Shown one piece after another: positions 1-64,000 of a stretch of DNA of 64,000 bases (position 1 is its first letter; every line of letters starts with the position of its first letter). The DNA is from Sphagnum magellanicum (lineage: Eukaryota > Streptophyta > Sphagnopsida > Sphagnales > Sphagnaceae), in contig CM038908.1 of assembly GCA_021904315.1 (NCBI GenBank), positions 10,250,501 to 10,314,500 of the forward strand, written 5' to 3'. A program made the translations under genes and the position numbers. Below the pieces are notes generated by a model. That model saw only the letters and a program-made list of their open reading frames with translations, was not told where the DNA came from and did not search any database.

Positions 1-3000
1 AGACTATCACTACACGATGTTTACACATGCCATGGAATTCTTTCAAGAACACACAAATTTTTAAAAACCAATTCTAGAACATTTTTTCACAAGTATATTA
101 CAAGATTTGTCAATCAAAGTATTTGTTTCTCTTGACAACCTCTTATCAACAAAATTTATGAAACCTAGTAGATGACTTTATGCAACTCTAAACAAGCGAG
201 CCTGGGTGCCACAAGATTTAAAGAACAAAGTGTTAAAACAACCCATGAATCGCCAGATGATAGGCCTTGCATTGAAACCACGAGATGTCTACAATAATAT
301 TTTTTTTAAATCCCAACAATTGATGAAAAAATCAAAATACCATTCTTTGCAATAATTTTTGATTCATTAAACGTTTTGATATGAATTAGGGCTGAAATTG
401 AAAAAAAAGATTTTACTTCCTAAAAAATCCAAGAAATCTTGAAAAAAAATTAATTTTTAAACATCCAAAGAATTCTAATATCTAGACTAAAGGATTGTAT
501 CCTCCAACCCAATTCATGTTCCATTTTTGAAGCCTTATAAGGCTAGCAGCAATATAAAGCCTCTACTTCGATCAATCCTAAAAGAAGACGGAATTAGTTG
601 ATATGCTTCATGTGACTGGAGGACTTGGTTCTTAGTGGTTCACTTTCCTCTTGGTGACCTACCTTTTTTGGGCTATTTGCTTTGGACTTTGGTGCTTGCC
701 CCTTGTTTTTTTTTCTTTCCCTTTCTTGGGTGCTTTCTTTTCATAAAGTTTGGCAGGGTTTCATCACATGGAATTCACTTTGAAATGGAATAGGTATTAT
801 AGCACAAACTTTAAAGAAACTCGTTTTAGACACATGAAATTCTACCTCATGAAATGGTTTGGTTATGAACTTGAACATAATTATTGGAAATTTGAAAAGA
901 ATTTGAATTCAAAAAATTTCAAAGAACATTGGAACATCAAAGCATGTTTTAATGAACAACTATGTTGTCATGGTGTTGGACATGAGGATCTCTATAATAT
1001 CCCATCCAAAAGGAAGAGGCTTAACATGTCATATAAATGATTAAATCAAGTTCTGCTTTTTTTATGAGTTCTTCTTGAATTGTTGACCACAAGCATTCAA
1101 AACTACAAGGAGAGGTGTGTAATAATTTTACGTAAGTTACTATTATTAGTAATAAAAATCTATGCTACATGCACAAATAACTTTTAAACAAATGAGATAA
1201 TTTAGTTAAGATTAATTAACTACCTCATAACATGTGATGTTCACCTTGCTTGCCATGGAAGTAACATTTGCATGGATGATGAACTTATGCATGAAATATT
1301 AGGGAAAGTAACATTTTTATGTGTAGTCACACTAATAGGAGCTGCAAGTGGAATTGGCATTTTAAAGTTGTAAAATGAGTTATAAATGAATTGATTTTTT
1401 TTAAATGGCATATTTTGAACAAATTTTAACACAAATCTTAGTATAATAGTACAATATATATATAAATATATTTAAAACATTCCACGAATAAATAGTCACC
1501 AAGAGGTGATCATGACTCCTTTTATCATGTTTGCAACCCTCTACATTTTGAATTTAGATGTTCACCTCTTAATTAGGAACTTAGGGGTGGATTAACAAGA
1601 TGGTAGCAACTTGTATGACCTTCAAGATGGGTGGAAAACTCACAATAAATTGATGTTTTATTCATTTTTATTTTGTTTTGTCAACATGATTCAACAATAA
1701 TTATTTTTCACACTTTTACATGATAACAAAGTTTGATTCTTTTTTTTTTTGTAGTTAATGTTTTTGGTCATTGTAAAAAATTATGAATTTCTAATCCATC
1801 ACTTACTATAACCAGTCCCAATCTATGAACATCATCTTAGTAAGCAAGCCCACCATTTTCTAAATAATCACTTAGATAGGCAAGGTAGGCTCCTTTTGTC
1901 TTGTTTGCACCTTAATGTCCATTTTGTGTGTCTTTAGCTATTGTGATGATCAGGGTGAACAATTTTGAATGCCTTCCATGAGATATTTTCCTTGATTTCT
2001 CTCTTCGAGCTTTCGTTTATTTGTCAAAGATGCCACATAAGGGCCACCAGGAAGGCATGCAAAGTACACCCTTGGACAAGTGCATCCAAGAGCGGAGGTA
2101 GTAGCTGACCTCTTACATGACCCCTTTGCTTGTTTGAACGGTGACAAGCCCCAATACTATCCCTAAATCCTAGTGGTGCCACAGCGCTAACTTCTAAGCC
2201 TCTAACTTCAATACTTGTCTACCCATTGCATAGTGATTGCAAGGACAGACCTACTGTGATGCAAACTCTCTCACAAACTTTCTTTGATGAATACAAAAAA
2301 GGATCACATGGTGAGGAGAAATGCCTCCCAGATTGTGAGGTCAAGACTTGACACCACAGCAAGTGTAGAACACCTCTTGTTCATATCTGGGGTCATGGAC
2401 TAGAACCTTCATTGATTGTGAAATGTGTGTTAAAATGAAGACGAATAATGCTCTTGCCCTTGACCACATCATGAATGTGTTGGAGAGATGCATAAGGCAC
2501 ATGATAACATAAATAAACATGATCATATTTAGTAATGCCATAGGAACAGGGCAATCCCAAAAGAGGGCCCCCTACTTGAGGCATGAGCCGAGGGAAGGCC
2601 CACCTTTCAAGAGTGCGTGGCTCTGGGCTCTGAGGGTGCTGTTGTTTATAAAGAAGGATGTACTGCCACCACACTGTGGGAGCAGAAGAGCCCACCATAT
2701 GGGGCAACAAATGCACATATTTTTCTGCATGATAACCTTCAAAATCATCAATAATTTTGATAAAACATACATCACGTCAAACACTGTTCCATTTGGGAGA
2801 TGACATACTCATTGATTGAATTTTATGTACAATGTTTTTTCCTACTCAAAGTAACTGATTACATGTTATCATATGCACTTGAAATCCATAATTACCATAC
2901 AAATGGTCGAGGGATGATTCAAGCTCAAGTCATCATTGCTACATTCTACTTACTAGCAACATCTGGAACTATTAGTCATTAGATCATTCAATCATTGGAA

Positions 3001-3070
3001 AAACCATACGAATACCCAATGGGTCAAAGGTAATAGAATTCAGTCACAGGTTTTACTTGCAGAGGGAAAA
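1..3070. other. Unrecognised AT-rich intergenic DNA
   Basis: I see no convincing gene or complete mobile element here. The short open frames have no recognisable domain and lie in AT-rich sequence. The segment at about 2340-2800 is richer in GC and open in several frames on both strands, which suggests an old repeat fragment rather than a gene. The T-rich stretch at 640-765 resembles the stretch at about 60870-60965 (both run into a GGCAGGGTTTC or GCCAGGGTTTC sequence), so it may belong to a dispersed repeat. Confidence 0.4.
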
Positions 3071-3740
3071 TTGTCTATCTCATATCAGTCACTACAAACA
3101 CAAAAAAGTCTCTCCGAATTGAACATACCAAGCACACAAATGTACATGTGTTCAAGGGCGGCAAACCCTCACACATTAGGAGCTCCTCCTAATGACATTG
3201 CAAGCACCTGCACACTGAATGTCCCTGTTTGTGTCTTACCATTCCTCTGCATTACTGCAGACAGCCTGTTGAGGCAACAGGATATCCTAAAACTCATTTC
3301 TGGTACCAAAGATTGTTGATAAAAACTTTCCTGACCCAACAACGACATCCTCTTTAGCTAGCCCTGATCTCACAACTGAATTCATACATTTCACAACAAA
3401 ACTACATCTGTTTGAGCTTCTTCTCTCCACAAGGTACAGGTTATGAAGTTTGAAAATCACTTCAACTAGGAAATCATGTCCCACATTGCCTTCAACAAAC
3501 CTGCATCAAAAGTGACAGCAAAAAACAGAAAAAGTGCATGATGCACTACATGGCTTCAGCTACTCTGATCCAAGTAGCATCTAGAGTTCATAAATTGTAA
3601 CCCAATATTTAAGTACTTCAAAATAATGAACAATACAAAAAATTTGAAAGTCACACCGGTAGGTTACATGTAGGACCAAAATGCTCACAAAATAAGGTCA
3701 AGATGACAAGAAGAATACAAGTATCAATTTCAGCCCTCAC
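3071..3740 (-). other. 3' flank, possible 3' UTR of the CacyBP-like gene
   Basis: This stretch lies just downstream of the stop codon of the CacyBP/SIP-like gene on the minus strand. Its composition resembles gene-flanking DNA rather than the AT-rich repeats. A minus-strand frame of about 65 codons is open at 3287-3484 and is preceded on that strand by a pyrimidine-rich ...TGATGCAG sequence that could be a splice acceptor near 3510, so an extra or alternative 3' exon is conceivable. I cannot place the polyadenylation site. No domain is recognised in the frame. Confidence 0.3.
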
Positions 3741-5780
3741 CTACAAGTCACCATACTTAGGAGGTTGAGCAGGCTTTCCAGTGCGTGCATCTGACCAGGC
3801 CTTTGCTATGGTCTTCTTCATTTCATCATCACCTTCATCATACATGTTCTGTTGAACCCAAAATGTCACCAACCAAGACAATGCAGATGCATGAAGAACA
3901 GAGAACAGCTACAAAACATCTTTGGAAGAAGATGGATCTGTTGACATTTGCAAATACAAGGCACTGGTAGGATTTTTTCAAAACCATCATTAAAATGAGT
4001 TCTCTTGCAATGAATCTGACATACCTTCATCAAGTCCATAATGCCACTCATTGGATCCTTGTCTTTGTCCATTGCTGGAGCTTTGAACTACAAAACCCAT
4101 CCAAGGGAACAAAACCCCAACATCTAGTTTAGATGGCATTTGCTCTTTTGCAGCGTCATAGTTAAGTGGCATATTTGAAATTTCCAAACTTCAATCCATA
4201 GTTCAAAGGTGAACACAATTGTCATGATTCCACAGCATGCCAATCAAAATACGTAGTTTCTACTGGCTACTTGATCCAGCATTTGCAACCAAGGAAATCT
4301 GCTGGCACCTTCTCCTCCTTCTTGTGGAGGTCAATCCAGTTACCACCATCTGCCTTTTTAAGTGTAACAATAATCCTTTTTGGTTTCACCAACATTTTCG
4401 ATTGCTCTGGAATGATAGACTTGTTCAGCTTTGGTACAGAACAGCGATAATTCTTCCCACCAACATCATGGATCTTGAGGTCAACAGAATCAGAGTGGAA
4501 TTTGGCTTCTATTTTCTCTTGCGAGGCACCTTCAAGTGTTATGTATATCTGTCCAACCCATGAACATGTAGGCAACACAATCAACACAATCAACTTATCT
4601 CTTAAAGCCCAGAAAACCGTGGAGATTGTTCTCATCTCTCTTACCTACAGCTGTTCCATCCAAACAGGTAAGATACAGGCCATTGAAGTGCATTCTTTCC
4701 CAAACCTCAAGTGGCGCATATCTGCTGATATGAATGGAGTGGATACACAAAGAATGAAGATTGCAAAATTCATCTTCCACTCCACTGGTCCCCAGGTAAA
4801 ATATGAAGTTACCTGATCTTGGAGCCTGCTACAAGACTTTTTCTAAGTATGAAGAACCACACAGTCACTGCATAGGCAGTCTCTCATTCAAAAACCAAAG
4901 AATTACAAGGATCTCTCACACTATCAACTCTCCTGCAGTAGTGCATTCAAAGGATGGGTGGGTGTGTCCAAGAAAGAAATAACTAGAGGATCCACAGGTC
5001 CTTAAGGAGGTGAATCTTTTCTGAAGAAATCAACAAATCAAAACAGCATTACTCACCTTCACTTTGTCATAGTCTTGATCCCAGCTGAATGTCGCAAGTG
5101 TAGTATACTGAATGATCGGCTGAAATTTCTTAATCTCTAGAGGAATTACTTTTGGTGTTTGCTCCACTGCTGCTGCAGCTTCATGCTCATCTTTAAATGT
5201 CTGCACAGAGTTACAATTCTCATCAAAAACCCCCAAATCCCCTCACATTCCTTAACCCCTTTCCTTCCACCCCGAACAAAGCTTCTTTGATTTCCTGTTG
5301 CTCAGGTTAGGTCAGAGAGACAATAAGTTGAACTTCTGCAAGTCCCATAAAGATCTTAACTCTTGAGTCTGTGCAGAAGAGTGATGGAGTGTCTGTCAAT
5401 GCTACCACCCTCTTTTGCACAGCTTCCTACATTGTTTAAGCCTCCTCCAAGAAAGACACATAGCTGAAACAACAACCCACAAGCTCTCTTTTTGTCTGGC
5501 TGATCACCGGTGAACCACGATCATCACAACGTGGCATCACCTACAATGGGTCGTCCGTTGCTGACTGGAACCCTAAGACCATTTGAGAGATTTGAGAAAA
5601 AGGTCACAGAAAGTTCTCGCGATCTTGTCATCATCGACTTGCTGCTCTCCTGAATGTGCTACTAACCTTTTCCAGACTGGAGATTTGTGAAGAGAGAATG
5701 GATTGAACACGTGGTCGCTTGGCCTCTTGAAGAAGATGCCGAAGCTCATCGATGTCGTCTTGCATCACCGCTCCCGCCAT
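3741..5780 (-). CDS. CACYBP: Calcyclin-binding protein/SIP-like CS-SGS domain protein
   Basis: Five coding exons on the minus strand: 5667-5780, 5057-5200, 4309-4548, 4025-4087 and 3741-3848. All introns (466, 508, 221 and 176 bp) are GT-AG and phase 0. The product is 222 residues, the usual family length. Residues 1-38 form a charged helical N-terminus starting MAGAVMQDDIDELRHLLQEA. Residues about 72-160 are a CS (p23-like) domain, with FSWDQDYDKVK at its start and NYRCSVPKL and LVKPKRIIVTL inside. Residues about 165-222 are an SGS domain with DKDKDPMSGIMDLMK and MYDEGDDEMKKTIAKAW, ending at YGDL. CacyBP/SIP proteins are adaptors linking SIAH-type ubiquitin ligases, SKP1 and S100-type proteins in animals; plant homologues are poorly characterised co-chaperone-like adaptors. 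The start is the first ATG of the frame. The exon 1 to exon 2 join is inferred from splice consensus and phase; a missed small exon is possible there. No lesion is seen, so the gene looks functional. Confidence 0.93.
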
Positions 5781-6253
5781 CGATGAACAAACCCACCACG
5801 AAACCCACGAAGAAACTCCTCTAAAGAAACCAAGACTTTCGCAAAAAGCAGAGCGAACAACAATCCATCAAAACTCCCAAAACAAAACTTCGCAACACCT
5901 CTCTCTCTCTCAAAAACCCACAATCTTCAAGACCCAAAACTACCGTATGCACAATGTTCTAAGGTTCTTCAAAAACCCTAGAACCTTCCTAGCTCCCGAA
6001 GAAGAAGAAGACAAAGAAGCCCTAGAAGCTTCCAAGAGGATTTGGACCCCGGTGGGGAAATCCTGCGATCAAATAAGAGACAAGAGGATCAGATGAAGAA
6101 CACCCAAAAAAATCCCTTCCCTGAAATCCTCATGAGAAGCACCGTTGTAGCAGGAATGGCCCATCCATTCACACAGTTTTTGTTTTGTTCATCCACCAGA
6201 AAGAAGAAAGCTCTTGCTTCCCTTGCAATTACCTCCAATACCCACCTTTCGTC
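5781..6253 (-). promoter_or_regulatory. Upstream region and probable 5' UTR of the CacyBP-like gene
   Basis: This is the sequence immediately 5' of the start codon at 5780, read on the minus strand. It is richer in GC and purine/pyrimidine tracts than the intergenic DNA, and contains a CT run near 5901-5911. No clear TATA box is placed. Open plus-strand frames here (for example 5752-6096) are antisense to the leader and to the gene start and have no domain, so I treat them as chance. Confidence 0.4.
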
Positions 6254-6460
6254 CTTGCAATGCCTGCAATTCCTCGAACACCCTTTCTTCCCTTGCAATG
6301 CCTGCAATTCCTCGAACACCCTTTCTTCCCTTGCAATGCCTGCAATTCCTCGAACACCCTTTCTTCCCTTGCAATACCTGTAAATACCTTTCTTCCCTGC
6401 AATGTCTACAGTACCTGCAATACCCTTATCTTCCCTGTAATGCTTGCAATGGGTAACTGC
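6254..6460. repeat. 38-bp tandem repeat, three perfect copies plus decayed copies
   Basis: Three identical 38-bp units lie at 6254-6291, 6292-6329 and 6330-6367, each starting CTTGCAATGCCTGC and containing CTCGAACACCC. They are followed to about 6460 by degenerate partial units built on GCAATACCTG or GCAATGTCTAC. Perfect identity next to degenerate units suggests a recent local expansion. It sits roughly 470 bp upstream of the CacyBP-like start codon. Confidence 0.9.
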
Positions 6461-6808
6461 AATACCTTTCTGTGTTTAGTGTAATTGGCAGATTTGGATT
6501 CTTCCTCGGTGTTTTTGTTTTTTTTTTCTTTGGGGGTGTCATTGGCAGATTGGATTCTTCTTTTGATTATGTGAAATTGTGATCACAACAGAATGTTGTG
6601 GAGAAATTTTTGCAATGGAATTTCAAAAAATGAATAAGTGGTAGAGAGAATTTGAACAAAAGGAAATTGAGATTGAAAATGCAAAATGTTTTGCTGTACA
6701 GAAAGAATAAGCACAATCCTCTTAGAACGTACTCACTTTTATGCTACCCAGATGCTGCATTTTGGTCCTTGAGAGATGTAAAGACATATGAAAGTTGCTC
6801 ATTTGAGC

Positions 6809-6845
<37 letters not shown>

Positions 6846-7117
6846 TGTAATCTGGAACTTTGATTGCCTGTTTCCAATTCTGTTTTTTTTTTTTTTTTTC
6901 CTGGTTTGGGCTTCCGCATGAGCTTTTCAAATGGGGCCCCTGTTTAACTATGTTGCAGACATTTTCTACAGGGTTGGGCATCCAATGATGTGGCAATGTG
7001 AACAGACAGGAAAAGTCAAACCATCTGCATGGAGGATGACACACCTCAGACATGTTGAAATGCAATTTAGAGGCTCTCCTCCCCAGAGAAACAAGCAGGA
7101 AGGATCTTCCAAGCTGC
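6461..7117 (-). other. 3' flank and likely 3' UTR of the zinc-finger gene
   Basis: This lies downstream of the zinc-finger stop codon on the minus strand. It contains a dinucleotide run at 6811-6844 and a 17-base T run at 6883-6899 on the plus strand. I could not place a polyadenylation signal with confidence. No other gene is seen. Confidence 0.45.
6811..6844. repeat. (TG)17 microsatellite
   Basis: An uninterrupted TG dinucleotide run of 17 units. It probably lies in the 3' UTR or just downstream of the zinc-finger gene. Likely length-polymorphic. Confidence 0.95.
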
Positions 7118-10100
7118 CTAGTCAAGCAGAAGTGGGACCTGAGGTTCAGGACCCACATCAGCATTGTGGCATGTGGCTTTCAAGGACTGCCCAAATTGTC
7201 CAAAGTTCTGAAGATTATCCAAGCCTTGATCACCAGCTCCTAGAGAACCTGTTTCACTCTTGCAGCCTCCACTTGCTGTAGCCTGTTCTGGGGTGTTGTC
7301 ATCATCCACGCTGCTTGGCATATCCTTTGCCTGAAAACCATACTGGTCCCTGCTGTTGTTGGGCAAATGATGGCGCTTCTCCACACTATCCTGGAAAGGG
7401 CTACTGGATGCATACTTTTTGGCCATCGAGAAGAACGGTGAGCTGAGAAGTGGGATGTATGAATTAGAGTGGCCCAAAGATGGAGGAAGAATATGAGCGG
7501 AACTTGAACCCACTTGTTCCACAAAATCATCAGATTCAGGAGCTGGCATATTCAAGTCTAGCTCTCTTTCCAGGACTTCCCTTTTTGGGTTGCTGACTTG
7601 ATGATGCCCTGCAAGAGTGGTCTGAAGTGCTGACATTTGCTGCTGATTGTTGGTTCTGATACCAGAATAGGGTTCACTGGGTGCTGAGGTGCTTGCTGTA
7701 GTGCCACCCCAATGACAGCGCTTGTGACCTCCTAAAGCTTGACCAGAATTAAAAACCCGATGACAGATTGAGCATTCATGACCCTTTGACTTTCTTGCAA
7801 TGCTGAACATTTCCTCATTATCATCCTTTGCAACAGCCAAGTAATGACAAGGCTTGTGGTCTTCTTGCTCAGAAGTATGTGATGCATCTTGTATGTCATA
7901 TGGCGGCAGCAGCTCAATGTTCTCTGTGTTCATGGCCTCATCATCTGTGATGTCCTCCTCTGGACTCTGATCCTGTGCCCCACCTTCCCCCACATTTGTT
8001 CTTGCATAGCAACCTTTCACCTTCTTGTGACTGGCACGGTGACCCCCAAGAGCTTGATGTGACTTGAATATCCTCTTGCATGTTGTGCACTCATACTTCA
8101 TCCTCGGCCCCACTCCTTGCATACCTGCAAGCATCACATTGTCAGCTTGGAAGTTCTGGAGTTCAACAGTTTGCAGGCTGATTCCAATGTTCCACTCTTA
8201 AATTCAGCATAGGTCAAGTAAAATCTCAACCAGTGTGATGAGCAAGATGGTAAGCATTGGATGCTGCTGACCTGTTTCGAATTCATTTGCACCGTCTTCA
8301 TCTTCTTCTGATGGGTAAGCATCCTCGGCTTCTTTTTTGACAATTGCACTTCTTTTATCCTCCTTGTGACAATTCTTCTCACTCCTACTCACATGATCCT
8401 CTTTTTCAACTTCCTCTGCCTTTCCCCCACTCCAATGATGTAAAACCACATCTTCCTTGTCAGTGACTTGAGGTTCTTGAGGAGGAGCTGTGAGGGCACT
8501 CCTTTTCCTCTCTGACTCCACTGCTTTCAAGAGCATGAGTGCATCAATAATTTCTCTCTGGTGTCGAGTCTCAGTGGGCGTTGTTGCTGCTTCCGAATTC
8601 TCAGGTGCATAGGATGTCACAGCCTGCAAGGATCTCACAGATTGCCTTAACCTTTTTGTTCTCTTCCCTTTCTGCCAGTTTCGAACAGATTGTTGCATGT
8701 CCCCATTCATGTACGCAGCTTCAATGCTCTCTGTGTCACTCTCATTGTCTGATGCTTTTCTTGAACCTCTTCTTGACTCTGTTTCGGACTCTGAATCTGA
8801 GTCTGCAGTGACAATCACATTGGGAGGAGGTTTTTTCCTTCTGGAAGGAGGGTGGCTTGCATTATTGTTCATTCTTCCATGCTGATGAGTATCAGGGGGC
8901 TGAATCCCTCTCCACTCTCTCTCTGGATGACACCGCATGTGACCAAACAAAGCTTTCCAGGACCCAAATTCCTTTCCGCACTCGGTGCAGGTTTTCACTT
9001 TGTCCTCAGACATGGTACTCATCTTCTTGGCTGGGGCAGCAGCTGCAGATACCTCCACAGCATAATCTTGGTCTATGAACCTGCGACTCCGCTTTGGATT
9101 CCTACGAAGAGTGTACTGAGGATGAGTTTTCTTGTGTAAGCTCAATGACTTTGCACCGTCAAACTCCTTGTCACAGATCTTGCACATGTAGTCATGTGTG
9201 CTGCCATTATTGTTTTCCTCTAAACTTGAGCTGACCTTTGTGGATCCCGCATCTTCCTCATGCTCATCCCACAAATCCTCATCTTCACAGCTCAGGGCCA
9301 CTCCACTGCCAATGGCTACTAAACTAGGTGGTGATCCAGCTTTATTATGGTCCTGAAATTCTACTTGTTGGAAATTCAACTGCCGGGATACAGACTGAAT
9401 ACAAGAAGACTCGACACCTTGAGATTGGGGACAACAAGGTAACGGAGAGGTGGTCTCATCTTTGAAAGAATCAGGGTCACTAACTCCACTATCTACATGC
9501 AGATTCCTCAGCTGGCTCACCTGCCCTATGGAGCTGCTGAGTTGCTGCTCTTTCTCTTGACCTACTTCCACGCTAAAACTCGAAGCATGATGATTCTCAT
9601 GATCCATGGTGATACTATTAAGCTGCTTGTTGTTGTTGTTATGAGATTGCTGCTGCTGCTGCTGCATCATGCTCCCTGCCCCAAGAGGAACTCTCCCAAA
9701 TCCCAGCTCTCCTCTTTTGTACAGTTGACAGAGGTGAGACATGGAGTTCTTCTGCTCTTCTTCTTCTTCTTGTGAACGCATAGAATTCTTTGCATGAATT
9801 TCATCCTGATCAATAACAGTTGAGTTGCATTGGATCAGCTCTGCAGTTCCTGCTGCTACTGCTGCTGCTGCTGCTGCCACATCTTCTTCCACACTGCTTA
9901 GAATTCCAGCTCTTGGAGGAAGAAGAAGCTCCTCAACTTCAGCATCACTACAAAGAGATCCAGGACCCTGATCATCAAGAACAACAACAGTCGCTCCTCC
10001 TCCAGAGATCACTCCATTTGCTACACTATCTTCTTCTCCCTCTATAATAATTTCTCCTCTTCCTCCTCCTCCTTCAGTTTTTGTGGTTGGCCAGGTTCCA

Positions 10101-10411
10101 GACTTCTCCTCTTGAGAGTGATGATGAGTACTACAGTGAGAACAGATCTTCATCAGCGAGGAGGACAAGAAGCCGGCGTTGTTGTTCTTGCATGTACTAC
10201 AACACTGAGGCGAGGTGGTCTTCTGATGGGGGTGGTAGTGGTGGTGGTTCTCTCCTCCTCCTTGGATGATCTGAACAGGTGAAGTCGATGCCTCCCCCTC
10301 CTCCTCCATCATGTCTTCTTCTTCTTCTTCTTCTTCCGTCACTAGTTGCACGCTGACTCCTCCATCCATGCTGCTGCTCCTTTTCTCCTCGCCGTAACTC
10401 TTGTCCATCAT
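7118..10411 (-). CDS. Large ZAT-like four-finger C2H2 zinc-finger protein with EAR motif
   Basis: Two coding exons on the minus strand, 8272-10411 and 7118-8124, separated by a 147-bp GT-AG intron (8125-8271); 1,048 residues. Four C-x2-C-x12-H-x3-H fingers are visible: F1 at about 410-430 (core GAKSLSLH), F2 at about 475-495 (core [12 protein letters not shown]), F3 at about 726-746 and F4 at about 831-851, both with plant-specific [14 protein letters not shown] at 902-909 is an EAR-type repressor motif. Basic clusters RRNPKRSRR and KGKRTKRLR look like nuclear signals. Acidic, Ser-rich, poly-Ala and poly-Gln runs fill the rest. The family acts in the nucleus as DNA-binding, usually repressive, regulators, often in stress responses. 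The first in-frame ATG is at 10411; an in-frame stop lies upstream at 10490-10492. The protein is far longer than typical ZAT members of 150-500 residues. A Cys-rich patch at residues 70-92 (two CxxC pairs) may be a further metal site. Target genes cannot be inferred. Confidence 0.93.
8125..8271 (-). other. Single intron of the zinc-finger gene
   Basis: A 147-bp intron read on the minus strand from GTCAGC to TTGCAG. It separates the exon carrying fingers 1 and 2 from the exon carrying fingers 3 and 4 and the EAR motif. The split codon is Gly 714 (G|GT). If retained, the frame runs 22 codons beyond the exon and stops at 8204, giving a shorter protein without the QALGGH fingers or the EAR motif. 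Confidence 0.85.
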
Positions 10412-10467
10412 CACTAGAGTTCTTTCATAGCTGCTGCTGCAAGACCTAGTGAGCTTGAAGAATCCAG

Positions 10468-10476
10468 TCACATCAT
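10468..10476 (-). promoter_or_regulatory. Minimal upstream ORF (ATG ATG TGA)
   Basis: On the minus strand an ATG-ATG-TGA triplet run lies 57 bases 5' of the main start codon at 10411. If the leader is transcribed through here, it is a two-codon uORF out of frame with the main ORF and could lower translation of the zinc-finger protein. Its role is inferred. Confidence 0.55.
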
Positions 10477-10591
10477 GATGAAGATGTTGTTACCCCGGCT
10501 AATTTTGCTATGGAGTCTGTTGTTGTTGTTCTCGAGCTGCTGCTTCTCTTCTTAATTCTTCTCATCAGGCTTGGACCATCCGCACGGACAC

Positions 10592-10861
10592 TCAACACGA
10601 TCTGGACTGCAGTAGTAGCTGGAGAAGAAGAAAGACGACCACGACGACGGAGACGACACACACTCTTGCTTGTTGTTGGCGCAACACAGGAGCAGGAAGA
10701 AGAAGAAGATCCAAGTCCATTTTGGGAAGACGAGTAGTTTCCAACTTCCCTGTTTCCTTTTCCAAAACCAGATTCACTTCCTCGTGATTACAATGCTCAA
10801 CGCAACGAGATTTGTGCAAAATGGAAATTCTACAACTTCTTCTGGAGACGAAAGATCGCAT
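10592..10861 (-). promoter_or_regulatory. Upstream ORF of 89 codons in the leader
   Basis: An ATG-initiated frame of 89 codons on the minus strand ends 180 bases upstream of the main start codon. It ends in a Leu/Val-rich low-complexity tail with no known domain. If it is in the mature leader it would act as a uORF; it could equally be chance or lie in the promoter. Confidence 0.3.
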
Positions 10862-12534
10862 GAAGCTTGAAAGAACAATCTAAGCAGCTCCTGAGCTACG
10901 CAAAAGCACAGCCCTGGGAAGAAGACAAAGAATAACAGCTGAAGAAAGACGGAAACACTGTCAAGAGACTGGATGCAAACAAAGTAGAGTAGCTCAGTCA
11001 GTGCACACGATGATCTTCCTTCTATTCCGCACCGTGGGGATCCTTACCTCGTGATCCATGATGATGAGCGTCGTAAAGCAGCAGCAGCAGCAGCAGCCAT
11101 AGCTCGGAAAAATCTGGAGGAGCTACTACTACCTCAGTGATCGTCTTCCATAATCTTCGTTGCTGGATTAAGAAAAGCTTCCCGAGACGAATTCCTTTAA
11201 CTCCTTCCTCCGCACAGCAGCATCCCTGTGTCCACTTACAACTTTCTTTCTCATGATTGATGATCCCTCTTCTTGCCTTCCTTCCTGCCCCCTCCCTTGC
11301 ATCAAGAAAGTGTCACCTCCAGCAGCAGCAGCTTCTTCTTCTTCATCATCATCTCCGATTCCGTTTCCGCGATCTCCTCTCTCTTCTTCTACCGATTCAC
11401 TACTGTCAATCTGTGTACATATATTTCAGTACACATCTTTCTCTCCGATTTCGTCTCCTCCCTCCTCTCTTCCGAAATCCCGCAACACCGGATGAGTCAG
11501 TCAGTCTCAAGACCGAACTCACTCTTCTTACAAACAACAAACGACAACAACAACAAGAGACTGGAACACAAGAAGAGAGCTACCAATTTCCTACTACTAC
11601 TACTACTACTACTTCCTTCTCCCTTCCGCGCGCAACTTAGCTACTTCCGTTACGCAAAGCAGTTGCTCCCAGCTCCCGTTTCTTCAAGAATCAGTCTCCC
11701 CACACACCCCCCCCCTTCTCTTTCTCCTCTCTCTCTCTCTTCTCCCCTCCCTTCCCCCCCTCCTCCTCTTTCGCACCCCACTCACTCCCCACCCTCCCCG
11801 GCGGGCCCCGCCCTCCGAACTGGGAGTAAGGCATGACCACAGCACTCCTCCAGCTCATCGGCGCTTCGCAACACTCTCTCACTCAAGTCCCTCCCCCACC
11901 CTCCGGTCCCTTCACAGCTTACAAACTGCACTCCGCTGCTGCACTTCTTGCGCTCCACAAACCTCTCTCTTCCTCTCTCTCTCTCTCTTTCTATGTCTCG
12001 TACAGATCTGTTTTCTCTCGTATCTCTCTTTGTCTCTCTGTTTGTTTTGGCAGCAACCAACTCAACAAACTCAAACCAAGTCCCACCACCAGAGCAGCAA
12101 AACAAAAAAAAAAAAAAAAAAACCACAAAAAAGAAACCACACCACATCCAACAATTTCTTGCAACCGATTACCAAATCAGCAGGAGGAGGAGGAGGAGGA
12201 GGAGGAGGAAGAAGAAGAAGAAGAAGAAGCTGTTTTTAAAAATTGTGTGTGTGTGTGTTTTTGAGCTTGGAATTATTATTGTGGCTGCTGTTGTTGCTGC
12301 TGCTGCTGCTGTTGATGCTGGGCAACAACAACAGCACTTTCTCTGCCATTAACCAGTTCTACAACTACCAAAACAGTTACTCCTCTCCCACCATCGCAAT
12401 GATCCTCTCTCTCTCTCTCTCTCCATGTGAACGCGCACCACAACCATGGCAACACCAAAAGGCAACAGAAAACACACCAACTTGGGAACTGCACTGTGGT
12501 AGCAACAGGGGAACGTTGACGCTTCTCTTCAACT

Positions 12535-13490
12535 ACGACCGTCAGATTCTTGCAGGTTCGCATTTTCGCCCGTCAGATTGGATCGATCCAAATGGTCTAT
12601 GTCCGGTCACAGGAGGGATCCTGCTCTTTGCATCGTCTGTCTGTCACCGTTAGATTCTTGCACGGTTGCATTTCTTGCCCGTCAGATATTTGATCCCATT
12701 CGTGGATGTCCGGCCACAGTACGGATGAATGTACCTAAACGCTTGGAAAACGAGACAGGAGATTCTTGCAGGTTGCATTCTCCGTGGTGGTCCGATTCGA
12801 TCCAAATCGTGGATGTCCGGTCACAGGATGGATGAATGTACCTCGTCGCTGGAAAAAGGAGAGACAAGAGACAGGAGATGCTTGTAGGTTGCGTTCTCTA
12901 CCGTTAGATATGATCCAAATTGTGTATGTGCGGTCACAGGATGAATGAATGTCATCACTGGGGAAAGAGACACACACATACAGGGAACTCTCATTGCATC
13001 TATGACCGTTTAGATTCTGGCTGGTTGGATTGGATCCAAATCGTGGATGTAAGGTCAAAGGACGGATGAATGGAATCGCTGGAAAAAGAGAGAAAGACAG
13101 AGACACACAGAGAACTCTCATGCATCTGTGGCCGTTAGATTCATACAGGTTCCATTCTCGATGGTTGGATTCAATCCAAATCATCTATATCCGGTCACAG
13201 GAGGGATGCATATAAAATCGCTGGAAAAAGAGACCACAGAGGACCCAGAACTCTCATGTATCTATGACCATTAGATTCCCATTCTTTGTGGTTGGATTCA
13301 ATCCAAATCATGGATGTCCGGTCACAGGAGGGATGAATGTAATCACTGGAAAGAGAAAGAGACAGAGACGCGCACACACACACACACACACAGCAATCTC
13401 ATGCATCCACCACCGTTGGATACATGTATCACTGCATTGTGGTCGTTGGATTCAACCCAAATGGTGTGTGTGTCTGGACATTTCTTTAAC
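12535..13490. repeat. Tandem array of 8 diverged 100-155 bp units
   Basis: Eight units share a core of the form GATCCAAATCGTGGATG then TCCGGTCACAGGAGGGATG. Cores start near 12587, 12687, 12797, 12911, 13031, 13172, 13300 and 13455, so spacing grows from about 100 to 155 bp. Each core is preceded by a CCGTTAGATTC- or GGTTGGATTC-like piece and followed by a GA/CA-rich spacer of variable length (CA run at 13374-13392). The array sits upstream of the zinc-finger gene. I see no protein function in it. Confidence 0.85.
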
Positions 13491-13499
13491 CATGGAAGG

Positions 13500-14328
13500 A
13501 AGGATGAGGACCCTAAGGTACACAACAAGGGTCACTGGTCGTCTAGGGCCCAAAGACTTGGGCCCAGTACACTACTTTGCCCTTGGGCCATCAAAAAAAG
13601 TGGTAGGTAGGGCCTGCAGACAGGGGCACTACAAGAATAAGGTGCCCACTCAAGGTGGCACCGTTACACTACTTTTGCCCTTGGGTCACAAAAACATGTG
13701 GTAGGTAAGGCCCAGGCCATTACTAGAGTAGCCTGCCTGCCAAATTCTGGTAAGGCCCTTGTGCAAGGGCCTTACCATGCATAATGACTGTTTCCAACAG
13801 TCAAGATCCTTTCACTGCGAAAAACTGACAGGACCTTAAGAAATGTGTAAGAGCCCACCCAGAAACATAAGATGACCCTCTACTGTTAGGAGGCAAGGTG
13901 CCCTCCCAATACAGTGGGAGATGTTTAGGGCTCTTTAGGCCATTAGTGTAAAGTGAGGCTTATAATTGGGGTTATTATTGGCCACTGAGCCAGCAAATTT
14001 TTTTGAGCTTTTGAATTTATTTTTATTTTTGAGTTTGAGCCATTTGTTGAGCCTTTGTTGACAAAGCTTCAGAGGTGAATTCCACTGTTGGGTTGGTACC
14101 CATTTTGGCGGGTACGAATCAGCAATATCCAATTAGTAAGAATCGAACTGGGATTGGGTCAGATTTTCAGAACCCTAAACACTAAAACCCAGTTCCAGGC
14201 CTTTTTGAAAGCTTTTAGAAATCCTTCACTTCTGGTAGGCTATTCTGATAACTTAAAGAAAAAGAAAGGAAAAGGATGTGTGATTTGGGCGTGTTTCTCC
14301 AGTGTCTTTGATCAATTGTGGACCTGTT
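13500..14328. repeat. Dispersed repeat fragment (first copy) and flanking DNA
   Basis: The stretch at about 13545-13740 has internally repeated pieces (TTGCCCTTGGG twice, GTGGTAGGTA twice). Its GGGGCACTACAAGAATAAGG piece near 13622-13641 matches GGGCACTACAGAAATAAGG near 34940-34958. It is therefore a copy of a dispersed repeat, unclassified. The remainder to 14328 shows no gene. Confidence 0.5.
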
Positions 14329-14359
14329 TTCTTTCTTTCTTTCTTTCTTTCTTTCTTTT
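14329..14359. repeat. (CTTT)n microsatellite
   Basis: A run of about seven CTTT units in AT-rich sequence. Nothing coding is associated with it. Confidence 0.9.
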
Positions 14360-16925
14360 GGCCAAACAATTTAACACAAGTTGTTGTTGCTATGCTGAGT
14401 TTTGCCATTTTTCCAAATAAAGACCTCGACTTATAAAGAGGTTTGGCTGCAAAAGTGGGTCTAAACTAACCTGGCTTGGCTTGTTGGTTGCTTCTTGTGA
14501 GTTTAGTCAGAAAGGGTTGGACTCATTGATTGTATGAATGAAGATAAATTGTTCTTGCAAAAGAAAAGTCACATACTTGCGAAGGTTTATAATTGATTTC
14601 CAATTTTCCTTGGTCAATATGGACCTAAAAACAAAACAAATAAAGGAGAGGGGTCCAAAGGTAAGTTCTCAGTCGGGAGAATCTTGTCCCTTGAGTAGTG
14701 GTGGCCCCAAAATGGAATGTGGTTTGCGTCCTTACAAAGGAAAGTGAGCAAAATCCAAAGCAACCCAAATCTTTTTACTGTAGTGCTTCAAGACATGAGT
14801 GAATTGCCCAAAAGCAACCCAACTCTTTTTAGTGCTTCAAGACATGAGAGAAATAGGGGTTGACAATTTGTCTATCAAGACCTTTGCATGTGACCGGATA
14901 CCATCTTATGCACAAAACCCTTGGAATAATATCATCGAAGGAGCTTGCACCACATACCTTCCCAAAAATATAATCCAAGGATGTATCAAGTACTCCCCAA
15001 AAAAATTCAGTATTTTTTTTTTCCTGAAAGAAAATAAAGAATCTGATGAAATATTTGAGAATATATCATTTGTCAAATTGAAATCCTCATAATTAATTAA
15101 CTATTTGACAAACATGTGTCAAAGCGGCCAACGTATTTGTAAATTTATTTTTACATAGGCAATTCCAAAACAACTTCTACAATTATTATTATGTAGTTGT
15201 TTAGTTGTTGGCCCATTTAAGTACAAATGTGAAGGTAGGATGAATGCTTTACAATCCTGCCATATTACTGGCTCTTCAGCTCTCATATGATTTTTGAAAT
15301 ATTTAGCTAAAAGGACAGGAACTCATGTGAATTCAGAGAAATGTGACTGATAACAAGGTTGAAATGAAGTCCTTCAAATATGTAGTGCAAAATATAACTT
15401 GTGAGTTGGACCCACCTGTGTTTTGTCATGTAGAATCAAGACTACATTGCAATCAAGTGACTTAAACAGGGCCACAAAATCATACCTCCAGGACAACGCA
15501 TTATGATGGTGCTTACCATTCCAAGGGCCTACACTTTTCAAAACAAATTCTAGGCCTGCTGCACTCTAACAAGGCTACTAGAGGGAAGCATATTTGCACT
15601 TGAAGTCAAGGTACCTACAAACTCCAATTTCCCATTTTAGTCACCATGAACACATTTTTATTTGGTGCAAACAGCCATGGCCCTCTACAACTCACCTCTT
15701 ACATGGTGCATCCTTGACACCCTCCTTCCCCCCCCCCCCCTTCCTTTTTTTTTCAATTTGATATGTAGCATGGGTGGCGATCATCCCACATAAGACTTAT
15801 CTTTAATGGTGGCTTGTTTGAAAAAACTGTGAAAACAAAAGAAAACTAGCAGAAAAATTGCCTTATATACTCAAAAGGCTGTTTGAGGGAACTGGAAGGG
15901 GAGGAAATGGGTCAACCTCAGTTTTGTTCAGATTTGTGGTTCCACAAATTCCTAAACGTCTAGTTTAGGTCTCTAATGAAAATAACTCCAAACCTGGGCC
16001 TCATCAGAAACCATGTCCAATTCCATCTGTATTACACACAATACGAGATCAGAAATTATGTATGTAGTCTAGGACATTAATCTTTTATTGGATTTTTGTT
16101 CTTCAGTCTAGGACATCTTTCCATTAAGCCTCTAAGATCACAGATTCTGCCCCAATAGTACCTTCCCATTATGTTTGTTATAGCTAGCTATGCTAAATCA
16201 CCTCACATCTCCAATGGCCAAGCATTGACCAAATGCAAAGTTGTAAGAGCAATGACTCAAATTATGTATCACCATAAGACGAGATATTCATTTTGTCATG
16301 GAAACATGTGTTCTTTTAAAATTCACTAAAAAGTTCCCTACATGTGAACTGTTTCCTGGGACAAATGGGCCCAAGTTTCTCAAACAAAAAAAACTTTTTC
16401 GACCCACATAACACAAAACGAACTGGGGTGCTAAAACAAAAAGCATAGTTCCTGAGAACAAAGGGGACCCAAGTCCCCTGGGGATTGTAATTGTGATAAC
16501 AATAGCATAATGGAAAGAGAACCCTTAGTTTCATAATCTTATTACTTGACTTTAAAATAAATTGAAAATGAACATGAAATTGAAAGTGGGGCTTGAGTGA
16601 GCCAGCACCCACAAGTGCACCATCCAAAAAATCCCGTTCTGGGATTTCATGGATGGGATGAAACTGTCCCCCAGCAGTCAGTTTACTTGGTACATAGTTT
16701 TCTTTTTTTCGTGGGCATTCTTTTTTCACATGCTTTTTTTTTTCCCTCACTCTCATTTTTTTCATGGGCCTTTTTTTTCTCTCGCTTTTTTTTTTGTCCC
16801 ACCATCCTTGAACCCAAATTTTTTTCTGGGAACTCCTACCTACTCCTCCAACCTACCTACCTCCCTTCCACCACCCAACCCATCTACCTCCCCCTACCTA
16901 CCCCACTAGCCATTTGCACTCCCCT
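14360..16925. other. Intergenic DNA without recognisable genes
   Basis: AT-rich sequence with scattered homopolymer runs (C run near 15730, T runs near 16733 and 16783). A minus-strand frame of 149 codons at 16316-16765 has a lysine-rich start mirroring T-rich plus-strand sequence and shows no domain. The motif GAGCCAGCACCCACAAGTGC at 16599-16618 resembles sequences near 27275-27302 and 35011-35036, so it is likely part of a dispersed repeat. Confidence 0.4.
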
Positions 16926-16927
16926 CC

Positions 16928-17025
16928 ATCACCTAAACCACAAAGAGCTTCTGGAGCTTGTGGAAAGCTTCTAGAGCTTGCGGAACTTGGGGAGCTTGGA
17001 GAGCTTGTGGAGCTTGGGATGCAAA
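16928..17025 (+). repeat. Short-period repeat of GAGCTTGTGG-like units
   Basis: About nine imperfect 9-12 bp units of the form GAGCTTCTGG, GAGCTTGTGG or GAACTTGGG occur head to tail. They directly precede the palindromic array. No coding role is apparent. Confidence 0.75.
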
Positions 17026-17089
17026 ACATCAAGTGGAGCCCTCACCTTGAAGGTAAATGTTTTTTTTCTTGTTTTTTTTTTCTTGCTTC

Positions 17090-18036
17090 CAAAACTAGGA
17101 TGATGAATTGCAACTCATCATCTTGGGTTTTTTCATTCTAGTTACATCTGAAATTAGGACGACGAGCTACACTCATCGTCCTAGTTCATTTTTTAAATCA
17201 CAAGCTAGAAGACCTGGTCATCGTCTTGGTCTTTTTTTTTTGTTGCACGCTTTAAAACCATGACGACGAACATCGCGTTCATCATCATGGTTTTTTGTTT
17301 GTGGGCTTGTAAAACCAGGACAATGATCGTAGCTTGTCATCTTGGTTTTTTATGTGTTGCACGCTCTGAAACTAGGATGATGAATTATGCTCGTCATCCT
17401 AGTTTTATTTGTGTGTTACAAGCTCTAAAACTAGGATGACGAGCGTCCTAGTTTTTTTGTGCGTTGCAAGCTTTGAAACCACCACAACAAATGTTGCATT
17501 CATCATCGTGGTCTTTTTTTTGGTGCAACTTGTAAGACCAAGATGACGAACACAGCTTGTCATCGTGGTTTTTTTTTTGTGTTATAAACTTTGAAACCAA
17601 GATGACGAACGCAATTCGTCATCTTGGTTTTTTTGTGTGTTGGATGTTTGAAACCATGATGACAAACACTACAGTCATCATTGTCGTTTCTTTGTGTTTT
17701 GCAAGTTCTGAAACCACAACGATGAACGTTGCATTCGATGTCATGGTTTTTTTTTCTTCATGTTACTTATAAGACTAGGACAACAAGTTCTACTCATCGT
17801 CTTGGTTTTACTTATGTGTTGCAAGCTTTGAAACTAAGACAATAAGCATCCTAGTTTTTTGTGTGTTGCACACTTTGAAACCAACAATGTTCGTTGTCAT
17901 GGTTTTTTTTCTTTTTGCAGCTTGGATAACTAGGACAACGAGCCACACTCATCATCCTGGTTTTCTTTTGGTGTTATAAGTTTCGAAACCCAAATGATGA
18001 GCACCACATCACACTCATCATCTTGGTGGTTTTTTT
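17090..18036. repeat. Array of about 17 imperfect palindromes with a 45-65 bp period
   Basis: Each unit reads roughly: TTTGAAACCAAGATGACGA, short loop, TCGTCATCTTGGTTT, T run, then GTGTGTTGCAAGC. The best unit, 17594-17630, has two 16-base arms that are perfect complements around a 5-base loop. Bases next to the conserved AAACC differ between units and are often mirrored in the other arm: CCAAG with CTTGG, CCATG with CATGG, CTAGG with CCTAG. Units near 17209, 17430, 17840 and 17880 have shortened arms. The array could form a row of hairpins in single-stranded DNA or RNA. I recognise no named satellite. Confidence 0.9.
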
Positions 18037-18157
18037 TCTAATGATGTTTACAAGGAAAAACATGACAAATATTTTGCAACTCCTTTGGGTTTTGTTTTGT
18101 TTTCTAGTGTTGGTAATAAAGTTTAAAAGCATTTAGTTAATGTGCTCATTTTGTTAA

Positions 18158-18496
18158 ATGCACATTCAAATGAAATCGAGGAATTGTGCAAGTGGCATTA
18201 GAAATGTTATGGAAGAAGGAGGTGTAGAGGTTGGGGTGATTAGACAACAAGTAGAAGATGCGGTTGCATTGGCTCCAAATGGGAATATTGAAGAGGGAAT
18301 CCAAGCTAATGTTGAAGTTGGGGAAACCTCTACTATTGTAGATGTTTGTAAAATTGAAGTTGAGTTACAAAGGATTATTGACATGATAGAAGACAAAGAA
18401 ATTTTTGTTCCTGGGCAAAAAAATGCAAATGGAAATGTTGATCCTCATGTTCAAATTGATGAAGGTGAAATATTATACCTTACTTATTATAATTAA
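18158..18496 (+). other. Open frame of 112 codons, unrecognised
   Basis: This plus-strand frame follows the palindromic array. It has balanced, protein-like composition, with Glu/Val/Asn-rich stretches and few low-complexity runs, unlike the surrounding AT-rich DNA. I recognise no domain. Another open stretch at 18908-19449 follows in the same strand, so both may be remnants of one transposon-encoded or host gene. No splice structure could be established. Confidence 0.3.
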
Positions 18497-18907
18497 TTGC
18501 CCCACCCATCCTCTCTAGTTGAAAATATGGATGGGGTTTTTTTTTGTCAAATTTGTGATTGCAGTACCTTCCTTAATTGTGGTCCTTAAAAAACCTTTGC
18601 ATGCCCCACCTTCCTTCTCCATGGAGAAGGTGGGTGGGGCATTTTACTTTTTGTTTAAATTTGTAGGCAATACTTTTAAGCTTTGTAAAAAATATTGTTA
18701 TTTTTAAAGTTTGCTTCTTTTTGTGCAAATTTCAACTCTAGAATTTAGTAATACCTTCATCTTGTGTTTTTGTTATTTTATCTTTATGTGTAATACCCTC
18801 ATCATGTGTGATAATCTTCTATCTATTTATGTAATACCTTCATCTTGTAGGGCATAACTTTCATCCAGAAGATTAATTTTCACATTTGGTTTTATGTTTT
18901 TGTTTTT

Positions 18908-19449
18908 TTGGTTTCAGATGTGGTTACCCCTCTCCCGATTGCCATAAAGGGTATGCATAAACAAAGGATGGACCCAAATTTACTTACAGCATTAATGGGT
19001 GTGATGCATCCTATACATCCAAATACAACTTGTTATAGCATTTATGGGCACATCACAATGTTAGCATGGAACCAAGCAAGCTCGGATGCCCATCTACTCG
19101 AAAGTAGGGCTTAAAGGTTCAAGATCACATGACAATGAATGCACATGTGTTAAACAACCCTTTGGCCCAGTTTTGGCATAATGAACAAAAGGTTATTGTT
19201 AAGGCTAAAAGGCACACATTCTTGGAGTGGGATAGGCTCCAGGTTGATTTGCAATACACACCTGAGGTGCCTAAGCCCGCACTAGTGAGGCTAACTTCTA
19301 GCCACATTCTTCGACTTCTTGGCATGAGTACATTGGGTGTGGGGGCCATGCTTCTCAATGTGCAAGCCATGCTAGAGCGCGATGAAGACCTTGCACTTGT
19401 GATTAGAGTAACTCAAGCTGAGTTTGCAAAAACACTCAAAGGTGCTTAG
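18908..19449 (+). pseudogene. Broken coding-like remnant, unknown family
   Basis: Two plus-strand frames, 18908-19114 and 19129-19449, adjoin and are separated by a stop and frame change. Together they read as about 170 residues of ordinary composition, including segments such as PHPNTTCYSIYGH-like and LRLLGMSTLGVGAM. No known domain is recognised. Further broken coding-like sequence continues to about 19860. Most likely a decayed transposon ORF. Confidence 0.3.
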
Positions 19450-20164
19450 ATAAAACACAACTTGAAGTTTACATCAAATAAAACAATGTGGCATAAAGAT
19501 ATTGGCCTCCCTACGCAATACCATGATTTAGAAATGATTCATGGTTGGTAAGTTTCCAACCATGCCATATTGAATTTTATTTGAAATCCAAGTTTTAAAG
19601 TTCATATGCAATATTTATTATATTTTGTTGTGTGTTTTAGGGTTGGAAACACCACCAAGGATGTGTTTGCGGCTAATGTTGTGGATGCAACATTAGCTAA
19701 TCGCAGGGTTTTTATGTGACAATGCGCCCATGATGCAAAGGTTTCATCAATGTAGTACAAGAGGGCCAATGGGATCCCATCCCCCTCCGATAGTGATATA
19801 GATAGCCCATATCTTATCCTAGTTATGATTAAGGTGTTGTTTTGGTCTTCAAGATTTGAGGTAACAATTTTTTTTTAACAACCACATGTTTACTAATATG
19901 ACATATTCCCCATTTTAGATAGGGTTGTTTTGGACTTGGGCATTTTTTTGCACATTTTTGTAACACATGTCACCCATGTTATTTTATTTAAAGCATTTTA
20001 TTTTCATTTTGCACGATCCTATGTAAATAATTAGAAATACATTCTCACGTATTCTTATATGTATGATTGATAAATTTATCAAAACAATGATTTTAGTCTT
20101 GCACTCAAACCAAAAAATCTTTCTTTACCCCCAAAAATTATAAATTCAAACCTAAAAAAAAAAA

Positions 20165-21250
20165 AAAACAATACCCTCATGAAGGTTATGTAAACACCAT
20201 TGATTATATTATTTTGGTCTAGGCTATTGGAGGGGTATTGCTTATGTCCAAAATTATTCTAGGCACATGCAATACCCCTATTAAGATATATTATAAAACT
20301 TTGGGCTCCATAACATATTTAAAGAGTCCCAAAGGGGTATTGCATAGCCCCAACAAACCTTAAAAGGAATGCAGTACCTTCATAAGGATATTTTATAAAT
20401 AATATGAATTAAATTATTTTAGTCTAGGTTACTATAAAGGTATTGCTTATGCCCATAATTACACAATGGGTATGCAATACCTTTTTTAGGGTATATTAAA
20501 GATCTTTTGGGCTCTGTCACATATCAATTGTAACCTAGAATGGTATTGACTAAACCGAAAAGGAAAACAATACCCTGTTTGAAGTAATCTACAAATAGCA
20601 TGGGCTCAATTATTTTGGTTCGAACTATCAAAAGGGTATTGCTCATGCCCAAAAGTATTCAATTCACATGCACTACACCTCTTCGGGTATCCCATAAAAC
20701 CTTTGGGTTCCCTAATATATCTTTTGGAATTTGGAAGGGTATTACATAACCTTAACAAAACCTAGAAGGAAAGCAATACCCACATCATTTTGTAATAATA
20801 TTGTAAATCATGAAACAAAAGAAGTTTTTTTAAGATACTTATTCCATGCCCACTATATCATACCAAACATATTAATTCAAGTAAATGAGGGTATTGCAAT
20901 GTTCTTCACATTGATGGTAGAATGTCACTTGAACAAACTTATGTAGTTAAAATGCAAATACATGCATCATTTTAGGATATTTGCATTCACCATGAAACTT
21001 GGAAGGGTATTGCATAGCCCTACCAAAACCTAAAAGGAATGCATTACTTGCACCATATTGTGACAATATCCTAAACCATGATATAAATGAGGGTAATGTC
21101 AAGTTGGTCACATTGATGGTAAAAGGTAATGAAACTATCACTAAAATGAAGGTATTGTGATTACACTTCAAAACTTTGTTTAAGTTAACCTTATACCATC
21201 AATGTGGCAAATATTGCATTACCCTCATTTATATGTACCAACAATTTTGC
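20165..21250 (-). repeat. Left arm of a large inverted satellite pair (4-5 units)
   Basis: Repeated units of about 200-260 bp carry the mark GGGTATTGCATAGCCC followed by AACAAAACCTAGAAGG-like sequence, near 20335, 20540, 20737 and 21003. Read on the minus strand they match the array at 24480-26770. Non-repeat pieces match too: the segment around 20760-21200, reverse-complemented, runs colinear with 24490-24860, including TTTCATGGTGAATGCAAAT and CTACCATCAATGTGAAGAAC. The two arms therefore face each other. Confidence 0.85.
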
Positions 21251-24200
21251 ATTGGTCCATTAAACGATTCTTACCATTCATGAATTTGAAAATGTCTTTC
21301 AATTATATTTAATGTTTGCTTAAAAAATTTAACATAAAATAATGATTAAAATATTATATGTATAAGAATGAAAAAAATGAATAAATCCACACATTAATTA
21401 ATTAAGGATATCAATTTTTGATATTTTATAAAATAAATTTTACATAGAGGTAAAAAAATACATTGACTAAACGTACATGATATTAGGTACTTATGTTTCA
21501 AAATTCAATAAAAACCTTGATTCCTAAACTTAATCCTAAACCTTGGTTGAAAGAAGTCAAGGTTTTACTAAAACATTTTTTTTATGTTCCAAGAAAAAAA
21601 AGAACAACAAAGAGGAAGATTTTGTTGATGCTAAGGTTGATGAAAGATGCCTATGGCTTGCCTTGCAATATTGATAAATGATACAATACATTGTTGTGTT
21701 GCATGAAATTCTAACTGCATTTTGGAGGTAGCATAGTTCAATAATGCAAGAGGTCCTAACTCTACAACGAGGAGATAACGAGGGAGCATCTAATGTTTAT
21801 TCTTATTAAAATGATTGCTTTGATGTTCATATATTTGATGAATTTATTTTTGAAAAGGCAATCCCTAAAAGTTTATCAAGCTAAAATCTGAGGTAATAAT
21901 TTGACTATATTCAATTAGGGCAAGATGATGACATCATTGAATCAAAGGTATCTAATAAGCAAAATCCACCTGGAGCTGGGATGCATGAAATTGGAACTTG
22001 GGCACATTCACCCAACGTCCAAAATGATCCTAGTACTAGTCTTTGATGATAACAAACAAATATAACCAGATGGGGTAACACATAGATTAATTACATGAAG
22101 GACATGATTTCTAGTAGCCATTTGACCAACTACCCAATGCCCATGTCTTCTCTTGGAGAATCTACTATTTTTTTTATCAAAACATTGATTTGATGAACTG
22201 GGTGGTGAGCATTTTAAAATAGTTCCATTCACATCATAATCATTATTGTGCACCACGAGAGTTGGAGGATTCAACATCACAACATCATCATGCCTAATGT
22301 AGAAGTAACTTAATCACAATAATTGTAGTGTTTAACTTTTTGGTGGATTCAATTTGCACAAGGACTTGCACGATTGAGTGATGTTCAGCTTCTCAACATG
22401 TTAAGAACATTACATAACAACTTGGCCCTCACAAAGTTTTTGAATCCACACAAACTCTAGCATGGCTTTTAAGAGCTTATGAACATTTTCATACTCAATT
22501 ATTTGAAGGTTTCTAGGAAGCTTTCAAGAGCAAACCTTCCTCTTTGAACAAACAACAACTCGAACACTAACTCCTTGTAATCAACTATCATCTTTAGAAC
22601 AATATGGAAGTTCATTATATTGTTGTTGTTACTCTATGTTGTTGCAATGATAGTGGTGTGGTGGGAGATGGAAAATGTACCTCCTTCACCCTATGATTTA
22701 TTAGAGCATTCCCATGCTCTTTTAGATCACATTCTGATTTTCCACCGCAAATTTTTTTTGGGCTTGTTCAATGTGTAAACGCCCATCCAAGTGCTTGCAT
22801 ATGGGTGCTTGGAAGAATTATTTGAAGTTGTCTATATTGTTGTCCCCAAATCAAGCATTTGTTTACAACATTGCTATTACACTTCATCATCATCTAGTTT
22901 TTAAAAACTCCACCTTGAATATCTTGTCAATTTGATGGGTAGAGAATCTCCAGTAGACTGGAGAGTAGGCAATTTATTTCTTCCTATTTGCTTGCCAGTC
23001 AAAAAAAACATGATAGTTGTGTGTCTATTGTGTAGTTAATGTGGGACATTACTTAATGTGGAAGGGCTAAAGGTTACATCTAGTATAAATTATAAATTTT
23101 CATGACCAGTATTTTGTGACAAAATTCCAAAACTTCAAATTAGAAATAACAACTTACATAATTTATATATTGGTTTCATGGTGCACTATTTTCACTTTTC
23201 ATTTTGAAATTTCACAATTGTACCTGAAGAATTTGACTCACAACTCACAACCACCTTTGATGTAAGGGATGCATGAAAATGGAAACAAAACTATCACTAG
23301 GAAATTATTTCAGATCTAACTTTTTGTAAGTTGATAGTATTTTAGTTTATAATCATCATAAATGCAAGGATTTAAATAGTGGATCCTAGGTAAAATCATG
23401 TTGCATCCATTACAAGATGATTACATACCATAATTCAGTTGCTACTTTCCAAGCATTTGGAGCACAAATTTTAAACAACTAGAATTGGAAGAAATTTCAA
23501 GAATCTAAAAGCCTCATTTGAAGAATGCACCTCTTAAGAATGCCCCACCTTCCTCCTTTATCAAATGTTTAATTAAAATTTCTACCAAATTAAAATAATT
23601 ATGCAAATATTATATCTTTACAAATGAAAATATATATAATTTCAACTAAGTATATCATCATTTAGTACATTGTAAATTAAGATCTACATAATATTTAGTA
23701 ATTTATATTTCAAATTTCAATTACAATGTTTCAATTTACATAGAAATAATATTCAATCATGTGCATTAATAAAATATACAATGTCAATAACTTATCTTTT
23801 GGAATTTTTTATTCTCATTAAAAATAAATTTAGAAAAAAATTTACACTATACATAACCGTGGGTTTATATAGTTTAAATTTAATATATATTCTTAATCAA
23901 TTCTTATCATATTTAAAATAAAAAAGAAGACATTTATATGCATTAAAATGAATCAACAATATAATTCCATAATATCATTACTTACATATAATGTACTACT
24001 CGAAATGTTATAAATAATAATATATTTACACCAATATTTAAGCCAATATTATACATCATTAAAAAAAATTTACATGAGTACTTATGTTATATCTTTATAA
24101 AATGTAAAATATTACCAACCTATTATATAATTATTTTAGGCTATAAATTATTTATTATATGTCCAATTTTATTTTATTTATTTCAATCATACATAGGATT

Positions 24201-24479
24201 AATATATGGGAGACGCCATTTTTATTATTATGTGAACTATTAAAAAAAGTAGAAAATCATGTGCTTTCATTAATTTTTTAAAACATGCATTAAAATCTTA
24301 TTAAAATCTTATCAAATTAAAGACTTTATGTTTTTTTTTGGAAATTGAATTTACAACTTTAAGAGTGAAAAACATAAATATGTACATCATTGAAAAAAAA
24401 ATTAAAGATGGATTTTAATTTTTTTGGATTTTGACAAATTTTGAATTCTAACATTAATTAATACATTTTACGTTAAGCC
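21251..24479. other. AT-rich loop between the inverted satellite arms
   Basis: About 3.2 kb of very AT-rich DNA between the two arms. Short coding-like stretches at 21493-21681, 22008-22280 and around 22300-22560 are broken and carry no recognised domain. From about 23560 the sequence is nearly pure AT. If arms and loop are one element, its coding part is gone or unrecognisable. Confidence 0.5.
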
Positions 24480-26770
24480 ATAAACCCTTGTACCATCAAT
24501 ATGACCAATTTTGCATTACGTTCATTTATATATATGTTAAATCATATTGTAAAGTGAAAAAATAATTTTTAAAACATGAATTTCATTATATATTGGCAAG
24601 GAATGAAATATTTAAAAAATATTTTTATGTTTCATGGTGAATGCAAATGTCCCATGATGATGCAAGTATTACATTTAAACTCCATAACTTTGTTCAAGTC
24701 CTTCTACCATCAATGTGAAGAACTTTGCAACACCTTCATTTATTTAAATCAATATGTAGGGCATGTTATATTGAACATTGATAAATACTTTTAAAAATAT
24801 CCTTTTGTTTCATGGTTTAAAACATTATCATAATATGATGCAAGTACTACTTTCCTTCTAGGTTTTGGTATGTCTACATTAGGCCTCCAAGTTTGAAAAT
24901 ATATGTTATGGAGCTCAATGTATTTTTGGATAAGTTATAAGGGGTATTGTGTAGTTTGAACATGAGCAATACCCTTCCAATAGTGTAGACCCATGGTTTT
25001 TGATTATTAAATACCCTAATGATAGTATTAGTTCCTTGGAGGTTTTGGTAGGGCTATGCAATACCCCTCCATGTGTCAAAAGATACATTATGGAGCTCAA
25101 TGTATTTATAGGATACCTTGAGAAGGGTAATGCATGTTCATTGAATATTCCTTGCCATAAGCAATACCCCTTTGATAGTTTAGATTAAAATAATTTAGCC
25201 CATGGTTTTTACTAAATACCTTAAACATGGTATTATTTGCTTGTAGGTTTTGGTACGGCTATGCAATACCCCTCCGCAATTCAAGTTATAAAGCCCAATG
25301 TATTTCTAGGATAACCTAGGGGTATTGCAAGTGTATTGTGTAGTTTTGAAGATGAACAATACTCTTCCAATAGTGTAGACCCATGGTGTTTAATTACTAA
25401 ATACCTTAATGAGGGTACTAGTTTCCTTGTAGGTTTTGGTAGGGCTATGCAATACCCTTCCATGTGTCAAAAGATATGTTATGGGGCCTAATGTATTTTG
25501 GGATACCTTAAGAGGGGTAATGCATGTTCATTGAGTCTTTTTGGGCATGAATAATACCTTTCTAATAGCCCAAACCAAAATAATTCAACCCATGGTGTTT
25601 ACAATGTAGCCCACTGAAGGTATTGCATCCTCATTGGTAGGGCTATGTAATATTCCTCCAAGTTTCAAAAGATATGTTATGGAGCCCAATGTATTTACGG
25701 GATACCTTAAGAGGGGTAATGCATGTTCATTGAATCTTTTTGGGCATGAACACCACCCTTCTAATAACTTAGACCAAAATAATTTAGCCCATGGTGTTTA
25801 CAGTGTAGCCCATTGAGGGTAATACATCCCTTCTAAGTTTTGGTAGGACTATGCAATACTCTTCCAAGTTTCAAAAGATAAGTTATGGAGCCCAAGGTAT
25901 TTCTAGGATACCCTACAAGGGGTACTACATGTGTATTAAATAGTTTTGGGTATGAGCAATACCCTTACACGTGTCAAAAGATATATTATGAAGCCCAATG
26001 TATTTCTAGGATACTTTGAGAGGGGTATTGAATGTTCATTGAGTCTTTTTGGGCATGAACAATACCCCTTTAATGGCCTAGACCAAAATAATTCAGCCCA
26101 TGGCTTTTACAATGTAGCCTAATGAGGGTAATGCATCCCTTCTAGGTTTTGGTAGGGCTATGCAATACTCCTCCAAGTTTCAAAAGATATGTTATAGAGC
26201 TTAATGTATTTTTGGGATACCATGCACGGGGTATTTTCAAACGTATTGAGTAGTTTTGGGCATGAGCAATACCCCTCTGATACCCTAAACCAAAATAATT
26301 CAACCCATGGTATTTATAATGTAGCACAATGAAGGTATTGAAATTGTTTTAAGTTTTGGTAGGGCTATGCATTACCCCTTCACGTGTCAAAAGATATGTT
26401 ATGGAGCTTAATGTATTTATGGGATACCTTGATAAGGGTATTATCTTGTGGCCCAATGAGGGTATTGCAATGTAACCCAATGAAGGTATTACAATTTAAC
26501 CCAATGAGGGTATTGCATTCCTTCTAGGTTTTGATAGGGCTATGCAATATCCCTTGAATTGTCGAAAGATATGATATGGAGCCCAAACTATTTCAGAGGT
26601 ACCTAGAATGGGGTATTGCACATTCATTGAGTATTTTGCTTTATGAACCTGAGTACAACATGCATTAAATGCGTCTAAGTTGAATTGGAGTTTTGTATTG
26701 CTTTGATTATCCACTTGGCTTGCAATACCCCCTTGGAAAACACTCTTTAAACACAACTTGCAATACCTTT
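24480..26770 (+). repeat. Right arm of the inverted satellite pair (about 9 units)
   Basis: Roughly nine units of about 180-210 bp carry the mark TTTTGGTAGGGCTATGCAAT, near 24859, 25041, 25243, 25430, 25633, 25833, 26143, 26350 and 26525. Each also has GTGTCAAAAGATATGTTATG and a GGGCATGAGCAATACCC-like piece. The orientation is opposite to the left arm at 20165-21250. Frames of 60-86 codons found here are accidental, as they recur at the repeat period. Confidence 0.9.
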
Positions 26771-26884
26771 ATATAGGGGGGGTTAAATATTTTAATCATC
26801 CCCTTATTTATTTTGTTTGAATGAACAAGAGCAAGCTCCATGCTATAATTTAATTAAATTTTTTCCTCATTGTTGTCGACCATT

Positions 26885-27145
26885 GGGGGTCTAGCACAGT
26901 GGCAACCATGTAGGTAGGTGTAGCCATGTAGGTGGGGTTTCATAGGTACCTATTTAAAATGTTGGTAGGTACATCAGTGGTAGGGCGGGTAGGTGGGTGA
27001 GGATGAAAGTAGCACATTTGAAATTTATGGGTGAGAAGGTAGATGGGAAAGAGTCTACTTTTAATTCAAATATATAGGTGAGTAGGTCGGTGGGGGATAG
27101 TGGGGGGTAGTAGGTAGGTTTAGGGTTTAGGGTTTAGGGTGCGAG
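26885..27145 (+). repeat. GTAGGT-rich tract ending in telomere-like repeats
   Basis: The tract is rich in GTAGGTAGG/GTAGGTGGG units. It ends at about 27119-27140 with three TTTAGGG units, the plant telomere motif. Three units are too few for a telomere and are best read as an interstitial seed or chance. A similar two-unit TTTAGGG run lies near 36110. Confidence 0.6.
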
Positions 27146-28690
27146 GCGGGGAGAAAATAAAGTTGCAAAAAACACTGAGATCAGGGCTGAGAAAGGCAAA
27201 CAAAACAAGTCAACCTGGGATGACACAGGGATAGAAAAGAGAATCCTATCAGTGCACCATCCATCCACGTTGATGCACTGGTGAGTGCTGGTTCACTCTG
27301 GCCACTAAAATGGTACAACCTGCCTCTCACTTTTCTCATAAAGTTCTCATTGCCTGGCTTATAGAAACCTAGAACTTGTGTAAAAGAAATACTGTATCCC
27401 CCTTCTTGTTGTTCAAGTTTTGGGTTCAAGTTTCAATTTCAACAAAACAGTCCAAATTTGTAGTGCTATACGGTTCAGGTCCAGTTTGATCACGCGGTAG
27501 TACGTGCAATCTGGTTCCAAAGAACTGGCCCAGAACCCAAAAAACTAGCCAACATCAATTGATCATCACCCAACACATTTTTGTCCTCTTGCTCTTTTTT
27601 GGGTTCTCTAACTTCTAATTTGCAAATTAATTTTTTAAGTGTACCCTTGTGGCCAGATCGAAAAGCCTTTCTACCTTAATGGGATAAAAGTGAGGTGCTA
27701 GGGAGAACATGTTGGGGAACACATTGGGAACTTGGGGAACTTATTGAGAACTTAAAAAGAAACATAGTGAGAACACATTGGGAACCAGGGAAAAATGAAA
27801 AAAATCCTTTTCCCTCCCCCTGCCCCATCCAAACTTAAGAGGAAAAAAAAGCAAGGCACCTTGAGTGCATGCTTGGGCCTTTTTTTTGGTTGAATAATTT
27901 ATTATTTGTGTCAAAATTCTAATAAAATTAAAAGTTCAACTGTCAGGTTTTGAACTGCAGACTTTCCATGGCGATGACTTAAAACTGAGGCTAGACACTA
28001 GACTGTTCCATAAATTTGACAAGACTTTTCTTATTATTTTGAATAATCATCACCTATTGAAAATTTCAGAATTAAAAAACCAAGTGTCGAAGTTAAGATT
28101 TTAAATTAAATTAATTATTCAATAATTTGTTGCCGAAATGATAAAAATACAACAGTATTTCCCTTTGCACATGTAAAAGTACTTGCATTATTTCCCTACT
28201 CATTTCACTTTGATTGGCAATGTCCATAGCCTACTTGGGAGTGCTTCCAGCGAGTTTTTAGTCATAGGTTGTTGTAGCAGCTGTGGATCTAGCCTATGTA
28301 GGGTCAGTTTTTCTTTTCGGTTACCACTGACAAGTGTTGCCTCTTAACTGTTAACCCAAAAAGCTTATATCATGCTTACAATCAATGGTTGTCAAGCCTT
28401 TTGTTATGTTAGTTTAAAGTAGGCTTTAAAGGCCAGAGAATGATGTTTTTTTTAATTTTAATTAAAGATTGGGTTGCACAGTAAGATGTGCATCAGCCCG
28501 TCACCCCCAAAAGAAAAAAAATCACTTTGGACCCACCCTCACAACTAATTAATACGAACAATAATAGGTACCCAGGCTTCAAATGATTGCGGGTACCTTT
28601 CTACTAGTTTCAGGAAGACAAAAAAATTTAATAATCCACAAAGATACCATAAATCAGCTCTCACATCTCTTACAAAGTCGGCCCCTAAAG
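27146..28690. other. Intergenic DNA, dispersed repeat fragment
   Basis: No gene recognised. The minus-strand reading of 27275-27302 (GGCCAGAGTGAACCAGCACT and following) closely matches the plus strand at 35011-35036, marking a dispersed repeat. The rest is AT-rich, with repetitive GGGAACTTGGGGAACAC-like pieces near 27713-27785. Confidence 0.4.
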
Positions 28691-29076
28691 GTTAGGACCA
28701 GTGTTGTCCAGTTATCCAGATTCATCTTGATATGTATATGCATAATGGCCAGATATGTATTCATACATATCCGGATTTTTTAATATTTTTCATAACTGGC
28801 TATGTGCACAACTGCCGAATGCCTAATTGCTCTAGTATCTTTATGTCTAACCGTATCCGTCGAAAGTGGTTTTCAAAAGTTGATATCCGGCTATTAGGGT
28901 TTAGAAAAATGCCAGATATGTATTTCATTTAGGGGTTTAAGCTTTTCAGTTAGGTTTAGGTCTAGGGGGAACGAAAAATTCGTCACTCTCAAGCTTTCGA
29001 CATTGTGGCTTTTGCATTTTGTGTTTTGTGCTCATCTTTGCTTTGAGCTGCAAGTTTGCGCTTTCAAGTTCCTTGT

Positions 29077-29226
29077 TTCATTATATTAGTGTGTGATGCT
29101 ATATTTTCTTAACCTTTGGTGCTTTCTTGTGCTTGGCACTTTGTGTTCCTAGTTTCATTATATTAGTATGTGATGCTCTATTTTCTTAACCTTTGGTGCT
29201 TTCTTTTCTTGTGCTTGGCACTTTGC
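29077..29226 (+). repeat. Tandem duplication of about 77 bp inside the hAT element
   Basis: Two near-identical units both contain GTTTCATTATATTAGTGTG-like sequence, then TTTTCTTAACCTTTGGTGC and TTGTGCTTGGCACTTTG. It lies in the 5' subterminal region of the hAT element, upstream of the 48-bp repeats. Confidence 0.8.
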
Positions 29227-29384
29227 TTCTTGTTGTTTGTTGTTTTTGTTTCTTAGTGCTCTACTCTCTTTGCGTTCAAACTTGGTTTTGGATGCAATTT
29301 CAAGAGGTGCAACATGCAACTTGAAGAAACTTGAAAAAGTTTTTCATAGTAAAGTAAGCTTTAACCCTAAACCTCTTTTTTTGT

Positions 29385-29780
29385 TTATTAAGCACTGTGA
29401 TTTTTTAACATTGTTTCTAGGCATTGTTCTTTCTCAAGCACCATTATTTTTTGACATTGTTTCTGGGCACTGTGCTTTCTCAAGCATCATGGTTTTTCAA
29501 AGTTGTTTCTAGGCACTATGCTTTCTCAAGCACCATGGTTTCTCAATGTTGTTTCTAGGCACTATGCTTTCTCAAGCGTTGTGGTTTCTCGGCAATGTTT
29601 TTGGGCATTGTGCTTTTTCAAGTGTTGTGGTTTTTTAGCGTTGTTTGTGGGTAGTGTGCTTTTTCACACACCTTGGTTTTTCAGCGTTGTTTGTGGGTAG
29701 TGTGTTTTTTCACGCACCTTGGTTTTTCAACCTTACTTTTTGGCACTATGGTTATTCAAGGACTATGATTTTTTGGCATT
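29385..29780 (+). repeat. About 48-bp tandem repeat, 8-9 copies, inside the hAT element
   Basis: Units have the form GTTTCTAGGCACTATGC, TTTCTCAAGCACCATGG and TTTCTCAATGTT, diverging towards both edges. Frames open across the repeat (29237-29512, 29503-29700) only reflect it. Subterminal repeats often bind hAT transposase, but this array is further from the end (about 700 bp) than typical binding sites. Confidence 0.85.
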
Positions 29781-31090
29781 GATTTTTCAGCACCGTATTT
29801 TCTCAAGCATGATGCTTTCTTGGCTTTACTCCTAATGTTGCACTTTATGCTTCTACACTTTACACTTTGCGTTTGTGTTTTTTTTGGCTTTGCTGCAAGT
29901 GTTATGCTCTCCATTTCCTTCTAGGCTATGTTTTTGGATTTGCTGTTTACTGTTTATGCAAGTTTGCTTTCAAGTTTTGGTGCAACCTGCAACAACAACC
30001 ACATTTTGGACTTTAGATGTAGCACACAACAACAAAAAATCATTATGTCTCACAATGAAGGTAAGCTCTTCAACCCCAAACCTTTGGTTTATTTATTTTT
30101 GGTTTTGGGAGCTTGAATGACATAACCTTAACCTTGGGCTCGTGGCCAAAGCAAGAACATGGAAAGATGTAAACTGATAGTGCAACCCGAGAATCACACT
30201 CACACTCCCAAGTGGACTCCCACTTTGGGAGTTGGAGTCCCAATGGATTTTCAAATTTTTAGAGAGCGATTTGAGGGGCCAAAACTCATTGAATTGAAGC
30301 ATTTTTTATACCATTGGAAATCTCTTAAAACTTAAATGTCTAAAATGAGCTTGCATGATCCATTTGAGTACTTGCAACACAAGTTATGACCCAAAGAAAG
30401 GCCAGAAGTTAAAGTGTCAATTTGACTCCCGACCATTAAAAGTAGAAAATAACTCTGAATTACACACGTACAGGTGGCGTGCCATATATTGTTGAAAAGT
30501 TCTCAACGAGGGATACAACTTTGCTTTAGACCTCACCTCAATCTAAGGTCTTAAAAAGAAGTTATGGGCTCCAAAATGGCAAGAGACCTAATTTTGAAAA
30601 TTTTCGGACTCCTGATTTGGGAGTCTAAAAAAAAATGACATTTGAATGCAACTCCCATGGCTAATCATAAATAATATTGTAAGGGGAAAGGTGGTGGCTT
30701 CCCCCAAATCCGGGTTATGGTGAGTTTTGTGAATCTGTGTATGTACATGGCTCGCCCGTGCACCAAAAGTGTTCTGATTATGCACTAACCAACTTGTTGT
30801 TTAATTTGTGCAGGTTCATATGAATAATTGAACCACTTATCATTTGTCTTAATCCCCATCTTACAACTCCAACACACCCCTCTTACCCCTGAAATGTTGC
30901 GAGTTAAAGAACGTACCCCAACTCTTTCTTCTTCCGTTATTTTCACTTTTGGATTCACATTTAAGTCCTTAAAGGAGTTTGAGGATGGGTCATTGAAGTT
31001 GAGTTTGTTTTGTCTTAGTGTGTCTTAATGTGTTTAAGTGTGTCTTTTTTGTTGTGTGTAAGTGCATTGTGCATTTCGTTTGTTTATTTG

Positions 31091-34070
31091 ATGGCTAAGG
31101 AGGTAGAATTTTGCATGATCGAAAATGTGGGTAGAGTTGATGAAAATGCATTAGCTCCCCAAACTCAAACACCTATAGCTACATCCTCATTTTCAGACGT
31201 TAAAAGTGTCCATTTTCAAACTGATAGTTATGTGCTTAATTCAGATGGTCTTCGATTTGAAACCATAAGAACACAAGTTATTGCTTAGAGGCCTCATGGT
31301 CGAATTTCTATATGCTAGGGATGTTTTATTGTCAATGATAATCATCATGTGGATTTGGAGAACCCGCCAACGTTGCGATGCATTGTTTCCAAATATGAGC
31401 ACACATCTAATATTGATTTAACACAATGATCTATTCTCCAAAAGGTTTGATAAAATATAACAAAACCACTGGTATAACTCCTATGAAAACTCATGTGGAG
31501 ATTACACATCCAAAGTTATGGGCTCATAGGAAACAAATTTGTAGTGAAAAGGTGGGCACAATTGATCATACCCGACAGCCAAGAAAAAAAGGGGCAAGTC
31601 CTTTTAGCTATGTAATTACAACATTCTTTGGTGCCAAAAATCCTTATACAAAAATTGATGATATTCAATTATAGTTTTTTGAGGATCTAATGTTATACAC
31701 TTGCAAATGTTACAAGCCATTATCCACTTGTGAAAACCTTTGGCTTTGAAGGTTGGTCTTACACCAATGTCCCTGAGTTCAATTTCCTTTTCGATCTTCT
31801 CTAGTGGAAGAAGTGTTATCTGCAATGGTGAAAAAGACATTGGACCAAAATGTTTTGCCAAATTTGAAAACTATAATAACAATTTTAACCAATTTTGATC
31901 TTTGGATGTCTCGTGGTGTGGTGACACATTTGTTCTGGTTATAATTTTTTTGAATGAAGCTTGGGTGCTGATGCATGTTATTGTGGGGTTGTTTGAGGTT
32001 CATTAGAGGTCCAAACAATCCATGTCCATACAACTCCAATCCCCATTGGAAAAGTATGGATTATTACATTGAGCAATTACCTTTGTAAAGGATGAAGGCA
32101 TTAATTTGACTCTATGGCAGTAACTCTATAATCAATTGTTGATTGTGAACCTTTGAAGTTGTTCAAGGTTTACAAGGGTACTTGTTTTGGGCACATAACG
32201 TTTAAGGTGTGTCAATATGCTACTAATGATGACAAAGTCTCTGCTAGGTTGAAAAGTGTTAATGTGAAGGATGCACATGTTAGTTTACAAAAAACAATTA
32301 TTTGGACCAAAAAGTTTGGGAAAGGGAAGCAGGAGTGGGAGTGGGCTTGTTGTGATAGTGGGATGTAACATTGAAAATTAAAAACTCCCATGAAGGGTAT
32401 TTGCAAGCTAGAATGGATCACTTTTAACAATTTTTTTGAATCTTTAAAAGTATGTTTTGCAGTGTATTTTTTGCAAGCTAAAAATTGTAAAGTTATAAAC
32501 TTGTAAAAATGTTCATCTTTTTCAAAAAAAAATGACACATGACCATGTAATACCTCATAGGCTATAATGTTTGTGGAAAAAAAAATTAGGAATTCATAAA
32601 AATGTAATAATGAGGGACTTTACCATTTTCGCCAATTTTTGCCTCTATAAAAGTCCATAAAACTTTTATGTGACATTCAAATGATTTGTAAACACAAATT
32701 TTAAATTACTACTTACATTTTTTAATTTTGGAAAAAAAATGAATTTTGTTCATTATAAGTTCAACATATGGTAAATCCATTTACACATCTTGTATATACT
32801 ATCACATTACAACTAGTATGTGATTTGGTGTAGAAAATTCAACTCAAATAATTTCAAGATTCTATCACACTAGATTAAATCACAATCACATACATGAGTC
32901 CTTTTTCATAAAATTTAACAAAAATTTGACATGGGACAAATTCTAATCCATAAGGGTGTTAAAAAAAAAATGGACTTTCACACCAATTCACTCTAGCTTG
33001 CAAATACCTTGAAGACTAGATTTGCAAGCAAGGTCATAATGTTTAAAGAGTGTCTACAATTTAAAGATGCCATTATTCTTTGTTATGGAAGGCAAAACGT
33101 TGTGGCTTTGTAGCAAATAGTGTCAAAAGCCCAAGTGTGGGTTGTTGTTGAAGCAATCACATCTTGCTTCAACCTTGTTGTATCAATACGTGTCATGAAT
33201 TAATCAAAGGGCCATTGGCTATTGTGAAACGCTATGACAACAACTATTGCACTTACTATGAACATGGAAGTAGCATTATTGCCACTTTTTGGTGGGCCTG
33301 AAATTTATGACTCATTTGAAAGTGAGATCCTTGTTTTGCATAAAAATATGCAATTGGAGGTTATTAAGGCTATAAAACCTTTTTTATAGTTTCTAAGAAC
33401 TTTTGATGGAGGGTAGGCTCATAATATGATGGCCATCATGTTGGATTTGCACTTCAAATCCTTACACGTCGTGGAAAATTTGTTGGGATGTGGGAATGCC
33501 ATTTGACTGGCCACTAAATATGATGCCATTTTTGATGGTATGCTTTGAACTGTTGAACCCTACTACTATTAATGCATCTGCTATTGCAATAATAGTTGAT
33601 GTTGTGGGTGAAGAATTTGAAAAAAATATGTTTGGTGTGGGGGCTTCAATTGAAGAATCTTCACATGCATTAGTTATTGGAAAACTATCTATGTTTAAGA
33701 GGCTTCATGTTTTGCCATCTGCATGTGTAGATCCACTAACATGGTGGCACATCCATGAAGGTTAGTTTCCAAATATGGGTTTCCTTGTAATACATATTCT
33801 TGGAATCTCAAGTTCACAAATAGAAATTGAACGTGTGTTTAGTCTTGCAGGTGTGTCAACAACTTTAAGACACTGTCACTTATAGGTGGAGAACATGGAT
33901 AAAATCATCACAGTGGTGAAAAATTGGCCTGATGACCCAAGCCTCAATTGCAAACCAAATGCTAATTTGAAGGAATACTTAAAAGAAGAAGATTCTTTGA
34001 CAAAGGAGAACTATGACTTGCTTGAAGAAGCTAACTTCTTTGAACAATTGCAAGTTGACAATGATCAATT
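31091..34070 (+). pseudogene. Decayed hAT transposase
   Basis: Coding relics appear in family order on the plus strand. Around 31426-31560 a BED zinc-finger-like remnant reads YNKTTGITPMKTHVEITHPK. Near 31890 FDLWMSRG matches the conserved start of the hAT catalytic domain. Around 32150-32370 further conserved blocks are seen. At 33490-33765 there is a pre-dimerisation segment with TWWHIH. At about 33770-33950 the hATC dimerisation region reads GISSSQIEIERVFSLAG and ENMDKIITVVKNWPDDP. Frameshifts and stops separate the blocks, so no full protein is possible. Hits are by family motifs known to me; no search was run. Confidence 0.88.
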
Positions 34071-34482
34071 TTGTGGTTTGTTTTTGTGGGGGTGTGGTTG
34101 GGGCAAGAAACTTGTGTTGCAATTGAACAGAGTTCTTCATTGTTACTGGGGTTCAAGTCCCTTGCAAGTTACTTTGTTTTGGATTCTGCTTGTGTTGTTT
34201 TTATTTTGCTAGATTAGCTTGTAGCCTTTTAAGCAACCAAATTTGGAAATTTTGCATACATAACCTTTGTGCATATTTGCCATGTTTCAAAAACTGAAAA
34301 TTGGAATATTCATAACTGGTAGATGAAGGAGAAAAATAAAATTATTTGTAACCAGCTACTGTAGTAGATTGTATTTGTTTTGGGATACATATCCTTCCTT
34401 GCCCAAAAATAAAATAAAAATCTATTATTGGTATCCACAGGTTAGGTCTAGATGTTGATAACTGGACAACACTGGTTAGGAC

Positions 34483-37400
34483 CAGTGCCCATTTACACTG
34501 AATAGGTAGCAGCCCTGGGGTTAAATTTAGGGGTTAAATTGAGGAGATGGGCTCAAAGGTCCTTCTATATTTTATCTTTCTCCAAGGAGTTCCCAAAAAG
34601 AACCCATACTTACCTAGCTACATTAAGACCTACTTAGCTCCGTTAAGACCTATACACCAGGTAGCCAGCACTCGGTTGGTGCTGGTTATCGCTCCCAGTT
34701 TGCCGAAAGGTTTGCCCTACTGGGCTCTCGCCGTAAGGAGCACCCAGTGCTGGCTCTCTCGTATATAAAGACTAAACCCGTCGATTCTGCTCATTTTCAG
34801 GCATTGATATTTTTTCGTAATCAGCCACAGTGGCAGATTCTGCCTTCTCCTACCTACCTGGACTATGTTAAGACCTGCCTAGCTACTTTAAGACCTACCT
34901 AATCAGCACATTTAGTGTAGGGTAAAGCCCCAGGGCAAGGGCACTACAGAAATAAGGGCCCCAGAGGTGGGAGAGGCCCGGTTTCCGTAAATGCCGCAGC
35001 CCAACTTATGGCCAGGGTGAACCAGCACCTGCACTGGTAGTTTTGATAGTTTCACCTTCTCAAGTGAGGTAAGGCTTCGAAGTGCCTATGTTTAACCTAG
35101 GCAAGCCCTCAATTGGATTGGAAGACCTTCAATTTCTCTTTGGACAAAATAGTTTTAATGTTCAGAATCAATCAAGAACTTTTCTTTAGTAATGTTGGTT
35201 GGCTCTAGGTTTGAGATTTTTACCAGTTGTTGGCCTGTTCCAGGCAATGTTTTTTTTAAGAATTTTTGTTTGTAGCCAAAGTGGCTATCATCTCTACGAA
35301 GATTTAGAAATAGTGGCAATCATCTACGATAAGATTTAGCTACATATGGCTATAAACCAAATATGAGACTAATATTCCTTATTTATCTTTTCTATATTTT
35401 GGCTACACATTAGAAACCAAGTGTAGAAATCTGACGACTTTTATTGCTTTTTTCTTTCAATTTTGGTGATTGGAAAACTCCAAAATCATTTGATTTTTTA
35501 GTTTTAAAATTTGAAAATTTCTTTTTGACGAAATTTCACCAATAAATAAAAAGGCTGGTTCCAGGTCTCTTGTACCTCAGGATTTAAATTCTGGGGGAAA
35601 AGAAAAACTAGAAAAACTGGAATTGGCCTTCAAACCTCTATTGTAATGACCGCAGTACTAATCTTGTTTTGTTTTCTAAGCATGTAATGTATTCCTTTTC
35701 TGAAAAGATTGCAAGTACCTATGTGTCCTTCATACTTTATTGGCCAAGTATGAACTGGTTGCACAATGTTAAAGCATCCCCACCGGTGCTGAGTATGCAA
35801 CCCTGCAAAAATATTTCTCACATCCAAGTTTAGTTATTTACTTTTTTGCAGCCCTACCCATAAAATTGAAACTGGGACTGCAAATATATAGGAACTACTG
35901 CCTAATAACAAACCAGCTGGACCAATCACTATGTTTGGCCAATCAAAAACAGGGAGCAGCAGTCGGATCACATTTATTACACTCTTCTCTAGCAGGTGCA
36001 CACTTTTTGTGCGCCATTTTACCAGCCCTCAGTAAACTGAACACGTACTCAGGAGCGAAACCATTTTCCTGAGCTAAACCGGCATGTTTTGACTTTTCTT
36101 CATCTGAATTTAGGGTTTAGGGTCGCATACTGAGCACCGGTGGGAATGCTTTTAGTACTTACAAATCTTGGGCTGTGTATAGGTGAAACTGGATTTTGGT
36201 TTGGATGAAAAGAAATAATTCTGTGAAGAAGCAACAAACTGAAATTTTAAGATGTAAAGAAATCAGGGTCTCAAACTTATCAAAATTTTGATCTAATTAA
36301 AAAATTTAATTAGCACTGGAACTTGATGTCTATCAAATCAAAATAATTGGTACAATGAAGATCAAAGGTTTTTTTTGTAAGAGCTAGAACTGGCTAACAC
36401 TGATTTTTACCATGTCATTAATTAGTGTTGGGTGGTTCTCTGGTTTTTCTGAGAATCATGGGACCCAGGTTTTAAAAGAGATTTTAGAACAGCCCCAATT
36501 TTTATTCTTTTAAAATATATATCATCTTGAAGAGACCTGGGCAGTGTTTCAAATTTTTTGAAAAAAACAATCGCTGATTTTCAAAGTGCCGGTTCTTACA
36601 CATTTCACACCAGCCAGTTTTAAAGGGTGGTTTTCACATACTCATTAACAAAAGTTCAATTATTTTGAACTTCAAATTTTTATTTTAAAAATTTACCAAA
36701 ATTATTTTTTAAATGTAAAAATAATACTTATGGAAGTTCAATTAATTGAACTTGAGTTTTATTTTATTTTAATTACAAAAATGACTTTAAAAGCATCCAT
36801 ATAACAATGAGTGATTTTTTTTCCTTCAACATTTTATATATCAACAATTTCATCCTGTTCAAATGAGTTTTCAAATTTTTCTAACTCTTCCTCTAAATCT
36901 AGATCTCTTTCAATTAACTCTAACAAATTGGAAGATGGCTTCCAGCTAACTCTAGAATCATTTGGCCAATTTTTATTTACAAAAATATTTTTTAATAAAT
37001 TTTCTAATTATAAATGACATTTTCTTAAATTTGTGAATAAACTTGCTCTAAAAAAAATATAGTCTCCATTTGTGATCCTACAATGCCTAAGGTTTGACAA
37101 GCCAAAAAACTAATAATAATAAACATGATTTCATACTTTCTCCACCATTGATTGCAAAGAACATTTGATTTCTTACAAGTGTAGAAGGAAGAAAATGCTT
37201 GAAAAATAAAACCTATAATGACATGATCAATGTTTTTTTTAAAACCACAAACACGAAAAGATAAAAAATAAAGAAAGAAAGAAACACAAAAAAAATTATA
37301 TATATATATATATATACGAAAATAAAAGAAAAAGTTTTTATAGAATTTTTTAAAGAAAATAATTTAATAACACAAAAAATAAAAATAAACTGTAAAGGAA

Positions 37401-38431
37401 CAAAAAGAAAAAAACCAAAAAGAAAACGAAATAATGAAAAAATAATGAAAACATAACAATGCTAAAAAAAAATAGAAACAAAAAGAAAAAGAAAACATAA
37501 AAACCCAAAAAAAAAAAAACGTTGATGGAATATAAACAAAGGAAAAAAAGAAAACAAACAAATAAACAAATACAAATAAAATAGGACATACTTATTGAAC
37601 ATGGCTAGAGAAGTCCATTGTAATGGAAAATACTCCTCCCAAACTTGCATAGCGCAGAATTAAGGGGAAGATACTGATCTGAGAATGTGAACAACATCAC
37701 AATAATACAATAACATACAATGACCAATTATAAAAAAATGTAAAATTATAGTTTATTTAAAGAAGAGTGTGGTGAAAAGGAAGTTTGTATTCCCACACTG
37801 GTTCTAAAGTTTGTGGTGTCATTTTTCCTTCAAACCCTAATTGTTTTAAAAGAGCTTTAACCTTACCTACTACCTCTCATATTGCTATTATTAAATTTAT
37901 AATATATTGACCCTATTACTTATTATTTGACAGGGTGTAAAAAAACTAACTAACTAATTTTCAAGTTACCAATTCTTAATCCAATAGCAAGATTTCAAAG
38001 AGGGTATCGACATAAATGATACTTGGAAATATTCAAAGTGTGAATCCGTTTTAAAATTCACTTGCTTCTCACCTTTTTTTTCATACCCACCCAACACTAA
38101 TATTTACAAGTGTTTGTGTGGATTCACTCAAAGGTTTCAAGTACTTTACGTCATCATGTTTGTCACCAACAAAAACAATAAATAAATAAATACTAGAAAG
38201 TTAGAAAAATCAGCCAATGATTTTTAAACAATACTTTAAAGAATGGGAGAAGTGAGCCAAATAATTTGTCAAAACTTAGATCATTTTTATTTTTATAATT
38301 GTAATTGAATGACACAAGTTTTCACCATGGTACTTTAATTCACCCAAAGTGTGCAACTATGTCATCAAGTTTGCCATTGGGGAAAAAAAGAGTAAAACAT
38401 TAGAAGAGAAGAGAAGCAACCAAACTTTTTT
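34483..38431. other. Intergenic DNA with dispersed repeat fragments
   Basis: No gene recognised. At 34610-34995 there are repeated AAGACCTACCTAGCTAC-like pieces and a second copy of the GGGCACTACAGAAATAAGG repeat. At 35011-35036 lies the GGCCAGGGTGAACCAGCAC repeat mark. Around 35275-35360 a GCCAAAGTGGCTATCATC segment resembles segments near 61130 and 61440. The stretch 37200-37600 is A-rich, with a TA run near 37300-37315; the Phe-rich minus-strand frames there are artefacts of it. Confidence 0.45.
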
Positions 38432-41400
38432 CCCTATGAGAAAATTGTGTCCCTGAATATCACACTAATTTACAATTACACGTACATCCATACCAATTAT
38501 GTTACAACTAGGTTGCAACATTGAAAAATGACTAGTTGCACATGATTTTTAGGGAATTTTCAAAGGTATGGAATATTTAAAACATAATTTGATCGATTAT
38601 ACAATTTTGGTCAATGTGCATTGACTTTGTGTTTGTTGTATAGTTGTAATATGCACCTCACTAACCCAAATGCAATGATGTAAAATGCATGGTCCTTTCC
38701 CATATGAATGCATTCAATGTGGCAAATGTCAATTGGCATGGACATTGACATTCCATATGCATGGTCTTTATGATAACCCCATGTGCAATTGCCTTGCAAT
38801 TTTAATGGGACTACATTGTAATTAAATAAGAAATTTAATTTTTAAATGACCAATTTTTTACTCACACCATCAAATAGCATGGCTACAATCCTTGATTCCA
38901 ACATGATTAAATGCCAACTATAATACATCAATGTTTCATCCAAAAGCCACCTACATAATAGCTTGGTAACATAATCAAATTTAAACATGAACATAAATTG
39001 TCAATGAACTAAAATGCCCTTAATCTACAACTCTACCTCAATGTTTCTATTCCTCTTCAAATTGCTTCATCCATAAGAATTGATTCCTTTGTTAATAATT
39101 CGTTAATAATTCATTAACCAATGTAAGATTTAGGCTTTGGGGTTTGTGTGGCATTGTCAAGAAGTTATTTAGCCTTGGTGCATCATCAACCATGCAAAAT
39201 TGCCATATCATCAATGTGGTCTTTGTAATGACCTCATGTGCAACTATTTTACAACTATAAAAAAACTAAATTACAATTAAAAATAAATTTGTTTGTGATT
39301 GAGTATTTATTTTTCAATTTATTTTCAAAGAAATTATAGGTTGAACATCATCCCAAGGATTCATCTAATTCTATTTGCTCTAAAACCTTTTGTAACTGTG
39401 AGAATGTCAATATAATTACTAGTGGATGAATCATAACATGCAATGGAGTTTGAAATTTGTACCATTACAAGTTTATAAGCTTTCACAAAAAGCTTCCATG
39501 AAAAAAGCTTCCACAATAACCTTTTATGAGAAGCTTCCATGTTAGAAGTTTCCATATATTGCATCAAAAAAAATTTGTAGTTTTTTTTTTCCTTTCCAAT
39601 GAAGTAGATGTTGAAATTGTAATAGAAAAACACATTTATCTACTATGATTCTTCAACTCCTGGGTTTGTGTTGCCTCTTAGTTTGCTCTTATATTTTCTC
39701 ATGAAAAAAAATTATCAACCTCCAAAACATTAAAGTCTTAGATGAGAGGGAATGTTGTTGCCAATTTTAGAAGTACAATATATGTGGTGTCCATTGTTGA
39801 CAAACAAGTAAAAGCTTAAAAGATGATCGAAATATTTGTCATTATCCACATTATTAACAAATTGTTGTGTAAAAATATTATTTATGTAAAAGATCATTAT
39901 TTTCTACTTCTTTTTTTATGTTTTGCTATCATTATTATTATTTTCTTGCTATTGTTATATGTGGGATGCTTGGTAAACTAGTATGCATCCTTTTAAAGGT
40001 TGGTTTCTTTATAATGGAATTCATTAAGAAATGACTAAAATTTAACTTAATGTTGAATTTGTGTGGATACATGAGAAGTAATGGTCACCTAATTGGTAGA
40101 CATGGCCCTTAATGAGTTGTTTGACTTGAGTGTGGTGAGTAATTTCATTACTTGTCATTTAATTTCATTTAATTTCTACATGCTAAGTTTCATTGTTTTG
40201 CACAAAAGGTACGTAAGTTGCACAATGGGGAAGTTAGTTGATTTTTAGTTGATTTGTAGTTTCATATAAATACAAATATTGCAAATTGTGAGATGTATAA
40301 TGTGATGAAGTTATAACTATGGCATGTAATTCATGTTGGCACCCATTTGTGATGTGTTAGTTAATTATTATTTACACCAAAACATGTGTGAATTGAGTCC
40401 TTATTAATTAATACAAGTGAACAATTCCATGTTTGTGTTAACTCTAATTTAGTCACATTTGTTCATGACAATGTAATTTCAGAAAATTGATGGGCGAATA
40501 GGTGGGTGCAATAGGATGGGGGCAATGGAAACCTGACATGACATGACATTTTTAGGCAGATGATAATTTGGTGTACATCATTAGTGATGATGTTAATTAT
40601 AAAATAGTTAGAATGTAATTTGTGTTACTTGCAACATGGATCATTTGCTTGCAACTATGTTGCAAGCATGTTTCTCAACCGTTTTTGTTAGTTGCAAGTT
40701 ACCATTCCATTCCTTAGTTGTAACCCAACACCATGTAATGAATTCCAACAATCACAATTGAAAAATGTGTTAAATGAAATCAATTGCACCTTAGTATTAG
40801 GCATATTAAATTAACAATTGTAATGTGATGACATTGCTACCCCTTATAGGCACAAAATCAAATGTATATATTCATTTAATTGAATAAAACCACTATAAAA
40901 GAACTCACATAATGGGAAGCTAGTGGCATTATTACCAATTTTTGCGCAATGATATCTCAAATCTTTTATAATTGTACAATAAAAACATGATTGTCATAAT
41001 ATAGTCCCACATGTGAGGCCTTCCAAGGTCACAAAACAATACTTACACCACTATTAGTAGTTGCATGATAGTATTCAATCAATTTTCATATGATTGTTTT
41101 AAACCCAATACCCAAACTTTTAGTTGCAAGACAATATCTAATTATGAAAATGTAGTTATGGAAAAAAAAAATGCTACAAAACAAACATGTCAGTTACTAA
41201 TGAATTGCTAATGAATTATCTTTTAGTTGCAAAAATCCCTACATAAGTTGCAAGGTAGTTCCATTTTAGGTGAAATTTTTCATCCGTGTTGGATGAATGA
41301 AAATGGGCAAACTTCGCGTGTGCCACAATTTTTGTTTTCTTACTTAACAAATGGTAATAAACTATCCACTCTATTGTTCTTTTTGCAAAGTAATTGCACA

Positions 41401-41570
41401 TATTTTTGTCACTATATATGCTAACCATATACGATGAGTTGCACCATTGTAACTAATGTAATTCGTCCATGCAACTAACATTGTATTTCGATAATGAGTT
41501 ACACATAGTCATTGCAACTAGAAAATGCAATTGCACACCCAATTGCAAAACCCCCGTCTTTTTCATAATG
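38432..41570. mobile_element. CACTA-like non-autonomous element, older copy
   Basis: The left edge reads CCCTATGAGAAAATTGTGTC and the right edge ends CCCGTCTTTTTCATAATG. Both resemble the ends of the 1,920-bp element at 52675-54594 (CACTATGAAAAA... and ...TTTCTCATAATG). Both elements are filled with TTGCAACTA/AGTTGCAA subterminal-type motifs and are AT-rich. A roughly 80-bp piece near 38760-38840 recurs near 39207-39290. The edges are mutated and the flanking triplets (TTT and TCT) do not match, so the limits are approximate. No transposase seen. Confidence 0.6.
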
Positions 41571-44438
41571 TCTAAACAAAAGGAAAACAAAAGATAAGTA
41601 CCAAGTTTTCTTAGTAGTTGTTGTTGATGTTGTTAGTACTTGAAGATTTTTATTGTTGTTCATGCTCCTCATGTTGTTGTCGCCATTGTTTTTCAACTAA
41701 TTTGGTAACTACATGTGTTAAATGATGATGATGATGAGGAGGAGGAGATGGAAGATTCACAACCTTTCCTAAATTCATCATTTCCTACAAAACATGATTT
41801 GTAGTAACGTATCCATAATTTATAACATCTAGAGGGTGGTGGTGATCCATTGGTGCGAAAGAAATCATGGGTATTACTAAAACAGTGTTGACAAATTGGT
41901 GAGGAAAATTACAAACCTTTCAAACCCCATGTAATAACAACATTTGGCAATGACCAAAGACACTAGGACAAACAAGGTTTCAATAAACACAAAGAAGCCA
42001 ATGACATTGTTGTCCAAACTAGCAACAATATGAGTTTGCAACAACTTGGGATTTGTTCATAATTGTCTTGTTCGAAGGACATGAGGAATGGGTTTTCCAT
42101 GAGTTAATAATTGATGATCATTTAACCTTAAATTTTCGTTGTGGTCAAAAACAAGAGAGCCAAGATTAGGGTTGATGGCTACTTTTTTATGATTTTCAAA
42201 TTAGGGTTTTTTTGGCTTTCAATGAAAAGCTAGAATTATTTTTACAGTTTAGGGTTGTGTGTTTCTATAGGTGCATTTGGGTTTTCTTATTGAACTTTGT
42301 ATCGAACTTATAATCCTGGATTGTAACCTTTAGTTTAAATTGTGATCCCCACCATAGGCCTTTGGCTAATTTGCAAGCCCTTCTTTAGTCTTGGGCTAAT
42401 ATGTGACCTTTTGATGATGTAAATTCTTCACCTTTTGGTTGATTTTGCCTTTTTCCCTTTTGAAGGTGTAGGACCCTGCTTTGGGGGTTTTTTTTAATGG
42501 GGCTTCTCATTCAATGTGACATCTCGTGCTCTAGCTATGGAACCTTTTTCTTGCAATGTAGTATGGTTAATCAATAAAGGCATTACTAGGCATTTCAAAT
42601 TATTTCCTTGCTTAACGAACAACATCCTTTTAATTATTTTCTAGCCCTTTTTTCCTTTGCCTTCAACTAAAGCTTGGGTTTTGGCTTTAAACCCCCTTGG
42701 AACTTTCCATTTGGGTTTTCCTCCTCCTTGTTTGTATGCATGCATCTCTTCAGCTTTGAGGTGAAAAGTACATTTATCTTTTTGATTTCCCTTTGATCGT
42801 TTGGCTCGCGACTCATTTAATGTGGCTTCTTGGCATCTACTATTGATATTCCTACAATGGTGTCTTTTCCTCCCCCTTCATGGTGGTGCAATTGATCATA
42901 GGGAGACTAGGATATGCTTATGACTATATTTAAGGCACAATTGGGACGAGATTCAAATGGAACATGTTTTTTGGATGCAAGCACTTGCAATAGATCTCTT
43001 TCCCCATTTTGATCCCCCTTGGTAGACACCTTTTCTTTAGGTGCCTTTTTGCTTTTAGTCTTGCCCCTATTATGTTGGTTGGGAGGGATCTTGCTTTAGG
43101 ATGTGTTGGGGAATATGGCCGTGTTACTAAGGTTCTTACCCCCCTTGCCCTAGCCCTAGCCCTAGCCTCTTGTTAGTGCTTTGCAAATCTTTCACCTTTT
43201 GAATTTGTCTTTTCTTTGCTTGGACTCCTTGCTGGATTTTCAACTCAACTCAAATTTGGAGTTTTCCTTGGATTCCTTTAAATTAATTTTCATTCAATCA
43301 TTCCATCTTTTAGATGGTGGTCTTCTGGGTATGGTTTTCAAGCATTTTCAAGACCTTTTTTACTTCAAGGATCAATAAGTGGCTTCACACAACTTTTACA
43401 AGTCAGTTCCCATGTTGTAAAAGGTCATGTCATAGGGTTTAGTGTTTGAGCTTTTGGCAATGCCATGTTTTTGGCTTTGGTTAAACCTTTTGAAGGCATT
43501 CAACTAATTACAAGGGGTGAAGTCCTATATTAGTTGGTGAATAGACATTTATGTTTGTAGTTTCATGACATTTTTTACTCACTTGTCACTTCATTAATTC
43601 GATGTGGTAGTTAAGGATGGGTGAAAGGTTTTGGTTCATGGTTTTCAAGTTGTTTTAAATATCCATCATGATTAGGTGGTGTAGTAGGTGGATGTCACAA
43701 ATGCCTTCAACATCATCTTTAAGATAACCATCTTCTATGAGGTTTGCGTGATAAGAGTCTAATTATTTCAACTTTTCCCTTTTGTATCAGTCCTTTTATG
43801 CCTAGCAAATTCCCCCCATGTTTAACCACCACTTCCCTTTGGGAGATTTGTCCATCATCCATTCTTTAGAAGGCATGTGCCAAGGCAATGTATTCGTTAA
43901 TGCCTTTTTTGTGTTGGCTTACTTTTGTGCACGATGATGTTTTGTGGGGTTTTTTTCCCTTTTGTATTTTCCTTTTCTTATTGATGACATTCACATCATT
44001 GGTTCAGCTTCTAGCTTTCCTCTTTTTTTACCATTTAATTTCTTAGTGGGCTTTTGTGGGACTTGTGGTCTAGCCCAAGGGGGACACTTAGTGTAAATTT
44101 TAAGATTTACATGTGTCAAATGACCATTTTTAAGGGGGGTATTAGAATTGTCTAATCTAAATTTTTATCACCCTATTACCATCTAATTTTCTAATATATA
44201 TGTAATAAATTCACCCTATATTAATTATAATCCATTATTCTAGATTATTACATACCTTATATTATAATTAAATTGATTATTTGGATAAAATCTACCTTAT
44301 AAAATTTTACACAATAATCAATATATTGCACCCTATATTTTTATTCACATATTTTTTACTTTTTTTTACAAATGTCCCCTCAAGTGGTTTAGCTTCACAA
44401 GTGGTCATGCAGGCTTTAAAAAAACTTTTAGGCCTAGG
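41571..44438 (-). other. Broken coding-like region on the minus strand, unknown
   Basis: Between about 44100 and 42450 the minus strand reads as long, lysine-rich, protein-like stretches interrupted by stops and frame changes, for example KTKSKKAPKEKVSTKGDQNG near 43070-43010. I recognise no domain. The sequence AAGGGGGGTATTAG at 44133-44146 looks like a retroelement polypurine tract, which would belong to a plus-strand element. Most likely decayed transposon coding sequence. Confidence 0.35.
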
Positions 44439-44760
44439 TTGTCAAGAGTTTTTGTTTAACTATTTAGTTAGGTCGAAGGTAGTTAGGCTAAGCTGGGTTA
44501 GTTAGTTTGTCCTAAACTAATTTGAATGTGAACACGGTTCATAATATTTAGTTTTGGGATATAATCCCATGGAATGCGATCTCAAATCACTTTTGGTGAT
44601 TTGAAATTCCAAACATAATTGCTTCAGGTTTTTGCAAGTTTTGTGTTATGCATAAATTTCTTGTTTTGCCAAGGTTTTTATGTTTATGGTTTTTCTTTTT
44701 TTATGTTTGGACTTGGATTCTTGTGTGTTTGCAAATGAATTTCATTTTGAATCACCAAAA
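44439..44760 (+). repeat. Direct repeat copy 1, flanking the retrotransposon
   Basis: About 320 bp, starting TGTCAAGAGTTTTTG and including GGGATATAATCCCATGGAAT, match 56452-56773 in the same orientation at high similarity. The two copies are 12 kb apart and lie on opposite sides of the Ty3/gypsy coding region, so they may be parts of its LTRs. The similarity stops at GTTTCATTTTG/ATTTCATTTTG in both. I found no primer-binding site after this copy, so the LTR reading stays tentative. Confidence 0.6.
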
Positions 44761-46994
44761 ATGTGATCTAGTTTTGGTTAGTGGAAGAAAACTAGATTTC
44801 ATTTGTCTGTTTTAGCATTATTGTGTAAGTGGTTTATTTGGTTTTTGGTAGTGCTGGGTGGTGTGTGTTAGCTTTGAGGGTTGTGGTTATGTTTGCAACT
44901 CCTTGGAGGTTTGAACTCCAAAGGGGGCATGGACCCTAGAGTTAGTGTTTTTCATATTTTTCCCACTCTTCTCCTTTCCCTCTTTTTTTTTTCTCTCTTT
45001 CTCTTTGGGTTCTACGGCATGTGTGCACAGAAGTGATACTGCAATAGCAACACGAGTTGGGAGCTACATGCTAGGAGTTATAGGTTGTAAGGTGTTTTGT
45101 GAGGAACAAATTGCTTTAGCTCATTGAAGTAGAAGAGGAAGAAGAAAGGGAAGAAAAAAAAAGGAGGGGCTGGGGCAACGAATTGCTATAGCACGTTGAA
45201 ATAAAAGAAAAAAAAAAGGATGGGCAGGGGTAGTGAGCTATTGTAGCCTATTGAAATAGAATGAAAAAAAATAGGAGAAGAAGAAGGGGAAAAAAATAAA
45301 AAGGAAAAGTAGGGGCGGGGGAGTTGTAATTCGTTTGTGGTTGTAGTGCTTGTAGTAAGCCGTGCAAGCTTGCCCACCATTTCTGTCAAGCTCAAGCTCA
45401 ACCAAGGTGCAAATCAAATTGAGCTTGATTTGGCAAGTTCACGTGGTTCAAACAAAGGCTCAAGGGGACAAAAGGGGGTTAGTCCAATCTAAACCTACCC
45501 CAAGTCAATTTTGTTAATTTTAAAATTAATTAATTAGTTTTCTTTTTCTTTTTCCTTTTCATCCACGTGGAAGAATTTTCATCCATCATTTGGGTGTATG
45601 ATTTTTCATCTAGGTTTTTCATCCTTTTATTTATTTTTTATTTTTTCACCCAATGTTTGGATGAAAAGTTTTCATCCATTCGTGATTTTTGGCAAGCCAT
45701 AACTTCCACATATGGGCTCATATTTCGGCAATTTTCACGTCATCAAATTCGTCTTAGTTAGCTCTATGCAACAATGGGTAGCCAGTTTTGGAGACTATGA
45801 TTTTGGGAGTCCAAAGACTAATACTCCTATTTTGGGGATTTATTTCACATAAAATCCCAAAAATTGATATCTCCCACATAGGACACTTCATTTGGGTGTT
45901 GTTTTCACCATTGCTCTTGTGGTGAAGGAAATTATCATCCTAGGAAGTTTTAGCTAGATTAGCAAAAGGTCATTTCTCAACCCTTTTTTTGGTGGTGTGG
46001 CACGAGGGGTGCAAGGAGGTGTAAGGTGCATAAAAGAGCATGGGACATAGGAGCAACACACAGTGATTACCTATAAGTATTTTTAATACTCATAGATGGT
46101 GGAGTGGTGTGCCATTCAACCACATCATCAATTTTTGAATTTTTACATATCAATTGTCGTAAGTCTTTGAACGAAATTTATAGGGGTGGAAGCTTGTCTA
46201 TGTTGAAGAGTTCCTCTCCTTTGTGTTATGGGTTTTTACACCTATTTCCTATGTCTGTGTTTGGGATTATCAATTATTTATCAAGGGGTAGGGAAATCTG
46301 TCAGGTTGTGTGCCTTTGGGCTACATCACAAGGTGATCTCAAGCTTGTGTGATGATTTCCTGTAGATTTGTGCATACTATTCAATAAGAAACTATAGGTA
46401 AAAGGCTATGAGCCCCCCCATGTGTGCTGGTTGTAGCATGTAGTGAGCCCATAGGTTGTAGTTGGAATGGTTAATGGCCAAGTATGGGACAAGGCTACCA
46501 CCCAATTCTAATTACTAAATAGGTCCTACTTGACCCTTGATTTGCACATACATAGATATTAGGGTTTAATGGCGGGTAGGTTGTACCTAGTGTTTATATT
46601 TGTTATTGGGTGAGATCCGATTGATGACCGATAGACCCATTGTTGTAGTGAAATTGAGGTAATGATTAATGAAATTGCATTTGCTGTTTCTATGGTTGTG
46701 AAGGCCCTAAGTGCGTGTTTGGCCTCATAGAACATTTTTATGGATGAAAGTGCCCCAACGATATAGGTGCAGTAACCCTAATTACCATTTTGGTTGGGGG
46801 ATTTTAGGGTTAGGGAAAGCCGCAACAAGTAAGCATCCCTATAGGATTAGTTGAGCTGATACATGTGCAACAATCTTGGCACAATGAGGTTCCAATTTTA
46901 TAGGATTTCAAGGTTATAAGATTTAGGGTTATAGGTTCCAAGGTTACAAGTTTAGGGTTTTTAAGGAAACCCGGATTAGGGTTAAGGTTTCATC
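44761..46994. other. Leader or LTR-like DNA before the retrotransposon gag
   Basis: No intact gene. It contains a purine-rich tandem repeat at 45108-45290 and repeated TTTCATCC pieces at 45557-45680. If copy 1 of the direct repeat marks an LTR, this stretch is the rest of that LTR plus the untranslated leader. No tRNA-complementary primer-binding site could be identified. Confidence 0.35.
45108..45290 (+). repeat. Tandem repeat of about 65 bp, three diverged copies
   Basis: Three successive units share the pattern: AATTGCTATAGCACGTTGAA, then an AG-rich tract of GAAGAAAAAA type, then GGGGCTGGGGCA or GGGCAGGGGTAG. The units begin near 45108, 45179 and 45235. No coding role. Confidence 0.7.
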
Positions 46995-48200
46995 ATGGAT
47001 AGGGGTCGAGATTTGGATTTTCGAGACAAGCTTGCCAAAGGATTTACTAGGCAAGAGGTGTGGTTCCAACCACCTACCCCACCTACATTATCACCTAAAG
47101 GAGATTCCTTAGATTTTGAAGCAGAACTACCACTGGTAGTGTCAATACCACTTGTGTGGGACATGGAAGACATGTATGGTGCCTCCAAGGGGCCCTGTTG
47201 ACTTTTAGGCATGGTCAACATCGTTGAATTAGATGATTTCATCCAAGAGTTTGATACCTAGTGTGATATGCAGGAGTTGTGAAATTTGCAACAATTTACA
47301 CCTTTCTTGATATGGAAGGGTTTATTCTAACATCTGGAGCGACTGCCCATGGATGATTATCACGAGTTTTGTGATGCCCATGAGGTTGATATTGAGGAGT
47401 GGTGCCAGTACTAGTCACCAAATGATTTTTCCATCACCAAAGGTCAACTGGTTGCATCGACACTTATCCCATCGACCACTATCATAGGTGTTGGTGTGGG
47501 TCCTTCCATTCCTGAAGGTGGTGGTAATAGTCCTATTGTTAGGGGATGGGTTCTTATTTTCAGCCCTATCACCAAGTTTTTCGAGGAGCTTCACATTAAT
47601 TACTAGGCTGTGAAAATAGAGAAACTCCACACAATGCAGGAGTTTTAGCATTGTCCCCATGAGAGTTTGTGAGAGGCATACACCTAGATGTGAAGGTTGA
47701 TTAATGTGACCAAGGGGGTTATAGAGGCCCATGCGATCCAATTTTGGTATGGGATCGTGGAAAAGGATCTAAAGCAATGAGTATAAAACATAATTTTCAC
47801 ACAACCTACACAACCCACTTTGGCCTTGGTTTTTCAGGTTTTTGAGCACATTGAACTCAACATGATGGAGGAGAAGGTTGTCACCCTAAAGTTTAGTAGG
47901 GAAACCTTAAAACCTTCTCTCACCTTATCAACTTAACAAGCACATGGTTAGGCTTTGAGGATTGCACCATCAAAAGGCAAGGGGCTAAAATAAGAATTCG
48001 AAAGGGGGTTTTCATTTTATCCAACATAACATGGGGGAAGAGATAAGTGTTGGAGGTGTGGTGGGCCCCATCAGAAGAAGGATTGCCCTAATCATCTTCA
48101 AGTGACCACCTCTAGCCCTAATCCCAGCCAACCTTGCTCCCATTGCAAGGCATATGGCCATGATGTAGACCATTATTTTATGCTTCATCTAAAGATGCAG
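46995..48200 (+). pseudogene. gag remnant with CCHC zinc knuckle
   Basis: Coding relics on the plus strand include a capsid-like stretch at about 47570-47770, then CWRCGGPHQKKDCPN near 48050, a C-x2-C-x4-H-x4-C nucleic-acid-binding knuckle, followed by CSHCKAYGHDVDH, a second knuckle with its last ligand altered. Several in-frame stops (for example after IEKLHTMQEF) and frameshifts break it. The beginning at 46995 is simply the first Met of an open frame and may not be the true gag start. Confidence 0.75.
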
Positions 48201-49934
48201 CAAGGTTCATCCCAAATGGGAAATGTCCCAAGGTTTTGGCAAAAGCCAAAATGTGAAAAGTGTGGCCAATAAGGGGCCGACCACCAATTCAACTCCAAAC
48301 CAGCCCAATGCCATGGAGGCATGGTTTGCACGTTTAGAGGCATTGGTGATGAGTATGGCATCCAACATGGTGACATAAGTGAAACCCACAGCACCCGTGC
48401 CAGATGATTATTTAATTTAAGCTTTTGACCTTGGATTTTTCTGTGTAGTTGGATTCTTAGAAGCATTAAATCCAAATGATATCGAATTAGGTATTCTCGA
48501 CGTTCATGTTTTAAGGGCAGTTGGTGACAAAACCCTAGTTAGGGTTTTGACAACTGCACCACATGCTAGGGCAAGTGTTCGAATATAGGAACTATGAGGT
48601 GTTAATGAGATATTGCATCTTTAGCGTGGGGAGGCTTAACTGTTAGGTTCATCTACCATAGTCCTTCATGTTGATCGACACATTTCACATCTCATGGACA
48701 CATCCAACCCGAATAAGGGATCAGTTACAACCACTAGATTGTTTAGTTCCACTTTAGGAACTCAAGCGCCCAATAATGTGTTGGTGTGCCAAACACCATT
48801 GTTTTCTGCTACAACTTTGGTGATGCCTGATTTTTGGATGGTAACCACATTATGTGATGGGTTAGATACACCAAGGATGGTGGCTACACCTGTTGAAGAT
48901 TCCCAATAGGTTTTATTTAACCATCCATCAGTTGGTTAGATACTTGTCAACATATTTGTCAACCATTTACATGTTGACCTACCTATTGGTCAACCCATTA
49001 GGGATTATTGTTGGTTGATCACTTGTTAGCCAACCACTCGTTGGCCAACCACTTGTTATGGTGGTACCACCTTGGCATGCTGCAACAATTAAACTCCAAG
49101 ACCTTTTAGCACACCCACCTATCAATCAAGTAGGGGTTCTACCAAGTATAGTGGTGGTGCGAAATCAAGAAGGTGTTTTTCAAATGAGGGGGGCTTCAAG
49201 ATGATATTATCAACCCTAGAGGATTTTATTAGATTTAGGAACTCAACTTTTGATGTTGGGCAAAACAGCAACGAAGGGTTTAGGGTTGATCAATGCTAAT
49301 TTGGAGCCATGCCCGTGCCATATTTCGACATCAATGTGCATGTCAAAAAGAATTTGGGGGATAACCAAGCATGAGGTCGTCATTTAGGTTAATCCCATCA
49401 AACCTACAAATTATACCATGGTTCGTGTTAAAGCAATGGTTATGCAAGCTACATCGCATGATGTGCTGGTTCAAGGGAAATTGTGTATCACTTAAAAGTT
49501 ACCTTGGATTTTTGGGAGATTGCTTATTATCAACTAGGATGGCAAACAATAGATAGCCATAAGGCTTTTTTGCCAATTACCTTCATTGGGGGGCACGTAA
49601 GGGAAACCCAACAATTAAACAATATTAGCAGGATTTTCAGGGCTTTCCCATGGGGTTGATTTGTTGGAGGGCAATATCCATGCTATGGATAGTCCCCCTA
49701 CTCATGAGCTAGAGATGTTAGGTGCCCATGTTGGGCCATTCATTTAGGGTTCGCCATGTGATCCACCACCATCATGGGGAACATTGTTACAGCTTCAGGC
49801 ATAAGCCAAACATTACATTCATTAGGCTTGGCACATTCTACTATCACCAAGTTCACAGTTACATGTAAACCCATGGACTGCCTGGTTTACACCCTTTGGA
49901 TTTTAAGGTTATTTGGTGGCATATTCTTGAGGAT
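48201..49934 (+). pseudogene. Linker between gag and methyltransferase, possible protease remnant
   Basis: Protein-like plus-strand frames continue (for example 48694-48909 and 49371-49556) without a motif I can name securely. A retroviral-type aspartic protease would be expected here but the D-T/S-G motif was not found; it may be lost by decay. From about 49750 the frame joins that of the methyltransferase domain. Confidence 0.4.
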
Positions 49935-50906
49935 GGGATTTGCTTGTTGGAACTTTTTGGAGGCATTAGTTTTGACCTTATAACAGTCCTTCAATTCGGC
50001 ATAAACATTCACCAATACTATTATATGGAAAAGGATCCTTAAGCCCAACAAGCCTCCATCTGCCATCTTATGATGGTACAACAATAACATCATGGGTTGT
50101 TGCCTACATTAGCAATCCAAGGTTACCAACGTGCCTTACGAAACAACATTACATTGTTGGGGGTGCATGATTTGGATAGGATCAAACCAATGGACTTGGT
50201 CATACTAAGATGGCCATGTTAGGGTTTATCACAAGTTGGCACATGTCAAGGACTTTCAAACCCCAAATCAGGGTTATTTTGGGAGTTGATTTGGGTGCTA
50301 CAATATTTGCAAACCACTCAACTACAATTATGTGCATATGTGTCGGAGAATGTCCCACCATCGAGAGATTTTCAGCTAGCTTTAGCAGAAGCATGGCAAT
50401 GGATTCGGCCTTGGATTAAGGAGCCAATGCAAGTGGATGCTACAACAATTAGTTCATGTGCCCATTGCTTTCGGTGGCTATGGACTAACCTAGCTCCACC
50501 AAAGGTATTTTAGAATGCATATTGGATCATTCTGAGGTCACCCACATGCTTGGTGGATGATATTTTGGATTTAGGATGACATTCTTCTACCGTTCAACAT
50601 GATGACCAACCACCTTTGGCTATGGTCAAGAGGGTTGGCCTACCACAAGTAACCTTACCTACTTTTTTGAGTTTTTCACAATTTCACGCATTTTGAGATG
50701 GTGGTCTAAGCATGATTTGGGATGCCAACTCATCTAGGATGGAGGAGCCCAATGTTGATGGGTGAGAACAACCTATGGGATTTCGCACTAGCATCATAGC
50801 AATGCGAGGGAATTTTGAAGGTGTTCATCAACGGATATTGGGACAGGTCATCAATCTTACTTGTTTCACATGGATCTTTAGCCTTTTTTGGGCTAAACAG
50901 GTTTGA
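49935..50906 (+). pseudogene. Cytosine-5 DNA methyltransferase-like domain inside the retrotransposon
   Basis: One reading frame, with no indel, carries the C5-methyltransferase motifs in canonical order: motif I LLELFGGI (49944-49967, cofactor binding), acidic YYYMEKDP (motif II-like), motif IV WPC-stop (50211-50222, catalytic Cys kept, the following Gln now TAG), motif VI ENV (50346-50354), motif VIII-like CFRWLWTNLAP near 50466, motif IX-like EQPMGF near 50770, motif X-like ILGQVINL near 50840. Between VIII and IX lies a variable stretch suitable for target recognition. About seven stops interrupt it: TAA twice, TAG twice and TGA three times. It sits between gag and RT. The enzyme would transfer a methyl group from S-adenosylmethionine to cytosine in DNA. 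Host DNMT families do not sit in such a setting, so capture by the retroelement is the straightforward reading. Not functional now. Confidence 0.88.
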
Positions 50907-51289
50907 TTTGCATAGTCTTTCCCACCCACCCACCCTTCTTCTACTTTTGTTGCACCTACATCCAAGTTAGCTATGTTGGTGCAAGGGGGGGGACATCCTT
51001 GGGCATTTATGGGATCACAAATTTATGGGTAATGGGAAGGAGGTTTTTAATGTGGGGGTGCTAGGGCATTATGGTGTTATACCACCTTTTGCATAACAAT
51101 CATAGGTTTTGCCTTCAACTTCAAATGCTGGGGATATTTCGTCATTTCAACCCAAGGTACAAATAACCACAGAGACATGGGAGCTAGATATTGGTCCCAT
51201 GGTTACAAGAAATGAGGTGTAGGAAGTACAACAATTACTGAAGGATTATGAAAGTTGTTTTGCTTTCAATTTGAAGGAATTGGGACAAT

Positions 51290-51960
51290 TGTGAGGACAT
51301 GAAGTCCAAATTGTATTAGAGGATGATAATCCTATTTTTAGACAACCTTATAGGTTGAGTGAGATGGAGAGGGCCTTGATTCAGGCTCAGACAACATAAT
51401 TCTTAGATGTAGGTTTGGTGGAACTATCAAAGGTGAGTATGCCTCAACCGTAGTGATGCCAACCAAGAAAGATATTTTTGGCAATTGGACAAAGTGGCAT
51501 GTGTGTGGGGATTATCACCCAGTCAACAAGTGCATGCGTTCGGACAAGTATGCCATGCCCAACCAAAAGAAATCTTTGATGCCCGTGGTCAAGCTAAGGT
51601 TTTAAGTACCTTGGATTTGAGGTTTGGCTACCATTAATTGTCATTGAAGGAGGGCAACAGGGTCAAAACAACATTTTGGGGAATCAATCCTCAAGGGAAG
51701 GATTATTTATACCAATGGCAATTTTTACCATTTGGTTTGAAAAATGCACCTATAGAATTTCAGAGGGTGAAGGATTGGGTGTTGGCAAGGTTTAATTTTG
51801 CCAAATGCTACATTGATGACATTATCATTTTTAGTTTGACATCAGAAGATCAATGGCATTAAATGCAGAGGTACTTGGAAGATTTAAGGATCATAACCTT
51901 AAGCTTCATCCATGCAAGTGCCAATTTTTCTAGATGGATTGAAGGTACAAAAAGCCAAGG
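51290..51960 (+). pseudogene. Ty3/gypsy reverse transcriptase remnant
   Basis: Recognisable blocks: FRQPYRLSEMERALIQAQ, the palm entry VCGDYHPVNKCMRSDKYAMP near 51510, QFLPFGLKNAPIEFQRV, and the catalytic YIDD at 51809-51820. A frameshift lies between the MRSDKYAMP block and the longest open piece (51638-51862). The YIDD aspartates are intact, though stops and frameshifts prevent a product. Confidence 0.9.
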
Positions 51961-52129
51961 TTGAGGCCATTTCATAGGTACCCCAACTGACAAATGTCAA
52001 CCGATTACGAATCTTTTAGGCTTGTGTAATTATTACCAAAGATTTGTTAAAGGATTTAGTACCATTGCTAAACCTTTAATTACGTTGATGTAGATTGACC
52101 AGAATATGTTTGGGGTGAGGAGTAAGAAT

Positions 52130-52674
52130 AGACATTTCATGAGTTGAAAGCCCAACTTTCTTCAGCCCCCATCTTGAAGCAACCCATTTAGGGACATCTT
52201 TTTTAGTTGCATATTGATTGGAGTACCTTAGGGCTGGGAGCCGTGCTTACTAGTTAGATGATGATGGTTGAAAATTTGTGGTGGCATATGCCAATCAGTC
52301 CAACAATAAAACAAAAGCCAAATATAATTCATATGAAAGGGAGTGCCTCCATGTTGTTTCAGTAGTTTTTTCTTTCATGTGCTATCTATATGGTAGCCCA
52401 TTTACTTTGGTTACCAATCACTAGCCCCTAAAGTTTTATAAGATCGACTCACATGAAAGTTGGTTAGATGGGCACTTTTTTTTAGGAATATGATTTCAAT
52501 ATTGTTCATAGGGTTGGTAACGTTAATCAAGATGCTACTGGGTTGAGTCGAAACCCAAGTTCAAGTGAAGAGGACACCATAAGTGCCAGGTGGCATGGAA
52601 AGGTGGATTTGGAGGCAATACCAAGATGTCATGCCTTTGCATACTTGTGTATTTTATTGGGATGTTTTAGGGAT
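52130..52674 (+). pseudogene. RNase H remnant
   Basis: It follows RT. LHIDWSTLGLGAVLT near 52207 carries the first catalytic Asp of retroelement RNase H; further blocks continue to NQDATGLSRNPSSSEEDT near 52530-52570, which marks the end of the domain in this family. Stops and a frameshift interrupt it. The domain-to-integrase linker is cut at 52674 by the CACTA-like insertion. Confidence 0.8.
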
Positions 52675-54594
52675 CACTATGAAAAATCGTGTCCATCAAA
52701 ACCACATTACCCTACAACTAAAATTCAAAAACATATTCACATACAGTTGTTATGTAATTATCCCTTGGGTATTATAACTATTATGCAATTATCTCCTTAA
52801 AACTACGGTGCATTAATAAATAAAATGTCACATTAGAAAATCAGTTAGTTATATTATAATTGCAAATGAGTTGAAAATGGATCTTCTATACAATAATTTA
52901 TACACATTGTACATATATATGTAGTCAACCATATTTAATTTTTTTAGGAGTTGCATTGTAGTTGCATGTGGTAACTACCTTAGAACTATTATAAATGTGT
53001 CACTAAAGTTTCAACTATGTTCCAACTAATGTATAATATACATACATGTGATCATGCCATGTGTTCACATTTCCACCACCCATTATGGGATACATTTGCA
53101 ATTAGTTTTCAATTATAATTCCCATTTATACAATTAGCATGGCCATTAGTGTACTGCTACTAAAGTACTGATATTCAACTATGTTATAATTATAATACAA
53201 CTATTTATAACTTATTAAGGATACATATTCATTAGTTATTTACATTTTCATCACATGTGTTTCATTTTGAGTGATTTAAAATGTTATGGGAACACTACCT
53301 CAAGCTCTAGAAATCATCTTTCAAGTGCAAAGGAAATGAGTAATGAAAAATAACAAGAAGAGAAATAAGCTTTCCAACTTACAAAAGACATTTTTTTCCT
53401 TTTTTTTCTTTTTAGACCCCTCTTACTTTCAAACCTCATAACTTTCTTATTTCTTATTCATTTTAAATGATTTAAAATGTTATAGGAGTGCCACTTGAAG
53501 TTCTAAAAATCATCTTGGAACTTTCATAACAATAAAACAACATATAAGGATTTTTTTTGGTGTTTGGGAACTAGCCTTTGTAGCATTTGGTGGTTTTTTT
53601 TTGAATTTCTAACCCCCCTTTATTTTGAAAGACCATAACTTTCTCAATCCTATTTCATTTTTGACGATTTTTAGTGCACTAGATGTGCCAATAGGTGGGA
53701 TTTAAGTTTTTTTCAAACTTAAAAAATAATGGAACCCTCCCTTTGGATCTGGCTTGCTTTGAGCGCTTAAGTGTTATAGTTGCAATTCAATTTGCAATTA
53801 ATGAACAATTAAAAGATTTAACCCATATGGTTTGTTTTCAAATCCCATGTTACAAACTATATAAAGAAAGTTTATTTTCTTGTAATCTCACATTAAAATA
53901 CATGTGCCATTTTGGGATGAGTTTAAAAAGGCTTAACCTAAAGGCAAATCATAATTTTTATAAAAAAAATTCATGGCTATTTTTTAGTGCACTTAGTTTT
54001 GTGTTTTTCTAATTATTTACTTACCTAAGTAAGTAAGTAGGTCCTACTTTTTAACCTACCTATGTAGGTAGGTAGGTAGGTCCTAGGTAAATATGTAAGT
54101 ATATAGGTCTTAAGACCTACCTACCTATGGTTATGTACGACCTACTTAGCTACTAAAATAATAATAATAATAATATTTTTCAAAATACAATTAATATGCC
54201 ATGTGGCAAAAAAATTTATTGTGCCACATGTCACAATTTCGAACCATCATTAATAATCATAATGGATGATGGAGATCAATATTTCGAAAAACAATTTAAG
54301 TCCAAAAATCTTCATTATGCCACATGTCAAATTTTAATAGATGTATGATAATTAATGACATCATGTGTGTAGTTATAATGGAATTGCATAGTAGTTGAAA
54401 TTGAGTTGTTTTGACTAAGTTGCAATTGAGTTGCAATGAGTTGCACTATATATATGGTGAGTTGCAACTCTATAATTCATGCAATTTGTTTGTTAACACT
54501 CACTGCATAAAAATACAATGAGTTGCAAGTGTCCTTTGCAATTCAAAAATTGGGTTGCAAAACTAATTGCAAAACACCTTTTTTTCTCATAATG
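52675..54594. mobile_element. CACTA-like non-autonomous transposon, 1,920 bp, nested in the retrotransposon
   Basis: The left end begins CACTATGAAAAATCGTGTCC; the right end, reverse-complemented, begins CATTATGAGAAAAAAAGGTG, so the ends are imperfect inverted repeats. The triplet GAT lies on both sides (52672-52674 and 54595-54597), the 3-bp duplication typical of CACTA/EnSpm. Taking out the element plus one GAT rejoins RNase H and integrase linker codons in frame. The interior is AT-rich with TTGCAACT-type motifs and a palindromic CCTACCTATGTAGGTAGG tract at about 54045-54120. No transposase. A related older copy lies at 38432-41570. The insertion is younger than the retrotransposon. Confidence 0.85.
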
Positions 54595-55480
54595 GATGTG
54601 CCCCAAGGCAACATGGGTAATGAGAATTCCCATAATGATGATGATGATGAACCAGAGGGCAATGGTGCCTTGGAAATCCATTTAGATTTACATGTTATGG
54701 CATATCTATACGCAACTGAGGTTCTAGTGGGATTAACACCCAAGGAGCAAAATCAAGTTGTCCATAAGGCAAAATGGTCCCAAGGGAAGGTAATTCCTTA
54801 TTATGTGCGTGGACAAATGGGTGAATGTAGGTAGTACCATGCCTAGAGCAACGTGAGGGCCTTATACTACATGCTCATGAAGAGTTGGGCCATTTTGGGG
54901 TTCGATGGACCTATAGTTTGCTCCATGCATAATATTAGTGGCATGGGATGCAACTACAAGTTCAACAATTTGTTTTTTGGTATGTGGTGTGTGATCAAGT
55001 ATGGGCATCATTCAACACACCAACACCCTAACTACAACCCTTACTAATTATGGGGTTAGGTTATCAATGGAACTTGGATTTTGTTGGCCCATTGACTTTG
55101 ACACCTCAACATAACCAATATGTTTTAGTTATGATCGAACACTTCTCCAAATGGTTGGAATTGGTGCCATTGCCAGATTGTAATAGTGAAGGAGTTGCAT
55201 ATGCATTTTTGGACAAAATGTTTAATAGGTTTGGTGCTCTAACCAAAATTATCACCAACCAAGGTACGGAATCTTGAAGGGATTTCTAGGATTTGTGTGA
55301 AAAGGCATTGATAGATCATTGGACTATTTCACAAGATCATCATGAGGCCAATGGGTTGGCCAAATGAATGGTGTAGACGGTGAAACAAAGATTGTGGAAA
55401 TATGGCCTTCAAAAAGGCCACACTTGAGACTAAGACTTATAGTTACCATGGTTGGCCATGGGATATAAATTCACATGTCA
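54595..55480 (+). pseudogene. Integrase remnant with mutated active site
   Basis: The N-terminal linker is followed by the zinc-binding region (HEELGHFGV near 54878) in which the first of the two cysteines is now Tyr (WYVVCD). The catalytic core starts WNLDFVGPLT near 55070 with the first Asp kept. In IITNQGTES the second catalytic Asp is Asn, and the expected catalytic Glu after ANGLA is Lys, followed by a stop. Both changes are G-to-A on this strand. The longest open piece is 55050-55277. Inactive. Confidence 0.88.
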
Positions 55481-55599
55481 GCTTCATTAGCATCTTTTTC
55501 GTTGTATTTTTTGTTATTCAGTTGAAATCTCGAGCTACTAGCCTCCATTCGATGTGATGTTATGATTGTGATTAGTCTTGATGATCTTTTTGTGTGGAT

Positions 55600-56130
55600 T
55601 TAGGCATGTGAGTAGTGGGGTTGTGTTATGCAAGCGTGTGATGCCTATGGCTATGGAAAATTTGGCAATTGTTTAACACTAAGATACTTTTCAGTATGCC
55701 ACAATTTGTGGAAGAGGTTATCAACCTTGGGTTTGTAAGTTTGAACCAAGGGATTATGTTTATTTGTAGCAGATAGCTCCCACCATATTGGATGTGATTG
55801 CAAGTCGTGTGATTTTGCATGTTTGAAAGGTTTTACCTTTCAAAGTATTGTTGTTTGAAGGACGAGATGGTTAAACATGGAAGGACCATGTGTGTAATTG
55901 TGCACCATGTCATTTTCCCAATGTGGATGGCTAAATTGACCCATCCTTGGCCATTATATTTGTTGGTTTACGGTGTATGTTGTGTGGGCAGTCCACCAGA
56001 ACTACCATTATGTTAATTTGTGATTGGTGTTAAAAAGGATGGCACATGGCATGTTTGATGCCATCCTTGGACTAAGTACCAGTTGACAAATTGGTTTTGC
56101 CCTTGGCGCACCCAATAGACATGGTTCCCA
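55600..56130 (+). pseudogene. C-terminal retroelement region with PHD-type zinc finger
   Basis: The polyprotein continues past integrase with blocks near 55760-55965 (PCHFPNVDG and IDPSLA among them), then a Cys/His cluster at 55974-56109: C-x2-C (55974, 55983), C-x2-C (56019, 56028), then GWH-x2-C (His 56043, Cys 56052), L-x-P, then W-F-C-P in the +1 frame (56092-56103). That is the C4-H-C3 spacing of a PHD finger; the last Cys position reads CGC (Arg). Stops at 56031 and a one-base frameshift break it. PHD fingers usually read histone H3 tails, so in a retroelement this could guide integration. The function is inferred. Confidence 0.75.
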
Positions 56131-56352
56131 CGATCACGTAATATAATTAGTTTAAAGTTTTGTCCCATGATTTTTCACATTTGGTTGAGGATTTGAAGGA
56201 TTCCACATAGGTGACTAATGATGGGGCTCACATTTGCACCTAGCCTAATGATCATTTTACCTTGGAATTGAAGGATTCATCCATGGTGGATTACCTAGGT
56301 ATTTCTATAGTGTTATTTGGTTTAGGGGGACTTCAACCCCAGATAGGGGGGC

Positions 56353-56451
56353 AGTTTGGATGAGGTGTACCATTCAGGGTGTTGGTGTGTTATTTGTTGT
56401 GAATGTGATGACAGTGATAATGGTAGGCACCAACATTGGTGCGCATGACAA
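56353..56451 (+). repeat. 98-bp direct repeat, unit A copy 1
   Basis: This segment begins TTTGGATGAGGTGTACC and ends GCGCATGACAA. It recurs at 56771-56869 in the same orientation with few differences. The two copies flank the 320-bp block at 56452-56770, giving an A-B-A arrangement at the 3' edge of the retrotransposon. Confidence 0.8.
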
Positions 56452-56773
56452 CTGTCAAAAGTTTTAACTTAACTACCTAGTTAAGTCAGAGGTAGTTAGG
56501 CTAAATTAGGTTAGTTAGATTAGTTAATTTGTCCTTAACTGGTTTGAGTGTGAACCCAGTTCATGATATTTAGTTTTGGGATATAATCCCATGGAATGTG
56601 ATCTCAAATCACGTTTGGTGATTTGAAATTCTAGACATAGTTGTTTCATGTCTTTTTAGGTTTTTGTGTTATGCATGGATTTCTTGTTTTTGCAAGGTTT
56701 TTATGTTTCTAGTTTTTCTTTTTATGTTTGAACTTGGATTCCTATGTTTTTATAGATAAGTTTCATTTTGGTT
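56452..56773 (+). repeat. Direct repeat copy 2 (block B)
   Basis: This matches 44439-44760, the block on the other side of the retrotransposon, over about 320 bp. It may be an LTR remnant. It is bounded here on both sides by copies of unit A, so a local duplication or template jump has altered the 3' edge. Confidence 0.65.
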
Positions 56774-56869
56774 TGGATGAAATGTACCATTCAGGGTGTT
56801 GGTGTGTTATTTGTTTTGAGTGCAATGATAGCGATAATGGTAGGCACCGACATTGGTGTGCATGACAAG
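56771..56869 (+). repeat. 98-bp direct repeat, unit A copy 2
   Basis: Second copy of unit A (see 56353-56451). It is followed by GTGTTGTTGGGCCCAAGTTA at 56869, where an LTR-like stretch begins with TGTTG. I found no matching copy of that stretch on the 5' side, so it cannot be confirmed as the 3' LTR. Confidence 0.75.
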
Positions 56870-59129
56870 GTGTTGTTGGGCCCAAGTTAACCTAACCCAA
56901 TTTTGATTAAGAAAGGTAGGATGGCTAAGGAAGTTTTGGGGTTAACCAAAACATCTAAGGGGGTTAGGTTAGTGCATATGACCTTATCCCAGTAGGAGTT
57001 GATGGGTGGGTGGCTTGGTTAGAATAAGGGTAGGAGTAGGTTGGCTAGATTAGAATAAGGTTGAATTACTTTATCCTTGTCTAGAATGGCCAAACCTACT
57101 AGATAAGGTTGTTTGAATGGGGGAGTATTCTTTCTGGAAGCTTCTAGCAATTAGGGTTAGGGTAGGAAAGTGACGATGGCATCTCCATGGAGCTATGAGG
57201 AAAAAGAATTGTTACATTGGCCTCTTTTCCATCTTTTTAAGTGCGTGGGACATGAAGGGTATGAGGAGAAAGGAATGATGATGATGGTTATATGGATGGG
57301 AAGCAGGTTTTGGTTACATCATGATCAAAGGGTGAGATAGGTGAGAGATAAATGAGGTTAAAGCATCACGAAGGAGCAAGATTTTCAAGAGGAAGTCAAG
57401 TCAACATATGCTCTAAAGACTGGAGGCAAGATTGTCAAGTGGTGGGGTGGCAATTATTCAAATGGAGGAGCTTCATGAGGGGATAAAAGTAAGTTAGGGT
57501 GGACCAAAGTGGCACGATAGGAGTCCATTTTTGCATAATTTTTAGTGTTATCAAAACTTTCACAATTAATATGTCAACCAAATATCATTTTTTTCCAAGA
57601 ACTATTTCTTGCCCTCCTTTCTTAATACATTATTGAATACTTTGAATGAAAAAAATTACATCAAATTAAAATTTTTGACATTGAAAATGGGATAATGAAT
57701 TATGGGGCTTTAAAAAGCATCTAAGTGCTTATTCCAATTTGTAATCACGTCCCCAATAGTCCCAATAAGAATTTTGTTTTCATTTTAGTCATATCATAAC
57801 ATATTTCTTTTAATATTCCAAGAGTTATGAGTCCATTTAAAATTGTGCATGGGTTGTAACACAAGATGAAACAAAAATTTACAAGTCCCTCAAAGATTAA
57901 AAGATGGTCATTTAGTTTTTATTTTTGCTATTAGCTTCCTATAATTGGTATGTTATAAATATGCATCCATTTTTATAAATTTCATTATCAATTGGAGTTA
58001 GGAGACATTGCCATAATAAGAGGTATTGGATTTCTATTTTGTGACATGCAAAAATGGATAGTGTAGTTTGCTTTTGCTTGAATATAGTGATTGGAGGTGA
58101 ATGGGGGAAGGTCAAAAAGAGGAACCTGGACCTATTAGGTGTGAATGCAAGTTATAGTTCACTTTATGTGTCCCATTGCAATTTTTTGTAGGGTGCAATG
58201 AATCAACATGCCATTAACATGCCATAAAATCATTTATATGCATAATTGGGACTTGGTTTAAGATTTTGAATTTCAATAAAAAATTATCTATATAATTTTG
58301 CACAATAAATGTGCACCCATTATGTAATATTGGACTTTTGAACTAAAAACATATGGATCGTCTCAACCATATGCACTTCAATATGAAATATTCAATATTA
58401 TTTTTTCAAAATATATCTTACATGGACTTAATATTTGATAGATGAAAGAAAAACATACATAGATTTTAAAACTTCATTACAAAAGCTTTAACCAAAATAT
58501 AGTTATGGACTTTTGAATGACCAAAATTTGAACATTATTTTCAAAAGTCTTTATATGAGTCATTTTTTGTTGGATTGATGATTTTTTTCCTTGTAAAATG
58601 TATGTCAAAAAGATGTCTAAGTGTGTATATTTTCACGTGAATTTAATTAGTTCATTAACAAACCCATAGTCCCCCATTTATGTTAATTCAACACCAAAAA
58701 AATGAACTTTTAAGGACATTTTATCTACCAAAAATGAGCCACTTAACCTTGCATCTACCTTGTTGCTGAAGTAAAGAAATAGGAACAGAAAAGTGACATA
58801 GCTGGAAAGTGTTATTGTTGGCCTTAAAGTGAGAAAGTGATGGTCTACCTTCTTGTCAAGGCAAGAGAATCATGAATTGGGGGGCATGTTATCCCACACA
58901 GAGAGTGTGTGAAGGGGCTATTTTGGGCGAGGTAGAAGCTTTGGAGGTGTAGATAATTGTAGATAAGAGATGTGTAGTAAGGGAAGATAATACAAAGGCC
59001 AATTTATGAGATAGCTAAAGCAAGAATTAGGAGTACTTGAAACTAAAAGCAATACATTACAACCTGTTCTTGAAAATGTGAGAATTATTATGTGCAAAGA
59101 CTTGTTGGATTTCTTGATGCTTGTATGAG
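56870..59129. other. Possible LTR-like flank, then unrecognised AT-rich DNA
   Basis: 56870 to about 57530 has moderate GC and repeated GGTTAGGTTAG/GGTTAGAATAAGG pieces, as seen in LTRs. From 57530 to 59129 the DNA is AT-rich with no gene or complete element recognised. Confidence 0.35.
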
Positions 59130-59340
59130 TATGCATGGGTTAAAGTTATAGTTGATGAAATGAGGGAAGAAAGGATTGGTGGAGAAAGGGGATTGTTGTC
59201 TACAACATACAAGAAAAGGGGATTATAATCAAGAAATAAAAAAAGATAGTGGTTAGAAGAAGAAGTAGGGTTGTTGTCTGTAGTAGATAGGAGAAGGAAA
59301 ACATAACCAAGAAACAAGGAAGAGAATTGCTAGAAGAAGA
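59130..59340 (+). repeat. Tandem duplication of about 85-90 bp
   Basis: Two adjacent units share GGGATTGTTGTCTACAACA/GGTTGTTGTCTGTAGTAGA, then AAGAAAAGGGGATTATAA/GAGAAGGAAAACATAACC, then CAAGAAA and a TTAGAAGAAGA or CTAGAAGAAGA end. Minus-strand frames of 72-86 codons across it carry no domain. Confidence 0.65.
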
Positions 59341-61639
59341 GGGTTCTATTTGTATTTGGTTAAAATAAAACTAATGTTTTAGGAAATGATGTTTGGATGG
59401 GATTCACTTGGAATTAGTTGGGAACATATTAAGGTAGAAACGAAGGGCAAGGGAGTAGAAGTTGAGTAATAACTTGTGACCCCCTCCTTTGATGATCTCC
59501 AAGGGGGTAAGGGGGAGTGAACCGGGTTAAGGTGTTAATGATGCACTAATTTTGCGCTTAACAAGTTTTTTGGATTGCCCATGTCCTCTTTTATTTTTTT
59601 CCCCATTTTTCGTGGGAGGGGATCAACATCATTTCCATAGAGCTCATTGCGCTAGTGGCTTATTTGGGGATTTAATCATTTGTTGCACCTATCATTGTCA
59701 TTAGGTTTTTATCAAATCATCATTCATTTTTATTGGAGGTGATAAATGTTAATAATTTTGGTTTTCTCCCCTTTTAGGCCCACTTGAAGTCAATGTGAAA
59801 ATTCTTTCACTCAAATATGGTGGCTTGCATTCCTCCTTTCATGTAATTGTAAAGAGGGGATCATATCGGCTTCAACAGAACATTTCAAAGAAAGTGCATG
59901 ACCATTCTTTATTTAATATCTTTTTCGACATGGCTTTTGATTTGCATTATGCACATTTGAAGTCCTACATGGGCTTGGGGCAGGTGCATGGCTTTTTGTT
60001 TGCTTGATCAATCCATATTTCCATTTGGCCTTCATTGTTTTTTCCTTTACATTGCACACCAGGTTGGGCTTCTCCCATTCGTTAGATTTTAGATTGATTC
60101 ATTGCATTTGTGGCTAACCTTTAGATTTAGTAGGCACCCACCTCCTTCATTGCTCTAATGGTGGGGAACAAATTACATCCCATGATGCCATTCCAAATGC
60201 TATTGCCTCCATCATGAACAATGTGAGGTTTCATATTTTGTGTGAACAAATTCACATCTTTTCACCACCTTCCCTTTAGCCATCTCAAATGATGTGAGGT
60301 CTCATATTTTGTGTGAGCAAACTCATGTCTTTTCACCACCTTCCCTTTGGTGTTTTTATTAGTGGGTTGACATCGTGTTATTGATTAAATGGTGGCATTT
60401 GTACCTTGGCCAATGTGATCATTGTTGATCCCACCTACGTATTTGGTTTCACATGTTGCTCCACATCATGATGATGACAATTCAAACTAATGGAAATTTT
60501 TAATCATAATTGGCATTCAACGGATGCATTTTTTCCCCTTTACATAAAGGTTTTTGGGTGCCTACACCAACAAGTAGATGACTTTCTTCATCAATGTGTT
60601 AACATGGTGTGATCAACAAAGGACATCAATGACCCTCCTCTAGCAATTGTACGTGTCTTCTATAGGTAGAGAGTGTCGATAGCCTTGTAAATAGTGCATG
60701 CCATTTCTATTTTGAAGTGTGTTGTCATTGTTGATGAGGGTTCTTTTAGGCTTACTCCTCATTCAAGTTTCCTTCCCTTTCATTTTTTGATTGGCTTCTT
60801 GCAATTAGTGGGGGGATTGGTGGGGTTTTGGAACATAATTTCTTCCTTTGCCCCTCACTTTGGGTTTTGCTCTTCCTGGTTCCAACTTGGGTCCTTTCTC
60901 TTTGTTCTTCTTTTCTCCCCTTTACTGGGTGCTTTGTTTAATGGTGCTTGCCAGGGTTTCACAAAACAAAAGCTTATTTTGGAAAGATAGAATGGCCAAA
61001 GTTTGCCAGATTTTATAGATCCATTTTTTCCAAATCACTAGATCATTGTGATAAGTTCTAGTAGGAAGCCAAGAAAATGGAAGTTTCCTTTTTTTTTTGA
61101 AAATTTCTGATCTGGTATATACAGCCAAATTTGGCTATTCTTTTCCTGGATAATTGCCACTTTGGCTACATCACAAAATTAGAAAAAAAAACCCAAAAAA
61201 GGACACTGGAGAGAAGCTGGCGAGACTACCTGCCAGGTACCTCTGTGGAAACCAGCGTTTAAAAAACATTTGTACCGAATTTTCTTTCCCAAATAAAATT
61301 TCTGTCATGGAATATTCCCGTTAAGAAAAAAGGACCGAAAATCCAGAAAATTTCTAAAAATTCTCCATGTTTCTGCACATTGTTCAAGCAAGTAGCCAGG
61401 ATATAGGAGTTTAACAAATTTTCTACTTTCATAGCTGGTCTAAAGCCAAAAGTGGCTAAATCTCTTGGTGGATGATCGCCAGTGTGGCAACATCACATAA
61501 TTGGGAATAAAAAAAATTACAAAATTGGTATCACTGGAGACATGATCAAATTACAAATGGGCAACTGACCATGTCCATGGAAACATTGATTATGGGGATA
61601 ATAATGATAAGCATTTAATGGAAAAAGCGCATTGTGAAC
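59341..61639. other. Unrecognised DNA with coding-like fragments
   Basis: Plus-strand frames at 59795-60007 and 60694-60990 are ordinary or hydrophobic but carry no domain I can name. A duplication of about 73 bp lies at 60215-60352 (both copies contain TCATATTTTGTGTGA and TTTTCACCACCTTCCCTTT). Segments near 61130 and 61440 with AGCCAAA...TGGCTA resemble 35275-35360. The region is probably a mosaic of old transposon pieces. Confidence 0.35.
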
Positions 61640-61960
61640 AAGGCTATTCCTTCAGAGAGTGCCACTAGCTACTGCGTAAGTAACGAACAAAGTCAGGGTT
61701 ATGGATTGCGCTTTTGGCCTGGGGGCCACTGACGCCTCTACGCACGCACGCACGGCGGGCGCACATATTAGATTTCGCAGATTTCGAGGAGGGTAACAAA
61801 GTACCTACGCGCACAACAACAGATCTATGAATCGGCCGGATGTGAACTTAAGGAACGCCTTCTTACGTCAGAGAGGATGCCTTTACTTTTTTTCCCGCCA
61901 CTGTGAAGTTTCGACGTCTGTGTGTTCGGAGTAAACAATAGTTTCAAAAACTTGTAGAGA
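61640..61960. promoter_or_regulatory. CpG-rich patch, possible promoter of an unseen gene
   Basis: This stretch contains many CpG dinucleotides (for example CGCACGCACGCACGGCGGGC at 61741-61760, then CGACGTC, TTCGACGTT) in a window otherwise depleted of CpG. Retained CpG suggests it has not been methylated and decayed, as at active promoters or first exons. No CDS could be assigned to it. Confidence 0.4.
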
Positions 61961-62014
61961 TTCGGACAACTGTCAGACGTTTTCGACGTTGGAAAACTTC
62001 ATATGTTTTTTAAT

Positions 62015-62215
62015 GTTTCTTTATTGTTGGTGTCCAGTGGTGCAGCTTCTGAGGAATGAAGGTTGAGGGTTTAGGATTTTGCTACGTTTCCCCTTTAGTG
62101 GTGTCCACTGTTGCAGCTTCTCGGGATTGAAGGTTTAGGTTTTAGGGTTTCGGCATGTTTATGCATTGGCCTTTTGGTGGTGTCCAGTGGTGTAGCTTCT
62201 GAGGATTGGGATGTT
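62015..62215 (+). repeat. Three-copy tandem repeat of about 75 bp
   Basis: Units start near 62026, 62098 and 62176 with GGTGTCCAGTGGTGCAGCTT-like sequence followed by CTGAGGAATGAAGG or CTCGGGATTGAAGG. They lie just downstream of the CpG-rich patch and might be part of a 5' leader. Confidence 0.75.
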
Positions 62216-64000
62216 CTGTGGTGCAAAGGAGCTGATAGGCTGATCATGTATTTAGGACGTACACTGGTCTTGGCATCATCTCAAGCTATGCTCTTGATGT
62301 TTTAACACCTCAGTGCAGAGGAGTTTGGGGTTTCCTATTTAATTTCCACCCAGAAATCTAAACCTGGGCTTCTCAAAAGCAGAAGACAAGTAATTTAGTA
62401 GACATTTTTTTCCCTGTTCTCACTCCACATGCCAGCAGAATGTGACCATAATTTGGAACTTGACACTAGAGTTTAGAAGAGATACCTATCACAGAGATCA
62501 AAATAGACAGTGAAGTTATGACATTTCACGCATCAGAATACAGCTCTTGGAAACAAAAAGAAAACCACTTTCTCTTGAATGAGACTTGAAAGTTGGAGAA
62601 GCAGCTTCAAATGTTTGTTCTGTCTTTCCATCTTCCATTTTGGTATTATTATACTCCAACCAATCAGTCACTGCCAGCAGTACTCAGGAATGTTGAACTC
62701 TAACAGAACACTGTCCTATCCAACAGCGGGAAAAACAACTCATCAAATGCAGAAAGAGAAGAGGGAAGTGGGACCCCTGGAAACCCCACCAGTCTGGGTT
62801 GGAGTCTGTAGGCATCACTGACTAACCAATTGCAGGTTACTCCATTCCCATAAGACTCCAACTAAAAGACAAAAACAGATGCCATAGTTACATCTATCAT
62901 GGATTCTCTATTCACTGGCTTAATCATGATGGTGCTCTCTCCAGGTTGTTAGCCTGATGTGGGGTGGGCTTCAATGATCACCTTTGCCTACTGATAGGCT
63001 GATACATTGTTCAGACACTACCGCAATAAGCCAACTATCCACACTACTTGCTCTTTCTTCATCATTAAACTAGCTCATCCAAACAGGAAATCATGGAAGA
63101 AAGAACTAGCCTTCAAAATGCAAGCTCCAAAACTTGATGACAAAGTCCATGAACAAGCTTGGATCTCTGTCCAAATGAGGCACTCAGATTGTTGTACTAT
63201 TTAGTTTGATGAACCAGGCCTTTGTTCAGTCATTAAGCCTGCTGTGACTACTCCCTCCATCAATGACTTAGTCAAAGATGTCAGTCTCCAGAGCATGGAA
63301 TCAACCATAGAAGTCAATTGAAAATGAAATGCCATTTAACCAGGGTAAAGGGTTTTTCCAAGGTACATATTTCACCATCTTTGCAGTCATTGTGGTCAAC
63401 ACTCTATCATTGTACCCGAATGTATAACAAGGGGCCCTTTTGCCAAATCTGCTACAGGCTACACAATGCTGATGCCCTACACACCTGGTAGAATCTTTAG
63501 GACCTTAGAAATTTCGAACCAAACCAAGTAGTGGGTGGATCCAGGAATGCAGATAAACTTGCAACAGAAAGTTACAGTCCTCTGTGACAACTTCAAGGTG
63601 AAGAAATCATTCATAGCATTTCAACTGATGCCATACCCATATAAACAAAGTAATTCTTATCAGCTTGCTTTTAACCATTAGGAAGGGGTTTATCCTCTCT
63701 ATCCAATGTCACATGACACGTAGTGCTGATAACCCCTCAGAGAAAGCACATCCTCTATATTCAAAGTCACAAAGACAACAGTGCACTTGTAGTATGTGCA
63801 CTTTTACCCATTCACACATTTAGCATGGCAGTGTCCAAAGCTGCCATGTGGCATATGGATGGAATACCAATTGCATGGGCAGAAACTACATGCCAAGCAC
63901 CATGCTTGGTGGATCCACCAAAGATCCTTGAGATCACTATAGTGGATGATAATCCTCACAGAAGACTCGTGGATGGTCCTAGGGAACAGCTAATTCAAAG
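62216..64000. other. Gene-like composition without an identifiable CDS
   Basis: The composition resembles the flanks of the CacyBP-like gene more than transposon DNA. No domain or convincing exon chain was found. From about 63720 a plus-strand frame stays open to the window edge (MAVSKAAMWHMDGIPIAWAE begins near 63822), but I recognise nothing in it and it may be chance. Confidence 0.3.

Follow-up and report, generated by a model that had tools for sequence, protein, structure and literature searches.

Plants silence mobile elements by cytosine methylation, so an element that conserves a de novo methyltransferase of its own is a paradox. A stretch of 64,000 nucleotides from the Sphagnum magellanicum genome (the window) raises this question, since a sequence-only reading of it had placed a cytosine-5 DNA methyltransferase domain within a Ty3/gypsy retrotransposon. 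Is the domain genuine, does it belong to the element that surrounds it, and what might an element do with it?

The methyltransferase domain and its element

The remnant of a C5-cytosine methyltransferase domain lies on the plus strand at 49932-50906, where translation gives 325 codons in frame, interrupted by seven internal stops and closed by a terminal one. The frame and coordinates of the sequence-only reading were correct, and so was the canonical motif order that it described: motif I (LLELFGGI), motif IV (WPC, with a stop as the next codon), ENV, and VIII-like, ERE.MGF-like and GQ..NL-like blocks follow one another unrearranged. These motifs line up with those of the other 39 sequences in an alignment of 40, with gaps at single motifs in a few rows; some relatives in that alignment deviate at catalytic motifs, having EC for PC and ENT or ENA for ENV. 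A DRM identity was rejected, since motif I precedes IV, VI and VIII in a single linear frame with no rearranged order.

A match to Pfam family PF00145 had been expected, and this held for relatives but not for the window itself, which scores 17.8 bits (E 0.0025) against a gathering score of 22; four relatives (P0026, P0027, P0029 and P0035) and the contig L081, described below, pass the cut-off at 38-49 bits. Identity rests on these relatives because the window's own Pfam score is weak. The best PDB match for the window domain is DNMT3B (E 0.011). For the open relatives DNMT3 is the closest class by sequence and by fold, with DNMT2 far behind and 4dkj as the best rival fold. A database search with the window domain returned three proteins (E 1.2e-65 to 3.2e-46), which may stem from the same or a near host, and a profile of these three retrieved 36 proteins (E of 1 or less), four of them with precomputed PF00145. 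From these comparisons it is practically certain that the feature is a genuine DNMT3-class domain, beyond chance. The window copy itself is dead, and we infer methylation activity and purpose.

The element was read against an open relative, L081 (CADCWO010000201.1), a 9285-bp contig found with a profile of four open proteins. The same 127 bases stand at both of its ends, which hints at a circular assembly. ORF1 encodes a gag knuckle, protease (PR) and DNMT, and ORF2 encodes reverse transcriptase (RT), RNase H, integrase and a PHD finger, in the same frame with one stop between them; the protease Pfam match (E 8e-4) is under the cut-off. By tblastn the L081 proteins are collinear with the window over PR, DNMT, RT, RNase H and integrase-PHD. 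The DNMT match covers 49893-50900 (37% over 336 residues, E 7e-57) and the integrase-PHD match 54786-56102 (48% over 443 aa, E 3e-109), and a control with the reversed window gave no match to the L081 proteins. L081 is filed in a cyanobacterial MAG although it is a eukaryote-like retrotransposon; it is probably a eukaryotic element from a mixed sample that contaminates the MAG.

The window holds a decayed Ty3/gypsy-type element at 44440-56867, with the methyltransferase between protease and RT. It is bordered by the target-site duplication AGGT (44436-44439 on the left, 56868-56871 on the right) and opens with repeat A1 (44440-44749, plus strand), which starts with TGTC and is 82-85% identical to 56453-56770. 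Two zinc-knuckle-like gag motifs at 48048-48179 (plus strand, frame 46902) were seen by eye, and Pfam gave no zf-CCHC match upstream of the methyltransferase; the neighbours agree with the sequence-only reading, gag knuckle-like motifs on the upstream side and RT, followed by RNase H and integrase, on the downstream side. A remnant of the aspartic protease region lies at 49094-49471 (plus strand; tblastn with L081 ORF1 residues 475-602, E 2e-10). Beyond the methyltransferase, at 51094-51102 on the plus strand, TAACAATCA forms a stop with a CAR-YYA context, which recurs with comparable spacing in other copies. There follow on the same strand an RT remnant with broken frames (51112-52192; PF00078, E 1.1e-13, and tblastn with L081) and an RNase H remnant (52105-52662; PF17917, E 3e-11, and tblastn).

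The collinear tblastn match is then broken by an AT-rich stretch (52663-54785; GC 0.29 over 52680-54560), about 1.9 kb beyond the L081 spacing and probably a later nested insertion, with no clear terminal repeats. The DDE integrase remnant (54786-55900, plus strand, right end approximate) retains an H2C2 finger (PF17921, E 6e-7) and an rve core (PF00665, E 2e-7, 31.6 bits, just under the cut-off of 32.6); by eye it has no intact catalytic triad, and L081 has D-D-x34-E. C-terminal to it is a PHD finger (55974-56078, plus strand; PF00628, E 1.5e-5, 25.3 bits, cut-off 24), found at the same place in L081, L112, L113, P0068 and P0071-P0074. The right end is made up, all on the plus strand, of a polypurine tract (a G-run at 56343-56353) that abuts repeat B1 (56354-56451, 90% identical to B2), of repeat A2 (56453-56770, the counterpart of A1) and of repeat B2 (56771-56867), which ends in GACA. 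The Ty3/gypsy coding order PR-RT-RNaseH-integrase, with a DDE integrase, is present by Pfam and tblastn.

Outside the element, two long ORFs at 7118-10489 on the minus strand encode C2H2 zinc fingers of the plant type (QALGGH) and are probably one host gene. Large imperfect tandem repeats at 20150-21512 and 24844-26646 form mutually inverted blocks, and additional tandem blocks occur at 12538-13471 and 17067-18190.

Copies, relatives and selection

Could a fragment of a host DNMT3 gene have fallen into one decayed gypsy copy by chance or by nested insertion? The window's Pfam score, under the curated cut-off, would fit such an event, but the domain has at least 128 matches in its own genome (439 Mb, 31 contigs), a lower bound with 123 of 1114 candidates scored. 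The matches fall into three sets: window-like (set i), about 40-45% identical to the window protein (set ii) and about 30% identical (set iii). All 26 fetched copies of set i (L082-L106 and L111) carry stops, 5 to 18 each within the matched stretch. Sets ii and iii often have few or none and keep open methyltransferase frames; no internal stop occurs in 15 of the 128 matches listed, one of these being a 66-residue fragment.

The sequence-only reading had looked to intact copies of the same domain order for support, and one exists in the same genome: L112 (set iii, C17) is a single open frame of 2379 aa encoding gag-PR-DNMT-RT-RNaseH-integrase-PHD. The domains of L113 (set ii) follow in the same order within one frame that three stops interrupt, one falling between DNMT and RT. 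The genome holds young copies with open frames, and young copies of sets ii and iii were read at three places. Thirty loci of sets i and ii, the window's own among them, were read with 1.5-kb flanks: 22 have PR upstream, 27 have RT downstream and in 21 the methyltransferase is flanked by both, which bears out the assignment of the domain to a Ty3/gypsy-type element. Relatives that lack the methyltransferase may also exist. L092, on the minus strand, has RT downstream of its methyltransferase; the same 4 kb (G000:C8:13671804-13675760) also includes plus-strand fragments of DNMT and RT from a second element.

A protein search with the L081 domain, which scored the 8000 candidates sharing most words, found 38 proteins with E no higher than 1e-3. 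Those named comprise six from Marchantia polymorpha and one from Calypogeia fissa, both of them liverworts, as well as an algal one from Closterium (P0075, E 6e-13, the match spanning 29% of the query); by name, K. nitens gave no sequence among the database protein matches. PR precedes DNMT in 31 of the 38, and a PHD finger was mapped in five. DNMT is followed by RT in P0060, P0061, P0065 and P0066, of which P0060 and P0065 are from Marchantia, and a second order, RT-RNaseH-DNMT-integrase-PHD, occurs in P0068, P0071 and P0074. Viral contigs yielded no relative with the first alignment as query; with the alignment of open relatives they gave 80 loci (best E 3e-9, mostly about 24-31% identity), which were taken as phage or bacterial cytosine methylases and rejected.

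A tree of 49 rows was restricted to proteins that span 70% or more of the query, leaving out P0002, 13 near-duplicates and own-genome loci under 300 aa. Midpoint-rooted without a host-gene outgroup, it places the window in a clade of 12 own-genome sequences (100/100), nested in a group of 26 that adds liverwort sequences, own-genome set ii and three further proteins (100/98). Taken together, the data suggest a wider streptophyte group that includes these elements, short of proof of descent.

The methyltransferase is under purifying selection. Pooled pN/pS over seven set-iii copies, picked for long open frames and compared in pairs that are not independent, is 0.203 for the methyltransferase and 0.40 for RT; for two set-ii copies (L107 and L109 left out) it is 0.273 for DNMT and 1.1 for RT, the latter on 10 differences only. 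Such selection is likewise at odds with a chance fragment. Since the collinearity spans many copies and species, we regard the chance explanation as already refuted and give it next to no weight.

Split repeats and the stop codon

The repeats do not form a conventional pair. The layout is A-coding-B-A-B in the window and in the C14, C6 and C15 copies. In the window A1 and A2 diverge by a K2P of 0.167 and B1 and B2 by 0.113; the C14 copy has identical B1 and B2 (107/107) and about 195 extra bases in A2, and A1 and A2 agree at 99% in the C6 and C15 copies. The C17 copy (L112) has A1 and B1 and no A2-B2 within the fetched stretch, so its right end is missing. Perfect 4-bp target duplications occur in four of the five insertions (AGGT, TTTC, CAGC and CAAT) and border the A1 start and the B2 end exactly, with terminal TGTC...GACA. 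At the inner B-A junction the sequence is GACAACTGTC in the window (56447-56456, GACA-AC-TGTC) and GACAGCTGTC (GACA-GC-TGTC) in L081 and the C14, C6 and C15 copies.

Judged as a conventional LTR element, the insertions have TG...CA-type ends with a target duplication within 4-6 bp in those four of five, and they have no complete direct repeat at each end, A1 alone standing on the left and B1-A2-B2 on the right; a conventional LTR layout was rejected on account of these split repeats. The split direct repeats are of the DIRS type, and DIRS membership was rejected in turn because Pfam finds an rve integrase and no tyrosine recombinase in the window pieces and in both L081 ORFs. Inspection by eye revealed no canonical tRNA primer site downstream of A1.

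It might be argued that the A-B-A-B ends are an artefact of assembly or local duplication of an ordinary LTR element. An ordinary LTR starting with B would be expected to follow a G-run, as B1 does, and the C17 copy lacks A2-B2. This explanation would nevertheless have to account for four independent insertions with the same ends and perfect duplications, for the second B that appears at 485-546 bp in 20 of the 39 set-iii copies (none listed for the other 19; 40 of 565 candidates scored), and for the DIRS-like repeats published for KnitGypsy-Dnmt3 (PMC5890265). We consider it very improbable. One set-iii copy (G000:C4:3308203-3309411, minus strand) ends in B-A-B-A-B, one A-B unit extra.

The G-run directly before B, present also in L081 and in the C14, C6 and C15 copies, places B in U3 and A in R-U5 in retroviral terms, so that reverse transcription should give B-A-coding-B-A. 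The integrated A-coding-B-A-B would then be a circular permutation of that product: if integrase opened a circle of two repeats at the palindrome GACA-GC-TGTC, the outcome would be A-coding-B-A-B flanked by a 4-bp target duplication.

A recurrent context surrounds the stop that separates methyltransferase from RT: AAG TAG CAA TCA in L081, TAG CAA CTA in the C14 and C18 copies and TAA CAA TCA at 51094 in the window. Of the 24 window-family loci (L083-L106), which are related, non-independent copies counted regardless of reading frame, 14 have TAG/TAA-CAATCA no more than 450 nt past the domain match and 10 lack it. First-order resampling gives an expectation of 0.17, and the upstream side has the pattern in 0 of 24; the distance past the match is 189-237 nt in 11 of the 14. 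We take the CAR-YYA context here to be the leaky-stop context of tobacco mosaic virus, and the stop may accordingly be read through. Leaky stops are not universal in these elements, because L112 has DNMT and RT in one stop-free frame.

Possible functions

The precedent mentioned in the sequence-only reading does exist, in the form of a gypsy element with Dnmt3 in the charophyte alga Klebsormidium nitens and of dinoflagellate retroelement DNMTs (PMC5890265). KnitGypsy-Dnmt3 is described there as having Dnmt3 in the gypsy Pol, DIRS-like repeats and several copies with Ka/Ks under 0.2; a yeast assay showed no methylation and was called inconclusive, and the authors hold it to be an independent acquisition in the algal lineage, with the gypsy and DIRS captures unrelated (de Mendoza et al. 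2018, PMC5890265). Matched against this published description of the K. nitens copies, the window element belongs to the KnitGypsy-Dnmt3 group by architecture, sharing an unrearranged Dnmt3 in gypsy Pol, DIRS-like repeats, multiple copies and purifying selection. It differs in occurring in land plants, in the placing of DNMT after protease and ahead of RT, in many cases with a leaky stop behind it, and in its 4-bp duplications and the PHD finger after the integrase; the term 'PHD' appears 0 times in the main text of PMC5890265. SymbioDIRS-Dnmt3 of Symbiodinium, as described in the same paper, also has Dnmt3 in a retroelement Pol and A-coding-B-A-B repeats, but it has a tyrosine recombinase in place of the DDE integrase and target duplications found here.

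Plant DNMT3 genes are reported in non-flowering land plants, with DUF3444 (Yaari et al. 2019, PMC6453930); they share the catalytic domain type, whereas the window domain is part of a retroelement polyprotein. A 2025 survey places some DNMT3 in retrotransposons ('LTR Copia and DIRS'), citing the streptophyte and dinoflagellate report (PMC12344493). A limited literature search (mosses, ferns, gymnosperms, Marchantia, Sphagnum) found no report of such elements in land plants among the listed titles and openings of abstracts. Apparently new are their occurrence in land plants (Sphagnum, Marchantia and Calypogeia), the PHD finger as a reader, the layout with a leaky stop, and split repeats that go together with target duplications. 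Chromoviruses, the chromodomain gypsy elements, likewise have a histone-reading module C-terminal to the integrase, which is thought to steer integration; the window element has a PHD finger in place of the chromodomain, and a methyltransferase and split repeats in addition.

Our main reading, to which we assign a probability of about 0.6, is that the window contains a KnitGypsy-Dnmt3-like element, inserted long ago and now dead, that encoded gag-PR-DNMT3, a leaky stop and RT-RNaseH-integrase-PHD, with packaging, cDNA methylation, PHD targeting and a circle route as parts of the proposal. Gag-PR-DNMT would be made in bulk, with occasional read-through giving RT-integrase-PHD, and the methyltransferase would be packed with the structural protein into the particle. 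There the enzyme would methylate the element's own double-stranded cDNA before integration, and the insertion would arrive with the host's heterochromatin mark and not as unmethylated foreign DNA. The PHD finger would read the histone H3 tail and steer the integrase to matching chromatin. Pre-integration cDNA methylation with histone-guided integration is the function that we hold likeliest, at somewhat under even odds. A broader version is more tentative still: an ancient streptophyte lineage and not the private event of one alga, integrating by the circle route via the palindrome, having young copies with open frames in bryophytes and pairing a writer (DNMT3) with a reader (PHD), so that every new insertion would carry its own epigenetic address.

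Alternatively, the methyltransferase could restrain its own element, with new copies silenced at once, damage to the host limited and a gain in the long run, one of the possibilities offered by de Mendoza et al. (PMC5890265). The decay of 26 of 26 fetched window-like copies would suit this. CHG o/e is 0.35 in the window element, compared with 0.70 for the remainder of the window and 1.22 for the zinc-finger gene nearby; CpG o/e is 0.25 in the element and as low (0.23) in that gene. The CHG depletion is consistent with long methylation and deamination, but the same depletion is expected from host silencing alone. With young copies of sets ii and iii at three places and the stop-free matches among those listed, restraint would be partial at best, and we think it an unlikely purpose.

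The substrate of the enzyme might instead be host chromatin or element RNA, and not cDNA; the enzyme might, for example, keep the target niche methylated with the aid of the PHD finger. A writer paired with a finger of the H3-tail-reader type would serve such a role, and RNA methylation has been suggested for the SymbioLINE enzyme (PMC5890265). Fold and profile, with DNMT2 far behind, point to the de novo DNA methyltransferases, however, and the leaky-stop layout suggests packaging with Gag; we give this explanation similarly low odds.

In the literature examined, the plant-side case has so far been one charophyte alga. Occurrence in a moss and in Marchantia, a genetic model, makes the purpose of methylation by an element testable. 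Split repeats with a DDE integrase and target duplications would mark an integration route that tools built on ordinary LTR pairs could miss.
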